From the NCBI GenBank assembly GCA_025738555.1, contig JAOVFP010000004.1, positions 1,054,001-1,118,000 on the forward strand: a stretch of 64,000 bases of DNA. The letters run 5' to 3'. A program made the position numbers and the translations under genes. Below are positions 1 to 64,000 of the stretch, one piece after another. The notes beneath the pieces are model-generated. The model ran no database searches and was not told the origin of the DNA. It worked only from the letters and a program-made list of their open reading frames with translations. The DNA comes from Cyathus striatus. Its lineage: Eukaryota > Basidiomycota > Agaricomycetes > Agaricales > Nidulariaceae. Positions within the stretch are counted from its first letter, which is position 1; every line of letters starts with the position of its first letter.

Positions 1-2303
1 ACCCTCTGATAATTATTCAGATGACACCCAATTGATTCTTTCAGTATGTTGTTACCGCCCCATATACTAGAATTATCCATGGATTTCCATTTTGTAACAA
101 GTGTTGTCAATGTCGTACTTGACGCTGGTAAATCTTCAAAGATAAGGTCGAACAGTTTTAACATTATCCTGCAACAATAATTGTTATTAATGATATAATA
201 TGTATAAGTAAAATCGCACTGACAAGGAGTCCAGTTCTGAAAGCTCATTATGCGCGACATCTAGCAGGTAGCACATAGCTTTGCCCCGAACATCGCTGGT
301 TAGGTGGTGGATGTACTTGGAGCTTGCCATCAGCGAGGTGAACCAGGAAGATATACTCCGTGCTCCATTTATGTTTTGATGTACATCATGCATTATATCA
401 TACATGATGTTATGCATGTCAAGATCCTCTTTAGCCTGTAACGGTACATGTGCCAAAATCCAATCAATTTCTCCAACCCCAAACTGCGATAAATATCGCA
501 CAAAGTAGTACAAAATGAATATATCATCTTGGGGACATTTCTGCAGCTGAGAGAGGAATTGATCATCAATTATCTTTTGAATGCTTGCTTTAACACATTC
601 CTGTATGAATTGTATTATATGTTAGTCTTGTCCATACAGCTGTATTCGGAGGAAATGCGTACCCTTGTGTCAGCGGTGTCAAGTAGATGGCCCAATGCTG
701 AGTGATAACCACTGGGAAAATGAAAATCTTTCCAGTGTCTATCACTTACCAAGAGGCCTTCTTTACAAATATAATCCCAAACATTGTTGTCCCAATTGCT
801 TGAAATAAAATGACGAAAGCAGCTGAGTACACAGTACTTATAAACATCTTTCGGAAACAAGATATGTTGCCTGACAATATGAGTAAGACAGTGCATTGAC
901 AGCCGAGCATGTGCTTTATATTCATCAATGTAAAATTGACCAGAACGCGAACGGTCCTTCAGAAAATCATCCATTGAAGCATGATGGAATCGGATGGGCT
1001 TCATTCTAGTCATGCCCACATCAATGATAGAGTGAAGATCAACTAGAAGAAGCAAACATTCATTCTCTAAAGAAAGAAAGGCATCGATATTTTGAGATGT
1101 GGCCAGTATTTGATTTCCTGATCCATAATCATTGGAATATATGAACATAACTGCTTCAAATATTAGCATCACCTTTGAGTAATCTTCACAAGCTGAAAGT
1201 ATAGCAGAATATAATACATCTAACTGAGCACATGGTGTTTCACCATTCAATGCTTTAATGTTAAGAATCTTATCCAGTTGCTTGTAAGGGTCATGTCGAG
1301 GATCTGAAGTATAATTCATTACTGTGGATGCATAGATAAACTGGCCAGAAGACTTTTCGACAATCTGGTTAATAGCTTCATCAGAAGGCCAAGATACAGG
1401 AAGTGCTGGGCCCAGTGTGTGCCGATGCTTTAGAGCCTCAAAGCAACTTCGAAGATATAATTCAATATCTTTGTCAGGGTCAAAGGTGTAATTGAGAACC
1501 AATCGAGTGCACAGTGCAGAAACACTATCCGTGTTAAAAGCCTGTCGAATTTCAACATCAGGCCTGCTGATTAACAGGACTCGGAGGCCAGAACTAGGTT
1601 TTATTGAAAGTGATTTAGCAATTGCTTCGATAATTTCAGCCTGATCCTTTCTGATTAGGCACTCGTCCAATCCGTCGATTATAATAAGTCTAGGAATTGC
1701 ACCGCCTTGCGATTTCGCATGGCTAAAGGGCTCAATGACTAGTGCGCGCATCTGCGACCAGATACTAGACTCGAATATCTTGGGATTTTTTTCGATATTT
1801 TTGATAACATGATCTTTTGCTGCAGGAACGGAAATACAAAGCTGGAAGGCAATCGTGGCAATAAGACCATTCTTATTGTTGCGTCCTGGTGAAAACCGCG
1901 AAAAGAAGAAGCTAGCTACTAACTTCCCTTCTGTATCTGATTCCTCTGCAGTCGTTTGAGCGATGGCAGATTTTCCGGCTCCTGCTAGTCCATGTAGCCA
2001 CATTATTCTTGATAGTTCGTCATCACTATCAGCCCAACTCATAATATTGCTTAACACTGCCTTCCTTGTATCCGGATGGCACTTGGGTGCATCGTAACGT
2101 TCCCCGGAATTGTAAAAGGCTCCAGCGACAATCTCTTTTTGGAGGCGTTCAAAAGCTGGTGGTTTCCTATGGTTAGAACTAAGTGCATGCTAATTATTTC
2201 CCGCGTCACCTTTATCTTTTCGTTGATCACGATCGATACGGATATCAGTCTGATTGAGATCGTTGATAGTGAAGTTGCTGGCTTGATGAAATGCGTCTGG
2301 CAT
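1..2303 (-). CDS. NACHT-domain (NLR-like) protein 1, 3' end beyond window
   Basis: STAND-type NTPase, expected in the cytoplasm as a nucleotide-controlled signalling switch. Exons read by comparison with the three other copies: 2210-2303, 663-2155, 224-600, and 168 to beyond base 1; all junctions keep frame. The ATG at 2303 gives MPDAFHQASNFTIN, matching the first exon of the copies at 45992 and 54975. Then ERYDAPKCHPDTR, Walker A GLAGAGKS (about residues 87-94) and Walker B LIIIDGLDEC (about 188-197). The NACHT region closes with HASMDDFLKD and AHARLSMHCL. The third exon holds WFTSLMASSKYI, part of a C-terminal domain I do not recognise. No WD40, ankyrin or TPR repeats lie in the visible part. 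The last visible exon stays open to the window edge, so the gene is incomplete here but shows no break. Family call is secure; exon ends are inferred. Confidence 0.88.
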
Positions 2304-2367
2304 GAAGAGATGAAAGCAGGAGTAACGCTAGTAGTTGTGCGTGAAGGAGTCACTACAATGCAATAGA

Positions 2368-2378
2368 CTTATATATAG
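2368..2378 (-). promoter_or_regulatory. TATA-like box of NACHT gene 1
   Basis: On the minus strand TATATATAAG lies about 66-75 bases before the chosen ATG at 2303. The NACHT copy at 43-46 kb has a similar TATATAAG at about the same distance from its ATG, which supports both start choices. No transcription start was measured. Confidence 0.4.
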
Positions 2379-2379
2379 C

Positions 2380-4689
2380 AAGAACGTTTTTCCAAAGTCC
2401 AATTTAAGTATCATCGACCCAGTGACTGATTAGCCGCATATGTGAGTCTTAATATACGTAAGTTCTATTGACCTTGTGCTTAACATGCACCTACTATCAT
2501 GATCATCGGCATGCAAAGTGACATAGTAATGCAAACTCGCATTTTTCAGCCTATACCCTTCGCACACTTTCCTCAAAAACTCTCGGAATTGGAAGCGATA
2601 TGTCTCATCTACTCAAATCTGTAAAATACGAGAGGATATTGCAATGTTTCATAAATACAGAATCTACTTATGTCTTGCAAAACGCAAAAATTGTACTATT
2701 TAGTTTTTAGCATCTGATATACTTACTCTAAAGAAAAATAACTTGGTAAAAATGTTACTACTATATGATAGATCATATTGTAAGAGACAGAATGTAAATC
2801 GAGTAGGAGGAAGTAAAGATATTCTGTTTGAAGATGCGGAACGTGACATCTGCTCTCGAGAGGTGTTGAATTCCAATCTCCGCTTGAAGACCCATCACGA
2901 TCAAAGGGTCTTCGAAGCGACGACCTAACTGACAGTTAGCGGACAATGCCGGATTTTGCTTACGAATCTCATCGCCGCGCCGTGACATAGCGTGACAAAA
3001 GTTTGCAACTCCCTGATTTTGGACTAGGCCTCACTTTGCGCTTCATATAATGTCCTCCGGTAGGTGTTTTTTTATATAATTTGGAAGTAAAAACATTTAG
3101 ATGTATTCCCATCGATTTGCAAAATTTGAAGTGGATACAAGCGATAATGAGGAAATCCGAAGGGATTTTCAAAAGAGTTTGCAACACCCTGAGCATGATA
3201 GTAGTGCTGCTACTAGCACTGCTAGAGTTCAAAACACCTCGCGTGATTAGCGGGCAAATAAAGTTTCATGTGCGCATATGTAGATAGATGAAATGAATGT
3301 GTGTAATGGAAAGTGGCTGAACGCTATTGCAATACAAGTTGACCATTGCCCATGGCACCATCTATGTCAACAAAGCGACGGTGCACAGCTATAAAATCTT
3401 TCTCTGAATAACAAGTCTTTAGTCTTTTCTTCAGCGAATACTGGAAGTCGGGATATTACCATGATGCTTGACGGCGGAATCCAAGCGGAATCTCTTGCTA
3501 TGCTCTGTTAATGTCCGCCAGGGTAAAACTAGAAACATATGTAGAGAATGAAACGGTAAAGCCTAGTAGGGCTGTGCAAGGGCTGCGTATGACCGTGTTG
3601 CCGAGTAGTAATAATGCAGCTAGGGCTTAGTGGAACCGAGAAACGATAGTGCATGAGGAGGACGCGTGGTGATATACGTGCGAAAGGGAGCCAGTCAACA
3701 GTGGTAGTTAACGGATTTTGTCCAGAGGAGGAGCGGAAGTTTGAAGCCCCCTTGAAGGAAATCAACGTTTTCCAGACAGGACGAGAAATGACGGAGAGAT
3801 ACAGATGCTTCTCCACGAAGCGTAAATATAAAAACAATGTATAAAATGACCAGCTAGGATTAGATCCGCCCCCGCAGCTCGTGTATTACAGTACCACCCT
3901 AATAATAAAAGGTCACGTAGAAGCCCGATGGAACAGGTAACAAGGGACTGCAGAAACTAGAACAAATAGGTACAGACCATAGATAGTACAGGTAAGAGGA
4001 GGCTGCAAAGTTTGGTATTTCGTGGCAACGTTGATTCAGACCACGCCTGAGATTAAACGGCAAAGATGATCCAGGACGATCGCATCGGCACTCCAAATGG
4101 ATATCCCGGGTGGATAGATACGATAGTAAAAAATGAGGAGGATATGTAGCTTGGGGTTGTGGCAGGTGAGTACAAAGAAATAATACTTAATGGATGGAAT
4201 AACGTGCCAGAATTAACAGACGTTGAGAAGTTCACCCGGCCGAAAAGTTTCGTCGATCCCTAAACGATAAAGGTGGGTATGATTGCATCATGAAGGGCAT
4301 GGAGTGGCTTGTGTACTCTTCTTTCCTCCCTGTCGATCATCCTCGACAACCCTCGATTTCCAAGTCCTGTTCTGTATTCGATAACACGACACTGTTTCAC
4401 TCTTATCAAAGAGGTGGTAGTCAGGGTGAGAAAGGTCTGCAAAGATGTCCGAGTCACCTCTGTGTCCGAAAACACTGCACAGTGCACACTGGAGTTGATG
4501 GATTCTAGTACCGTAACGTAATACTAATACTAATGGTAGCACTTATTGCATACCTAGCACGGTCCCTTGGGACGCAACGGGATTACTAGGTAAGGTGCAC
4601 AGTAGTGTTGCTCCCATGAGGCATAAGCAAGTATAGTGCGAACGGTGTAGCCGACGATTGGCCGTCGTGATATAAAGCAACGGCGGCCC
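2380..4689. other. No gene recognised
   Basis: Both strands hold only short overlapping open frames with no recognisable motif, splice-compatible series or conserved neighbour. I see no convincing terminal repeats. It may be old transposon or gene debris, but nothing in the sequence proves that. Confidence 0.5.
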
Positions 4690-7560
4690 GTTCAGTTCAA
4701 GGGGGAACAGATGGACATGAATGATATGCAGTAGACAAAGAAACGCTCTAATAGGATGAGGAGAAGTCCCATAGCCAGACAATATCGATGAAGCACAGCC
4801 CTGCGAGTACGGTTGACGCAGGGGGTGATGGACCTATTGATCGAGATTGAAGAAGCAGGTGAGGAAACCACATCACTGCGAGGTGATGCTAATGCTGGCC
4901 TCTCCTGCTCCACCCAACGTTCCTCGAGACCCATAGATATGGTGGCAGATCGTACTAGTGTCCAACTCACAGCCTGCTCGCTCCACACGCAACTTCCCAG
5001 CACAAGCTTGAACCGCTACCCCATCCAAGGACTGCAGGTCATGGCTCGAGTCAAGATCTCGAGATGGCCAGGTTATTTATTTCTGAAGCGGCACACTGGG
5101 AACCAGCGCAACGGTCTTGAGCGACGCTACGATAAGTACACGTATTATGTTGCATCCTGTGAGTACCCCCCTCACATCAGCTAGCGTTCTAAATGCAAAA
5201 CGGAGAGACCACACACCTTGATTGTAGCACTTCACATTACCCAACGAGCCTATGAGCGAAGTTACAGAGAGTCTGCCACTGTTGAGCGGTGGTGGCATGA
5301 CAGGCATGTATAATAGTTGACAGCGACAGGAAAGGGATGAACGGGATAAAGACATACCACTGGTGTTCACGCCAACATAACTTGAATCGAAAGGATTGTC
5401 TTCAAAGATAAGTAATATGCACTGTGCTGACGTGTATCCGAGCCGTGAATGTGAATGTTGAAGCCCAGGTGAAGGAAGTGGAGATTTCGACAGCACTTCC
5501 TCGTGCACCTGCGACATAGAAGTGGCAATATGCCATACAAATTTCATCCTCTACACCTCTCCCGCTACTCGAACTACCAGCTCTAACCTTTGACGTAGGC
5601 ACGGCAGGCTGGCACCACCAAGTCCCACCCTTTCACATGCAAGCCTCCTTTGAAGACTATGTCGATCGAGAAGTAAGTGGGCGAACCACACCACTGCCTC
5701 GGAGGTGTCGGCTTCTCCTCCACTGCCTATGCTCCTCGAAGCCCGTAAATAGGGTGACAGAATCGTTCCACACACTGCAGGATGAGTCTTCAGCCTGACT
5801 ATTCCCCACTCTCCTTCCCAGCACGAGCCTGAACCATTGCCCCGTCCAAAGACTGCAGGCCACGGCTCGAGTCATGATCCCGAGATGCCACTTTAGGAGG
5901 GTCAGATCATTCTTCGTGAAGCTACACGCTGGGCACCAGCACAGCAATCTCGAGCAACATTACGGTAAGTATTAAGCTGTACCTTGTAAGTAACTTCCTC
6001 GCATTAGCTACCGTTTGAAAGCGAAACAGGGAAACCACACACCTTGATAGTAACACTTCACCATCCACATCGTCGCAACCAAGCCACAACCACACCCCTA
6101 ACGAGCCGAGGAGCGAACCCAAACGGAGTCTGCAACTGTTGAGCAACGCTGGCATGTACCTAGCACATAGTGAGGCATAGTAAAAGAATGAACGAGAGAA
6201 AGACATACCGCCGGTGCTAATGCCTAATAACTTGAGTAATGTTCAGAGACAAGTACTCATATGTGCTGCGCTGAAGTGTATCCATGCCGTGACTATTGTA
6301 ACTAAGACCATCGAGACCGATTGCAACCGAGGCGAGGGGAGCGGAGATTTCGACGACGCCTCTTCATGTGCCTACAACATAGGAGGTGACAAAGCGCATG
6401 CATTCCAGCGTATGACGTGGAGCCTGACGACGGTTGAGCACAGCTAACACCTTTCCCGCTAATCAGCACAGCGGTCTTGAGCAACGTACAGTAAGCATTA
6501 ATATGTGTCCTGTGAGTACCTTCCTCACATCAGCTACTAGCCGCTTTGAAAGCGAAACGAGAGGAAATGCACACCTTGATCGTAACGCGTCACTATCCCC
6601 CTACCTATCGCTGCAACCGCATCCCCCCAACGAGCGTACGAGCGAAGTTACAGTCTGCCACTGTTAAGCGGTGGTGGCATGTACCTAATACAAGAGTCAG
6701 CGACAGGAAAGGAATGAACGGGAGAAAGACATACCGCGGTGTCAACACCTCATAACTTGAATTCAAACCGTAGTCTTCAGAGGCAAGTACCCATATACGC
6801 TGCGCTGATGTGTATCCCTGCCGTGAGTGTTGAAGCTAAGACTCATTATGGTCGTGGCCAATTGCAGCCTAGGTGAAGGGAGCGGAGATTTCGACAACAC
6901 TTCCTCGTACGCCTGCGACACAGGAAGTTACGAAGTGTATGTGTTCCAGCGTAAGTCGTAGATGCTTACAAGGCTGAGCACATACTTCACCGTCAACACC
7001 TTTCTCGCTAATCGAACTACTAGCTCAAAATTTCAACGCGGTTCAGCAGACCCTGATCAAGCCCTCCCTCTCAGACACAAGACTCCTTTGTCATTGGCGT
7101 TGATACCTAAACTACGTCAATGCCGATAGTAGGATAGGCTGACGGTAGATCTACGGTGAGCAGTGGTAGTAACCTGCACCTAGTTGAACCAGAGCTACTG
7201 TCAGTGAAAGGAAAGGAGCGAAGAACAAGACGTACCTTAGCAGATATCCACACCACATAACTTGAATTTATGGTCTCATTTTAGAGGGCTCCTGAATGCG
7301 TCGCACCATTGCGGTGATGTGGAAGTTCTATCCTTGAAAGTTGACCCCGAGAAGGGGCTACAGTGCGACGCAGGTGAGAGAGGGCAGACTTTGAAGTATT
7401 CCCTTCGTTATCTAGTGACGGCTTTGATATCCTGCTTCTAAGATATGGATGTCGCCAGGTGCAGGGAGAGGTGATGCTTACGCGGTAGAAGTACTGGCAG
7501 ATGAGGGAGATGTCGATGAGGCCTTGAGGAGCGACCTCCGGAGGAGTCCTTATGGCTGGT
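4690..7560 (-). pseudogene. Decayed membrane-protein-like gene family, block A
   Basis: No intact gene. One segment is present in three diverged direct copies near 5108-5330, 5936-6190 and 6466-6690. Each holds a 'cacaccttgat.gtaacacttcac'-like stretch, an 'acgagc..a.gagcgaa' stretch and 'ctgttgagc...tggcatg'. A second shared segment, with 'aggactgcaggtcatggctcgagtc', lies near 5030 and 5850 and recurs at 47.5 kb and, inverted, at 53.5 kb. The longest minus-strand frame (5077-5547) aligns loosely with minus frames at 48 kb and with the plus-strand frame ending at 53349. Frames are broken repeatedly. I infer remnants of a tandemly duplicated, intron-rich gene family. The function is unknown, and strand is inferred from blocks C-E. 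Confidence 0.45.
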
Positions 7561-8109
7561 TGAATCATTGTCAATGGTTAAAACGTTAATGGTTTGTTCC
7601 TCGTCGGACCGAACATGCACGTGACGAAAATTCGAAAACTCGACATTTTTTTCAACATTTAGTGTTACTGATACCAACTTTGTTATGCTCAAGCGTATAC
7701 ACTACTGAGCACTTTGCTTTTACATTTGAGCCATATAAAACTGAGATTTTATAAAACATTGCATATTAAAATATATAGGCTATGGCACCAGATGTATATT
7801 TATTAATTAAAGCGCTTTGCAATCAATTCCCAATCAGGTTTTCGGTCCGGCGGGCTATTGAGAATGGTTTACATATCCAATGTATCCAATGTCCATTATT
7901 TACTACCAATCAGTTTGTGTAGCCCCCATTTCCAAAGAGAATTAACATACCAATCAATACAAAGATATCGAGGTCTTGGCACATCGGCGCATGCACCAAT
8001 ATCTTACTTCTTTTTCTTGTTTCGATAATCACCTAACAATACCTTAAAGATACGTGGGGATCTCAAGTCGCATTTCTGTGTCAGTAAAATAAAATAACCG
8101 CAATTTAAA
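7561..8109. other. AT-rich spacer, no gene recognised
   Basis: The stretch between block A and the truncated NACHT copy is AT-rich. It has no open frame with recognisable features and no terminal repeats that I could find. Confidence 0.5.
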
Positions 8110-9178
8110 GCATATTTGGTGTTAAGACGAACTCTCTGATAATTATTTAGACACAACCCAATTGATTCTTTCAGCGTGCTGCTACCATTCCATCCACTAG
8201 AATTCTCGAGGGATTTTCATTTTGTAATGAGTGCCGTCAATATAGTACTTGACACTGGCAAGTTTTCAAATATGTTGTTGAAATTTTCTATAAATTCCCT
8301 GCAATAATGATTATTATTGATGATATTAGATGTATTAAAGTAAAAATCCCACTGACATCCGTAACATGTAGTCCGAATCAGTAAACTGGTTATGTGCAAG
8401 CTCTAACATGTTGCAGATAGCTTTACCCCGAACATCTTTGGGTAGGTGGTAAATATACTTGGAGCTTTCCATCAGGGAGACAAACCACTGAGATATATAT
8501 CTATATTGTAGTATATCATAGATAATATCCGAGTCATATCTTTCAACTTGCGAGATCGGTGCTTTTCCCCATGTTGCTCCATGTCGGTCCCAGTAGTGCA
8601 AGATGAATATCTCGTCTTGGGGACATTTCTGTAATTCATGGAGGAGTTTATTATCGACTACCTGTTGAATGCTTGCTTTAACATCTTCCTGTATAAATTG
8701 TGTTATACATTAGTCTTGTCCATACAGTTGTATTCGGAGGGAATGCTTACCCTTTGAGAAAATGTATCAATAAGCTGGCTCAATATTAAGTGATATGCAC
8801 TGGAAGAAAGAACATAATCCTTCAGTCTTGGATATTTATGATCTTCCAAGATGCCTTCTTTACAAATGTATTCCCAAACATTGTTATCCAAATCACTTAA
8901 AATGAAATGATGAAAGCACATGTTTACAGAGTACCTATATACTTCCTTTGGGAATTCCCGAGAATATTGTATGCCCTCCTGATCCATATTGACAATATGA
9001 GTAAGACAGTGCATTGAAAGCCGAGCATGTGCTTTATATTTATCGATGTAAAATTGGTGGGAACGTGAATAGTCTTTAAGAAAATCATCCATTGAAGCAT
9101 GATGAAATCGGATTGGCTTCTTTCCAATCATGCTCACATCAACAATTGAGTGAAGATCAACTAGTAGAAGCAGATATT
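8110..9178 (-). pseudogene. NACHT gene 2, 5'-truncated pseudogene
   Basis: Closest to NACHT gene 1. Homology begins abruptly near 9178 inside the end of the NACHT module (LLLLVDLHSIVDV), so the N terminus, Walker A and Walker B are missing. It continues as exons about 8751-9178, 8357-8688 and 8298 downwards, with introns at the same places as gene 1: donor GTAAGC at 8750 and donor GTCAGT at 8356. HASMDDFLKD, AHARLSMHCL and WFVSLMESSKYI are retained. In the last exon the codon matching Trp in gene 1 (TKWKS) is TGA at 8217-8219; weak homology runs on to about 8110. Without the P-loop it cannot work as an NTPase. The plus-strand sequence right of the break (a frame ending at 9274) is unrelated to NACHT genes. 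Confidence 0.85.
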
Positions 9179-9518
9179 GTAGAGCAGGCATTTCGCCTGC
9201 ACTACAAAAATCAAGATACCCAGAAGTGGAGCAAGAAATTTGGTCATCTATTGCGGGTCATAGTTGAAGAGTAGAGGGCTTGAGGCAAGGTACTTTGCTG
9301 CCATACTACTTATAGGCTATGAAGTAGATGCCTGAAGAGGAGAGTCAGCAAATACTAGATGTGAGAGCAGAAAAAACACGAAGGACCCACTTTAGCCCAT
9401 AGTACATGCATAGCATGGAAAGCAAGCAAAAACCAGACGTTATATGCAGAACACACAGAGAACCCTGTCAAACAGAGGATTATTTCTGTCTTCATGTAAT
9501 AGTCGAGATAAGTAAGCC

Positions 9519-9875
9519 TTGTGCAAAACGGCCGTTCCCCGTCACAAAGGTGAAACTATTTTGAAGTGGATCGATACGGTGGTCCGCGATAGGGCCTTGC
9601 CTCGAGGCGATGTCGCCAGCCATTTGGGGAGAGCGCGGTGGAAGTTCGATGAGGAGGCCGCGTTTGGATACAGCCCTGAGGATGAGGCCTTTTTGGCATT
9701 ATGGCCTATGGAGGATAGCTTAAGTCGAGGTGAGATCAAGGGGAACGGATTCATAGGCCAGACTGATAACGCGACGCGTCGAGACCGGAAGCTAAGTATT
9801 CCCACCATGCATGTGACATCAACTTATGTAAGCTTGCTCGAAGTTCTATTGACGCCGGCCCCGCAGGCGACTTGA
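9519..9875 (+). CDS. Possible hypothetical gene fragment
   Basis: An open frame of about 118 codons is GC-richer than its surroundings and reads like real protein (for example WIDTVVRDRALPRGDVASHL, then RARWKFDEEAAFGYSPEDEA). There is no ATG at its start. A splice acceptor-like 'taag' precedes it, so it could be an exon. A shorter plus-strand frame ending at 9274 (LHYKNQDTQKWSKKFGHLL) could belong to the same broken gene. I recognise no domain, and it may be chance. Confidence 0.25.
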   Translation: MCKTAVPRHKGETILKWIDTVVRDRALPRGDVASHLGRARWKFDEEAAFGYSPEDEAFLALWPMEDSLSRGEIKGNGFIGQTDNATRRDRKLSIPTMHVTSTYVSLLEVLLTPAPQAT

Positions 9876-10481
9876 AGCGACTACTTAATTACTGCTACTT
9901 ATTCTCAGATGCACTACTGAGCTTGAACTAAAGCAAGTACATAAAACGATACAGATGACAATAAGTCATCGAAATTGGCAGAAATTTACGCTATGTATGG
10001 GAAGAACATACCAAACCATTAAAACATTACTTTTTTCCAAGTACTTCATTCGGTCAATTGTCCGTATGTGAACTCGATGTTAGCCCTTAGTATTGTCTAA
10101 TGGTCGAAATTCCAGCCGAATATTCTCCATGTCCCGACCAAACTCTCATATCGTATCTGCCACGGTACTCCTTTGTCTATGATACTGGCTCAAGTCATCA
10201 GTGTGAGGGTCTGTCTAAGGACGAGGTGTTGTAGTAGGAATAGTACTGAAACTGTCGAATGAGTATGAAGTATGTAAGGGAGAATAAAGGTAGGAGTATG
10301 GCACAAAAGCAGATATATACTTTTACGTTATATTATATGTACTTTATTCTAGAATTAGAGGTCGGGTGGGTGACCTAATACTCAGCTTGTCGAGCGATGA
10401 TTTATCTGGAGCAGGAGTAAGAAGGATTCATGTAAGATAATTAATTACTACGTACCTGGTGAATCTTTCATATCAACGCAT
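9876..10481. other. Spacer, no gene recognised
   Basis: No supported frame lies between the possible fragment at 9.5-9.9 kb and the 3' end of the membrane-protein gene. It probably includes that gene's 3' untranslated region. Confidence 0.5.
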
Positions 10482-11966
10482 TTAAACAGTAGATACTCCC
10501 CGTCTTACACCTTCAATGGACCAATATCGCTCTATTATACCAGGTTCAGACTCATAAAGAATATGTGATGGGCCCACACTTGACTGCGAAATAGAACTAA
10601 TAAAAACACTTGTCATAGGACTTATTTGGGTTAGAGTAGAGTAGCCGATATGTGTCGCTGTATTGTATGCGTGAGAATTCAACTTGCGCGAAGATACGGA
10701 TGTTGTCGAAACATTTGCGTTTTCTTGTTCGTTTCTGAATTGTCGATATATGTAGGTCACAAGGAATAGTAAATTGCATACAATGAGTGAAATGGTGACC
10801 TAAGGCAATGTCAACAATAGCTATTTAATATCCATCACAATGCTTACCCTGGAATGCGCTATAACACCTAGTACTTGAATATCTTCCTTCACTATATACA
10901 CGCAGTAAAATATGCTTGTTGTTAACACCAGTATTTCGGTTGCAAAGATAGCTTGCAATAGACGATAAATTTGCTTTTTGAGTTTCATTCTCCAAAGGAG
11001 GTAGGTGGGTGCCCCGAGAAGCCATAAATCTGCCAAGAAGCTTGCTATAATGTAATGAATAAATAACTTAAACATTGCAGTAGAAGATACGTACTTGCAA
11101 GATCAGTATACGCAGATATAATAGACCTATCTCGGCATGCGTAATCATCACCAGGTGGACTACAGAGTATGACCTTTTGAACGATTACTCCAATACATAT
11201 CACTCCGAACATAACTGCAATGATTTTTGAAATAAGAAGCGACTTTCCCGTTGCAATTATGCGGACAATCGTGACTGCAACACTTAGACGAGAAGCCCTG
11301 ACCGTGAAATATTTAAAAACCCGTTATGAAATATGAAGGGACGTACCATATAGCTATCCTGGCTGTTGTTAATACGTAAAAATAAAGTGACAAAATCAAA
11401 GCGGGAGTTAATTCAAATGCGTGTCGTATGTAGGTGGCGAATACAAATGTTGTGTTGATCAGAGCAATTAAGGCCCAGAAATCGTCCCACCAAAACTGTC
11501 TGCAACGCGTTCGATATATCAAACGAAAGACAGTGGAAATTATTGCAAAGGTGTATAATATGATGATGAGGGGCATCATTGGATTCTGGTACACTGTATA
11601 CATTCCGCATTATTAGTGTATGCCTTCAACAATTTACGAAAGTGGGAATAATGCTTACTGAGGAATTTCTCTGACATGACAATGTTTCGCTGTGAGGTCG
11701 AAGGTGGACCTACAAGGTCAATCGCAGTTCTACTTATACATTTTATACCTCAGGGATATCCCCATATCCGCTTTGCAGATCCTTAGCGTTGCTGAATATG
11801 TACTTATAATGGGATCCAGGTTTATTGTATTGAAATTGAATCGCACATGAAACACTATAACGTAATAGATAAATACAAATGTAATATATAAGTTGCTACA
11901 TCGCCTACCCATCAGCAAAATCTTGAGGTAGTAGCTACCATCGGGCGTTATGGATTCCTCAGTCAC
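10482..11966 (-). CDS. Seven-helix, rhodopsin-like fungal membrane protein
   Basis: Multi-exon integral membrane protein. Supported exons are 11347-11593, 11095-11297, 10848-11044 and 10482-10799; phases match at every junction (donors GTACGT, GTACGT, GTAAGC; acceptors GTCAG, TATAG, CTTAG). The 11347-11593 exon has a hydrophobic helix, then RLIYRTRCRQFWWDDFWALI, the R...WWDD signature of the fungal rhodopsin-like membrane family, then further helices. Next come ASRLSVAVTIVRI, a helix (IIAVMFGVICIGVIV) and a Cys-bearing loop (CSPPGDDYAC), then more helices. A Ser/Thr-rich cytoplasm-like tail ends at the stop 10482-10484. Two upstream exons around 11640-11966 (possible start MTEESITPDGSYYL at 11966) are plausible, but their splice sites are uncertain. 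The ligand is unknown. There is no retinal-lysine evidence, so I do not call it a photoreceptor. Confidence 0.72.
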
Positions 11967-12856
11967 TAGTCACTCATCTCATCAGCTATAGAATATCGTC
12001 ATGTCATCAACATGTCAATGTCATTGTCAAACCTCGGAAAGCCTCGGAACAACTATCAATATATCACGTCCAATCGAGGATATTCGTACCAATGGTTTAG
12101 GAGCGGCCTGTGGGGAGGTGACAACCGACAACGTGCAGCACCTCGACACCGACTGAGAAAGTATATTCGCACACGTAACATGGAGAGCAGATGCGTAAGT
12201 AAGGTAGAAGGAAATAATAATAATGGTAAAAAGAGGAAAATAGAATAGGAGAAAAATAACTGGAACTTGGTGTAACCTCGTGGTAAAGTACTGTAGGTAG
12301 TAAGAAACAAAGTGCTATGGACGGGTAGGGTGGGTAACGAAAACTCTGAGCAACGCGAGACGAAAACGAGACAGATACTGTTGCAGGAGGAAGAGAACCG
12401 TTAGCTTCAAGTGACAAACGCAATAGTACAGACCTGGTGCAGGAGGAAATGGGAACACCATACCTTCGTTTCTGTTTTCTCCTTAAGCCTTGACCAGAGA
12501 GCTCCACGAGAGAGGAGTTTAGCCCTGAAATAAATAAGCTGATAGAGGTCTCAGTATGCCTAGACCACTCGTTACACAAATTCCGAACTCAATTGTTTGC
12601 TACAACACGCAATAGAAATTGAATTAGAATTCAATTGAGGGGAACTGGGTCGACATACCCTAGTTCATTGCCGCTGGCGCCAGCCGCCTATGAAGATTAG
12701 ATAAGCTCTTCACAGCCTACAGAGTCTGCTCCCGTTTATCTATTGGACTTGTGCGAGTTAGTAACTTGAACAGCAATGAAACGAGGGTAGCACATACCGA
12801 AAGCTCAGACGCATCATTCCATTCAAGTTCATCACAGCATATATACAGACTAATAA
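11967..12856. other. No clear gene
   Basis: A minus-strand open frame (12097-12579, about 160 codons) is present but low in complexity (Ser/Tyr/Leu-rich) with no motif. It may be the far end of the decayed family in block B or chance. Nothing firmer is visible. Confidence 0.4.
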
Positions 12857-13987
12857 CTACCTTCTGCTTCCCCACGTTCCATTCTTCCGCCTCGCATCCT
12901 TAGTGTTCTCACCTTTATCAGCCTCGGACAACGGCTTGCTACCTATCGTCGGCGCACACAGCAGCACCTGCACGAGCACTAAGTCAGGCGATACAACCAT
13001 GCTTGGGTTTGTGCCTACAACAGCGCTTCTCGATTCGGGAACGGACCGATTTACAGAAACAGGGTCCGTGAGGATCAGCATAATGTGTAGAGTACCGGCA
13101 GGGGAATGAGGGGAGATGCCAAAGACTGAGAATTCATACCCCACAGGTGGTGAGGAAAGTGGATGACTTCCCGCAGGGTTTAGAAACCCAGATTATTTTT
13201 CTAAACGTTAAGCGAGTGGCGCTCGGCTAATCTAGGTCTGCGTTTCTAACCATAGCACATTTTCTCACAGACTTTCGATGTCGTTTCTAAATTTCATCAA
13301 TGCTGTTGTAATCTTATCATATGTTTATCTTTTCATCTATTCACAACAATATTGCTTTTACCTGTCTTGTCATGACTGAATCTTTCAAATATTCTGTAAA
13401 CTAAATAATACATATGTGCATGCTAGCCTGATGTAGCCTTTTCTCTGGTGTAAGTATTGTTCTTTCCCATAGTCAAGAACATCAATGGCACTGTGGACCG
13501 GTTTTCTTAAAAATAAGTATGCAGTGATATGTTGATTGCACAGATAGTCAATGTGATGAATAAGTACACGAAAGAACACGACATAGAGCTGACTACATTG
13601 CCAATTATACTGTGAATATGTCATACGAGGGAAGGAAGGACATCGTATACAGTAGTGCGAATCTTGAGATGATACGTCCCTGCAGGGATTTTGACATCGG
13701 AGATTGAAAATGCGTTTAGAGGAGGGCGTTTAGAACTAGAAGAGAGGGGGGGGGCCTCTTCCAGATTATTATCTAGAAAGAGGTCGGTTTCAAGATCAGC
13801 TGTCAAAGTAAACCGATTTGGACATCGGCATCACGGCCAATCTCGCTTAAGACATTTAGAAATTTAATCTAGATTTCTAAACGCTGCGGGAAGTCATCCA
13901 GTAACGCGCTAGGAATAGTCGGCGGAGGAGTGAGTTCTTGAGCGCCAAGCTAAAAGCAGCATACGGTAATAGTCCTACTCAATTGTA
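12857..13987 (-). pseudogene. Decayed family, block B, split by a TIR element
   Basis: The stretch 12857-13158 plus 13902-13987 is collinear with 46385-46752. Shared landmarks are 'accttctgcttc', 'cgtcggcgca.ac.gcagcac', 'cagaaacaggg.ccgtga', 'ataccccacaggtggtgagga' and, after the insertion, 'gtcggcggagga'. The minus-strand reading GTLHIMLILTDPVSVN resembles the reading at 46.6 kb. The element 13159-13901 separates the halves. No complete frame survives, and the product is unknown. Confidence 0.5.
13159..13901. mobile_element. 743-bp non-autonomous TIR element (TA target)
   Basis: Terminal inverted repeats of about 57 bp open with TGGATGACTTCCCGCAG at both ends and also share 'TTTAGAAA', 'AGATTA', 'TTTCTAAA' and 'TTAAGCGAG' in order. 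On the right a TA follows the repeat (13902-13903); the left TA is degraded. The paralogous stretch at 46.67 kb has the uninterrupted site with a single TA, which fixes the insertion point. No transposase frame is present. It includes a run of nine G near 13747. A TA target suggests mobilisation by a Tc1/mariner-type enzyme (inference). Confidence 0.82.
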
Positions 13988-15482
13988 CTTTGCTTATTTC
14001 CTGCTTATTTTTCTGGTCCTACGCGAGAGACCCTGATATTATGCGGTGCACTGATGCCAAGTAAAGGGCGAGTACGGTGTTCCAGAGCCGCATGCTTTTT
14101 CAAATTTGCTCAGCACTCGGCGCTCAGTGTTAAGCGCAAATCATTGATCGATCCCTACTATGGTTATGTGACGAGTAACTGCTCCGTCACGCTAGTATCA
14201 CCTTGCTGTCGTCGTTCAACATTCAACCACAGCGCGTTCAACTCTGCAAGGTTCTCCATCGTCAAATCCTCAGGCCCAGGGCAGGAAGTTGGGGACAAGT
14301 TGAACGTTCGAGGTATGTACAAGTGCATAATTACTGTCATACGGACATACACTAATGCCTATCGATTCACCATTAGCTACACATAATCAATGCAACTATG
14401 TTGCTACTACGCCGGAGCGACGCCGTTGCCATCATCTCACGCTCGCTGATGGTCTGTCTGTACTACCGCCATCTCCCTTGATATAAACAGCACGAATAGG
14501 TGTGCCATACGGCAGGTTTGGATAGTAGATCATTATCGTCAAGTCTGCAGGGTATATGTCATATACATGGGACCTGGAAGTTGGGACTGGCCGAATATTC
14601 GAAGTACGTACGGGTGTATACGTATTATAAACTCACTGATCAAAAGCATCCACCTGCTTAGATGTTGTTCGGGCTAGCTGACAGGTTTCCTATCTTACCG
14701 ACCTCATCATCCCTTCGCATATCCCTCAGTGTGAACAACGCAAAGGAGCCTTGGCAGCGAGCAACCTCGCCATCTCCCCCATTCTATACACCTACCGTGC
14801 TCGAGTATCAAGTGGCGATGAAGAGGCGAAGAAGGCTAGGATTGTAGTTATGAATATGATTGGGTTGGATTCTAGTAAAGTTGATTACATGTACGCTGGT
14901 AAGACCATTGACTATCAACCACCATACTAACCCACTACCCCCTACTCAAAACATAGAATTCCTCTCATACTGTGGCAGTCTCCTCCCCACCCCCTAATGT
15001 TCAAGCAATCCCATCGGCTACGCATCTTTCTGGCCCTCGCATAGTGTCCTCCTCATCCAGCTCAACCCCACCTCCTACCCCTCCTCCGGTACCCAATTCG
15101 ACAACTCCACAGCATACCCCAAACGTCCCCACTTCCAGGAGGCCATATATATCGCAGAAAGGGATGGAGTTGCGGATGGGGTAGGCTGTGAAGGTGTATG
15201 TGGGAGGGATGGGGCACGGAGCCATGCTTGGAATAGGCTACGAAGGCGTATGTGGGGGAAATGAAGCTTGGGTAGTTGGAGGCGAGTTTGCATGTCTGGA
15301 GGGACTGGTGAAGTATGAACTGAGCGACTCGAGCGAGCCGCTGTTATATTAATGTTGCAATATTCTGTAGTTCATTTTAAGTAGTCCATGAAATGAGAAA
15401 TTTTGAATTCATAGTGGTGCGTCTTTGAATAAGGTGGTGCTCAGCCTGATCAGGTTTATCATTTCTGCTATCGAAATCTCTA
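13988..15482. other. No gene recognised; small imperfect tandem repeat
   Basis: Short frames only. A Pro/Ser-rich plus frame at 14972-15184 is low complexity. Two imperfect direct copies (about 52-base period) of 'taggct..gaagg.gtatgtggg' lie at 15182-15275. Parts may be more debris of the block A-E family, but I could not align them firmly. Confidence 0.35.
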
Positions 15483-17081
15483 CTACATGCTAGGTGGCTG
15501 TATGTAGTGATTGACCATATCTGCGAAAACAGACCAACCAATGCGTGCACTCAGTTTGGGCTGCCCAATACCAATATAGATACTCTCGCACAGTGCCACG
15601 GCCTCGGGTGTACCAAAAAGAAGAAGGTCAGGTCTGTCGTATTCTTCTAACAACTCATCAATGACCTTTTCATCTGCGTTAATAAGACGATCGCTTCCAC
15701 CATACTTTTCTGGAGTTGAATACAGATCGATGCGACGGGCACCACTTGGTAAAAGAATACCCTTCTGCCTCCGAATACGATGAAGTTGATTTTCAAAGAC
15801 AACTTCATTCAGACGCTCCTGAACAATTCGTCCCCATAGCCAGTATGAAATCATCCTAGAATTGTCATATCAGATGAAATAGTAGCGAAAAACTCAAAAT
15901 GAACTTACGAATGAATCTCGTCTGTGTCAACATAGCCCGAAGCAACCTTCCCAGACTTATACTCATATACAACATTCCCGAGTTCCTTCTCCCAGATTGG
16001 TCGCCAACCACGCTCACGTGTAATGTTATATGTACTCTTCACTGCTTTAAACGCAGGAAGTTGATCGTCTGGTAGAAATGGCTGAAATCGCTGTCTGAAT
16101 AATGAATTTAATGTAAGTATAATACAGTTCCAGTGGTAAAGACATGCAAACCTCATAGTGGTGACAAGGGAAATAAGTAAGCCGAGTTCTGTTCCCTTGT
16201 CTCCTGTTACTGTCAAAGGCATACCTATTCGAAGAAATAAATGAGAACAGATACAGAAATAACGGTAAATAAAATGCTAACCTCCTTTATCTTTGACGAG
16301 ACGAAGAAATAGTGCTGGTGGAAGTTGCTGGATCCGAGCATTTGGCATAGCATAAAGGGAAAGCTCCATATGGCTGTACTTATCAACAATCCCCCATACT
16401 GCGATACCCATACAATTGATAAGTTTCTCATGCCCGTCAACGCACCACTCCTCATTCGGACCAATCGACCAGATACCATGATTATGAACCTTCCGTGTTC
16501 TTGGATGGCGGGCATCTGTACCTTCAGGATTCTGGAGTCGCCTCAAAGCCAAAACTTCATGCCTTGTTAAAGTATCATAGTACAGTTATAAATAAACAAA
16601 ATGAACTCGTACCTTGGGATATGGACAGATTTATGTCCTAGCTTCTCTTTGACAAGACGACCTCCCCATCTTCCTGCGGGATCATCTTGTGTAATAAGCT
16701 CAACAGCTTGTTCTTTCTGATCTAAGGTAAGGCCATTGCGTCGTGATGTCAGTATGCCAAACTCTTTCATATACTTTTGAACAGTTCGAAGCCTTGTTCG
16801 TAACTAAGTACAAATTCATATATATATGAATAATAATTGACATACGCTATTTGAACTCTATGATCCTTCTTGAGATGATCTGGAATGTCTCGTTGGAGAA
16901 TTCCTGCATTGACATAGTTTTGAAGAATATCTGCGAGGTTTGGAAGCTCTTTATCTAGTAGGTATTTAGTACTCATTTTAAAAACGATATACACTAAAAT
17001 CAACTTACAGATTGGGCAATTGCGATGCTGATTTGCACCAGAGGTAGGTTGATCTGCCTTGCATTGTCGTCTTTTGGACAT
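15483..17081 (-). CDS. Integrase-core (DDE) protein, intact seven-exon gene
   Basis: Exons 17009-17081, 16846-16954, 16613-16792, 16282-16562, 16152-16224, 15909-16094 and 15483-15855 join without any frame problem to 424 residues. All introns are GT-AG and 48-58 bp. An N-terminal helix-rich part (TVQKYMKEFGI, then GRWGGRLVKEKLG) is followed by WCVDGHEKL, the hallmark 'DGH' start of the agaricomycete integrase core. The candidate triad is D163 (VDGH), D223 (TGDKGTE) and E266 (ITRERGW), followed by YKSGK, LPSGARRIDLYSTPEKYGG. The fold is that of retroviral-type/rve integrases, which cut and join DNA. No reverse transcriptase, LTR or clear terminal inverted repeat flanks it. It is either a domesticated gene or an intron-rich DNA transposon whose ends I could not see. 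Family recognised from memory; the role is inferred. Confidence 0.85.
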
Positions 17082-17229
17082 AACGCTTGGAGCGCCTGTA
17101 GCACAGTTGGTGAGTGAGAATACGGTGCAATGAGATCGTTACAAAAGCTTGTGAGAGTAGAATGGTGGGATATCGTTGTGACAAAAGATAAGGAGGTTCT
17201 TTTATATCCTGTACAGATCTATACATTCT

Positions 17230-17853
17230 GAAGAGGTAATAAATTAGCTCATCGCGAATATAGGTTTTATGCTTGGCATACTAAGTTGAATTGCAAATTC
17301 ATCCATAGGCCTGGCTATGTCTAGATGCAATGAAGAATAAATCGATGAAGGCGATTTCAAAGGGAATAACTGAGGTCCCGGTCATGCTTGGTAGACGCAG
17401 TTGGCGACTGCAAGGAAGTAAAATCTAGATCAAGATAAAGTGAAAGGTGCTAATGGCTCCGTTTCGCGTACATGGTACACCTCCATTGCACCTCCGCAGT
17501 CATGGAAAAACCGTTTTTAAATTTCATATGAGATGGCTAGAGTGAAGCCAGATGCCTCTATACAACGATGTGTAAGTCCCCATCGATGGCTAGTGTGAAG
17601 CCAGATGCCTCGAAACGATGTGTAAGTCACATCCAATTTTATGCGACACAACACGACTATTTTTTTTCTGCTCTAGACATTATCACGAATTCCTTGTCTC
17701 TAGCAACGCTGCTAAACCAAGTAGCTCTAGAATAAATTCATGTAGCCTAGAGTAAGTCTATGAGACTTTGAAGTTCACAACTATTTCTTAGAACTTATTC
17801 CTTTTTGCATGCTATTCAATATATGCGTTACTTGGGGGGTACTGTGGGGAGGC
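17230..17853. other. Divergent intergenic region
   Basis: It separates the minus-strand integrase gene from the plus-strand alpha-kinase gene, so it should carry both promoters. Apart from the tandem repeat at 17532 I see no structured feature. Confidence 0.5.
17532..17634. repeat. Two-copy direct tandem repeat, about 53 bp
   Basis: Copies begin at 17532 and 17585. Both read 'gatggctag.gtgaagccagatgcct' and end with 'acgatgtgtaagtc'; the second lost a few bases in the middle. The repeat lies about 400 bp before the alpha-kinase ATG. A regulatory role is possible but unsupported. Confidence 0.8.
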
Positions 17854-17860
17854 TATAAAA
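17854..17860 (+). promoter_or_regulatory. TATA box of the alpha-kinase gene
   Basis: TATAAAA lies about 190 bases before the ATG at 18045. An intron in the 5' untranslated region (donor GTATGT at 17982, acceptor ending 18044) removes 63 of those bases, leaving a short leader. The acceptor CATAG directly abuts the ATG. Confidence 0.55.
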
Positions 17861-18044
17861 TGATCTAAGTTATGAATCAAACATAAAAATACTCCTCGCA
17901 CACTCCAGGCCATCTGTTATCCCTCGATCTTGCCATTTCCATTCACTATCGAAGTTTTTCCAAAAGAAACTAAGATCGAGGTATGTCACTTGAATATTGA
18001 AGTAATTTTGGACGCTGCTAATACTATTTCATGATATCACATAG

Positions 18045-20593
18045 ATGCCTCATTGTACTGGCTGCTCTGAATCTTTCAGGTTCTTGGAAGGAGAACGATG
18101 TGATCCCTGCCTTGAGTCACCATCCAATCCGAAGCCTAGAGACGAGTGGCCTAATTGTATTGACTGTGGCCGTCGATTTGAGTTCCTCAAAAATTCCCAG
18201 TGTGGGAGATGCAAGGAGCGTGACGACACTAGAAACATGCCTCCGCCTGCATCTATTGCTCCGACGTTGAACTATGAACAGGCTCTTCCTGTAGCATCCT
18301 CAGAACCTCACTCTACCAATCGTGACTTCCACCATGCAATGTCTAATCCTGCCAATCCTTGAACTCATGGCACATCTCAAGCACCCTATTTCAACCCATA
18401 TCAGCAATCCCAGCGTCAACATGATGAAATTGATGTAAGTTATTTATTATATTACATATAACCTAAAGCTTACTTGATATTAGCCTCGTGTTCAGAGTGC
18501 ACAAGCAGTCTTTAGAGATTTTCAGAATGGTTTCACTGATGCTGTACAAAGAGCGCCATCTCAGATGAGAGTAGCTCAACCCAAATATCGAGGTGCTGAA
18601 TCTGGAACTTCAAGAGCTGCTCCCAGAATCAATGTGGTAGTAAGTCTCTATTTATTTCATCTAGTAGTATTTTTTCTAACGAAGCTCCAGGTGAGAAAAA
18701 TAGTTAATCGCTATAATAAAAGTCTAGCTACTACATTTGATGCTCAAATGGTTGCTTATGAGGAGACTCGGCCATGGGAATTTATAGTAAAGAGCATATT
18801 GGCCTGGTTAGATGGTATATACAGCAAGGAACACCGTTATCGTCTGCGGTCTTGGTTAGATTAATTTAATTATATGTTCATCAACACATTACTGATTTAT
18901 ATATGCATTCTAGTGATGATTTCTCAATTTGGTACAACCACTGCCGAGTTGCAATCCATTCAATCTCTAGAGAAGAGGGAGCGACACTTAGAGACGTCTG
19001 GAAGGCATCTATTTCACAGCCTGGTCTTCTTGTTCAAAATAAGCACATGAAGACCTTGACACTTGAGCTAGATGTATATGTTAACTTTCCACCAAAAGTT
19101 GAAGATGCTGACTTTAATACTGGTGATACGGTATGTTGTAATTCATTTTTATTCATAACAAACATTAATATTCGTCAAGGTATATGAATATAATGTAAAC
19201 TCAAAGCGTAAAAATCATCAATATCTCACAGAAACAGGGAGTGTACTTCATCCTCCCAAACGTATGTGATTCTTCTGATTATGGTGAGTCTATTAACGTA
19301 ATCTATCAGGTTTAAATGCGGGGACTGGTGCTCACGTGTATGCAACAAATATTGTATCGATTGCAAACTCAAAGCCTAACACTGATCAGGAATGTTTTAT
19401 TGTTAAGAAGCTCACAGTATCTCTTGTAGGATCACCAGTTGAAGCTGTATGGGATGAAACTGTAGAATCATCCACTGTTCTGATTGACAAGACTGAGTTC
19501 AGCTCTGGGAAGACGAAGAGAGCTTACAAAGTGAGTACCGTTTTACATAATCCAAAATAATGTAGTAGCATTTCAAAACTGAAATATTTATATAGCTACG
19601 CTTTATGCATTCCGGAACATACTATGCTGCAAAATCATTTTACGAAATTGGTTCATTTAGTTTTCCTTCAAATGCCGAGAATATTCAGCATCTAAATGAA
19701 GAGCTTATTCGGCAATTGACAATCAAAGATGCAATATCTGAATTTATGACGGCTACTGAACAGAATAATATAGCAGTGCATGGTAAGGTTTTCTTATTGA
19801 ATTATTAATTAGTGCTTGCTGACGACACTTACCTAAAGACTTGCAAATAGCTGATGCATTCTTGATCCAAGTCTGCGAGGGACCAGACATTGGTAGATGC
19901 TGGCTTGTAGATCGTCTTTTGAACTTCCGAAAAATGAGGAAGTTCTCTGGAACTGACACTGCAGGAGCCAACCTCGATTTTGCAGGGATGACGTGCGATG
20001 CATTTGCACACTTCATGCTTGTTAATTCAGGTTTGGAGTTCGTACCTGTCGACATTCAGGGTCTGTCCTTTCAATTAATTTATATTCTGCCATACATATA
20101 CTTATTCTAATTTTTTGGTTACAATGACAGGTATCGACACAGAAGTATTCAGCGGAGGTGTACCTACTGCGAATACCATCACTCTCCTTGATATAATGGC
20201 ACACAGGTACGAATATTTGGTTAAGAATACATATTAACAATTCTAATAACAATTACAAAAGTAAACTAGGTACTATGGGGCTCGGTGACAATGGTTGTGA
20301 AGGAATGAAGGTATTTTGCATGCAGCATAAATGCAATAGCGTGTGCAAAAAGCTCAAACTTTCCCCATCTATGGAGCTTATCACTGAAATTGATAATATT
20401 GAGCTCGAAGGTTAGATGTTATAGTTCTTACGGTATCGTATCCATGCTCACTATTATCCCCTCAGAACTTGATAGCGTAACACACACAAGTGATAATGCA
20501 TCAATTGAGGAAAATGCGGACAGTTTGAATGGTGGGGAACATAACGACGACGAGGACCCCAATGAATTAGATGGCGGTGATAAGGAAGATTGA
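18045..20593 (+). pseudogene. Alpha-type protein kinase with paired zinc ribbons; one in-frame TGA
   Basis: Atypical Ser/Thr kinase of the MHCK/EF2K alpha-kinase family, greatly expanded in mushrooms. Exon 1 (18045-18434) encodes two short Cys ribbons (CTGCSESFRF...CDPC and CIDCGRRFEF...CGRC). Later exons read 18484-18639, 18691 to about 18854, from about 18914 and on to 20593. The kinase core shows AAKSFYEIG (nucleotide-binding Lys), ADAFLIQVCEG, DAFAHFMLVNSG, FVPVDIQG (catalytic Asp), GLGDNGCEG (Gly loop) and HKCNSVCKKLKL (zinc-binding Cys pair), then an acidic tail. At 18360-18362 exon 1 is interrupted by TGA; the same frame continues in coding-like fashion (THGTSQAPYFNPYQQ) to a good donor at 18435. 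The kinase half would be lost unless the stop is an assembly error, polymorphism or read through. The splice near 18854-18914 is uncertain. Confidence 0.8.
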
Positions 20594-22150
20594 TCAGTTT
20601 TTATAAGTTTGCAAAAGATCACACCTGATTTCATAGTTCAGTTTACATGCAATATAATCTATTAGATATATCATATATGTAGACAGCATGTAGACAACAT
20701 ATATTATAGGATGTACATGACAGGTTCATGATCATTTGACTTTCACTATCCTTAATTTTCCCCATGAGAACACGAAGAATGAAAAACGCAAACAAAAAGC
20801 CTGAATGAAAGATGTCGGACACGGGGGAGGAAGAAAAACAGTGTCCTTCGTGCAGGTGTACTCTGTCGCTCGCTAGGAATATTAGCAAGTAGAACCATCA
20901 AAATCAACGACATCACGTAGTACAAGTTGGGAACAGGACAGCAAACATGGGGCATCGACTGAGACTGAGACTAGGTGAACATGCATGGAAGCACACCTTC
21001 GAATGTCTAACAGTACACACACCTCTGAACCGAAACACATCCGTAAATCGAACATATACCACTGTAGGAGTAGGAGCATTCAACGCACTTGATAACCCAT
21101 GGCCGCGAACGTGTGGTGCACTTCACGAAAACGGGATCGGTGCCATACATGATGCCACGCTACCAGAGTCACACCCAAGAAGCTCCCCCAAATGACCTGG
21201 ACACCCAGCACCCAGTTGCAGTGCTCATTGTTGTGAATGAGGATAATGGCGAAGATGGATGTGGGGTGGGTAGAGCTTGGAGCGAGCAAGACTGAAAGCA
21301 AGATCACAGTAGTCGAACAAACAGTCTTGAAGGAAGAGATGATTTGAGGCCTAGAGAGTAAAGGAAGTAGAACAAAAGCAAGAGCGATGTTCGCTGAAAT
21401 GAATTCAAGCTAGCAGCAGCGCGAGTGTCCGCAGACTAATAGTAAGATGCTACAGCACATAGATGAAGTCACGTGGTATATTGTATGATCAAGCAATCAC
21501 CCGATTGCTCGTGGATTTCGCTTACCACAGAACCGCTAAGCCTTGATGAAATTTGAAAAAGCATGCGGTTCTGGAACACCGTAGGCGAGACATTTAAAGC
21601 GGAGACTGAAATAGCGTACGTGAGCATATGCATACGACCAGCTGGCGATGGACGAAATTTTGACAGGTTGGGCGCATAATGGCGAGTTCACAGAGTGTCT
21701 CTAAGACTCTAAGAATCATGAAGTCATACTCACCGAAGCCATGACTTGAAACAGCGGTCTGAGAACCTATTCAGGAGTAAATCATAGAACTGTGTCGCTT
21801 TCTCTTGACTGTATTGACCCCACCTTCCATATCTTCCCCAATGACTATTTCTAATCAGTCTTCCTTCACTCAGAGTGATTTCTGCGAATCCTAGGGCAGC
21901 GATCTCATCATCTGCATCAGCAAGGAGGATGGCAAGTGCTTCAAGATCTTGGAGAGCTTTCTTGCGAGCCTAGAACTGTTTTGTCAATGATCATGTATGC
22001 TGACCACTGTGATTTCTAGTTCTTGCCATCGTTGTACAGCATCGTTCAAAATGCAAAGCTATCGATTCATGATCATTCATCTGATATCGCTCGGAGACGT
22101 ACATTTCAAAGGCAAGACAGATATTCAAACTCAAATACTTTGCAAAGAAG
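20594..22150. other. No firm gene; hydrophobic minus-strand fragments
   Basis: Minus-strand pieces at 21080-21307 (ILIHNNEHCNWVLGVQVIW) and 20752-20955 (VPNLYYVMSLILMVLLANIP, then SERQSTPARRT) look like transmembrane exons. The former weakly resembles a minus-strand piece at 46.3 kb (VLIAMNEYCTWC). They could be remnants of a multi-helix membrane protein, but I cannot join them in frame. The rest shows nothing. Confidence 0.3.
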
Positions 22151-22152
22151 TA

Positions 22153-23196
22153 CAGTTGGGGTCATGCAAACACCACCAACTTTTTTGGTTGATTTTTTCC
22201 CACAGCCCAGATGACTTCTGACCTCCGAAAACCGTCGGAATAGCATATTTCGAGGGTTAGCTTTTGATTTCCACGAGCCGATTTCGCTCAAACTGATTTT
22301 TTGTATTTTTGACCCAAAAATTTGGCATACGGCCGAAAAAAACAGGTAAAATCTCGGAAATTTCATTTTTGGCATCCTTTCATTAATCTAGTTATGATTC
22401 CGTAAAAATAACCCCCACCGGAGTACCCGTTCTGGCGCTAAAAAATTGTAAGTAACAGGTCATACCTGTGATATACATTGTAAAAAATGCCCAAAAATCC
22501 TTTAAAAGGTATTAAATCTTGCTTAAATGGATTGTATAAAAACACTGCAGCAACAGCAGCAAAACAATGTTACTATAAAGAAATATGTAATCAATAGTAC
22601 TACATACTAATTGCTACAAACTTTAAAGTAATTTCATTAGACAACTATTTTATTCTTGACAAGTCATAGATTCAAAGCCATAAGTGCCCATCAAGAATAT
22701 TGAAGCAGTAACTACTTAGTGGAGTGGACTTGGAGTAGACAGGGGTTGTCAATACATTTAGTCCCCTCTGTAGTCGGAGTTCAGACCAGCGCGCCAACAG
22801 AGCGCACCAAGCTGATAGCCTTGGTCAGCAACCTCTGATGTGTCAGCATGGTAGTATTTCCTTTGTTTGGCGCTTACTTTAAAAAATGTAAGTGCATACT
22901 TATTATTATGTACGTAGTTTTACAGTTTTGAGTCAAAACTTGTGTTTCCTGAGACATTTCAGTTCCCTCCTATGCCGTGATAGGGTCCACGGCCTGAATC
23001 AGGTAGATTTAGACCCTGTAACATGTCAATTTTTTGGTCAAAAATTTTGGCGCACCTATTTTCTCGTGGGAACTTTCCGAAAACATCGTTTTTTGACGTT
23101 TCTGAGGCTGCTGATTCTGAATCTGAAGTCGGTTTGTACCAAAAAATTCGCGTTGTTGAGATATTAAAGTTGGTGGTGTTTGCGTGACCCCAACTG
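22153..23196. mobile_element. 1,044-bp TIR element with TA target duplication
   Basis: The ends are inverted copies: CAGTTGGGGTCAtGCAAACA on the left continues with CCACCAACTTT, and the right end reads the same in reverse complement with one mismatch over 31 bases. TA flanks both sides (22151-22152 and 23197-23198). Internal frames show no transposase, so it is non-autonomous. End sequence and target suggest the Tc1/mariner superfamily. Confidence 0.82.
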
Positions 23197-23317
23197 TACT
23201 TCCAGGGCTTGGCTTAATTTCGGCCGCGCGAACATTCAGGAACACACTCACTTACAGTCATTTACTTATTAAAAAAATAAGCAGGGTTTAAGCAAAGTAC
23301 AATTGAGTAGGACTAAT

Positions 23318-25330
23318 AGATCATATGCACACTTTAAGATGAAGCTTGCGAGATCTGCGGAGGCGTCTATTCAGAGGTAGTAGAGGCGAACTATGCGGAG
23401 ATCCTTGCTCAGTGAGGGTTGGAAAGGGGTAATGCTTGCTTGGGCGTCTGAGCTGCGGAGTCATGCGAGGACGACGAGGGTTCAGCAGAGTCGTTTAGAT
23501 GTGAAGCGTAATGAGGTTCAGCATTTTGCATACTGAGGAGATGTAGGTACATTCCCTCTTGAGGCGCGGAAGGATGGTAGTGTATACAGCGACAGGGGGA
23601 TTGCATCCAAGAAGTGTAGGATAGAACAGGGGGTATAAGACCGCAGAGCCCCAAGTATAAATGTTGATAGGGTGACGAAGCCGTATCCAACCATACAGAG
23701 CGTAACAGCGAAGCCGCCGGTGAGGGAAACAAACTTCAGATTCCAGGATCCAGGTGACCACAGCGAATAGCCACGAGTAAAAGCAACGAACGTGAAAGAT
23801 ACAGTCGAATTAACCTCCCCAGCGTAGTTCAGAGGCACAGGAAGTAGACCTACGAGTAAAATGACACTTTGCAGTAAAACCAACAGCGGCTGCAGCGGGG
23901 CTGGCGGCGAGGATACATAGAGTTTGTTGAAGAACAACGTTAAGCCGATCTGCAGATCACATTCTAGGAGATGTGTTGATAAAGGCTGAGGGTATGCAGA
24001 ACGTGGGCTGTGGTGGTACATACCTGTGGGTGGGTGGTGGACATCGGGAGGGAAAGTACATAGTACTACATAGTCTGTATAGCAGGTATAATCGGGTAGG
24101 CTAGTCCCCTTTTTATAAACCTACATAACAGGTGTACGTCCAGGGGTGGGGGCGAGAGTACTCCCGCTATGTGCGGAACACGAGCGTAGGATTGCGATTG
24201 ATATTGATCCATGTTTGAGGAAGGTGACGCTAGCTGTGAGCACCAGTTCGACCACGAGCCTGCATTCGAACGAAAAGGGTTATACATGCACTTGGACGCC
24301 TTCCCACGTATATGATGGCTTTTCAAAGGCCTAGGTTGGAAGGGCTGCAGATGCGGGTGATCTCGGGTGTTCAGTGCCAAACACAAATGTCTCCGGCTCT
24401 ACAATATCCATATCGGGTAGACAGGACTAGTGGAGAGAACAACCGTCTTGAGGAGCCCGACGGGACGCGGGAGCCATACCAAGTACGTGGTCGACTGAGC
24501 TGCGAAGTGGAGAAACACTGCTCACTCCTGTATGGGATAGGAGGTCATGTACCCCAGCGTCAGGACCAATGGAACCGTAATAGGTATTGCTTTCCCTAGC
24601 ACGAAGAGAATCACTGATCCAACCCAAATGAGACTGGATAAGCCCTGCGAGAGTAGGCTGGTCAAGCACTGGGGTAGGCAGGAAAGCGTTGGAGGTGGAG
24701 GATAAGGTGAGAATACACGATTCGGGAGCACGGTACGGGAGAAGATGGCTGTAAGCCGACATAGCCAACAGCTGGAGAGAAAGGTACAGGAGTTGTTGCT
24801 GGTGTTGTGTGGATGCTTGACGTTTCAAATGTGGTCATACTTGGCGTTTGTACCACCTCTGTACCCTACAGAGCCATAAACATCACGCAGCAGCCAATGT
24901 ACCAGCGAAAGAAGTCGACGCTGACACGATTTGTGCATGCTCACCCTCAGCGCCCTGCCTGCCAGTCGAACCGCTAGCTCCAGATTTCAACGTAAGATTT
25001 CCCAGGTCCTAACCAAGCCTTCGTATCTCACGTGTCACAACACTATGCCTCGTCGACGTCATCGTGAGGGTCCATTGCCGGGACAACCTTCGCGAGGGAG
25101 GGGGATGAAGAGGCTAGAATGATAACATCCATAGTGTTTAGTTGGTTCACCGGCGCCTATTGATATCGGGGTGAAGGGGGTAGGTAGTGTTCACTTTCAT
25201 CCGGGTGCGAAAGGAGGGACGTGCATGTACAACCGTAGGCTTGCACTACGACGAACCTGCGCTCTGACATCGTCAGACATCTTAGTGTCACATTGTTCAA
25301 CGTACTCACCTCGTTATGCATCGACTTAGC
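23318..25330 (-). pseudogene. Decayed membrane-protein-like family, block C
   Basis: Collinear with block D (46757-49640) and, inverted, with block E. The 3' part encodes EPSSSSHDSAAQTPKQALPL, shared with block D as EPSSSSHDPAAQTPKQALPL. Upstream are hydrophobic stretches (LQPLLVLLQSVILLVGLLPV and WNLKFVSLTGGFAVTLCMVG). Further upstream PTPVLDQPTL, SLRARESNT and RSSVDHVLG match PIPVLDRPAL, SLHAREHNT and RSPANHVLD of block E. Frames are interrupted many times. I infer an old multi-exon gene for a membrane protein with a Ser-rich cytoplasmic tail. The family is not recognised. Confidence 0.5.
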
Positions 25331-25432
25331 AATTCCCTAGTGCCCTTCTTCTAAAGTCGGTGTATTTCCCTCTAAGCCTGAATTTGAATGCTTCCAAGTT
25401 GGTGCCGCCAGATCCGGGAAGAAGAGGAGTTA

Positions 25433-25958
25433 CTGGATCATTTCGACCGATCGTTCGCTCATTTTGAGCGTGACCGAAATTTTGACTTCATTGTTCGGTT
25501 CGAGGCCTCATTTAGTGCGTGACAATGATAAAATTTGTTCGTACTCACAATGGCCGCAAGGTGGAAATATGAGACTTGTGAGAGCTATTCTGCTTACTAT
25601 AATTGTAAAGCAAAGATATATCATATGCTATTTTATTTTGCAATGTTTTTTTACGAGCAATGGTTTGATGTAAATGTAGTTGATGCATTTCGATGCTCAT
25701 AAATTAGGCGTGGGATGAAGAAAAAATTCGAAAACACTATGTATTCTACTACAGCTTGGGAGGAGCACTGAATCATACTGTACATTATTGTATCTACATT
25801 TACTGCATAAATGGACGGTTTTTTGTCGAATTTCATCTCTATTTTAGTTTCCCTGAACCTTTGTTCGATGCTCGTGTAGACGCGTGACAATGTTCGAAAT
25901 TGTTCTGTTCGGAGGCCCTGCGTGACGCGTGACCGAACGATTGGTCGAAATGATCCAG
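25433..25958. mobile_element. 526-bp TA-target MITE
   Basis: TIR CTGGATCATTTCGACCGATC at the left matches the reverse complement of the right end with one mismatch over about 25 bp. Both ends are flanked by TA (25431-25432, 25959-25960). It has no coding capacity. It sits inside the left target duplication AGTTAGGC of the hAT-like element, splitting it AGT-TA / TA-GGC, so it arrived later. Its first bases (CTGGATSA) resemble the TIR of the 743-bp element at 13.2 kb. Confidence 0.85.
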
Positions 25959-25969
25959 TAGGCCTAGTG

Positions 25970-28860
25970 TACGGTTGGCGAGATGTCCAAGGTTCGTTTC
26001 AAATGCTCGCTCGCAAACACCCGAACCGACATGTCACGTGACCTATAAACCATACCATATCAGGAAATGTACGTATCCCTGCCGCTAGCCATTGCGCCCG
26101 GTGTGCCGTACCCACCGTTGTGTGTAGCTCCGAAACTTTGTACTTATATCAAATTCATATGTTCTCCCAAATCAATTCGTATATTCTGTGTATATTTAAT
26201 GTACTTTTCACATACTTTCTTTAAATTTAGTGTCCGTTTTATTTTTTCATGCTTTCAGTGTAAGCTACGGGGCTAACATGGCACATTTCCTTATTAGGTA
26301 AGTAGTGGCGGCACACCGTCGGGGTAGTGTTGTTAATGGCTGGCTCACGTGACATAGCGGCTTGAGCTACAAATGTGCAATTTTAAAAACAATGCTTCAT
26401 TCCAGCTTCAAAATATTTGGCTTGAAAATATATATGCAATGTGCTAGATATTTAAGTGATTTAAAATTTTGCTACAAGCCAAGTGTGCACTGAGTAGAAT
26501 GCAAAAACTAACATCAGCTCAATGGCTTGAGCCGATGTCACGCACAAAGTGAGCCGATAGGATATCATCTGTAATTCAGACTCTTATACTTACACAACAG
26601 TATAGAGATGTAAAATAGACCCCTGCCTATAATCTGAATACAAGAAAACGCTTCTGAGAGCTTTGTGGAGATAATGAGAGATAAAATACGACATTGTGAC
26701 AGGTGTGACAGCTCAAGCTGTTAACAACACTACGTCGGGGCTCGCAGAAGTGTGTTATGTAACTCCTTCACTCGGCTCTCCGTGTATGTTGTCTTTAACA
26801 TTAATGTCGGTCCGGGGTTATTTGATTTCTACAACTTTGTCTCAGTACATACATGTATATGTATATGAATAAGTAGAAGCGTTATTTTATGGTCTATAAT
26901 TATCATAGCCATTTACTTAGTTACTTTTGTTCCTTAACTTCCTAATAATAATATGTTTTCGGCTTAGATACTTAGCTGAGCCGAGCTTAGCCGACGCTTA
27001 GCGCATATTCGGTATGCATCATCATCGAATACCTCCCGCCACCTGCCCTTGACCCACCCTTGACCCACCTGCAGCACGGCACGTACCTCCACCAGTGGCA
27101 ACGTGAAGTGACACATCAATGTCAATGAGAGACTTATCACAACAGCATGAAGGCGAGAGCGTACATTGTCTATTAACGGCGACGGTAAAGGGTTATACTT
27201 ATTGTATACATAGATTTATTATTTTAATACATATTATTTAAAATATTTACATTAACTACTTAACTTATGTAAGTTCTGGGTGTCCTTCTTTGGACTCTGG
27301 AGAACTGGGCCTGACGAAAAGGAAAAGAAAAGTTCGGATCTGAACCGGAACTGTGAAGATAACGGAGAGATAAACGGCTGCACCGTCACTTGCTTGGTCT
27401 AGCAGTGGACAGGTATCGTCTTATTGTACAGTGTTTGGCAGCAGCTCCGTGTAAGTAAACATGTGGGAATGTAACACATCAACGTGAAACAGGAACCCTG
27501 AACGCACTCACACCATACCAACACCTTATTTGCTTGTTCTTTGACAATATGTATTCTGTAGATCATCTAAATATACTCCTGTGTTTTAATAAAAAGTATA
27601 GCCAATAAGAATAGCCAACTGTTCACCCACTGCTCTCAGCAGTGGCGTACTACTTTGCCCAAATACCTGTGATTATATGCAAGGGTCACAGGTGATTTAC
27701 TTTCGAAAAGCTCATTAATCTTCTAGATGTTTCGAAAGCATTCAATGGTACACATAGGTAAATTCCCTGAAAGCTATAAAAGTGCGAAGATTGACCAGTC
27801 ATTGGATCCCCAAAACGTTTGTGCTTCTTTCATAGTATGTATCAATTCTATGAGAATGGAAGTGAGTATTTTTTGTTATTAATTCAATCGCCATTTTTCT
27901 AATCTTATATACATTTTGTAGTCGATTATCAGCGCTGGAGCATATTGTTCCTTGTATATTTATCACCTCGTCACTCATTTTAAATTGGTTTAATACTCGC
28001 ACCCAATTACCCACTCTTTGCTGCGTACACATCTCTCTTAATGTTTTATTTATCAAGTAAGTCTCATTATCTTAATCTTGCAAGTCATGAGGGAACTCTT
28101 ATGCATTATTTAAACTATTTGGTCAACTCTTCATCCCTCACTTCATGTTTAGGATTTGATTATAATTGGTTATCTAAACCTTTTATAAAGCCGAATTCTG
28201 CTTCATTTTCTATGATAATATTTGTTCACGGACTCTGCGAAAGCTCGTGCAGTCTCAGTAAGTGTCATACTTTATTACTTAAATACTCTGCAACTAATTT
28301 GGATCGTTCCTACCACTTCTAGAATCAGAATTTCCAAAGAAAAAGCGAAAAACTACCTCCTCCAACTTGAAGCACATCGTAATTAACAATACTAATGATC
28401 ATTCTAGCACCTAAGCCTTTCACATTTATCTACTTCAATAAATTTATTAACGCATTAATTTATACTAATACTTATATAGAGTACTTGTCCATTTACTATA
28501 CATCACAAAGAACTAATTATCACCACATTGCTAAGTATGTGGTCAGCTGTCCAGTCCGTTCAGAGTCCGTTTTATTTGTTTATTATCAACTACAAGACGG
28601 TGTTAGTAAACAAGGTCTTTGTGGCCGGCCATACCATCAGACACTCCGTAGAGCAAGCGGCCTGATAAGACCTGAAACATCAGTTCCCACTCGGAACCGA
28701 ACTTTTCTTTTCCTTTTCATCTATGCCCCTGGAGAACTGGCGGAGGTTCCGCTGCATGATGTGTTTCCTGATATGGTATGGTTTGGGTCACGTGACCTTT
28801 TCGGTTCAGGTGTTTGCGAGCGAGCATTTGAAACGAACCTTGGACATCTCACCAACCGTA
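25970..28860. mobile_element. 2.9-kb element with ~100-bp TIRs and 7-bp target duplication
   Basis: Roughly 100-bp inverted repeats begin TACGGTTGGCGAGATGTCC at the left and the matching reverse complement ends at 28860. They share 'AAGGTTCGTTTCAAATGCTC', 'GCTCGCAAACACC', 'GTCACGTGACC' and 'CCATACCATATCAGGAAA'. CCTAGTG flanks both sides (25963-25969, 28861-28867). The interior is AT-rich with short frames and no recognisable transposase. Its superfamily is unclear. It is inserted at the first bases of the hAT-like element's left end. Confidence 0.85.
26325..26732. mobile_element. 408-bp hAT-type MITE
   Basis: The ends TAGTGTTGTTAA and TTAACAACACTA are perfect inverted repeats, flanked by a perfect 8-bp direct repeat CGTCGGGG (26317-26324, 26733-26740). 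An 8-bp duplication with TAGTG-type ends is characteristic of hAT elements. Repeated GGCTTGAGC/GCTCAAGC motifs near both ends fit subterminal transposase-binding sites. It is non-coding and nested within the 2.9-kb element. Confidence 0.92.
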
Positions 28861-29813
28861 CCTAGTGTTGCTGTGAGGTGAGTTGCCCTCGATGCTGAGG
28901 TACCTCGAGGTGCCCAAAATGGAAATTGTGGCACCTCAAGGTACCTTGGAAACACCGAGGCAAGGTCGGCCTTGAGGTCGAAGATCAAACAGAAACAAGC
29001 AATATTCTGTTACCTGATTGGCTAGGATCATCAATCGGCGCTCAACGTTCAACTTCAACAGGGCTCTAGTGGGATGCATCCAGCTTCAATCACCTCACCG
29101 ATGCAATGTGTTGCGCCTCCGCTACTGGACATTTCCTGTATGCTATGCTGTTCAAGTATATGTTACTAATATATTAGCATTTATAACCAGGGCTGTAGCT
29201 CTTAGTTCACGGTATCACGAAGCACCCGAGCCGCACATGAAAGTACCGACTGTAACTTCTTTGAAATTAACTAGTGGGAAAAGCGATATTAAGTTAAGTG
29301 CTACAGTCATCAACCATTACACGTGACAACAAAACTTGAAGTTGTGATTCCACATTATCTAGTACATATTCTACTATAAAAATTGTACATATGGATAGAT
29401 ACAATCATATAGAATCACTTTGTATATTTTTTACCGTGCTGTGTTTTAGTAGGGAACGAACATTCACAAAATAGTTGAGGGGACTGGATTCTGATCAAAA
29501 CCACGTGGCGTGACAGCCGCTGATGGCAATACAGTTTATTACAAACACTTCAAAATTAAAGATTGCCGAAGTCCGGATCATTAATATAAACAAAACCTCC
29601 TTGTCTCGCAACACTGAGCACTTCAGATTTCTAGTGATATCAGAGAACATAGATGCACTTTACTCATAAAAACATTTTTACAGGTTTAATACATTGAATC
29701 ATAGCTACTTATGCTATAAAACAGTTAAATTAGGTACCTTTATTGAGTAATACATGCCATGTATTTTTTGGAAATCTCATGTTTGGAGTAACTCTCCAAC
29801 TTAATTTATGTGT

Positions 29814-30898
29814 TGTTGAGTCATGCGACGAGAGTAGTTAGTTTATTAAATACTTAGAATGTAAATCCCAAATATAATAATCAACTTTAAATCCCGAGGT
29901 GCGAAGTCAGTAAGTTCGAGGGGCGCAATTGTGTTCAAGTCCAAATTTAGATCAAGTTAAAAATAGACAAGTTAAACTTAGGCTATTTTCGTTCTTGCGT
30001 CAAAGTATTCAAAGTCAAGTTCAGATTTTAATTTGGTATCGCAGTACGTATTTCTCGGTATCAAAACGTCTCGTAACTATATCTGATTCTCGTCTTTACA
30101 CACCCTGTCTATGGGAGGGAAGAATGCCTGGCAGTTCCTGCCATTTCATTCCCCCCTCGCTCATCTATATACATTTACGGACATATCTAGTTACTACTTT
30201 GGTCTATACTAATTACTAATTTATTCCTAGGTTTCTCCGTTGTTCTAGCCCAGTTGTTACTGCAGCCAATTGCATGTGCGTGCGCATGCGTGTCCATGTT
30301 GCGACAGGCACCCATATGGGCGGCGCGTCGATCTATTACCATTTCGGGCGTTGCTTATATCATCAAATGCGTGTGGCGCGTCAGTATCGCAACAAAACGC
30401 CATCGCTGCGTTGCGTACTCGCCCTGCTATCTTTCTCTTCTTCGTGATCTGCGCATGGGTTGCGTGTGGTCTATCGGCGTCATTCCGTGCTTAGCTAATG
30501 CATTGTCTGCATAGCTTTGCTCATATTCTCGTGTTCTGGGCTGGTTCTAGGGTCTGGCTGTCTTCAACTCTGCGCGCATTCTTGGTTGGTCTATGACTCT
30601 GAGGCTTCGTCATAATGAATAGTGGGGTCTCTGTTGGGCTAGCAACTGCAAAATGATGTTGTTATATTGAAAGAAAGTGGTATGTATTTGTTTAAATTGT
30701 TTTAAACCATACTGAGGCGGAGTTTTTATGTTTTTTATAGGTTTATTTGTTTTAAATCCCTTAGTAAATTATGGGAGGCGGCACGGGAACTCAGCCCCTC
30801 CCCGCTGTGTCCTACTCACGCGCTCAGGTGGAAGTTCCATAAATTCGGAACGAGAAAATCGAAATTAAAGTATGTCATTTTATTTTACTAGCATATCA
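29814..30898 (-). repeat. 3' LTR of the Gypsy element (left in the window)
   Basis: 1,085 bp, begins TGTTGAGTCATGCGACG and ends GCATATCA in plus orientation. It differs from the other LTR at 11 positions without indels. On the plus strand it contains an 86-codon open frame (30254-30514) found at equal length in the other two LTR copies. It lies directly upstream of the plus-strand accessory genes and could act as their promoter (inference). Confidence 0.96.
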
Positions 30899-30910
30899 TC
30901 TCCCCCACAC
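30899..30910 (-). other. Polypurine tract
   Basis: On the minus strand GTGTGGGGGAGA directly abuts the 3' LTR, as expected for the plus-strand primer of reverse transcription. Confidence 0.75.
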
Positions 30911-31294
30911 TAACAAATGACTGTCCTCAGTCACATTCTTTTTGCGTCATCAGGTTGTTTCAGACTTTATGTCTTAATACCCTATTCCTCTACCCGCACA
31001 CCGGAACTTTGTGGTGTCGCCATGTGCCTTCACAGATGGGTGTATATCACAAGCCCTTTCTGATCTCTTGGTCTTTTCGGAAAAATTATGCAATCAAGCT
31101 CTACATATCATTTTTGGCCTTATCTCGTACCAACGGCCTCAGCATCTGGTGATATATCACTTATAGAGGTCAAGAGTTTGTGCTGTCCGCAGAATTTTCC
31201 CTCTACTTCGTATTTTGTTCTCCAGCCATACAGTATGTCGGTTTTTATCTCTTTCTGTTATTTCTTTAACTGACTGTCCTGTCGATTTTTAGAC

Positions 31295-32303
31295 ATGACG
31301 TCCACTGGTGTCTCGCTACTCGACCTTCGTGAGGTTATCGACGAGCTTGTAAAGCTCAGCCTTCGCCGCAACCGCCATTCTGACAGTTGTGCTCAGTGCA
31401 TGCGTTCTCGTTCCTCTTGTATCGTTAATCTGGATTTGCCTGGGAGTGCTTGTATTACGTGTACTCGAGTGTCTGTTGTGTGAGAGTGCAGCTTTCGTCT
31501 CGACGATCCATCTCACATCCTCATTGCTGAAATTCCCCGAGGTCAAGTTGACATTCTGGCTTTCAGTACGTCCCTCTTTCTCGTTTTATAGCTTGTCTGC
31601 TTATTTCTTTTCTACAGATCTAGCTGCCCGACTCCCTGTTGTCCTGGAGGCTCAGCGCTCGCTCCAGTTTTTTACAGCCATGGCTAATATCCAAGCTGCG
31701 AAGTACAGCAATTACCTGCTGGACTATGTCTATTCTTTCCGCGAGGCATACCAGAAGCTCGGTGGTATTTCAGGACTTTGCTCTCATGGCATTCTTGCCT
31801 CCAACCTCGATCTCACCGAAATTATCAACATGTTTCGTCTTGCCGACACTGTCAAGAAGGGGCTTATCTCCCCTTCCCAGCTCCTCTCTATGGAGTCTTT
31901 CTTCATTGCCGCAACCAGTGCTGAGATTCAGGCAGCAGGTGTTCCATCCACCGTATTTCGTGCTCAGGCCAAGTTGGGACTTAGCCAGACTCGAGTTCCC
32001 CGTGAATTCTACAAGTCTGTAGCTCAGTACGAATTTGCTTTGCCTCGTCGTCCTGTCGCACATCGTCACAGTGCCATCGATCCCCAACCATTTGTACGTG
32101 TCATTCGTGATATGAGTCTCCCCTTTGGACAGCTTCCTGTGCATGATAGTGGGACTAGGGGACGTGGCTCTAGTGCTCGTCGTGGTGGTCATAATGGGCG
32201 TGGTTCTCATACTCAGCGTGGTGGGCCTCGTTCTCAAGCTACTCATTCGTATTCTTTCAATTCTGATAGTGTACCGTCGCTTGTAACCATTAATGATGAT
32301 TAG
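31295..32303 (+). pseudogene. Antisense accessory gene 1 of the retrotransposon: Zn2Cys6-like, RGG tail
   Basis: Opposite to gag-pol. Exons 31295-31565 and 31618-32303 (intron 52 bp, GTACGT...CTACAG) give 318 codons. The N-terminal part has six cysteines spaced CX2CX6CX10CX2CX8C (31393-31488), with basic residues in the first loop, fitting the Zn2Cys6 DNA-binding cluster consensus. A TGA at 31481-31483 falls between the fifth and sixth Cys; CGA (Arg) by CpG deamination is the likely ancestor. The middle is helix-rich (LPVVLEAQRSLQFFTAMANI, FREAYQKLGGISGL). The tail has RGRGSSARRGG and NGRGSHTQRGG, RGG-type RNA/DNA-binding repeats. It may bind nucleic acid and regulate the element, but no function is proven. 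It may be expressed from the adjoining LTR. Confidence 0.7.
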
Positions 32304-32734
32304 AGTACATAGAGTACACTGTTCTATCGAGTTTTATTCCAATAAATTTCTTATGGCTTAGAAATTTGCATAATGAGTTTGGTCTATGCATATCTATAAT
32401 GTCCATGACTTATTATTATTTTTCACTGTTCAGTTTTTCAAGTTTCAAGTGTCCAAGGCATGTGTTATGCCCTTCCCCCCATCAACGTTGAAATAGCCAT
32501 CCTTGGCTGTCTCTTTTGCATTCTTATCTCGCTTTTTATTTTATTTTTACTCAGTCTTTCCGACCTACAGACTATATGAACATATCCGACATCTTTCCGT
32601 CGTATCTTGGCTCATGTGGGTGCAGTATCACGCCACAATTCGCAATTTATCATTGGCAGATAGAGATTTGGTATATATCCGAAGCCTTTGTGAGTTGTGT
32701 TCTTTAACCACTCCATTGTGCTTACCACTTCTCC

Positions 32735-34074
32735 ATGTCTTCTTCCGTCAAGTCCTATACCAACACCCTGACTTTTGTCAGTGCTTGCCGTGTTCTGCGA
32801 GACCAGGTCGGCGGTCTCCAGAATTGTCTATCTCTTGGTATCGACATCAAGGCACTTAGCCTTGATGGTCCCCCACGGCGAGCTTGTGTGTCATTTTAAT
32901 CGTTTGTTTCTATTCAGTACTCATATCTTATGTTTCAGCGTCGCATCCTGTCTCACCACGAGGCCTTTCCCGATACTTTGAAGGAGGTGGACTTTGTGGA
33001 GGTAATGTTCACTCTGCGCAAACTGTACCACACTCTCGCGGAGAAAGGCGGTGCTGACTATGCTCATCCTGAGCCGTACTACAACACCGTGTTTCGGATT
33101 TGCGCCAACATTCAGCACAAACGTAACAACATTCCTGTTGTTCTTGTTCCCTCTGTTACCGGTATAAAACGACGTGTGAGTGTTTATCTTATTTCAATGT
33201 TTTTATCATGTCCACTAATTTTCTTAATTGTAGCGTGCCAAGATCGTTAAGTCTGCTGAGACTGTTGTTGATAGCGACTCCGACGTCGAGGTGGTTACTG
33301 CCCATGCTCCAGCACCTGCCGTTCCAGTCGTTCCAGCTGCCCCTGTGGTCTCAGTACCTGTCATCACGGTACCAGCTGTCGCTGTACCCGTTACGGATGC
33401 TTCTTTGGTATGACATTCTTTTTCTTTCGCATTTTTCAAGGTTCTCACTTTAAATATTGTTACAGGACTCCACTGATATGTTAGTGGATGATACCGCTGC
33501 ACCCACACCCATTGTAACTCAAGTATGTATGATCTATTTTCGTTTTGGATCTTGTTTTTTCTGACATATCTTTTTTATTTCCTTCTATACAGCCTGCTGC
33601 TGAGGCCCATCCCGAAGCGGTATGTATTCCTTACGAGGCTCTTCCCTGCATCAATTTACACAGCCCATCTTACCGCAAATTTGTGCAGGTTGTGGCAAAG
33701 AAGCGTGTCCATGTAGACTTGACCTTCCCCAGTACGTGTTCTATTTTAATCTATGTCATCTATTTTTGTCTGATGCATATCTTATTTTTACAGAATTTCC
33801 TGATGTCCGTATGTGGGCAATGAATGTTATCAACTCTGTTGAAGGGCGTCGCTTCCCCGACAAGCCGGGACAGTCTCTTAGCTTCCGGGAGGCCGTTATT
33901 GCTCAACGGTCTGCTGATTTGCTCGCTGCGGCTACTAAAATCGAGCAATATGTTGTTGCTACAAAGAGCATGATGTTCGAATTGGACAAGATGTCAGCTG
34001 CTTCCACAACTGTAATTGTACTTCTTTTATCATTTTCGCTTTTTCTGATTTCTACTTTCTTATTCTAGTTGTAA
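32735..34074 (+). CDS. Antisense accessory gene 2 of the retrotransposon, seven exons, unknown function
   Basis: Exons 32735-32887, 32939-33175, 33234-33407, 33466-33522, 33593-33731, 33794-34011 and 34069-34074 join in frame to 327 residues, with no stop. Every intron is GT-AG (51-70 bp). The ATG is the first in the frame (MSSSVKSYTNTLTFV). The N-terminal half is helix-rich (VEVMFTLRKLYHTLAEKGG, YYNTVFRICANIQHKRNNIP). The centre is an Ala/Pro/Val linker (APAVPVVPAAPVVSVPV). The C-terminal half contains LPCINLHSPSYRKFVQVVAK, FPDVRMWAMNVINSVEGRRF and a final helix (AAATKIEQYVVATKSMMFEL). No known domain is recognised. It runs tail-to-tail with pol (stop at 34211), 136 bp apart. Unlike pol it has kept its frame, notable given the CpG decay around it. 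Confidence 0.78.
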
Positions 34075-34210
34075 TTTCTTATTCTTTGTTGTTTCTGATG
34101 ATGTAGTGCTCCTAGCTATAATTATTCCTTACATACTTCGCTTTTTTCTATGTTCTGTAGATAGAAACTTTGTATGTTTATAGCTTTTAAGTATCTGAAT
34201 TTCCGTCACA

Positions 34211-37200
34211 TTATTCCTTGTCTGAGTCCGAGTTGTTATCTAAGTCTTCTTGAGTATTATCTAACTCATTTTCTGAATCACTTAGAGTGTCAACTTCAAT
34301 TTCTTTTCTAAGTCTTACACTTTTAAACATAAGATCTTCTATGTCATTTCGCATTTCTTCTTCTGGTTCTTCTTCTGCAAGCATATCCCATAAGCCTTGT
34401 TCAGATAAATCAATAACTTCTTGAACAGAGTCTGGTAGAGGTATACTTTTACGAGCATAATAAGGTATTACTCTTACTCTGGCTATTTTTCGATGCAATA
34501 CTACACCATTAAGTTCACAGAGTACATAACTACCTCCTTGTGCTCGTGCAACTACAACATATGGACCGTTGTATCTATATCTACCCTTCTGATTTGACAT
34601 TTTACCTATGTTGGGACTTCGTACTAATACTAAGTCACCTTTGTCAAATATCCATTCTCATACTTTGTGTTCTACTTCTTTTTCCATTGCTTCAAGACGG
34701 TGTATCTTTTCTTCAGTTACTCGTTCACGCATAAGTTCAACATGGTGTACATGTTTAGCTAATGCTTGTGCTCGTCTTGCAATTAAATCTGCAGTTGGCA
34801 TAATTCCTGATGGAGGTTCCACAAGCCAAGTTGCTTCTTTAAGATCAAATGGTAGTACCGGGTGGGCACCTGTAACCATAAAATAAGGAGAACATCCTAA
34901 ACGCTTCTGTGGAGTTATACAGTCTGCCCATAGAACATGATGCAAGAAGTAATACCACTTATTAAGATTGTTCTTGCCACATGTTTTCATCAACATTGTT
35001 CTTAAGTCCCAGTGTGGACGTTCAATAATACCGTTTGCTCTGGAATTGTATGGTGAGATTGAGATCGCTTTGATAGAGTATTTATTTTCAACCCATTTCA
35101 TTGCTTTCAGGAATGGTGTGCCATTGTCTGTCACAATCTTTTGTATACAACCCCATCAACAAATAATATCTTCAAATAACCATTGTCCAATAGATCTCGC
35201 ATTTTCTACTCGTAATGCCTTAGCTTCTGGCCAAGATGAAAGAGCACATCATCCATGCACAATACACTTGCAACCATTTGAAGCAAATTCTTCCCCCATA
35301 TGCAGTGTATCAACATGTAGAGTCTGGAACAATGACGGAGTTTCAGTTAACACGGGAGGTGTTTCAAACAACATCCATTGTCACTTCTGACACTCTTCAC
35401 AAGTCTTCACATACCACTCTACATCCATGTCCAATTGTGGCCACCAAAATCTTGTTGACATCAGTTTGGTTGTAGCATAAGCACCACGATGCCCAAGAGC
35501 ATCATGTGCTGAGTGAAGCATGTACATTCGGTATGGTTTTTCAACATAGAGTTTATGTTCACCATTCTCTCCTTTCAGATATAATTTCCCATCATCCAGG
35601 AAGTACTTCTTTGCAAATCGTCTAAATGTCTTAAACTGTGTTGGAGTGTAACCAGCTGGTGTGACACTTGTATCTTTCAGCCAATCTTTTAGCAATTGCA
35701 GTTTTTCATCTCTGATGCGACTTGCTTCTAGACGGTGTTCTTCTGGGTAAGGTCCAATGTACTCTGGTTCAGGGAGTACTTGTTTTACTGTTGTAAACTG
35801 ACAGAGGTATTGCTTAACTTGTTCAGGACAATTTTCATTGTTGACTATGTTACGCTTTACTTCTAGTTCAACTTGATACTGTTCTCTAGCTTCCTTAAGT
35901 TCATCATTTATGTCTAATGGAGACTCTGCAATTAGGAAACCAGTTCGGGTATCAATCTCTTCATAAAATTCCTCTAATGGAAGAGGATCAGGATCATTCA
36001 TGAATTTCTTTTCAAGGATATATGGTTGCTCATCATCCTCAGATTCATCTGTAAACTTCCAATCTGTCTGATCACCAGTAGCAAACTTCCTTCGAGACAA
36101 CCCATCAGGTCCAAATATCTTTCCAGCTTTATGTACAAGCTTAAAGAAGAAATTTGTTCGGATAAAGTCAACCCAACGGTTTGTAGTTGCATTTGGCATA
36201 TTCCCAGGATTGTTCAGCATACCAAACAAGTATTTCGCATCTGTTTCTATGACTAAGTTTCTACATCCAAATAGAAGATACTGTTCTTCTTCTAATACCA
36301 TGTGCAGTCCTAACAGTTCACACTTCGGTTGGGAATATTGTGATTGCCGTTCAGACAATGTTTTGGAACCAAATTTCACATAGTAGATTTTAGATGGATT
36401 TTCTTCATCTCTTTGGTAAATTAACCACCCAGTAGCAATATATGATGTGTCTACTGCTACAACTAAGGGTTGTTTACTTTCATAGTTTGGGTTGCAAATT
36501 GGCAAGTTATTTTTAACTGCTCGTTTCAAGAGGACCATTGATTCTTGTTCTTTCTCACCCCAATGGAACTCAACATTTTTCTTCAGTAGGTTGTACAGAG
36601 GTGCAGCTAAATCAACAAACTTAGGAATATTTTGTCTTGCTTGGACCACTGTTCCCAGGAATGCTCTAACATCACTAAAGTCCTCACAGGGTCCCCAATT
36701 TGTTACAGAGTTAATTGTTTTAGCAGTTGGTCTACGTCCTTTGTGAGAGCACATGTGCCCAACTACTTCAAATTCATCTGCACACAGTATTGACTTCTTC
36801 CCTGAGAAGGTTCCACCTGAATACTTCATTCACTGTAGAATTTGGTTCACATTTTGGAAGTGCTCCCAAACAAATCGTCTGATTCCAGAGTTTTCTTTGA
36901 TTGTTTCATAACCTCCATCTTCTAACTCATACCGGGTAGCTGGACCTCTCAATGGACAATCGTCAATATAAGGTTTAGTGTATTCCGGTACTTCATCTTG
37001 CAAAATGTAAGTTACATCATCATGGAAAATTGGAACTGAGTTTGTCCAACCCATAGGCAAAGTTACTAATCTAAGTGCTCCAAAGGGAGTTTGGAATGTG
37101 GTCAAGTCCCTTGAGCTCTCTGCTAGTATTCGTTCATCATATCCAACATACAAGTCCAAAATCCCACCACATGCTCTTCCTGCAAAGTGATTCGCTAGCT

Positions 37201-38053
37201 CTTCAGTTGCTGGTGGTAATCCTGAGTGAGCAATAGTCACCCGGTTCAATGGTTCAAGACTATGCACTAATCGTAAACTTTTACCATCTTTTTTCACAAC
37301 ACAAAACCACTTTGATCGGTAGGATGCATTAGATGGTTCATATACTCCATTATCAATTTTTGACTTGATAATTCTGCAAACTTCTTCACGGAGTGCTAAT
37401 GGAATAGGAATATTTCTTTCTACCCAAGGTATATGAGGTATTACTGGGATTTGTACTGGTGGGAAGAATTCTTCTTTGAATTTCCCATGCTCTGTATCAT
37501 CCCAAGCGAAAGCTTCTTCCTGTTCTCTTATCATCCAGTGCATCAGTTTACGTTCTTCATTCCATAAGAAGTCCTGTCCATGGACTTTATCCATTTCATC
37601 TTTTCGTTCATCTGTGTATCTCTTAGTTGGAACAAAGTCTGGTGGCTTTACAGGTAACTCTGGCATATTCTCTAAAGGATTTCCCTTTATTTCATGCTTT
37701 ATGTAATACTCTTGGGGCACATCAGCTAACACTGGTCTAACTTTCTGAGCTACAGGCTTATATTTCTTTCCAGCCAAACACACTCTCACTGTGTTGTCTG
37801 TTTTTATACTGCCAAGTTCATCAGTTGTTCCTTGTGTCAAACTTAAAAAGAATGCCTCCATTTTCTGATCCTCAAGCTGTCCGTCTCTTGCCTGTTCCAT
37901 CATATATGCACATTGCAAGTCCTGTACTGTTAACATCGGTTTATCATCTTTCATATACATTCTGTCCATCTTTAATTCATTTTGTCCATATGACATAATT
38001 AGCACTGCCTCTCCTTGATCAGGGATCAAATCATCGATTAATGAAAATTCTGA
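34211..38053 (-). pseudogene. pol: Gypsy pol: reverse transcriptase, RNase H, integrase (five TGA stops)
   Basis: One continuous frame from about 38053 to the stop at 34211, interrupted only by TGA at 36830-36832, 35381-35383, 35249-35251, 35156-35158 and 34658-34660, each where Arg is expected. RT: SRDLTTFQTPFGALRLVTLP, then MGWTNS and the YIDD catalytic box. RNase H: VVAVDTSYIATGW, KCELLGL, ETDAKYL, GPDGLSRR give the D-E-D-D set. Integrase: HSAHDALGHRG plus CEEC (HHCC zinc finger), then HVDT, TDNG and GIIERPHW as the D-D-E triad. The tail (about 130 residues) is acidic, and no chromodomain is visible. As it stands the enzyme cannot be made in full. It belongs to the agaricomycete Gypsy type with an RT start like PVPxIPWVERNIPI. 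Confidence 0.93.
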
Positions 38054-39286
38054 CTGTCTTCAGTGACAATCTTCATCTTCCCTCTCTCATGTGTAGGGAT
38101 GGTTATTTTCTCAAACGTGTTTGGATCTGTTACAGTCACATATTGACCTCCATCTAATTCATTCTGAATACTGCTTGCCATTAAGCAGTCAAATGGATGT
38201 CCTAGCAATAATTCATATGGTGGATTTTCCAGAACATGTATTTGGAGGTACATAGTCACTCCAGCTATTTTGAAAGGTACATTTCGTGCAAGTCCCAATG
38301 TCATCTCATATTCTCCATTTGCACTCTGCATTTTTATTTTCACAGAGGGATCAAATGAAATGGCACAAGTCTCTGCAACCTTTTTACTCATAGTGATGAT
38401 CTGTGAACCGCTGTCCAACAGTGCTTCTTTTTCTACCTGTCCATTCACAAGTCCTTTTATAGCACGTAAAGACTCTGATTCTCTAGCAGTGCACACAAGT
38501 TCAGTGGCTTGCCGCTTGTCTGCAGTTTTATTGTGAAAGTACTGAACAGCTAAGTCACTTAACTGCCAACCCCATCCTGATTCCATTTCTTTGCCTTGTT
38601 TGTTTTTGTTGAAAGGTCTACGTTTTGGATCATCCAATTTTAACTGACTTAGCAATATAGTTCTCAGTTTTGGTTGACTTGGTATAGGTGGAGCATCATC
38701 ATTATCCACTTCCTCCATATGTACTGTTCTGATTGGTACCACACTCTGTTTTGTTTTATTTTCTTCTACACGGCTAACTTCAACTTCTATATGCCTACTT
38801 GTTGTAGCATTTTGTACCTCTGCCCTTGCAGCTGGTGATACTGCTAACAACTCTCAGTTTGTCAAAGTTATTTCTGCCTGCATTATTTTCTCAACAACAT
38901 CTGAAACATTCACATTCTGCTCAACTGGTGCCACATTGTGGTGTGGTTTTCTGTCTAACTCATCTAGTCTGATAGGTAGATGGCCGGGTGCCATCTCCAA
39001 TGGTGTTACATGTTTAAAAGGACATTCAGGAAATGGTAACATAATTTTTTCTAAGTTTTTCTGATTATCTAATTTTGTAGAGTCTTTTTCATTTTTCTTA
39101 TTTTGTACTTTTCTTTTATTTAACATAGGCACAGAAACGCCTTCATGAATATTGGAAACAGATTCTATCACATCAGGTATATTGTGCTGTGCACTTTTTG
39201 GCCTAAGTTCTTCCTCTGGAGTACCAGCGGCTACTGGTTGTGGTACTGGGTTGGGTGTTCGGTGCCGCTCCTTCCTTGGACTTGTT
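38038..39286 (-). pseudogene. Gypsy protease region in the -1 frame between gag and pol
   Basis: The frame opens across the gag stop and runs to the TAA at 38038. One in-frame TGA at 38854-38856 precedes ELLAVSPAARAEV, where related elements have Arg. The retropepsin core has LLDSGSQI (DSG rather than DTG active-site triplet) followed by the YELLLGHPF flap-end box typical of Gypsy proteases, which cleave the Gag-Pol polyprotein. It is reached from gag by -1 slippage and left for pol by another -1 step; both sites are U-rich. Confidence 0.85.
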
Positions 39287-41072
39287 AAAAATCCAAGTTA
39301 GGATTGGTTTCTTTACCCCCCCTTGTCTGCAAGTACTGTTCATTACTTCCTTGCCTCTGTGAAGGTACACTCCATCCTTGTCTTTCAAACCATCCAGAGT
39401 ACTGCTGCATCTGTTGTAACAAATGTGCTGGTGGTTCCATTCCACCCCCTGTATTCTGCAGAAGTGTCACTTTCCCTTCTGGCTGCACTTGTTGAATTTC
39501 AGATTCTTTCATCTGCATTATTCTTTCAACTTCTCGTCTAAGTGGTCCATCACGTTTAAAGACTGACATTCCACTTGCTCCCATCACAATTCTACCATTT
39601 GACAATTCTTTTATCAAACTGTCTTGCAAGTCTTTTGCTCGCACTCTGCAATTTCGTAGTCCATCAGTACAATTCCCACAATAGTGACAATCACAGTTCA
39701 TGCCATGTCCTCCATATCCTCCTGTCCCTGAGTTTACTGGGTTCCGGAATTGATATGTTGTGTTCTGTGGTGGTCCCCAATTATTTACAGGGGGCCGGTA
39801 CTGATTACTTTGTGCTTGCACAAGTGCTGTCTGACTCTGCAACAAAGTTCTCATCTCATTCCGTAAACTTTCAATCTCTTTTTGCACTTTGTCATAGCTG
39901 TCTTTACTACTTCCAGCAAGTGCACTCTCCATTACTTCCTTCTTGATTATACTTCCAGACTTCCCACCAATCTCTGTGTACAAATTTGCAATTCCTCCTA
40001 TTGGTGCTGTGTCCATCAATTTGTCCACTGCTGCTACAACTTCTTTCAGAGTATAGGGGTCCTCTCTCAGTCTTTTCTTTGGTGAAGTTTCATCTGATAC
40101 AACTTTAGAGTCCATGAATCGCAAGTGTGTATTCAATTTTTCTCTAAAGTCTTCTGTAAATACACTACCAAGAGTGTTCACCAGGAAACAGTTTGTAAAC
40201 AAACTATTTTTCTCTGGCTCTGCACCCTTTTCAGCTTCATCTACAAATGCTCTTTTAAACTCTTTCCATTCACGGAAATCACCATCACCAATAAGTCTTT
40301 GCTTTCTGGCCATTCTCTCTAACTTTGATGCAGATCCATACTCTTCCCCTTCATCTGGATCATATTCTGTCAAAAGTCTTTGCCTAAATTTTTCCCAGCT
40401 ATCAGCTTTGGACTCAGCAAATTTTTCTACTATTTCTGCCACTTCGTACTTCTCAATACATCCCACTGCATGTCTCACTCGCTTCTTTCCTCCTATCTCC
40501 CCATAATGTTCATAGAGCATCTCCAACTGTCTTAGCCAATCTTTTAATCGTCTACCATCTCCATTCCACTGTGGACTATCACGACTTGTTGGTGGAGGGA
40601 TTCCCTTTGCCATTTCGTCTTCTGAGTCACTATCTGAAGGTGGTGCAGGTGGTGGAGTCTGTGGTCTTTCTGGGGGTCCAAATACTGGTAGAGGATTTAT
40701 TTCCTCTTCTCTTTCTCTATCTGATAAGTCTGCCAGAGTGATCTGACTTAAAGTATTTGCTAATGCTTGTATAACTTCTGATCCATCAGAATCCTCACTT
40801 AATAATTCAGGTGGTGGACTTGGTATTGAAAAAGCACCAGGAATATAATATTGATCCACTGTACTTGTCTCAATTTCTGTCTCAACTATAGGTCTCTGTA
40901 TCTCAGGTTCTCCTTCTAAGTTACTTGTTGACTGTGTTACAAGTTCTGTAGAAGTGCCTTCAATTTGATTCCTATTTTTATTGACTCTTTTTCTGACAGG
41001 TAGCTCTAAAACTTCAAATCCTGCTTTCTGCGAAGTGCGGGATGTTCGTTTACATGCTTTATCACTAGCCAC
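39285..41072 (-). CDS. gag: Gypsy gag polyprotein, 595 residues
   Basis: Intact frame from ATG 41072 to TAA 39285-39287. Acidic, Pro-rich N-terminal third (PPERPQTPPPAPPSDSDSED). Capsid-like retrotrans_gag region with WLRQLEMLYEHYGEIGGKKR and WEKFRQRLLTEY; a coiled-coil-prone stretch KVQKEIESLRNEMRTLLQSQ. Then a zinc-knuckle-like CHYCGNCTDGLRNC, where the usual CX2CX4HX4C His is Asp (GAT instead of CAT), followed by the conserved IVMGASGMSVF stretch seen in mushroom Gypsy gag. It forms the virus-like particle and packages element RNA. The missing knuckle His may weaken packaging in this copy. Confidence 0.9.
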   Translation of the reverse strand: MASDKACKRTSRTSQKAGFEVLELPVRKRVNKNRNQIEGTSTELVTQSTSNLEGEPEIQRPIVETEIETSTVDQYYIPGAFSIPSPPPELLSEDSDGSEVIQALANTLSQITLADLSDREREEEINPLPVFGPPERPQTPPPAPPSDSDSEDEMAKGIPPPTSRDSPQWNGDGRRLKDWLRQLEMLYEHYGEIGGKKRVRHAVGCIEKYEVAEIVEKFAESKADSWEKFRQRLLTEYDPDEGEEYGSASKLERMARKQRLIGDGDFREWKEFKRAFVDEAEKGAEPEKNSLFTNCFLVNTLGSVFTEDFREKLNTHLRFMDSKVVSDETSPKKRLREDPYTLKEVVAAVDKLMDTAPIGGIANLYTEIGGKSGSIIKKEVMESALAGSSKDSYDKVQKEIESLRNEMRTLLQSQTALVQAQSNQYRPPVNNWGPPQNTTYQFRNPVNSGTGGYGGHGMNCDCHYCGNCTDGLRNCRVRAKDLQDSLIKELSNGRIVMGASGMSVFKRDGPLRREVERIMQMKESEIQQVQPEGKVTLLQNTGGGMEPPAHLLQQMQQYSGWFERQGWSVPSQRQGSNEQYLQTRGGKETNPNLDF

Positions 41073-41187
41073 AATGACTTAGTAATTTAATCTGATTTTT
41101 CCGTGATTTTTCAACGGTTTTTCGATTTTTTATTTCGAAGTTATTGTCTTTTTATAAAATGTCTTTGTCTGGAATTGAACCCTCACC

Positions 41188-41205
41188 CCCTCGCAGTGGG
41201 CTCCA
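41188..41205 (-). other. Primer binding site of the Gypsy element
   Basis: Three bases inside the 5' LTR the minus strand reads TGGAGCCCACTGCGAGG, which begins with the TGG complementary to a tRNA CCA end. A little further on GGGTTCAATTCC resembles a tRNA T-loop. The tRNA species was not identified. Confidence 0.7.
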
Positions 41206-41207
41206 AA

Positions 41208-42292
41208 TGTTGAGTCACACGACGAGAGTAGTTAGTTTATTAAATACTTAGAATGTAAATCCCAAATATAATAATCAACTTTAAATCCCGAGGTGCGAAG
41301 TCAGTAAGTTCGAGGGGCGCAATTGTGTTCAAGTCCAAATTTAGATCAAGTTAAAAATAGACAAGTTAAACTTAGGCTATTTTCGTTCTTGCGTCAAAGT
41401 ATTCAAAGTCAAGTTCAGATTTTAATTTGGTATCGCAGTACGTATTTCTCGGTATCAAAACGTCTCGTAACTATATCTGATTCTCATCTTTACACACCCT
41501 GTCTATGGGAGGGAAGAATGCCTGGCAGTTCCTGCCGTTTCATTCCCCCCTCGCTCATCTATATACATTTACGGACATATCTAGTTACTACTTTGGTCTA
41601 TACTAATTACTAATTTATTCCTAGGTTTCTCCGTTGTTCTAGCCCAGTTGTTACTGCAGCCAATTGCATGTGCGTGCGCATGTGTGTCCATGTTGCGACG
41701 GGCACCCATATGGGCGGCGCGTCGATCTATTACCATTTCGGGCGTTGCTTATATCATCAAATGCGCGTGGCGCATCAGTATCGCAACAAAACGCCATCGC
41801 TGCGTTGCGTACTCGCCCTGCTATCTTTCTCTTCTTCGTGATCTGCGCATGGGTTGCGCGTGGTCTATCGGCGTCATTCCGTGCTTAGCTAATGCATTGT
41901 CTGCATAGCTTTGCTCATATTCTCGTGTTCTGGGCTGGTTCTAGGGTCTGGCTGTCTTCAACTCTGCGCGCATTCTTGGTTGGTCTATGACTCTGAGGCT
42001 TCGTCATAATGAATAGTGGGGTCTCTGTTGGGCTAGCAACTGCAAAATGATGTTGTTATATTGAAAGAAAGTGGTATGTATTTGTTTAAATTGTTTTAAA
42101 CCATACTGAGGCGGAGTTTTTATGTTTTTTATAGGTTTATTTGTTTTAAATCCCTTAGTAAATTATGGGAGGCGGCACGGGAACTCAGCCCCTCCCCGCT
42201 GTGTCCTACTCACGCGCTCAGGTGGAAGTTCCATAAATTCGGAACGAGAAAATCGAAATTAAAGTACGTCATTTTATTTTACTAGCGTATCA
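41208..42292 (-). repeat. 5' LTR of the Gypsy element (right in the window)
   Basis: 1,085 bp, TGTTGAGTCACACGACG to GCGTATCA in plus orientation, followed by the target duplication GTGT at 42293-42296 (partner at 29810-29813). In gag orientation it provides the promoter for the genomic RNA. An 86-codon plus-strand frame lies at 41648-41908. Confidence 0.96.
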
Positions 42293-42510
42293 GTGTCATA
42301 TATCTATTTCAATATATATCTGTAAAAATACTGTTGGAACTCATTACTGGGATACTAGGCCTAAAAATACAAAAAGAATTGTAGTGATAGCCATAGATTT
42401 GACGTTAGGAGAAGTCAATCAGTTGGGTTTGTCACGTAGGGTGGTGTGTCACGTTGGGTGGTTGATGACTGTACATATAAAAAGAGAATTGTCGTTTAGA
42501 TTCCGACACG

Positions 42511-42699
42511 ATGGAAAAACTGCAAATTCTGAAGTACTTAACACGCTCTCAACGTCTCAATTTCACAGAAGGTCTTTTGGCCACCGCAGCTGAATGTGCT
42601 ACAGTGATAGACCTTGACTCTTCCATTATAAAGGATATGATTGTTAGCGGGGAGATTGATGCTTTGGAATCACTTATAGATGGGTCTAATAACATGTAA
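42511..42699 (+). CDS. Small ORF (62 residues) in the right arm of the hAT-like element
   Basis: ATG 42511 to TAA 42697-42699, with protein-like composition (MEKLQILKYLTRSQRLNFTE at the start, acidic C-terminal half). A TATAAAAA lies about 35 bases upstream, and two 'gtcacgt.gggtgg' direct repeats lie before that. It may be the last part of a gene whose 5' exons were separated by the Gypsy insertion, or a short host-derived gene. Domain not recognised. Confidence 0.35.
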   Translation: MEKLQILKYLTRSQRLNFTEGLLATAAECATVIDLDSSIIKDMIVSGEIDALESLIDGSNNM

Positions 42700-42925
42700 T
42701 TAATTAGAACCTCAAGATATGATCTTCCTTCGAACTAAAATCAATTTATTGTTTGTACCCAACCAGTAAAACCGAAACCACAGTGATGAGAAGATTATGT
42801 CATATATTACAAATGCAGTGCATAAAAATCGAGGTGCCTTGGTTATACCTTGAGGCACCTCGAGGTCAATTAGCCGAGACCTTGGATAAACTCGGAACCA
42901 ACTCACAGCAACACTAGAGTTAGGA

Positions 42926-43323
42926 CATGGTGGAAGTTAGTCCCGCACACACGCAGCGCGCGCAAACGAGCAAGATGCCGGAAAGTTCAAACTCGGCTGA
43001 GCTCAAGCGCTCATATGTGCCCATCAGCAATAAGTAGCGCTCCTGCCCGGGCCGCTGTTTTGAACAACAACTTCCCTTTCATCAGCATTAATTTAATTTC
43101 AAGCTCCAACAAGTTTAAGTAGTTTGGGCGGTTCAACTAGTAAACCACAAAGAAAAAACTCACAGTTAATACGAAATCTGTAGGGGCAGAAATATCAAAT
43201 ATTGTTGTCATTCGTTGAGAGCTTGTCTGAGGCTCCTCATCAACGAATCTTTGGTGTAGTCCAATCACCTTTAAGCATGCAAGCACAATAACAATCTGCG
43301 AATTGAATTATTCAGGGTATATA
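42926..43323. other. Spacer, possible extra 3' coding of NACHT gene 3
   Basis: The minus strand contains a coding-like stretch (GLHQRFVDEEPQTSSQRMTT) around 43150-43270 ending at a GTGAGT donor. Phases do not join cleanly to the last exon of NACHT gene 3, so I left it out of that gene. The rest shows nothing. Confidence 0.3.
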
Positions 43324-45992
43324 CTAACCTGCACTATAGTTGTTTTGTTTTTGTATATATTTAAGTAGATATGTGAAGTCGTCGTCGTCATATGATGCAT
43401 ATAAATGCAAATAGGAAACTTTGACCGAAAAGTTGGCTGATAACTCCAGTTGTTCAGCTAATTCCTTCTCATTCAACAGATTATCTTTATTTGGTTGTAC
43501 AGCATTTTTATCATCAGGTTTGTATTCCTGAGATTTAAATGATCGCTGGTGTATAGTTACAAAATATTCACGATCGAATAAATAAGTCACGAACCTCGTA
43601 ATAGTTCTGAATGAGGCAGCCCATCAAGGCCTTTATTTCATAACGAGTTGGCCATGTACCATCCATCATGTGTTCAGCCACCCAACCGGCGAATGCTGCA
43701 TCTTCTGATTCGAATATTGGTTCAATTTTCTCAACGTATTTCCACTTTTGAAGAATAGTGGTAGCTGCTTCATTCGATATTGGCATGTGGCGGAAATTTT
43801 CATAAAACAATGCCAAGACTTCCCTACAAATTGTTAAAATGAATAGTGGAAAAGTAAGACTCTAACTGACCATTCAAACATGCTGCCATTTATAATATCT
43901 AGCAGTAGACATACTAATTGACACTGTACATCCACAGGAATATCATAGATGTAACCATTGGCTTCCATTAAGTCTATGAACCACCATGACATAGGTCCAC
44001 TGTACAATATATCAGCCATAATTTTGTTCTTCTGAGTGTTCAATGTGTTCTTCAAAATGATTTCCATAGCAATATATAACTTGCTATTGCTTGATAGTGA
44101 TGTCTTTAGAAGGTAGTATAACATGCATATATCACCTTACAAATATTGCTGCACTTGTTGAAGGACTTCGGTATCAACTACATCTCTAATATGCATTTTA
44201 GAGTCTATCTGAATATAGAAGATATATTAGTTTCTTCATAGGAAAAAATTGGAACAGTACTTTCTCTTTTGTCAATATCCTCAACCATGTGGCCTAGTGC
44301 AGACTGACATTTCAATAAAGGGATTGATTTGATGTTTGAATTATATTTTTGAATAGCATTTTCTATTTCACTGTCACATTTTAATAGGCCTTGATCACAA
44401 ATGAAGGCCAAAACACTATCATTGCATTTACTGGAATTGAAGTGACAATAGCAGCACCCTAAAGAGTATGTGTAAACAATGTCTGGAAGACCTTAGAATA
44501 GCTTGATTCAATGGTGATCAATTAAAAACTTGGATAATTCTCTCACCTAATGGTGTATTCATAATATGATTAAAGCAATGCAACGAAAAACGAGCATGTG
44601 CTTCATGTTCATTGATATGAAATTCATGAGAGCGAGAAACATCTTGAAGAAAATCATCCAATGACGCATGGTAAAACTGAATTCCAGTTCTTTCAATATC
44701 ATTAAGATCAATAATTGAATGAAGATCAGCAAGGAGTAGCAAGCATTCATTTTCAAGTGAAAGAAATGCATCCAGATATTGAGCAGACATCAATATTCTT
44801 TCTCCAGAAACAGGAATGTGTCCCCTATTTAAGAACATGATTGCTTCAAGCACTAATGCCACCTTTTTGTAGTTTTCACAGACTGAAAGAATAGTGGAAT
44901 ATAATGCATCAAGCTGAGAAAATGGGTTTTCACCATTTGCTGGATTAATATTGAGAATTACATCCAATTGCTTGAGAGGATTGCGTCGCAAATCTGAAAC
45001 ATAATGAAGTACAGTAGATGCATATATGAACTGTCCAGAAGATTTCTTAATGATAAGATCAATATCTTCATCACCAGGCCAAGATACAGGGAGCATTGAA
45101 CCTAATGTGTGTTCACATTTGAGAGCCTGAAAATTACTTCGAAGATATAGCTCTATATCTTTGTCTGGATCAAAAGTATCATCAAGAGCCAGTCGAGTGC
45201 AAGATGAGGCAATGCTTTCCATATTGAATGCATGCCGAATTTCTACTTCAGGCCGGCTGACTAGCAGGAACCGGAGAAAAGAAGCACTATCAATTAATGA
45301 TAATGATTTGGCAATAGCTTCTATAATTTCTGCTTGATCTTTTCTGGTTTGACATTCATCCAACCCATCAATTATGACAAGCCTGGGTGTAGAGCATTCA
45401 GAATTCACTAGTTTGAATGGTTCGACAACCAATGCCTGCATTTGAACCCTAATATTAGTCTTGAATATATTGGGATTTTTCTCAATATTTTTGATGATGT
45501 GCTCTTTCATGGCGGGAACTGAAACACAAAGCTGATATGCGATTGTCGCGACAAGACCATCCTTTTTGTTTTGTCCAGACCCAAATCTGGAGAAAAAGAA
45601 ACTAGCTGCTAGCTTCCCTTCATTGTAGCATTCTTCTGCAGTAGTCTGAGCAATGGCAGACTTCCCAGCTCCGGCTGGTCCATATAACCACATAATTTTT
45701 GTAGATTCATTATCACTATTGACCCAACTCATAATGTTGCTTAGTACAGCTTTACGAGTTTCAGGATGGCACTTTGGTGCATCATAGCGTTCACCGGCAT
45801 CGTGTGAAGCTTCCGGAACCGTTTGTTGCTGGAGAATTTTAAATCCTACTTAATATTGGATGGTTAGAAATATCTTAAGTGATAGAGACTTAGACTCTAG
45901 AATCGTGAATCACCGTTATCTACATATGTTCTCATCTCTGTCTGTGTCAGACTGTTGATAATGAAATGACTTGCTTGATCAAATGAGTGCAT
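43324..45992 (-). pseudogene. NACHT-domain protein 3, one internal TAA
   Basis: Six exons fit in frame: 45914-45992, 44547-45845, 44261-44491, 43871-44204, 43595-43823, 43324-43545 (797 codons). Start MHSFDQASHFIIN matches genes 1 and 4. Walker A is GPAGAGKS, Walker B LVIIDGLDEC, and the NACHT end is HASLDDFLQD and AHARFSLHCF. The C-terminal unknown domain shows WFIDLMEANGYI. A TAA at 44137-44139 interrupts exon 4 where gene 4 has CAA in the same context (.AAGGTGATATA), so the product would lack the unknown C-terminal domain and tail. An alternative is a GTAAGG donor at that spot, but the coding homology continues straight through, which argues for a nonsense change. The 3' end may extend further. 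Closest to gene 4. Confidence 0.85.
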
Positions 45993-46067
45993 GTTGATTC
46001 GACAGCTGAGGGCGCTAATAGTTTATAGTTGTGAGGAAGCATGCAACCGATACCTCTTATCAACCTC

Positions 46068-46075
46068 TTATATAC
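46068..46075 (-). promoter_or_regulatory. TATA-like box of NACHT gene 3
   Basis: TATATAAG on the minus strand lies about 78 bases before the ATG at 45992, close to the spacing in NACHT gene 1. Confidence 0.4.
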
Positions 46076-46384
46076 ATTCAAAGCATCATTCCCATGATCA
46101 TAGGACTATTTTAGCGTTATCGACACTGCGATGATTATCAGCTCGTTATGAATGTTATTGTTACAATTTGATCAAGATTTCGGAACAATCTTAAAATAGG
46201 TATGGGTACGAGTCTCCAATAAATATTACAGTGTGGTACCGAATGGAGTCTTGGAGATACCCCGTGCTCACCAAGTGACATACACCAAGTACAATATTCG
46301 TTCATGGCAATGAGGACCTTCACCATAATACTATACCAGGACATTTCCGACTTCATTCAAATTCGTCACAACACATCTGCAGAC

Positions 46385-49300
46385 TGCTAACTACCTTCTG
46401 CTTCTCCCCCTTGCCCTTTCCGGCTCATATCCTCCCCGGCGTTCCCAACTTTATCAACCTCAGGCCATTGAATAGCACACTACCCATCGTCGGCGCACGC
46501 AGCAGCACTCGCATAAACACTAGTTCAGGCAATACAATCATATAGGCATGCTTAAGTATGGATCTTCAGCCGCGCTTCTCGATCCAGAAACGGACCTGAC
46601 GTTTACAGAAACAGGGCCCGTGACAATCACCATAACGTACGGAGTACCATAATCCATACCCCACAGGTGGTGAGGAAGATAAAGCTCTGGGTATAATCGG
46701 CGGAGGAAGGAGTGAGTCCATGAGCGCTAAGCTAAAACCAGCGTACGGCAATATATATCATATGCACACTGAGACGCAGCTTGCGAGATCCGCGGAGGCG
46801 AACCATACGGAGATCCTTACACGGTGAAGGTTGGAAAGGGGTAATGCTTGCTTGGGCGTCTGAGCTGCGGGGTCGTGCGAGGACGACGAGGGTTCAAGAG
46901 AGTTGGTTAGAGGTGGAGCGTAATGAGGTTCGGCAGCTTGCATACTGAGCGGAGCGAGTAGTGGGTGTATCGTGGGTGTAGGACGAGATTTCGGTACATT
47001 CCCTTCTTGGGGTATGGAAGGAAGGCAGCGCATACAACGATAGGATGATTTCACCCAAGAAGTGTAGATGAATATAAGACCGCAAAAGCCTAGGCATACA
47101 CCCACGAAGCTTGATAGGGCGGTGAGGGGCCCGTATCCTGCCGTACAGAGCGTAGTGGTGACGCCGGCAGAGAGGGCATATAAATCCCAAACTCCAGTGA
47201 TCCAGGTGAACGTGGTAAATGCCTATCCACGGCATCTCCTCCAGCTGGAGGAGAAGTATCGAACGCGAACGATATGCAGACAAATTAACCTCGAAACGAA
47301 GAGGAGAGTGTCCAGTCCCCTGACGTCGACGGCACAAGCGACAACTAATATGTATAAATCAGGGACGTAGAGGGTGGAGGCCTCGTCGATCTAGAAGACC
47401 TAGGCAGCGAGACCACTTCACTACGCGGAGAAGAGTACGCTTTGTCCTTCCCCACCCATGCTCCTCGAGCACTCTTCATAGTGTGACGCGCGCAAGTTGA
47501 TTGCAGGAGTTAGTAACCCTCTCTCCCATTCCTCCCCGACACGGGCCTTGGGCCTGCGATAGCGTCCAAACGGCGCAAGAACCAGGGACTGAGGGTCTTG
47601 GTTCGAGTCCAGGTCTTGCGTCGCTAGGTACCAATATAATGGGTATGGACCGTGTTGCCGTAAGAACTATACCGTATCCTGTTCAAGTACTCAGATCAGC
47701 TACTATTTCAAAGAAAGCTGGAAGAACACGAAGAAAAAGACATACCATGGTCATAACTTCCCACAATCCCCAAATCTCCAAACGAAGAGGCGAGCAGGTT
47801 ATCCTCGGTGTCCAGTCCCCTGACGTCGACGGCACAAGCAACAATGATCCCGCAAAAATGACGACGCAGGAGGTAGAGACCACGTCGATACAAAAGACAT
47901 AGGCAATGGGACCACTCCACTACACGGAGCTTCTTCCTCCCCAGCCCATGCTCCTCGAAGAATATACATAGTGCGACATGCTCGAACTGGTGGCAAGAGT
48001 TCGTAACCCTTTATTCGGTTCATCCCCGACATGGGACTAAGCCACGATAGCTTCCAAGGTCAGTTTTTGCGTTGCTGTGCATGAGCCATGTAGAATAACA
48101 CCGTACGCTGCTAAAGCCCCCACAGGTCAGCCTGTTTCAAAGAAAACCATAGGAAGGATACAACAAGACACACCTTGGTCATAACGTTCCACTATCCCCA
48201 AACTGCCACAATGATACCCCCTATAAGCCACACGAGTGGCATGGGACTCCGTAGCAGTATTAACAACGGCTGCAGCGAGATCGGCGGCAATGGTACCGAG
48301 AGGATTTGGGGAGGTTACTAAAGACCCGTGTGCTTAGCAATCAAGGCCGAGGAAAGGTCTACCATGAGAGGTAAGGGTATATAGCTACGTACAAGTAATC
48401 AGCAACGAGAAGACAAGAAAGGAGTGACGGAACGACATACAACCGATACCCCAGCTACATAACCTGAACAGAAAGCATCATCTCCGAACGCACCCAGATG
48501 TACTTCGCAGGCGGGCTATCCAGCCATGACGGTCGCAGAATGCGACTCCGTCACGTCCAAAGGGCCAACTGTGACTCGGGAAAGAGAAGCAGAGAATTCG
48601 GTGGTAGAGGGGGGTATATGTTCAGAAGGGGCATCTGACCCCAGTACTGTAAGCCTCGGAAGAAGCACAAGGCGCGCTGTAGGTGGTGAGTCGGGATGTA
48701 CTACCCAGTACGTATTTCGTCCTGCCAGAGGTGAAATTGAGGGAGGAGCGTATATCACCGGTAGCGGGGTTCATGCGTCCACGGGTGAAACCTTGATTCG
48801 TGTAGGGTAGGAGTACATGGCCGGAGTTTTTGTTCCAATAGTCGATATCCCAGCGTAAGATATCCCAGCTGGTGAGAGTTGGGCATTCTCTTCCTCTTCA
48901 AAACTTGTTAATCTAACCACTAGAACCAGATTTCGACGTGAGGTAAACCGAGCCCTCGTATCCCATCCGCCCATCCGTCATAGCACTCTTTCTTTTCTTC
49001 GATGTTAGGTGAAGCCGTTACTATAAGGGTCATGTACCCGCAATGTACATGAGATCTTAGTCACTCTGAGAATGTACTCCATGAAGGATGGGGAGAGGAG
49101 AAAGGGTACAGCGGAGAACGTTGATGTTCATGGTGTTCAGTAGGTTCACCGGCGTGGGCAGTGCAAGGTGGTATTGAAGAGAAGAGGAAGGGGGTGAATG
49201 CAGTCCTTGTCAGCACCCATGTTCGAGGAACGGGGGCCTTGCACTACCCTGGCGTAGGGTGCATCGTCCTCACAAAAAAGCGACCTTGCAACTATGTCAC

Positions 49301-49638
49301 TATCAGAAAGCTCAGCTTCATAGTGCTCAGCCGGCTCACCATTCTCCTGCCTCACACTAGCAAACTCCAGTCTCCCTTCCCAAGACATCTTCCCCCATGC
49401 GAAAACAGATATACCGCACCTTCTACGATGGGTTCTGTGCCAAAGATGACGGGCGCAGTGTCACATTTATCGCCCGGACTGAGCCATAACTACGCTCTTG
49501 AATGGCTATTGTTCTAGCATTGGTTGCATGTACTAGTTGTGGGGCGGTGTGGTGTGCATAGCCGAGGGCTTGAGGCCAGCTGAGACGCGGGAAGAGGTGA
49601 AGTCGCGAGGAGTCGGGCAAAAGTCGGGACCTTCTGGT
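46385..49638 (-). pseudogene. Decayed membrane-protein-like family, block D
   Basis: 46385-46752 matches block B and gives its empty insertion site. 46757-49638 matches block C. The minus strand reads GVTTTLCTAGYGPLTALSSF and CRCLPSIPQEG-like pieces, EPSSSSHDPAAQTPKQALPL, SYIPLPLMVDLSS (as RYIPLPLKVDLSP in block E), then PPISLQPLLILLRSPMPLV. Another shared part is SISPLAGRNTYWVVHPDSPP. All are in shifting frames. 47700-48180 contains two further direct copies of the 'aagacatacc.tggtcataac' segment seen in block A. The gene is broken and unidentified. Confidence 0.5.
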
Positions 49639-49645
49639 TTATTAC

Positions 49646-50809
49646 TGGGGATGCCCAATCCTCGGTTATGGCGCCGCGCCGCGACACATAGTCACACCGT
49701 GTGACAGTCCTGAAACTTGAAGCCAGACATATTTTTTGACATTCCTCCTTCCACATGTAATCTACCATCATGAAATAACTTGTATTATGTTTGTATAGAT
49801 TAGTCCAATATATAAAATGTTTTGTTTTGAAGTATACATAAATATAACAACAGAAAACTCAGATTATTTCATAATCTGTGCAATTTTGGCAGGGGAAAAC
49901 CATTTTGAATAGAACTCAACACACAATTATCGGATCAACTTATGTTATAGAGCAAAATTGTACTACTCATTGAGGAGAACAAACGCCCGAGATTATAATT
50001 TTAAATTTAACACCTTAAGGCATATTTCGACCAAAAAAATCGCCACTTTTACATATTCCGGTTCATAAATAAAAAATATAAATGCGGAGAGTTGTAGCCA
50101 TTAATGAGTAGTGCAAAAACGCTCCATATATCGTATCAATCTGTGCAGTGGTTGTTGTGTTCTATACGGTTTAGTATCTGGCCTACTGTGAGGTGCCCCA
50201 AGGCCAAAGCAAGCATGCGCAAATAAGAACTTAATAGATTCCATGCTTCGACAACATGGCTTAACACTTCTTCTTTCATCACCACATTCGATCTATACAC
50301 TCAGGTTACTTTGAGATTGGTTTCTACAGTATATAAGTAGATTATTGAGCCATAATTATATATATATACATTAAAATGCTATATATTCATGGCAGAAACA
50401 GTGTACTTAGCTCGAAAATTTATGATTTCTCCACATGTAAGTTTGAAAATAAAAAATCTAAATGTGGAGCATTGTAGCCATCAATGAATAGTGTGAAAAC
50501 GCTCTATTAATCATATTGATCCGTGCAGTGGTTGCTTCGTTCTATACAACTTAGTGCTGTCCTATGACCAAAGCAAACATGTGCAAACATGAACTTCATA
50601 TATTCCATGCCTTGCGCTTTAGATAGTTGATTTATAGTTTATATGTGCATGTATATGTATTCTATATGCTCTAAGCTACATAATAGTAAAAATTGTGTCA
50701 ATTTGATGAAAGATTGAGGTAAAACAGGCCGACTTCAGGTTTTGTGACAGCAGTGTGACGTGTTGTGATATTTGGGGGCCACGTGACATATAGGCATTGG
50801 GCATCCCCA
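49646..50809. mobile_element. 1,164-bp TIR element with 7-bp target duplication
   Basis: The ends are inverted: TGGGGATGCCCAATcC at the left, its reverse complement ...GGCATTGGGCATCCCCA at the right. Further matches inward include GACACATAGTCACACCGTGTG versus related right-arm sequence and CTTGAAGCC/GACTTCAGG. TTATTAC flanks both sides (49639-49645, 50810-50816). It is non-coding and AT-rich inside. The 7-bp duplication matches that of the 2.9-kb element, although the TIR sequences differ. Confidence 0.75.
50040..50615. repeat. Internal direct duplication, about 375-base spacing
   Basis: Two diverged copies of a roughly 190-base segment (about 50060-50250 and 50440-50615). Both have 'gttgtagccat.aatgagtag'-like text, 'aaaacgctc', 'gtgcagtggttg..tcgttctata' and 'caaagcaa.catg'. 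They lie inside the TIR element. Confidence 0.65.
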
Positions 50810-51029
50810 TTATTACGTAATCGATCTACTATCCCACAGAGTGTTCGTTCGCTTCGGACTTCGAACTTGAAGTTCGTAACCACTGTAGATCGACTCGACG
50901 AAACTATCCGACACACTACATGCTACCCAATCGAATCACAATCCAAACACTAAGTACCTGCTTAGTACTATAAACTTATACTTGTCCATTCGATTGTGCT
51001 GTTTAGGTGGGCAGCCTGGGTTAGTTAAT

Positions 51030-53800
51030 GAGATCGATTGCAAAGAACAGTTACTAATCCATACTTGGCCTCGTTTATATATATGGGAGAATCGACGAGA
51101 CATACCAGTCTTAGATGCGAAGGCGTAGTTATTATTGCATGCATCCTAGTCCATTCATGGCTATCCATGGGTGATGGCCCTTGGGGAGGATCGATTCATG
51201 GTGTACCTTCCTCTAAGTCCTACCTACCGATTGGATTTCACAGTGCTCGCGCGGACATTTCTCGGAGCCTTATGGGAATACAACACCGAACCAACGCCGA
51301 ACTGTTCAAACTCAGCTGAGCAGGGCGAGCTCACTCAGTTTCAAGCACTGCACTCAACTTTTACTACCCGCCCCTCCAAACTTCTACCATATCGATTTCT
51401 CTTCTCCTCGTATGCGACATTTATACATCCACTTCTTAGAAGAACTCGACTCTAGACACAAACTCCTTTCAAACCCGACTGGTTCTGTAGAAGCGAGATA
51501 TGCGATACCGCTGCCGCACTTGTACTCTGCCGCAGAACCGAACGTAGAAGCAATGCAGCTACTTTAGTGGATGGCAAGTAGCTGGCTTGGGAAGGGTGAC
51601 GAGATATTGATAGGGTGATACATAGAGAGGTGAGTAGATTGGACAATGGAGTGTGATGTTGAGACGCCTGACAGTCACAGAGTTGCAGGTTCGCTAGATT
51701 TTACACCGACGGTCGTACACGGATATCACCCCTCACACATCCAGGTGAAAATCGACCCCTCCCCGATATCGACCCGGTACTTCAAGCGTTGGCGAATCAA
51801 CCGAATACTCTGAACATTGATGTTCTCTCCCTTCCCTTCTCCCTCCTTCGCGAAGGCTGTCCCCGGAGCCCGACCACGACTCTGCGCCAGTAGACGACAT
51901 TCGCGATGGCATCGACAACATAGACTACTGTGACAGATGGGTACGAGGGGATGGCTATCTCAGCATAAACTTCTCGTGGTTCGATTAGCAGGCAGGGTGG
52001 TGCCGAGAACAAAGCCTCCCAAGTCTTTCCGGCTACAACTTCTTATGCTGGAAAGTCGATGCTGTATAACGTTCTATAACGTCGGAGGGTGAAGAGGAAA
52101 TATCATTTGACTACGTTAGTGCCTTCGAGTCGACATCTAGCAACACCTGCACCTTCTCTAGCTAGCTGAGGTCGGTTCCCAGCATCTTCAACATACTGGC
52201 ACGCTCTACCTCTGCTGGTACCCGCACCGCCAACGTACACTCTTCCCACCTCCAGCGACTTCCCGCCAATCCCAGTGCTGGACCGGCCCGCTCTCATGGG
52301 GCATAATCAGTCTCATTTCGACTTCACCACAGCTTCCCTCCACGCTAGGGAGCACAATACCGAGTCAGGTCCCGCCAATTCTCCTCGTGATAGTAAAAGT
52401 CCCTCGTCTTGTACAAGAGCAAGCAGCAGCAGTCTACTTCGTAGCCCAGCCAACCACGTCCTCGATACAACTTTGACGTCCTACCAGACACCCGAGGCAT
52501 CATGGTGTATCCTCCTCTCAGTCCTACCTACCGTTATGGGTTTCATAGAGCTGGCAAAGTCGGTCTGCTCGATGTTGGTAAGTTCCACCCCAGCCCGTTG
52601 AAGACCCATCGCATACGCCAGAGGACGTCCAGGTGCATCTGCAGAGCCTTCCCCCTCAAACTCAGGCTCGTGGTCGGGCTGGTGGCCGTTTCACGCTTTC
52701 CACCCCCGCAACAACCAGCGTCACCTTCGCCTTCAAACGGCGAACGATATCAATCCCAGTCACACTCTCTGGTTCTACACGTAGCATGGGTGCTTTCACT
52801 TGTGTGGAAGCACGCTGGCCGCTAATACAAATGATCCACACCTCTCTCCCTGAAACTTCAACACTGCTAGGGGGAAATGCGTGCTGGGAGGTACTTCCCA
52901 ACTCGCCTCCTGCAGCACGCCATGAACTTCTTCCGAACTCACCGACGTACCTCTGGAATACACTCTTCTTTCAACGAGGACTCCCCGTCTCTCTGCAGTT
53001 TGTTTCTTTCGAACTGAATCAGCTGCAGATGCAGCGGTTGGTGTATGATAGCTCGCTAGGTCACCAAATATGGGTATCTTCGAAGAGATGCTGTCGGTTC
53101 GGGCTACGTAGTGGGGATATCGACTGTAAGTCCTTTTTGTCTCTGCTTTATGTTGCTGACTTACGTCCCAGGTATATACCGCTACCGCTGAAGGTTGATC
53201 TATCGCCAATCTCTATCTACACGGGGGGGCACGATCCTAACGTCGGCTTGAACGTGGTTCTTCGACAACCTCCCCTTGTCTCTGTTGCTAAACCCGTTGT
53301 AGCTGTTGTTGGTATCTTACTCCTCTTGTGGTGTTCGTTGGTGGAGTGATTGCGGCGATGTGGAAATGGTGGATAGTTATAACCAAGGTGTGTGTTTTCT
53401 TTATCTCCTTCTGCGATAGTTGATCTGAGAAGCGTACGTTTACAGGGTACGGTGTGATTCCGACAGCGACACGGCTCACGCCCACCGCCCTGGTGACTAT
53501 GCGTGGCTTTAGGAAGAAGGGTTGTTTCGCCCGAAGCACGAACACGAGACCTGGCCTCGAGCCAAAGGCTCACGATCGTTGGACGGCATGGTTATTCAGG
53601 CTCATGTTGGAAAAGAGTTGATAGAGGGTTATGGAGCACGGATGGCAGAGGAAGAAATGTACAGCCTTCGCAGTGTGGTGATGCAGTTTCACTGCATGCT
53701 TCTCCTACATCGACGTCGTCTTTCTCTCCTGCTTCGCCGCTTTCTGCTAGGTCTTTGTTGCCTTGCCGTTGATGATCTCTAGGGGCCCAGACTAGCACGC
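51030..53800 (+). pseudogene. Decayed membrane-protein-like family, block E (best preserved)
   Basis: Opposite orientation to blocks A, C and D. Its 238-codon frame (52633-53349) is the longest remnant of the family: SVTFAFKRRTISIPVTLSGS, TSLLGG-like ETSTLLGGNACWEVLPNSPP, RYIPLPLKVDLSP, then a hydrophobic anchor AKPVVAVVGILLLLWCSLVE. Upstream are FPPIPVLDRPALMGHNQSHF and RSPANHVLD, as in block C. A short module MVY.PLSPTYR..F occurs twice (51190 and 52502). Intron-like breaks separate the pieces. Presence of the same segment order in several places supports one ancestral gene. The function is unknown. Confidence 0.5.
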
Positions 53801-54974
53801 TCTCCTCTTCAGCTGGAAGTTGATTTGTCTATTGCCATGAACGTCTGCTTCTACTCGGACGGGAAGAGCTGCTGTGCATGGGCATGTGCCCAGGTATTCT
53901 GGATCGCCGGAGTCTGAGACACCTAGCCCTCTTGGAAGCAATAAGTACTCCATTTTCTGCATGCCCTAGTACAGCTTAAGGCGAGAATGTACCAGGGTCT
54001 CACGATATAAACCACGACCTCCCTGTTCATGATGGATATACCGAACCATTCATTTATGTTGTATCACCACCCTCCTCTACCACGCCTCCGCCTGGCTCTC
54101 CTGCACGTTTTTTTCACCGTCCTACTCTGCGGTTCAGACGACCAGTCATCGCCGTATACTGATCACCGGCCGTGAATGCGTGAAGGGTGCATAGCCTTGC
54201 AAGAGACTTCCCGGGCTGTACATATGTCGATGTACCCAATTTCAATACCTGCAAGCTCACACGCTGCTTGTAATTTGTTGCCTCCACCGACTATATATCA
54301 CTAGGTTTCTCGGTCTTCAGTGTGTCTCCCCTTTTCCCTGTTGGCTACTTGCACAACACGACTGTTGGTCGAGGCCTTGTTTCGGAGTGTGGTCCTCGTG
54401 GTGATTTGATAGCGACTGCAGTCTCGATGTGTGTGCGTTGATGAAGGGTAGCGTGCTACATACCAGTGCCTGAGGTTAACAACGGTGGGAACCCTGAGGA
54501 AGGTTAATGCAGATAAAGAGGGATCTCGGATAGGAGCAGGTCGTCGGCAGTTTGTACACGTGCTTATGTGACGAACTCGGATGAATAATGTAGACGTGGT
54601 CCTCGCCATCATGAATGAACAGCTTCTTCAGTGTACTTACAGTTGGTGACGTGCTTCTATTCCATACTATACTAATACACTTTCATCTTTTATTGTGAAA
54701 AATTTTTATGCCAAATCTCAAAGCCGACATTCGTCTCGGCCCTTTCTTAACGAATGACTATCTCATAAAATGGTTCTTTCACAATTAATAGCTTGACTCG
54801 TGCCATACTTATATTAAGATTGCTCCGAGTTCTTCGTCAAACATTCATCCATTCACGAACCACGTTGACCATCAAGGTCGTGCCAATGTGGTGAGTGCTT
54901 ATATGAGGTTTGGCCGCGTTGTAAGAACTTCCTCAGTCATTAGCATTATCCCCACTTTCACCTGTCTACTGAAT
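53801..54974. other. No gene recognised upstream of NACHT gene 4
   Basis: Only short frames without motifs. The last few hundred bases should hold the NACHT gene 4 promoter; 'acttatattaag' near 54806 is a weak TATA candidate. Confidence 0.45.
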
Positions 54975-57855
54975 ATGCGCTCGTTTGATCAAGCCAGCAA
55001 CTTCAACATCTACGGCCTCAATCAAACAGATATCCGCATCGACGGCGAGCAACATAAAGAAAAATGTAATGCATAATAAATATTCGATGCGTAGCTAAGC
55101 AGTTCTAACATTGGAAACATCAATCTCTAGTGTTTGAACGTCTCCAGAATGAAATTGTTGCAGGAGCTTCTCATGATGCCGGAGAACGTTACGATGCACC
55201 AAAGTGTCATCACGAAACTCGAAAAGCTGTTTTGGGTAACATCAAGAGCTGGATTGACAGTGACAACGAAGCTACGAAGATTATGTGGCTGTATGGTCCA
55301 GCTGGAGGCGGAAAGTCTACCATTGCTCAGACAACCGCAGAAGACTGCCATGATGAAGGAAAGCTAGCGGCTAGTTTCTTTTTCTCTCGATTTGCGGCAG
55401 GACGCAACAAGAAAGATGGTCTGGTTGCCACAATTGCTTTTCAACTTTGTGTTTCAATTCCCAATATTAAGGAGTATATCATCAAGCAAATCGAAATAAA
55501 CCCCAACATATTCAAGTCAAAGATTAAGACACAGATGCAGTCACTGATTGTTGAACCGCTTAGCCTTTTATATCAAGCAGACACTAGCATTTCTTACCCT
55601 AGGCTTATTATCATCGATGGATTGGATGAATGTGAAATCCGGAAGGATCAAGCAGAAATCATTGGAGCTATTGCTAAATTAGTCTCAATGGATCGTAGTT
55701 CTCGACTGCGAGTATTCTTGACCAGCAGGCCTGAGGTTGAAATTCGACAGACATTCAATGAGGACAGCATTTCTTCCATTTGCACTCGACTGGCTCTGGA
55801 CAATACTTTTGATCCTGATAAAGATATAGAGCTTTTTGTTCGAAGTTGCTTTCAGTCTCTCAAGCGTCATCATATATTAAACTCAATGCTCGTATCTTGG
55901 CCTGATGATAAAGATATTGATACTACCATTCGGAAATCTTCTGGCCAGTTCATTTATGCATCTACAGTGGTTCATTATGTTTCAGATTTACGACATGATC
56001 CTCGAAAGCGACTGGATGTCATTCTCAATATTAATCCATCAAATGGTGATAAACCATTTGCTCAACTAGATGCACTATACTCCACCATTCTTTCAGTTTG
56101 TGGAGATTACCAAAAGGTAGCTTTAGTATTGGAAGCGATAATGTTCTTAAATAAAGGACATAATCCTGTTCCTGGAGAAGAAATATTGAAGTCAGCTCAA
56201 TATCTGGATGCCTTCCTATCTTTGGAAAATGAAAGTCTGCTTCTCCTTGCAGATCTTTATTCAATCATTGATGTTAACAACATTAAAGAGACCGGAATCC
56301 GATTTTATCATGCTTCATTAGATGATTTTCTTCAAGATCCTTCCCGTTCCCATCAATTTTACATTGATCATGTCATCAATACACCACAAGGTAAGAAGTA
56401 CTCATATTTGCTTATCTATCAAACTTATTTCCTCAGGGCTTCCCGATGTCATTTACGCCTACTCATTGGGATGCTGCTTTTGTCATTTCAAGTATAGCAA
56501 TTATGACGACAACGTTTTCGACTATATTTGCAATAAAGAATATATAAAAAGCCACAGCCAATTGCAAATTGCCATCCAGGAATATGGTCTAAAGAAGACA
56601 TCAGAGATTCGACTTAAATATTGTTCTGCGCTTAGCCATATGATTAGGAGTGTTGACAAAAGAGAAAGTATTTTACCTATGCCTTTGTATGAAAAACTAA
56701 TTAGCCTTCAATTTTATTCAGGATATCATTAAAGTGAATGTTCGAGATGTAATCGATGCCGAATTTCTTGATTGCTTGAAGCAGTTTTCGCAAGGTGATA
56801 TATTTATGTTATACTTCGTAACAAAATGGCCCTATCCACGGTCGTATGAAGACATGTGGGTTTCATTTCAAAAAGAGTTGATAAACACAATAAACATCGA
56901 AAAAAGTAACATCACGAATGATATTAATATCAATAATGAGTCTGTTCAAGATTGGTTCCTAAAGCTAATGGAAACTACTGGATACATCAACCGCATACCT
57001 GAAGAAATTCAAGTCAGGGAAGTGTGCCGTACATTGGATATCTTGGTAGATGTTATTTTGGTCATGCAATCTAGGTCAGTCCACTCTGCCAATCTGATAC
57101 AGAATACTCACTTTGACGATTTCCAAAGAATTGGTATGTTGGGGTTAGGATATGGGTTGAGGCCCATACCACTGTTGAGTGGAATGGCTAGCAGTGTTCT
57201 TGAAAAGTGGGAAGCGGTGAAGAAAACTGAAATCAAACTTAATGATGGGTCAACAAGTTCTGACTCGGGGGATGCAATCGGGGGGGAGGAGATGATGGTG
57301 AGCTTGATACAGTCCAATCTGAAGGTTCGTAGTCACCAATTCTGTTTTAATTTGGCTCTAGTAGTTTGGTAACAACATACTTTTCAGAGCATTATCAATG
57401 CTGGAGATAATGAGGGCCCACACCCAGAAGACAGCACCGAGTCACCGGGCAAACCGAGTCCAACCGGAGATCCAGGATCCCAAGATACCGAGACAAACGA
57501 GATCGAACCGGCCGGAGAGTTGGCCACAACTATTCAGTCAAGTGAATCAAGATCAGTTGATCATTCTGATGAAACTGGATTAGATGAATTAGCAATTCTA
57601 AATATTCAATCTAATGAAGCTGAGCCAGTACCCGGGATACTAGAAGTCCAAAATGATCAGTCTGATGGTTCGGGATTGGCTAGTGAAGGAGGACTTAATC
57701 ATCTTCAACCACTGAATGAATCTGGGCCATATGGAAAATTAGGGGACCGCAATATTCGGTCAAATGAAATCGGAGTAACTAGGGGAGTAGAAAAGGAAAC
57801 CGAAGCGGAGAGTAAGATACCATGGTTTAAGAAACTGTGGTTATGGTGTAGATAA
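54975..57855 (+). CDS. NACHT-domain protein 4, complete and intact
   Basis: Exons 54975-55065, 55131-56390, 56437-56667, 56735-57074, 57129-57324, 57388-57855 join to 861 residues (879 if the 54-base intron at 57075 is kept). Start MRSFDQASNFNIY matches the other copies. ER-YDAPKCHHETR, Walker A GPAGGGKS (about 86-93), Walker B LIIIDGLDEC (about 187-197). The NACHT end has HASLDDFLQD. The C-terminal unknown domain shows WFLKLMETTGYINRIPEE, followed by a long acidic, Ser/Pro-rich tail ending KIPWFKKLWLWCR. Compared with its relatives it lacks 14 residues covering the AHARxSxHC motif (near 56371). Expected to be a nucleotide-switched receptor or scaffold in non-self or stress response. The fungal NACHT role is established knowledge; this gene's role is inferred. 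Confidence 0.9.
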
Positions 57856-58891
57856 AGTAATGGTAGTTTATATGTACTGCACTGTCTATAAAATATCACA
57901 TTTACATGGCATATATGTACCACAATTATTTAAAATACACTGCCTCATTGTCGACATTTCTGGTCAATTCCGTTCATGCTAATGGTAAGTATACTGTTTT
58001 CAGGCGCCCAACTGGCGCCTTCGTTGGATCTCATGATCACAGCAGCTGAGCTTCAATTTCAAATTGATGGAGGCGCACGAGTTGACCTTGAGCTTGCTCG
58101 ATGTCGTCGACAAGGTCGACAACGGCGGAAATAGTCACTCGATGGTCACACTTCCAGAATCCACCAGCATTGCTCAATGTCAACGTTCGCTTCTGCTCGT
58201 TCAATGTCTATATTCTCGTTGATACTGATCTTGGTATTGATTTACCAGATGTCTGCTATATCACACGATAACGCCTGTTCTACCACGCGGCTGCTTTCAC
58301 GAGCTCATCTCCAGTCAGTAATCTTCAAGCTGGTGACCCCAATTCTCGTGTCTCTGCTTCTGCTTAAGCTGCCAATATCGCTGTTGTCTTTGTGGTCTGG
58401 GACTCGTTGGGATTGTGATGTTTTGAAGGATGGTAAAGGGGCATTGGGGTTATGAATAAGGGCTATGAGCGAGTCTTCTTGTCTTTTGTTGGGAGCTTCG
58501 ATATCAAGGTTGCATGCTCTCTTGGTTTCACTTGAACCAGCTTGGTGCAAGTCAGGCTTCTCGTTCCCCACTTTTCCTCCAGCCGAAAGAGCCGTCGCAC
58601 CAGCCTCTCATGTCACGAAAGTCGAAAATATCTTGTAAGGCCTTAAGCCTTTACCTTCGTTGCAGTGTCTTGTGAAATCATTGTAAGACATCAGCCAACT
58701 TACTACACTAACATTAAAAGGTATTGTAATATACGGGGTATCACGTAAGGACACTTGAGATAGTGTGGCTCTACACAAAAAAATATAAGATATCCTGAAG
58801 ATTAACATTAAATTTCAAGATGACTGTAATATTAGTCGGCTTGTATAATGGCTTATAGTCTGCTCGTAAAATAAATTTAAAAAAGAGTGTA
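57856..58891. other. No clear gene; contains a copied 121-bp segment
   Basis: A plus frame at 58177-58455 has a hydrophobic start but no recognised domain. The stretch ends with segment 58492-58612, which is repeated at 60507-60627. Nothing else is supported. Confidence 0.4.
58492..58612 (+). repeat. 121-bp segment duplicated at 60507-60627
   Basis: The two copies are the same length with five substitutions; three are CpG versus TpG/CpA. The sharp ends ('ggagcttcgatatca' to 'cagcctctcatg') suggest a transposed or segmentally duplicated fragment. A TIR element lies between the copies. Confidence 0.85.
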
Positions 58892-59928
58892 CTGTAGCCG
58901 ACCCTGAAAGTGGCCACCTATAGTAAGTGGCCATTGAGTGATTTGAGCGACCAGAGCACCAAATTGAGCTCAGTTTTTTTGTGATATGTATAGATATATA
59001 CTGTAGCTACATATATACGAAGTTTTAAGTCTAACTTGGCTCAGTGTGTAAAGATATGGTAGCAAGAAGTGATAAAAATGTCGATGCAGCCTCAATTTGC
59101 TAATGGTTCACACGCTGTCTCAAGAATCATCCTGCTACTCCTCCACTCTAACACCGCGATAGGCTGAAATAAAAATACAGTTAGGTATATAAATTGGTTG
59201 TACTGATATCCTGGGTGGTAGAAATCACTGATATAGTCCCAGTATTTGTAGATTCAGAATGCAACTGACACATATATGGTATCTACCCACCTGCACAGGC
59301 CCATATCTGCATGAAGCTCAAAGGCCATAGAGAAATCATTTTACTTAGATTTTTTGGGAGGTTACAATAAATGACTTTATCTTTAGGAATATGTACTTTG
59401 CTTATTTTATATGATTTTATTTAGTGCATAAAAGGGGCATCTTTATTTATATGCCAAATTTAGTGGTGTCAGATGCAGTCAGTTGTTTGCAATATTGAGC
59501 AAATATCGGGCTTCAAAGAAGTCAGGAAAGTACTTAATAGGTTCTGAACAACATATTCTCGCAATTTTATATGCAGAATGTTCCCTATCATTGAAATATT
59601 GTCCTATTAGTAGGACAAGATCTCGGCAGATCAGTCCAGGTGAAGCACATGCAGCCCAAGAAGTCTTAGCTTATTGTAGCTTATAGTGCAATCAGGGGAC
59701 ATTCAAGTTCCTAGGCACAGCAGGTTTCCCTGTAAACCATAATTTGGAGTCCTTGTAACAAATAAATATATTCTGAGCTAGATACTTCACCTGAGGGTCT
59801 GGGACTCTCAGGATATATAAATGAATAATATGCACACAGGTCTGCAAAACAATTTCGGGCATAGGGAAACCTGAAAAGGTGCACACAGTTGCACAAGTTG
59901 AAATGGCCACTTTCATGGTTGGCTACAG
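58892..59928. mobile_element. 1,037-bp TIR element with TA target
   Basis: Left end CTGTAGCCGACCCTGAAAGT continues GGCCA; the right end is its reverse complement with two mismatches over 25 bases. TA flanks both sides (58890-58891, 59929-59930). Internal short frames show no transposase. Likely Tc1/mariner-mobilised (inference from TA). Confidence 0.83.
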
Positions 59929-60814
59929 TACTGGATAGCTCTTTCATTGGTAGACGTGTTCATATTTCTTCTCCACTGAATGAACACAAATTTATTGGGT
60001 GGAAGTGGCAAATATAAAAGTACCTCATTACTTGTTTGAATAATGAATTTATTAAGATTTGTGACAGGACTAAGGACTACACAAGGGCCGGACCTGCTTA
60101 CCATACCCCTAGACAAGTTCAAGATGTGCACAGATTAGAAGATTTACATAAACCTAACACTAGTTCTGGAACATGTGCCAAGACTGCAAGATCCGAAGCG
60201 GGCTGACTAAAAAATCAATGGGGCAAATTCAATGCCTGACTCGACATGCTCATGAAGAGAGCTTCAATGTTGGCTGCCACTTGAAGATGATGATACAGGT
60301 GATGAATGCCCACAGGTATCGGTGATGCAGGAGCTGAAGCCTACTTTGTCCCAGAAGAAGTAGATGTAGTCACCAAGCAGTGGCACTATGCTCTGATGTG
60401 GTGATTGGCCCATGTGCTTCCTCCACCCTTCATCTCCTCTACAGTCATTGTCAGTGCAGTGTCAATATTTCTTGATTGTTGAACTATGTGTTAATCAACC
60501 TTGTCAGGAGCTTCGATATCAGGGTTGCATGCTCTCTTGGTTTCACTTGGACCAGCTTGGTGCAAGTCAGGCTTCTCATTCCCCACTTTTCCTCCAGCTG
60601 AAAGAGCCGTCACACCAGCCTCTCATGCTCCCTGGTGAGATATTGACTCAGGCTGGTGTCAGGGATGGGAGCAGGTGACTAGGAAACTGGTTGGGGACTC
60701 TTCCAGTGACTTGTGTGAGCATGTCATGTAGAGCCTTCAAAGATGAATATGGGTAAGGGCACACAGGCTGTCCTCTTAGTGTTATCATGTGCGATGGGGT
60801 ACTTGTCTCATATA
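59929..60814. other. No clear gene; holds second copy of the 121-bp segment
   Basis: The plus frame 60412-60678 overlaps the duplicated segment (60507-60627) and shows no domain. The remainder is unassigned. Confidence 0.4.
60507..60627 (+). repeat. 121-bp segment, copy of 58492-58612
   Basis: See the partner copy: equal length, five differences, same orientation. Confidence 0.85.
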
Positions 60815-61759
60815 CTCATATTTACCAAAAATGATAGCAGTTCCCACACTTTTGAAGAATACTTTGTCACTTTAACTGCAATGTAGAGTATCACACTCTG
60901 CTCAGAACACTTTATAAATTTTTATACATATACTACATGGTGTAATGTATATTTATGCAAATTTATATATTACCATGGTTGTTCAATGTTGAGATATAAG
61001 CTATTTTTATGTAATTCCAAGTTTTCATAAAGAAATAATTTATTCATTAATATAATTGCTTGTAAACTGAGGAATAGTACAATTTTTTTTAAACATATAG
61101 TCAGTATGCTGAATAATTGAATAGCCAAGTTGTATGACATTTATCCAGTCCATTGACCTGGAATAAGAGCCATAAGATTGATTACAATTATTTAATTTGA
61201 GTATCTCATCTTGTATCAGTGAATATATTACTCTATCTGACATAAATGCCATCCATTTCAAACATAATTTATATATTACAACCAATCTACATGTATATTT
61301 GAGTTATAGCAATGTCTCAGTAGTTTATACAGTATTTAAACATGGAGTTTCCAACTTACTCAGACCTGACAAGTAGGAAGGCCAATGTAAATGGCTAAAT
61401 ATCTCAATTTCAAGAAGTCCCCTAATGATAAATTTTTGGAATTGTATACTGTATATTATGGAAAACATATATTTAAGATTTCAGATGGAATATCCCACTA
61501 CAGAGTCATCTATGAGCTACTTAACAAGATACATGAAATAAAAGAGTGTCTATAATTTACAGCATGTATAACACAATATACAGTAATCTATGAAAAACAA
61601 ATTTTTGCATAGTGGTAGTGAAATAAACATAGTACATATTACCAAATTTTCAAGGTGTTCCAAGCAGAGTGTGATGCTCTATAGTCATCTACAATGGGAC
61701 TAACCAATAAATTGCTCTCCAAAAGTGTGGGAACTGCCATCATTTTTGGTAAATATGAG
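60815..61759. mobile_element. 945-bp TIR element with TA target
   Basis: Left end CTCATATTTACCAAAAATGA continues TAGCAGTTCCCACACTTTTG; the right end matches in reverse complement with one mismatch over about 40 bases. A second, inner inverted match is 'gagtatcacactctgct'/'agcagagtgtgatgctc'. TA flanks both ends (60813-60814, 61760-61761). AT-rich, non-coding interior. Confidence 0.85.
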
Positions 61760-61761
61760 TA

Positions 61762-62102
61762 CTATCAACTTGATTTTCATGGCCAGTGTCACTGATACTA
61801 CCAACATATTGCTACTATTCATGATGTTCTACTGGCCTCCATCAGCTCAGCTTGCAGGAGCTCAATCAAAACTTCTACCTTGACATGATGAGAAGTTTGC
61901 ATGCTGATAGTCACTAACAGTCAACTAGGTCAAGGCAGGAAAGCACACCATTGCACCCCACCTGGCAGGGAACACATTCTCTGGTGGTTGATCATGATGT
62001 CCATTTATTGTGACTACAGTGTGCATGCTATGCCTACTGTGGTGCACAACCTTTGCTCCTCAAACATGGTCATCAGCTTCATCTACCCTCTTCTCTCTGA
62101 TA
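61762..62102. other. Downstream flank of the TPR gene
   Basis: No supported feature. Probably the 3' untranslated region and spacer of the minus-strand TPR gene. Confidence 0.4.
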
Positions 62103-64000
62103 TCAAACCTTGCATTTTTGGCACTGGTGAAAGAACTGAACATCTAAATCTCCAGTTCCTCTGAATCCACCCATGTTCTGTTCTCTTGTTTCTTGACCTA
62201 GAATTCTGATCCTCATCTCCATCACCTGGATCTCCAGCTTCTCTGCATCATTCCATCTTCCTTGATTCCTGTATGTGGCTGCCAGGTTTTCCTGGTTTGC
62301 CATGCTTGTAATGGTATGAGGATGCTCTTGACCTAGAATTCTAATGCTCATCTCCATCACCTGAATATTCAGCTTCTCTGCATCTTTCCATCTTCCTTGA
62401 TACCTGTATGTGGCTGCCAGGCTTTCCATGCTTGTAATGGTATGAGGGTGCTCTTGACCTAGAATTCTAATCCTCATCTCCATTACCTGAATCTGCAGCT
62501 TCTCTGCATCATTCCATCTTCCTTGATTCCTGTATGTGGCTACTGATACACTAGTAAAATAAAATGACGTACTTTAAATTTTCGATTTTCTCGTTCCAAT
62601 TTTACGGAACTTCCACCTGAGCGCGTGAGTAGGACACAGCGGGGAGGGGCTGAGTTCCCGTGCTGCCTCCCATAACTCATCAAGGGATTAAAAACAAATA
62701 AAACTATATAAAAAACATAAAAACTCCGCATCAGTATGGTTTAAAACAAATTAAACAAATACATACCTCTTTTATTCATAAAACCAACGTCATTTTGCAG
62801 TTGCTAGTATAACAGAAATCCCACTCTTCATTAAGACAAGCCCCCAGAGTCATAGACCAACCAAGAATGCACGCAGAGTTGAAGACAGCCAGACCCTTAG
62901 AACCAGCCCAGAACACGAGAATATGAGCAAAGCTATGCAGACAATGCATTAGCTAAGCACGGAATGATGCCGATAGACCACGCGCAACCCATGTGCAGAT
63001 CACGAAGAAGAGAAAGATAGCGGGGCGAGTACGCGACGCAGCGATGGCGTTTTGTTGTGATACTGACGCGCCATGCGCATTTGATGATATAAGCAACACC
63101 CGAAATGGTAATAGATCGACGCGCCGCCCATACAGGCGCCCGTCGCGACATGGACACGTGTGCGCGCGTGCATGCAATTGGCTGCAGTAACAACTGGGCT
63201 AGAACAACAGAGAAACCTAGGAATAAATTAGTAATTAGTATAGACCAAAGTAGTAACTAGCTATGTCCGTAAATGTATATAGATGAGCGAGGGGGGAATG
63301 AAACGACAGGAACTGCCAGGCATTCTTCCCTCCCACAGATAGGGTGGTTCAGACGAGATATAGACTAGAATCAGAATTGTTACGAGACGTTTGACACAGA
63401 GATTTTACGTACCAAATTGATAGTGTTGAATTGAATCTGAATTGAAATATCTTGACTTTGAATACCTGGACGCGTTCTAAAGAATTAACTAAGTTAAACT
63501 GATCTAAAAATAACTTGTTCTAAATTTGGAATAGACACAATTGCACCCCTCGAACTTACTGAAATCGCACCTCGGGATTTGAATATTATTATAGTATTTA
63601 GGATTTCTATTCTAAGTACTTAAGAATTACTTAACTCGTCGCGTGACTCAACACTACCAGGCTTGCCATGCTCATAATGGTATCAAGATGCTCTTGGCCT
63701 AGAATTCTGATACTCATTTCCATCACCTGAATTTCCAGCTTCTCTGCACCATTCCATCTTCCTTGATTCCTGTGTGTGTTTGAAAGGTTTTGCACAATAG
63801 ATAATAAACCTTTCACCTTCTCATAGACTATTGGATTTAAATTGTGATATTCTTTCAAGTATTTAGTTTCTAAATCATTCAAAGCATTGAATATGTTATT
63901 TTTCACAGTTACAAGTTCCTCCAGACTGTTTTGTGCAATTATAAGTCTATATTTTTCTTCTACATCATACTTTCCACAGTTATTCAATACCTTTGCTGAA
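62103..64000 (-). pseudogene. TPR-repeat protein, split by a solo LTR, 5' part beyond window
   Basis: C-terminal part of a protein with kinesin-light-chain-type tetratricopeptide repeats of about 42 residues: (ATYRNQGRW)(N/K)DAEKL.IQVMEM.IRILGQEHPHTI(T/M)SM. One repeat lies right of the LTR (63654-63790) and three lie left of it (62150-62540). The frame is open to the right edge (helical EKYRLIIAQNSLEELVTVKN), so the N terminus is missing. Removing the LTR and one CTAC duplication joins ...ASLV and ATYRNQGRW exactly in frame. After the last repeat the frame leaves the TPR pattern (TREQNMGGFRGTGD) and ends at 62103. In fungi such TPR arrays often sit behind NB-ARC or other STAND domains; whether that holds here cannot be seen. 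Confidence 0.82.
62544..63653 (+). mobile_element. Solo LTR related to the Gypsy element
   Basis: 1,110 bp, reverse complement homologous over its full length to the 1,085-bp LTRs at 29.8 and 41.2 kb, roughly one tenth diverged by eye. TGATACACTAG to CTCAACA in plus orientation, flanked by the 4-bp duplication CTAC (62540-62543, 63654-63657). No internal region remains, so it arose by recombination between two LTRs. It keeps the 86-codon frame (62933-63193, minus strand) found in the other LTRs. Its gag-pol orientation would have been plus. Confidence 0.93.

Follow-up and report, generated by a model that had tools for sequence, protein, structure and literature searches.

The window, a stretch of 64,000 nucleotides from Cyathus striatus, holds a 12.5-kb Gypsy-type LTR retrotransposon at 29814-42292, identified by its paired LTRs, its target-site duplication and the order of its pol domains. 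Its gag-pro-pol genes run on the minus strand from about 41078 down to 34211, with several stops or frame breaks. A Pfam scan recovers the order PR-RT-RNaseH-INT (PF13975, PF17917 and PF17921); the RT ORF of this copy has no Pfam match, and RT is assigned from a YIDD motif, found by eye, and from its position. The parts of the element are:

29810..29813, no strand: target-site duplication gtgt, left, equal to 42293-42296
29814..30898, minus: 3' LTR (relative to gag-pol), 1085 bp, 99% identical to 41208-42292; TG..CA ends read by eye
30899..30908, minus: putative polypurine tract, minus-strand gtgggggaga, abutting the 3' LTR; read from sequence
34211..38059, minus: RT - RNase H - integrase region; RT_RNaseH PF17917 (2.3e-12), Integrase_H2C2 PF17921 (1.3e-16)
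38038..39297, minus: protease region, gag-asp_proteas PF13975 (7.6e-11); split by one stop in the window copy, a single 419-aa ORF in copy C4c
39288..41078, minus: open gag-like ORF of 597 aa, named for its position; Pfam gives nothing above the cut-off
41208..42292, minus: 5' LTR, 99% identical partner of 29814-30898; TG..CA ends
42293..42296, no strand: target-site duplication gtgt, right; read from sequence

The 597-aa gag-like ORF is likewise open in copies C4c, C2a and C8a of the same genome, and the RT-RNase H-integrase region, interrupted by several stops or frame breaks in the window copy, is a 1283-aa ORF in C4c. A tgg-containing stretch, a candidate tRNA primer-binding site, lies 3' of the 5' LTR; an Rfam scan of 29000-43000 and a tRNA scan of the whole window were both empty.

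Two intron-bearing genes antisense to gag-pol

An earlier note on this DNA had described two antisense genes, with one and six introns, between the end of pol and the 3' LTR. This description holds; the splice ends are GT-AG in the window copy and mostly so in the other aligned copies. The window copy itself is not intact, with an in-frame stop in gene1 and a frameshift in exon 1 of gene2. The features of the two genes, together the cassette, are:

31233..31292, plus: putative gene1 5'-UTR intron, GTATGT..TTTTAG, ending 0-2 bases before the gene1 ATG
31295..31565, plus: gene1 exon 1, with Zn2Cys6-like CX2CX6CX10CX2CX8C; copies aligned
31566..31617, plus: gene1 intron, phase 1; GT-AG in 10/10 aligned copies, phase 1 at residue 90-91 in two distant families
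31618..32303, plus: gene1 exon 2, a conserved region, helical by low-confidence prediction, and an RGG-type tail ending SVPSLVT
32735..32885, plus: gene2 exon 1 with the family donor (an alternative donor ends the exon at 32887); frameshifted in the window copy
32939..33175, plus: gene2 exon 2, from copy alignment
33234..33407, plus: gene2 exon 3, with an acidic DSDSDVEVV stretch; from copy alignment
33466..33522, plus: gene2 exon 4, from copy alignment
33593..33731, plus: gene2 exon 5, with an RPEAVxIPYEALPxIDLxSPSY block
33794..34011, plus: gene2 exon 6; C4c/C2a substitutions by codon position 10:4:43
34012..34068, plus: gene2 intron 6 (alternative: open hydrophobic tail); C4c/C2a substitutions 5:3:3
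34069..34074, plus: gene2 exon 7, TTGTAA, with the stop; read from sequence

Gene1 spans 31295-32303 with a single coding intron, which measures 52-56 nt across the aligned copies but 184 nt in C16a. Its frame is open in only two of the ten aligned copies (C4c and C5a) and is broken by a frameshift even in the young C2a; in the window copy an in-frame TGA at 31481-31483 falls inside the cysteine cluster. A 5'-UTR-type intron (GTATGT...AG) is present in six of nine copies examined (the window copy, C14a, C17a, C4b, C5a and C18a) and absent by the same donor rule in C4c, C2a and C11a; gene1 probably has such an intron.

Zn2Cys6 (Gal4-type) zinc clusters of fungi (PF00172) follow the general formula CX2CX6CX8-12CX2CX7-8C, and gene1 fits this six-cysteine spacing. 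Among 725,630 six-frame residues from the window and fetched loci, the pattern matches 21 times at 14 distinct loci, each of them a gene1, and at three of these the match spans a stop. The Zn2Cys6-like, RGG-tailed product proposed earlier stands as far as the spacing and, in the main family, the RGG tail are concerned, but not at the level of the profile: hmmscan did not list PF00172 for the C4c gene1 protein (E up to 1) or for the C7-family protein and C5a exon 1 (E up to 10), an absence that is weakly informative because HMMER filters drop weak matches. Unlike Gal4-type proteins, gene1 continues from its cluster into an unrelated conserved region and, in the main family, the RGG tail. It has no Pfam match above the cut-off (sub-threshold EF-hand_8, E 0.15); a C. 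striatus homologue gave only sub-threshold SAC9_C (0.12) and the C12-family protein only sub-threshold BKRF4 (0.1), and a sequence search of the PDB up to E 1 gave no match for the cassette proteins. P0001 and P0002, which are annotated gene1 proteins of C. striatus, begin downstream of the cysteine exon, and a predicted structure of P0001 was poor (mean pLDDT 47), too weak for a structure search.

The RGG-rich tail and cysteine cluster might mean that gene1 aids export or packaging of the genomic RNA, in a Rev-type or nucleocapsid-type role, and a retrotransposon export factor has been described in Cer1 CERV (PMC10309623). We consider such an accessory role improbable, as the cysteine spacing is of the binuclear Zn2Cys6 type rather than CCHC at all 14 loci found, and the RGG tail is not alignable in distant families.

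Gene2 occupies 32735-34074 on the plus strand. Its six introns have GT-AG ends in the window copy, and over ten copies introns 1-5 start with GT in 47/50 cases and end with AG in 50/50. Exon 1 is in frame in eight of the nine other copies, with a separate frameshift in C16a. The claim that gene2 reads through 327 codons without a stop is correct if the first donor is placed two bases downstream; the family donor differs, and the shifted one is needed because exon 1 of the window copy is frameshifted. The predicted product is acidic and Ser/Asp-rich, with no Pfam match above the cut-off.

For the segment at 34012..34068 we favour a true intron, which is not proven. It is favoured because the C4c/C2a substitutions there are not codon-like and two distant families stop at this point, and on these grounds a C-terminal transmembrane tail was rejected; it is unproven because dS exceeds dN there in three copy pairs (C4c/C5a, C5a/C18a and C5a/C19a), at few sites each. 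In nine of ten copies this stretch measures 57 or 63 nt (56 in C14a), and it is mostly open, which is the appeal of the tail reading. The C. striatus protein P0003 ends differently from the window gene2, with apparently the same intron-6 acceptor.

Selection, intron positions and distribution

Both genes have been held to their protein sequences by selection. Between C4c and C2a, young copies with LTRs 99.83% and 99.92% identical, dN/dS is 0.10 for gene1 (bootstrap 0.06-0.16) and 0.18 for gene2 (bootstrap 0.12-0.27, putative intron 6 being counted as codons; 0.15 without it), compared with 0.26-2.62 and 0.33-2.51 in the five other reading frames of each. Stop codons and gapped codons were dropped, only the first 238 codons of gene1, upstream of the part of the tail that could not be aligned, were used, and the pair C4c/C5a has no gene1 value as its dS is saturated. 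The ratio across copies, which the earlier note had suggested computing, is thus about 0.1-0.18 and not 1 in this pair, indicating that both genes evolve under purifying selection. Chance ORFs are ruled out by these ratios with their frame controls and by the orientation tally below. Roles for antisense RNA itself have been proposed for plant elements (PMC7264820), and here too the transcript could be the product, as dsRNA, siRNA or transcriptional interference, with the ORFs incidental. Already disfavoured, this explanation is highly improbable in view of the low dN/dS in the predicted frame, the higher values in the other five and the retention of intron positions.

Two gene2 introns are found at one and the same position in all four families modelled, even where protein identity is as low as 23-28%: intron 1, in phase 0, follows residue 50, and intron 5, in phase 1, follows residue 248. 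The middle introns are not in matching positions in every family, and a final intron called for the C4:5.0-Mb family is likely to be spurious. The conserved positions support the argument that antisense introns persist through retrotransposition where sense introns would be spliced away, an antisense-template argument set out in PMC3846280.

Other Gypsy copies in this one genome carry homologues in antisense between pol and their 3' LTR side, a point that the earlier note had asked to be checked. At least 43 of 101 listed elements with related RT (105 listed RT rows after merging) have a match to one or both genes; the copy counts are minimum figures, drawn from the best 102 of 606 candidates in the RT search and the best 40 of 402 in the LTR search. 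A family RT lies within 12 kb of 195 of 252 exon matches, and all 195 are downstream of it and antisense; where matches from several query proteins overlap, each adds to the 252, and related copies do not amount to independent observations. Both genes are matched in 10 of 13 elements with RT at least 83% identical (gene1 of C19a is a remnant), whereas no cassette match was found in 33 of 66 listed elements in the 55-82% RT band, where the searches miss diverged copies; C9a, scored as having none, yet holds a recognisable piece of gene2. The antisense place between pol and the 3' LTR, kept in most close copies, is the one that marks plant aORF-3R genes.

The two genes are therefore not a one-off capture, and a single captured host fragment is rejected by the number of elements and the uniform antisense downstream place. 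A host gene pair, transduced once and kept for host reasons, would account for the intron-rich structure typical of host genes and for the remaining 57 exon matches, in 18 loci that have no family RT listed within 12 kb, among them gene1-like loci without a gene2 match. We regard it as very improbable: at least 43 listed elements carry cassette genes on one side and in one orientation, the orphan locus inspected (the C21 group) is itself a repeat of five loci at 93-97%, and the seven homologous proteins among the matches listed, from a database of about 5.8 billion proteins searched at word-based sensitivity, with candidates capped at 8000 in part of the search, are all from Cyathus striatus. 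Homologues are thus not confined to ordinary host loci in this genome. A separate transposon nested in the Gypsy element would fit a compact block of two genes with their own introns; this we find scarcely credible, as no repeat pair of at least 30 bases bounds the block within the window, and place and orientation are the same in divergent families. The link to the C12 family came in part from the upstream cysteine exon and not from the A3 profile comparison, which gave the C12-family protein a probability of 0.2%; an integrase family search (best 150 of 765 candidates) was dominated by other Gypsy copies.

The LTR and cassette against gag-pol

Copies that share about 96% identity in gag-pol differ far more in their LTRs and antisense genes, and in one and the same copy pair dS is 0.08-0.14 for gag-pol and 0.81 for gene1. 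Identity falls near both ends of gag-pol, at a resolution of 400 columns. LTR and cassette therefore seem to share an older history and to behave as a module, a co-divergence that may reflect physical adjacency alone.

Three copies have lost both gene bodies, and among cassette-less copies C8a has open gag-pol ORFs and C14b has LTRs 99.8% identical. The cassette is thus not required in cis, as expected of a factor that acts in trans; the loss of both genes in three copies also fits plain dispensability. Our boldest proposal, which we hold tentatively and at less than even odds, is that the cassette is an exchangeable, long-lived, spliced two-gene regulatory module (a Zn2Cys6-like factor and an acidic partner) that is passed on together with the LTR it reads, with gag-pol being exchanged between lineages. 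Elements that have dropped the module would depend on proteins supplied by elements that retain it, and the antisense orientation would let an LTR element keep multi-intron genes, which non-Penelope retrotransposons are usually held unable to do.

Copies also appear to decay by CpG loss: the observed/expected ratio in the antisense region is 0.98-0.99 in the young C4c and C2a, 0.68-0.86 in five others and 0.05-0.07 in C18a and C16a. This suggests that cytosine methylation acts on the element family, and it raises the prospect that the targets of both proteins are host chromatin or DNA methylation at the element and not the transcription factors of the element, much as VANC proteins serve VANDAL elements as anti-silencing factors. 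Protein-level constraint and joint divergence with the LTR are consistent with such a role. We think it unlikely, if a serious contender, since the CpG signal suggests methylation-driven decay only, not a cassette that opposes methylation, and the cassette showed neither motifs nor homologues of proteins known to counter silencing.

A candidate regulatory role and its parallels

Selection has preserved the protein sequences through many rounds of copying, and the two genes are therefore probably tools that the element uses to control itself or its host. Our main reading, to which we give a probability of about 0.5, is that a Gypsy clade carries an element-encoded two-gene antisense cassette, transcribed from the 3' LTR side, whose products would act in trans in the nucleus on LTR-driven expression of the family. 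Transcription towards pol would start from a promoter within or next to the 3' LTR, and the introns would be spliced from this antisense transcript; unrecognised in the gag-pol genomic RNA, they would pass reverse transcription intact. Gene1, with its Zn2Cys6-like cluster and RGG tail, may bind nucleic acid, probably LTR DNA, with the acidic, Ser/Asp-rich gene2 as its putative partner, and the two would set LTR-driven expression of the family as HBZ/APH proteins do for HTLV proviruses. Within this one genome the earlier note's interpretation is supported, as none of the three refuting conditions that it named was borne out.

Zhao et al. (2011, Virology) are said to have described brtn, an antisense gene of Boty-like Gypsy elements in Botrytis cinerea, which would likewise be an additional antisense gene in a fungal Gypsy element; its host is an ascomycete. 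Plant Retand-type antisense ORFs share place, orientation and lineage-wide conservation with the cassette, and their products are proposed nuclear or DNA-binding regulators, the antisense TRP28 ORF occurring in 97% of Retand clusters (PMC11963269, PMC7264820). The proteins differ, the TRP28 domain (PF04195) being found in neither cassette protein by Pfam scan, and the cassette belongs to a fungal host and consists of two genes with one and six coding introns, two of which are placed alike across families. The word 'intron' appears nowhere in the main text of PMC11963269 or PMC7264820, the latter of which urges a search for antisense and spliced transcripts.

HBZ/APH genes of HTLV-1 to -4 are also antisense, are expressed from the 3' LTR as spliced mRNA and encode nuclear regulators, several of which suppress 5'-LTR-driven transcription (PMC10186651); the predicted splice sites of the cassette are conserved. 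HBZ has a bZIP domain, not found in the cassette proteins by Pfam, and its splicing alters the 5' end of the coding sequence (PMC10186651), whereas the cassette proteins need several introns removed. The best reading by analogy with Retand antisense ORFs and HTLV HBZ is thus a trans-acting nuclear regulatory unit, yet one of two genes and many introns.

Penelope-like elements, which keep introns, are likewise retroelements that disperse intron-containing coding sequence, and PMC3846280, whose cases are Penelope elements and trans-mobilised host genes, holds that only Penelope-like elements disperse intron-containing genes. Contrary to that statement, the element described here appears to be a clear example from nature in which an LTR element has maintained multi-intron coding genes over long evolutionary time. 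Copies with and without the cassette and with near-identical gag-pol reside in one genome, which makes cis and trans roles directly testable. Our findings suggest that antisense accessory genes beside the 3' LTR arose in a mushroom-forming fungus, in plants and in deltaretroviruses alike, and this recurrence points to a common need, perhaps the control of LTR transcription.

An antisense gene pair and the elements that carry it

The host element lies in a 107 Mb genome of 24 contigs. Its own span in the window is followed here by neighboring features that we record as observations in their own right.

29814-42292, gag-pol on the minus strand: LTR retrotransposon with paired LTRs and a target duplication
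62551-63653, minus strand (C4:1116551-1117653): same-family LTR, 86% identical, either solo or belonging to another copy
25969-26029 and 28801-28861: inverted repeat pair of 61 nt, 97% complementary and 2.77 kb apart, which may be the two ends of a DNA transposon next to the LTR element
44518-45849, minus strand: ORF of 443 aa that contains a P-loop (GPAGAGKS) and seems to be surrounded by more exons, by eye a NACHT-type NTPase
47308-48000: direct repeats (D2, D3) spaced 490-500 bp

The element's LTRs are 1085 bp each, 99% identical, and have TG..CA termini; as read from the sequence, a gtgt duplication flanks it on both sides and a purine tract adjoins the 3' LTR. Its minus strand encodes a gag-like ORF, protease, RT-RNase H, and an integrase region, and the plus-strand genes gene1 and gene2, together the cassette, occupy the 3.3 kb from the end of pol to the 3' LTR. 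Among the matches listed in protein searches, named homologues of the accessory proteins are seven proteins, from Cyathus striatus, a bird's nest fungus, only.

The cassette is a property of the family and not of one copy. By DNA search and BLAST annotation, we find it in the same arrangement in nine further copies (C14a, C17a, C4b, C4c, C2a, C5a, C18a, C16a and C19a, the last with gene1 reduced to a remnant). We queried the genome with five proteins, three of gene1 type and two of gene2 type (E <= 0.01), and obtained 252 exon-level matches, 195 of which have a listed RT match within 12 kb, while 57, at 18 loci, have none. The earlier note had looked to antisense homologues in other Gypsy copies, and these exist: every RT-linked match (195/195) is antisense and downstream of RT. 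Among the elements listed, after merging, 43 of 101 RT elements carry at least one cassette gene, with both genes matched in 26 of the 43; the 58 without a match include misses of search sensitivity (a gene2 piece in C9a was not listed by the genome searches) and three closely related copies from which both gene bodies are gone. By RT identity, again among elements listed, the cassette occurs in 10/13 elements at 83-100%, 12/25 at 67-82%, 21/41 at 55-66% and 0/22 below 55%, and so marks a clade.

Antisense cargo may vary between lineages. In the C9 element, additional antisense ORFs (reverse strand of fetched locus L040, ~1402-2829) occupy the stretch that separates the gene2 piece from pol, and they gave no clear match to either cassette gene. 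Separately, a gene resembling gene1, with a Zn2Cys6-like exon and a second one, recurs in a repeated unit, the C21 group, at five loci including the query, with 93-97% identity:

L043, C21:410300-412300
C1:493864
C17:1096902
C3:441062
C6:4908956

More distant relatives lie at C2 and C19. The unit has no listed RT within 12 kb; it may be a non-autonomous element, or represent a different family with gene1 but without gene2. Within it, a ~385-bp piece with inverted ends (L043:1230-1615; also C11:1201489, C4:5101423, C6:4452390 and C7:824773) looks like a MITE.

Gene models and selection

Gene1 has two coding exons and 296-319 aa. Across a 10-copy alignment (the tenth being C11a) its coding intron is GT-AG in 10/10, and a putative extra intron ends 0-2 bases ahead of the ATG in six of nine copies examined; the reading frame is open in two of the ten (C4c and C5a), and the window copy has an in-frame TGA. 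The N-terminus bears the cluster CX2CX6CX10CX2CX8C, followed by a conserved and probably helical region, judging from a weak model (mean pLDDT 47) of the annotated C. striatus homologue P0001, and in the main family by an RGG tail ending SVPSLVT. Six-frame translation of the window and the fetched loci (725,630 residues) contains the six-cysteine pattern 21 times. These matches come from 14 separate loci, every one a gene1, and in three of them (the window copy, C14a and C17a) the match runs across a stop. The more distant C12 family and the C21 group have the spacing CX2CX6CX8CX2CX7C. Since the Pfam search listed no PF00172 for gene1, "Zn2Cys6-like" is a statement of pattern. Annotated C. striatus gene1 proteins start downstream of the cysteine exon.

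For gene2, the family model has six introns. In its 10-copy alignment (tenth copy C19a), introns 1-5 begin with GT in 47/50 cases and end with AG in 50/50, the donors without GT being those of intron 1 in C17a and C4b and intron 4 in C5a. Six of ten copies (C4c, C2a, C5a, C4b, C17a and C14a) are open as far as intron 6, C4b and C17a among them despite lacking GT at donor 1. The earlier note had joined the window's gene2 in frame to 327 codons with no stop; the join is indeed open, but it needs a donor two bases 3', with the frame restored by chance, and exon 1 is frameshifted. The protein has no Pfam or PDB match. It has an acidic stretch of DSDSDVEVV type, which we take to resemble SUMO-interacting motifs.

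C4c and C2a are recent insertions (LTR identity 99.83% and 99.92%). Between them, gene1 differs 26:17:85 at codon positions 1:2:3, with a dN/dS of 0.10 (bootstrap 0.06-0.16), and gene2 30:14:68, with 0.18 (0.12-0.27), both gene2 figures including putative intron 6; the 319 codons preceding that intron give 0.15. Neither gene is near 1, the value that the earlier note had set against its own reading. The five other frames give 0.26-2.62 for gene1 and 0.33-2.51 for gene2, the lowest being the reverse frame with coinciding third positions, and the gag and pol ORFs give 0.06-0.20. Seven further pairs per gene yield 0.08-0.14, with one undefined (saturated dS), values that are rough because dS is often >1.

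Divergence and loss of the module

Pairwise identity among the window copy, C4c, C2a and C14b, in 400-column windows, is 93-99% in nearly all of gag-pol and declines near both its ends: pairs with the window copy or C14b fall to 49-94%, and C4c/C2a to 76-98%. For the latter pair, dS is 0.08-0.14 in gag-pol, 0.81 in gene1 and 0.33 in gene2, which is itself mosaic (exons 1-2 99% identical, exon 6 76%). High gag-pol identity beside low cassette and LTR identity points to a recent gag-pol common to lineages with more diverged LTRs and cassettes. The LTRs of this family, too, are mosaics, as the C14b LTR matches that of the window at 97% over its first 363 bp and at ~50-70% over the next few hundred bases.

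Three close copies (C8a, C14b and C11b; core 96-97%) retain only the gene1 start and gene2 end. In C8a the three gag-pol ORFs are all open and the LTRs 98.3% identical, and the LTRs of C14b are 99.8% identical, so the cassette is dispensable in cis.

A proposed regulator in trans, and its introns

The likeliest reading makes the cassette a nuclear regulator that is antisense and spliced and acts in trans. We infer a path in which a promoter would lead to DNA binding and this to a transcriptional effect. In the antisense region, CpG observed/expected is 0.05-0.07 in the old copies C18a (L017/L018) and C16a (L019/L020) versus 0.98-0.99 in two young copies, a depletion suggesting that cytosine methylation and deamination act on the family. 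That apparent methylation leaves an anti-silencing role for the cassette as a less likely alternative.

We group the cassette with known antisense accessory genes. It shares an antisense ORF in the same place with plant elements, where this is established (PMC7264820, PMC11963269), and with Botrytis brtn, where one is reported, and it shares a spliced antisense gene, splicing being predicted here, with HTLV, where such genes are established (PMC10186651). The multi-intron pair is what differs: the open-access titles and abstract beginnings of top-ranked matches held no description of one in an LTR retrotransposon, a weak negative.

We located gene2 introns by spliced alignment to the C4c protein in four families (C4c, C7, C4:5.0-Mb and C12), the C12 protein being 23-28% identical to the others. 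Two of these introns keep both place and phase throughout: intron 1 follows residue 50 (phase 0) and intron 5 follows residue 248 (phase 1). Intron 2 likewise has a constant phase, 0, but sits at residues 129, 129, 132 and 143, and the middle introns, in a low-complexity linker, are variable. In gene1, three families have the intron in phase 1, following residue 90 or 91. Such old introns in a retroelement would be explained by their lying antisense to the genomic RNA, the same argument by which PMC3846280 explains intron retention in Penelope-like elements. Its abstract sets Penelope-like elements apart from every other type of retrotransposon for dispersing genes that contain introns; if transcription confirms splicing, this family would be an LTR-element counter-example to that statement.
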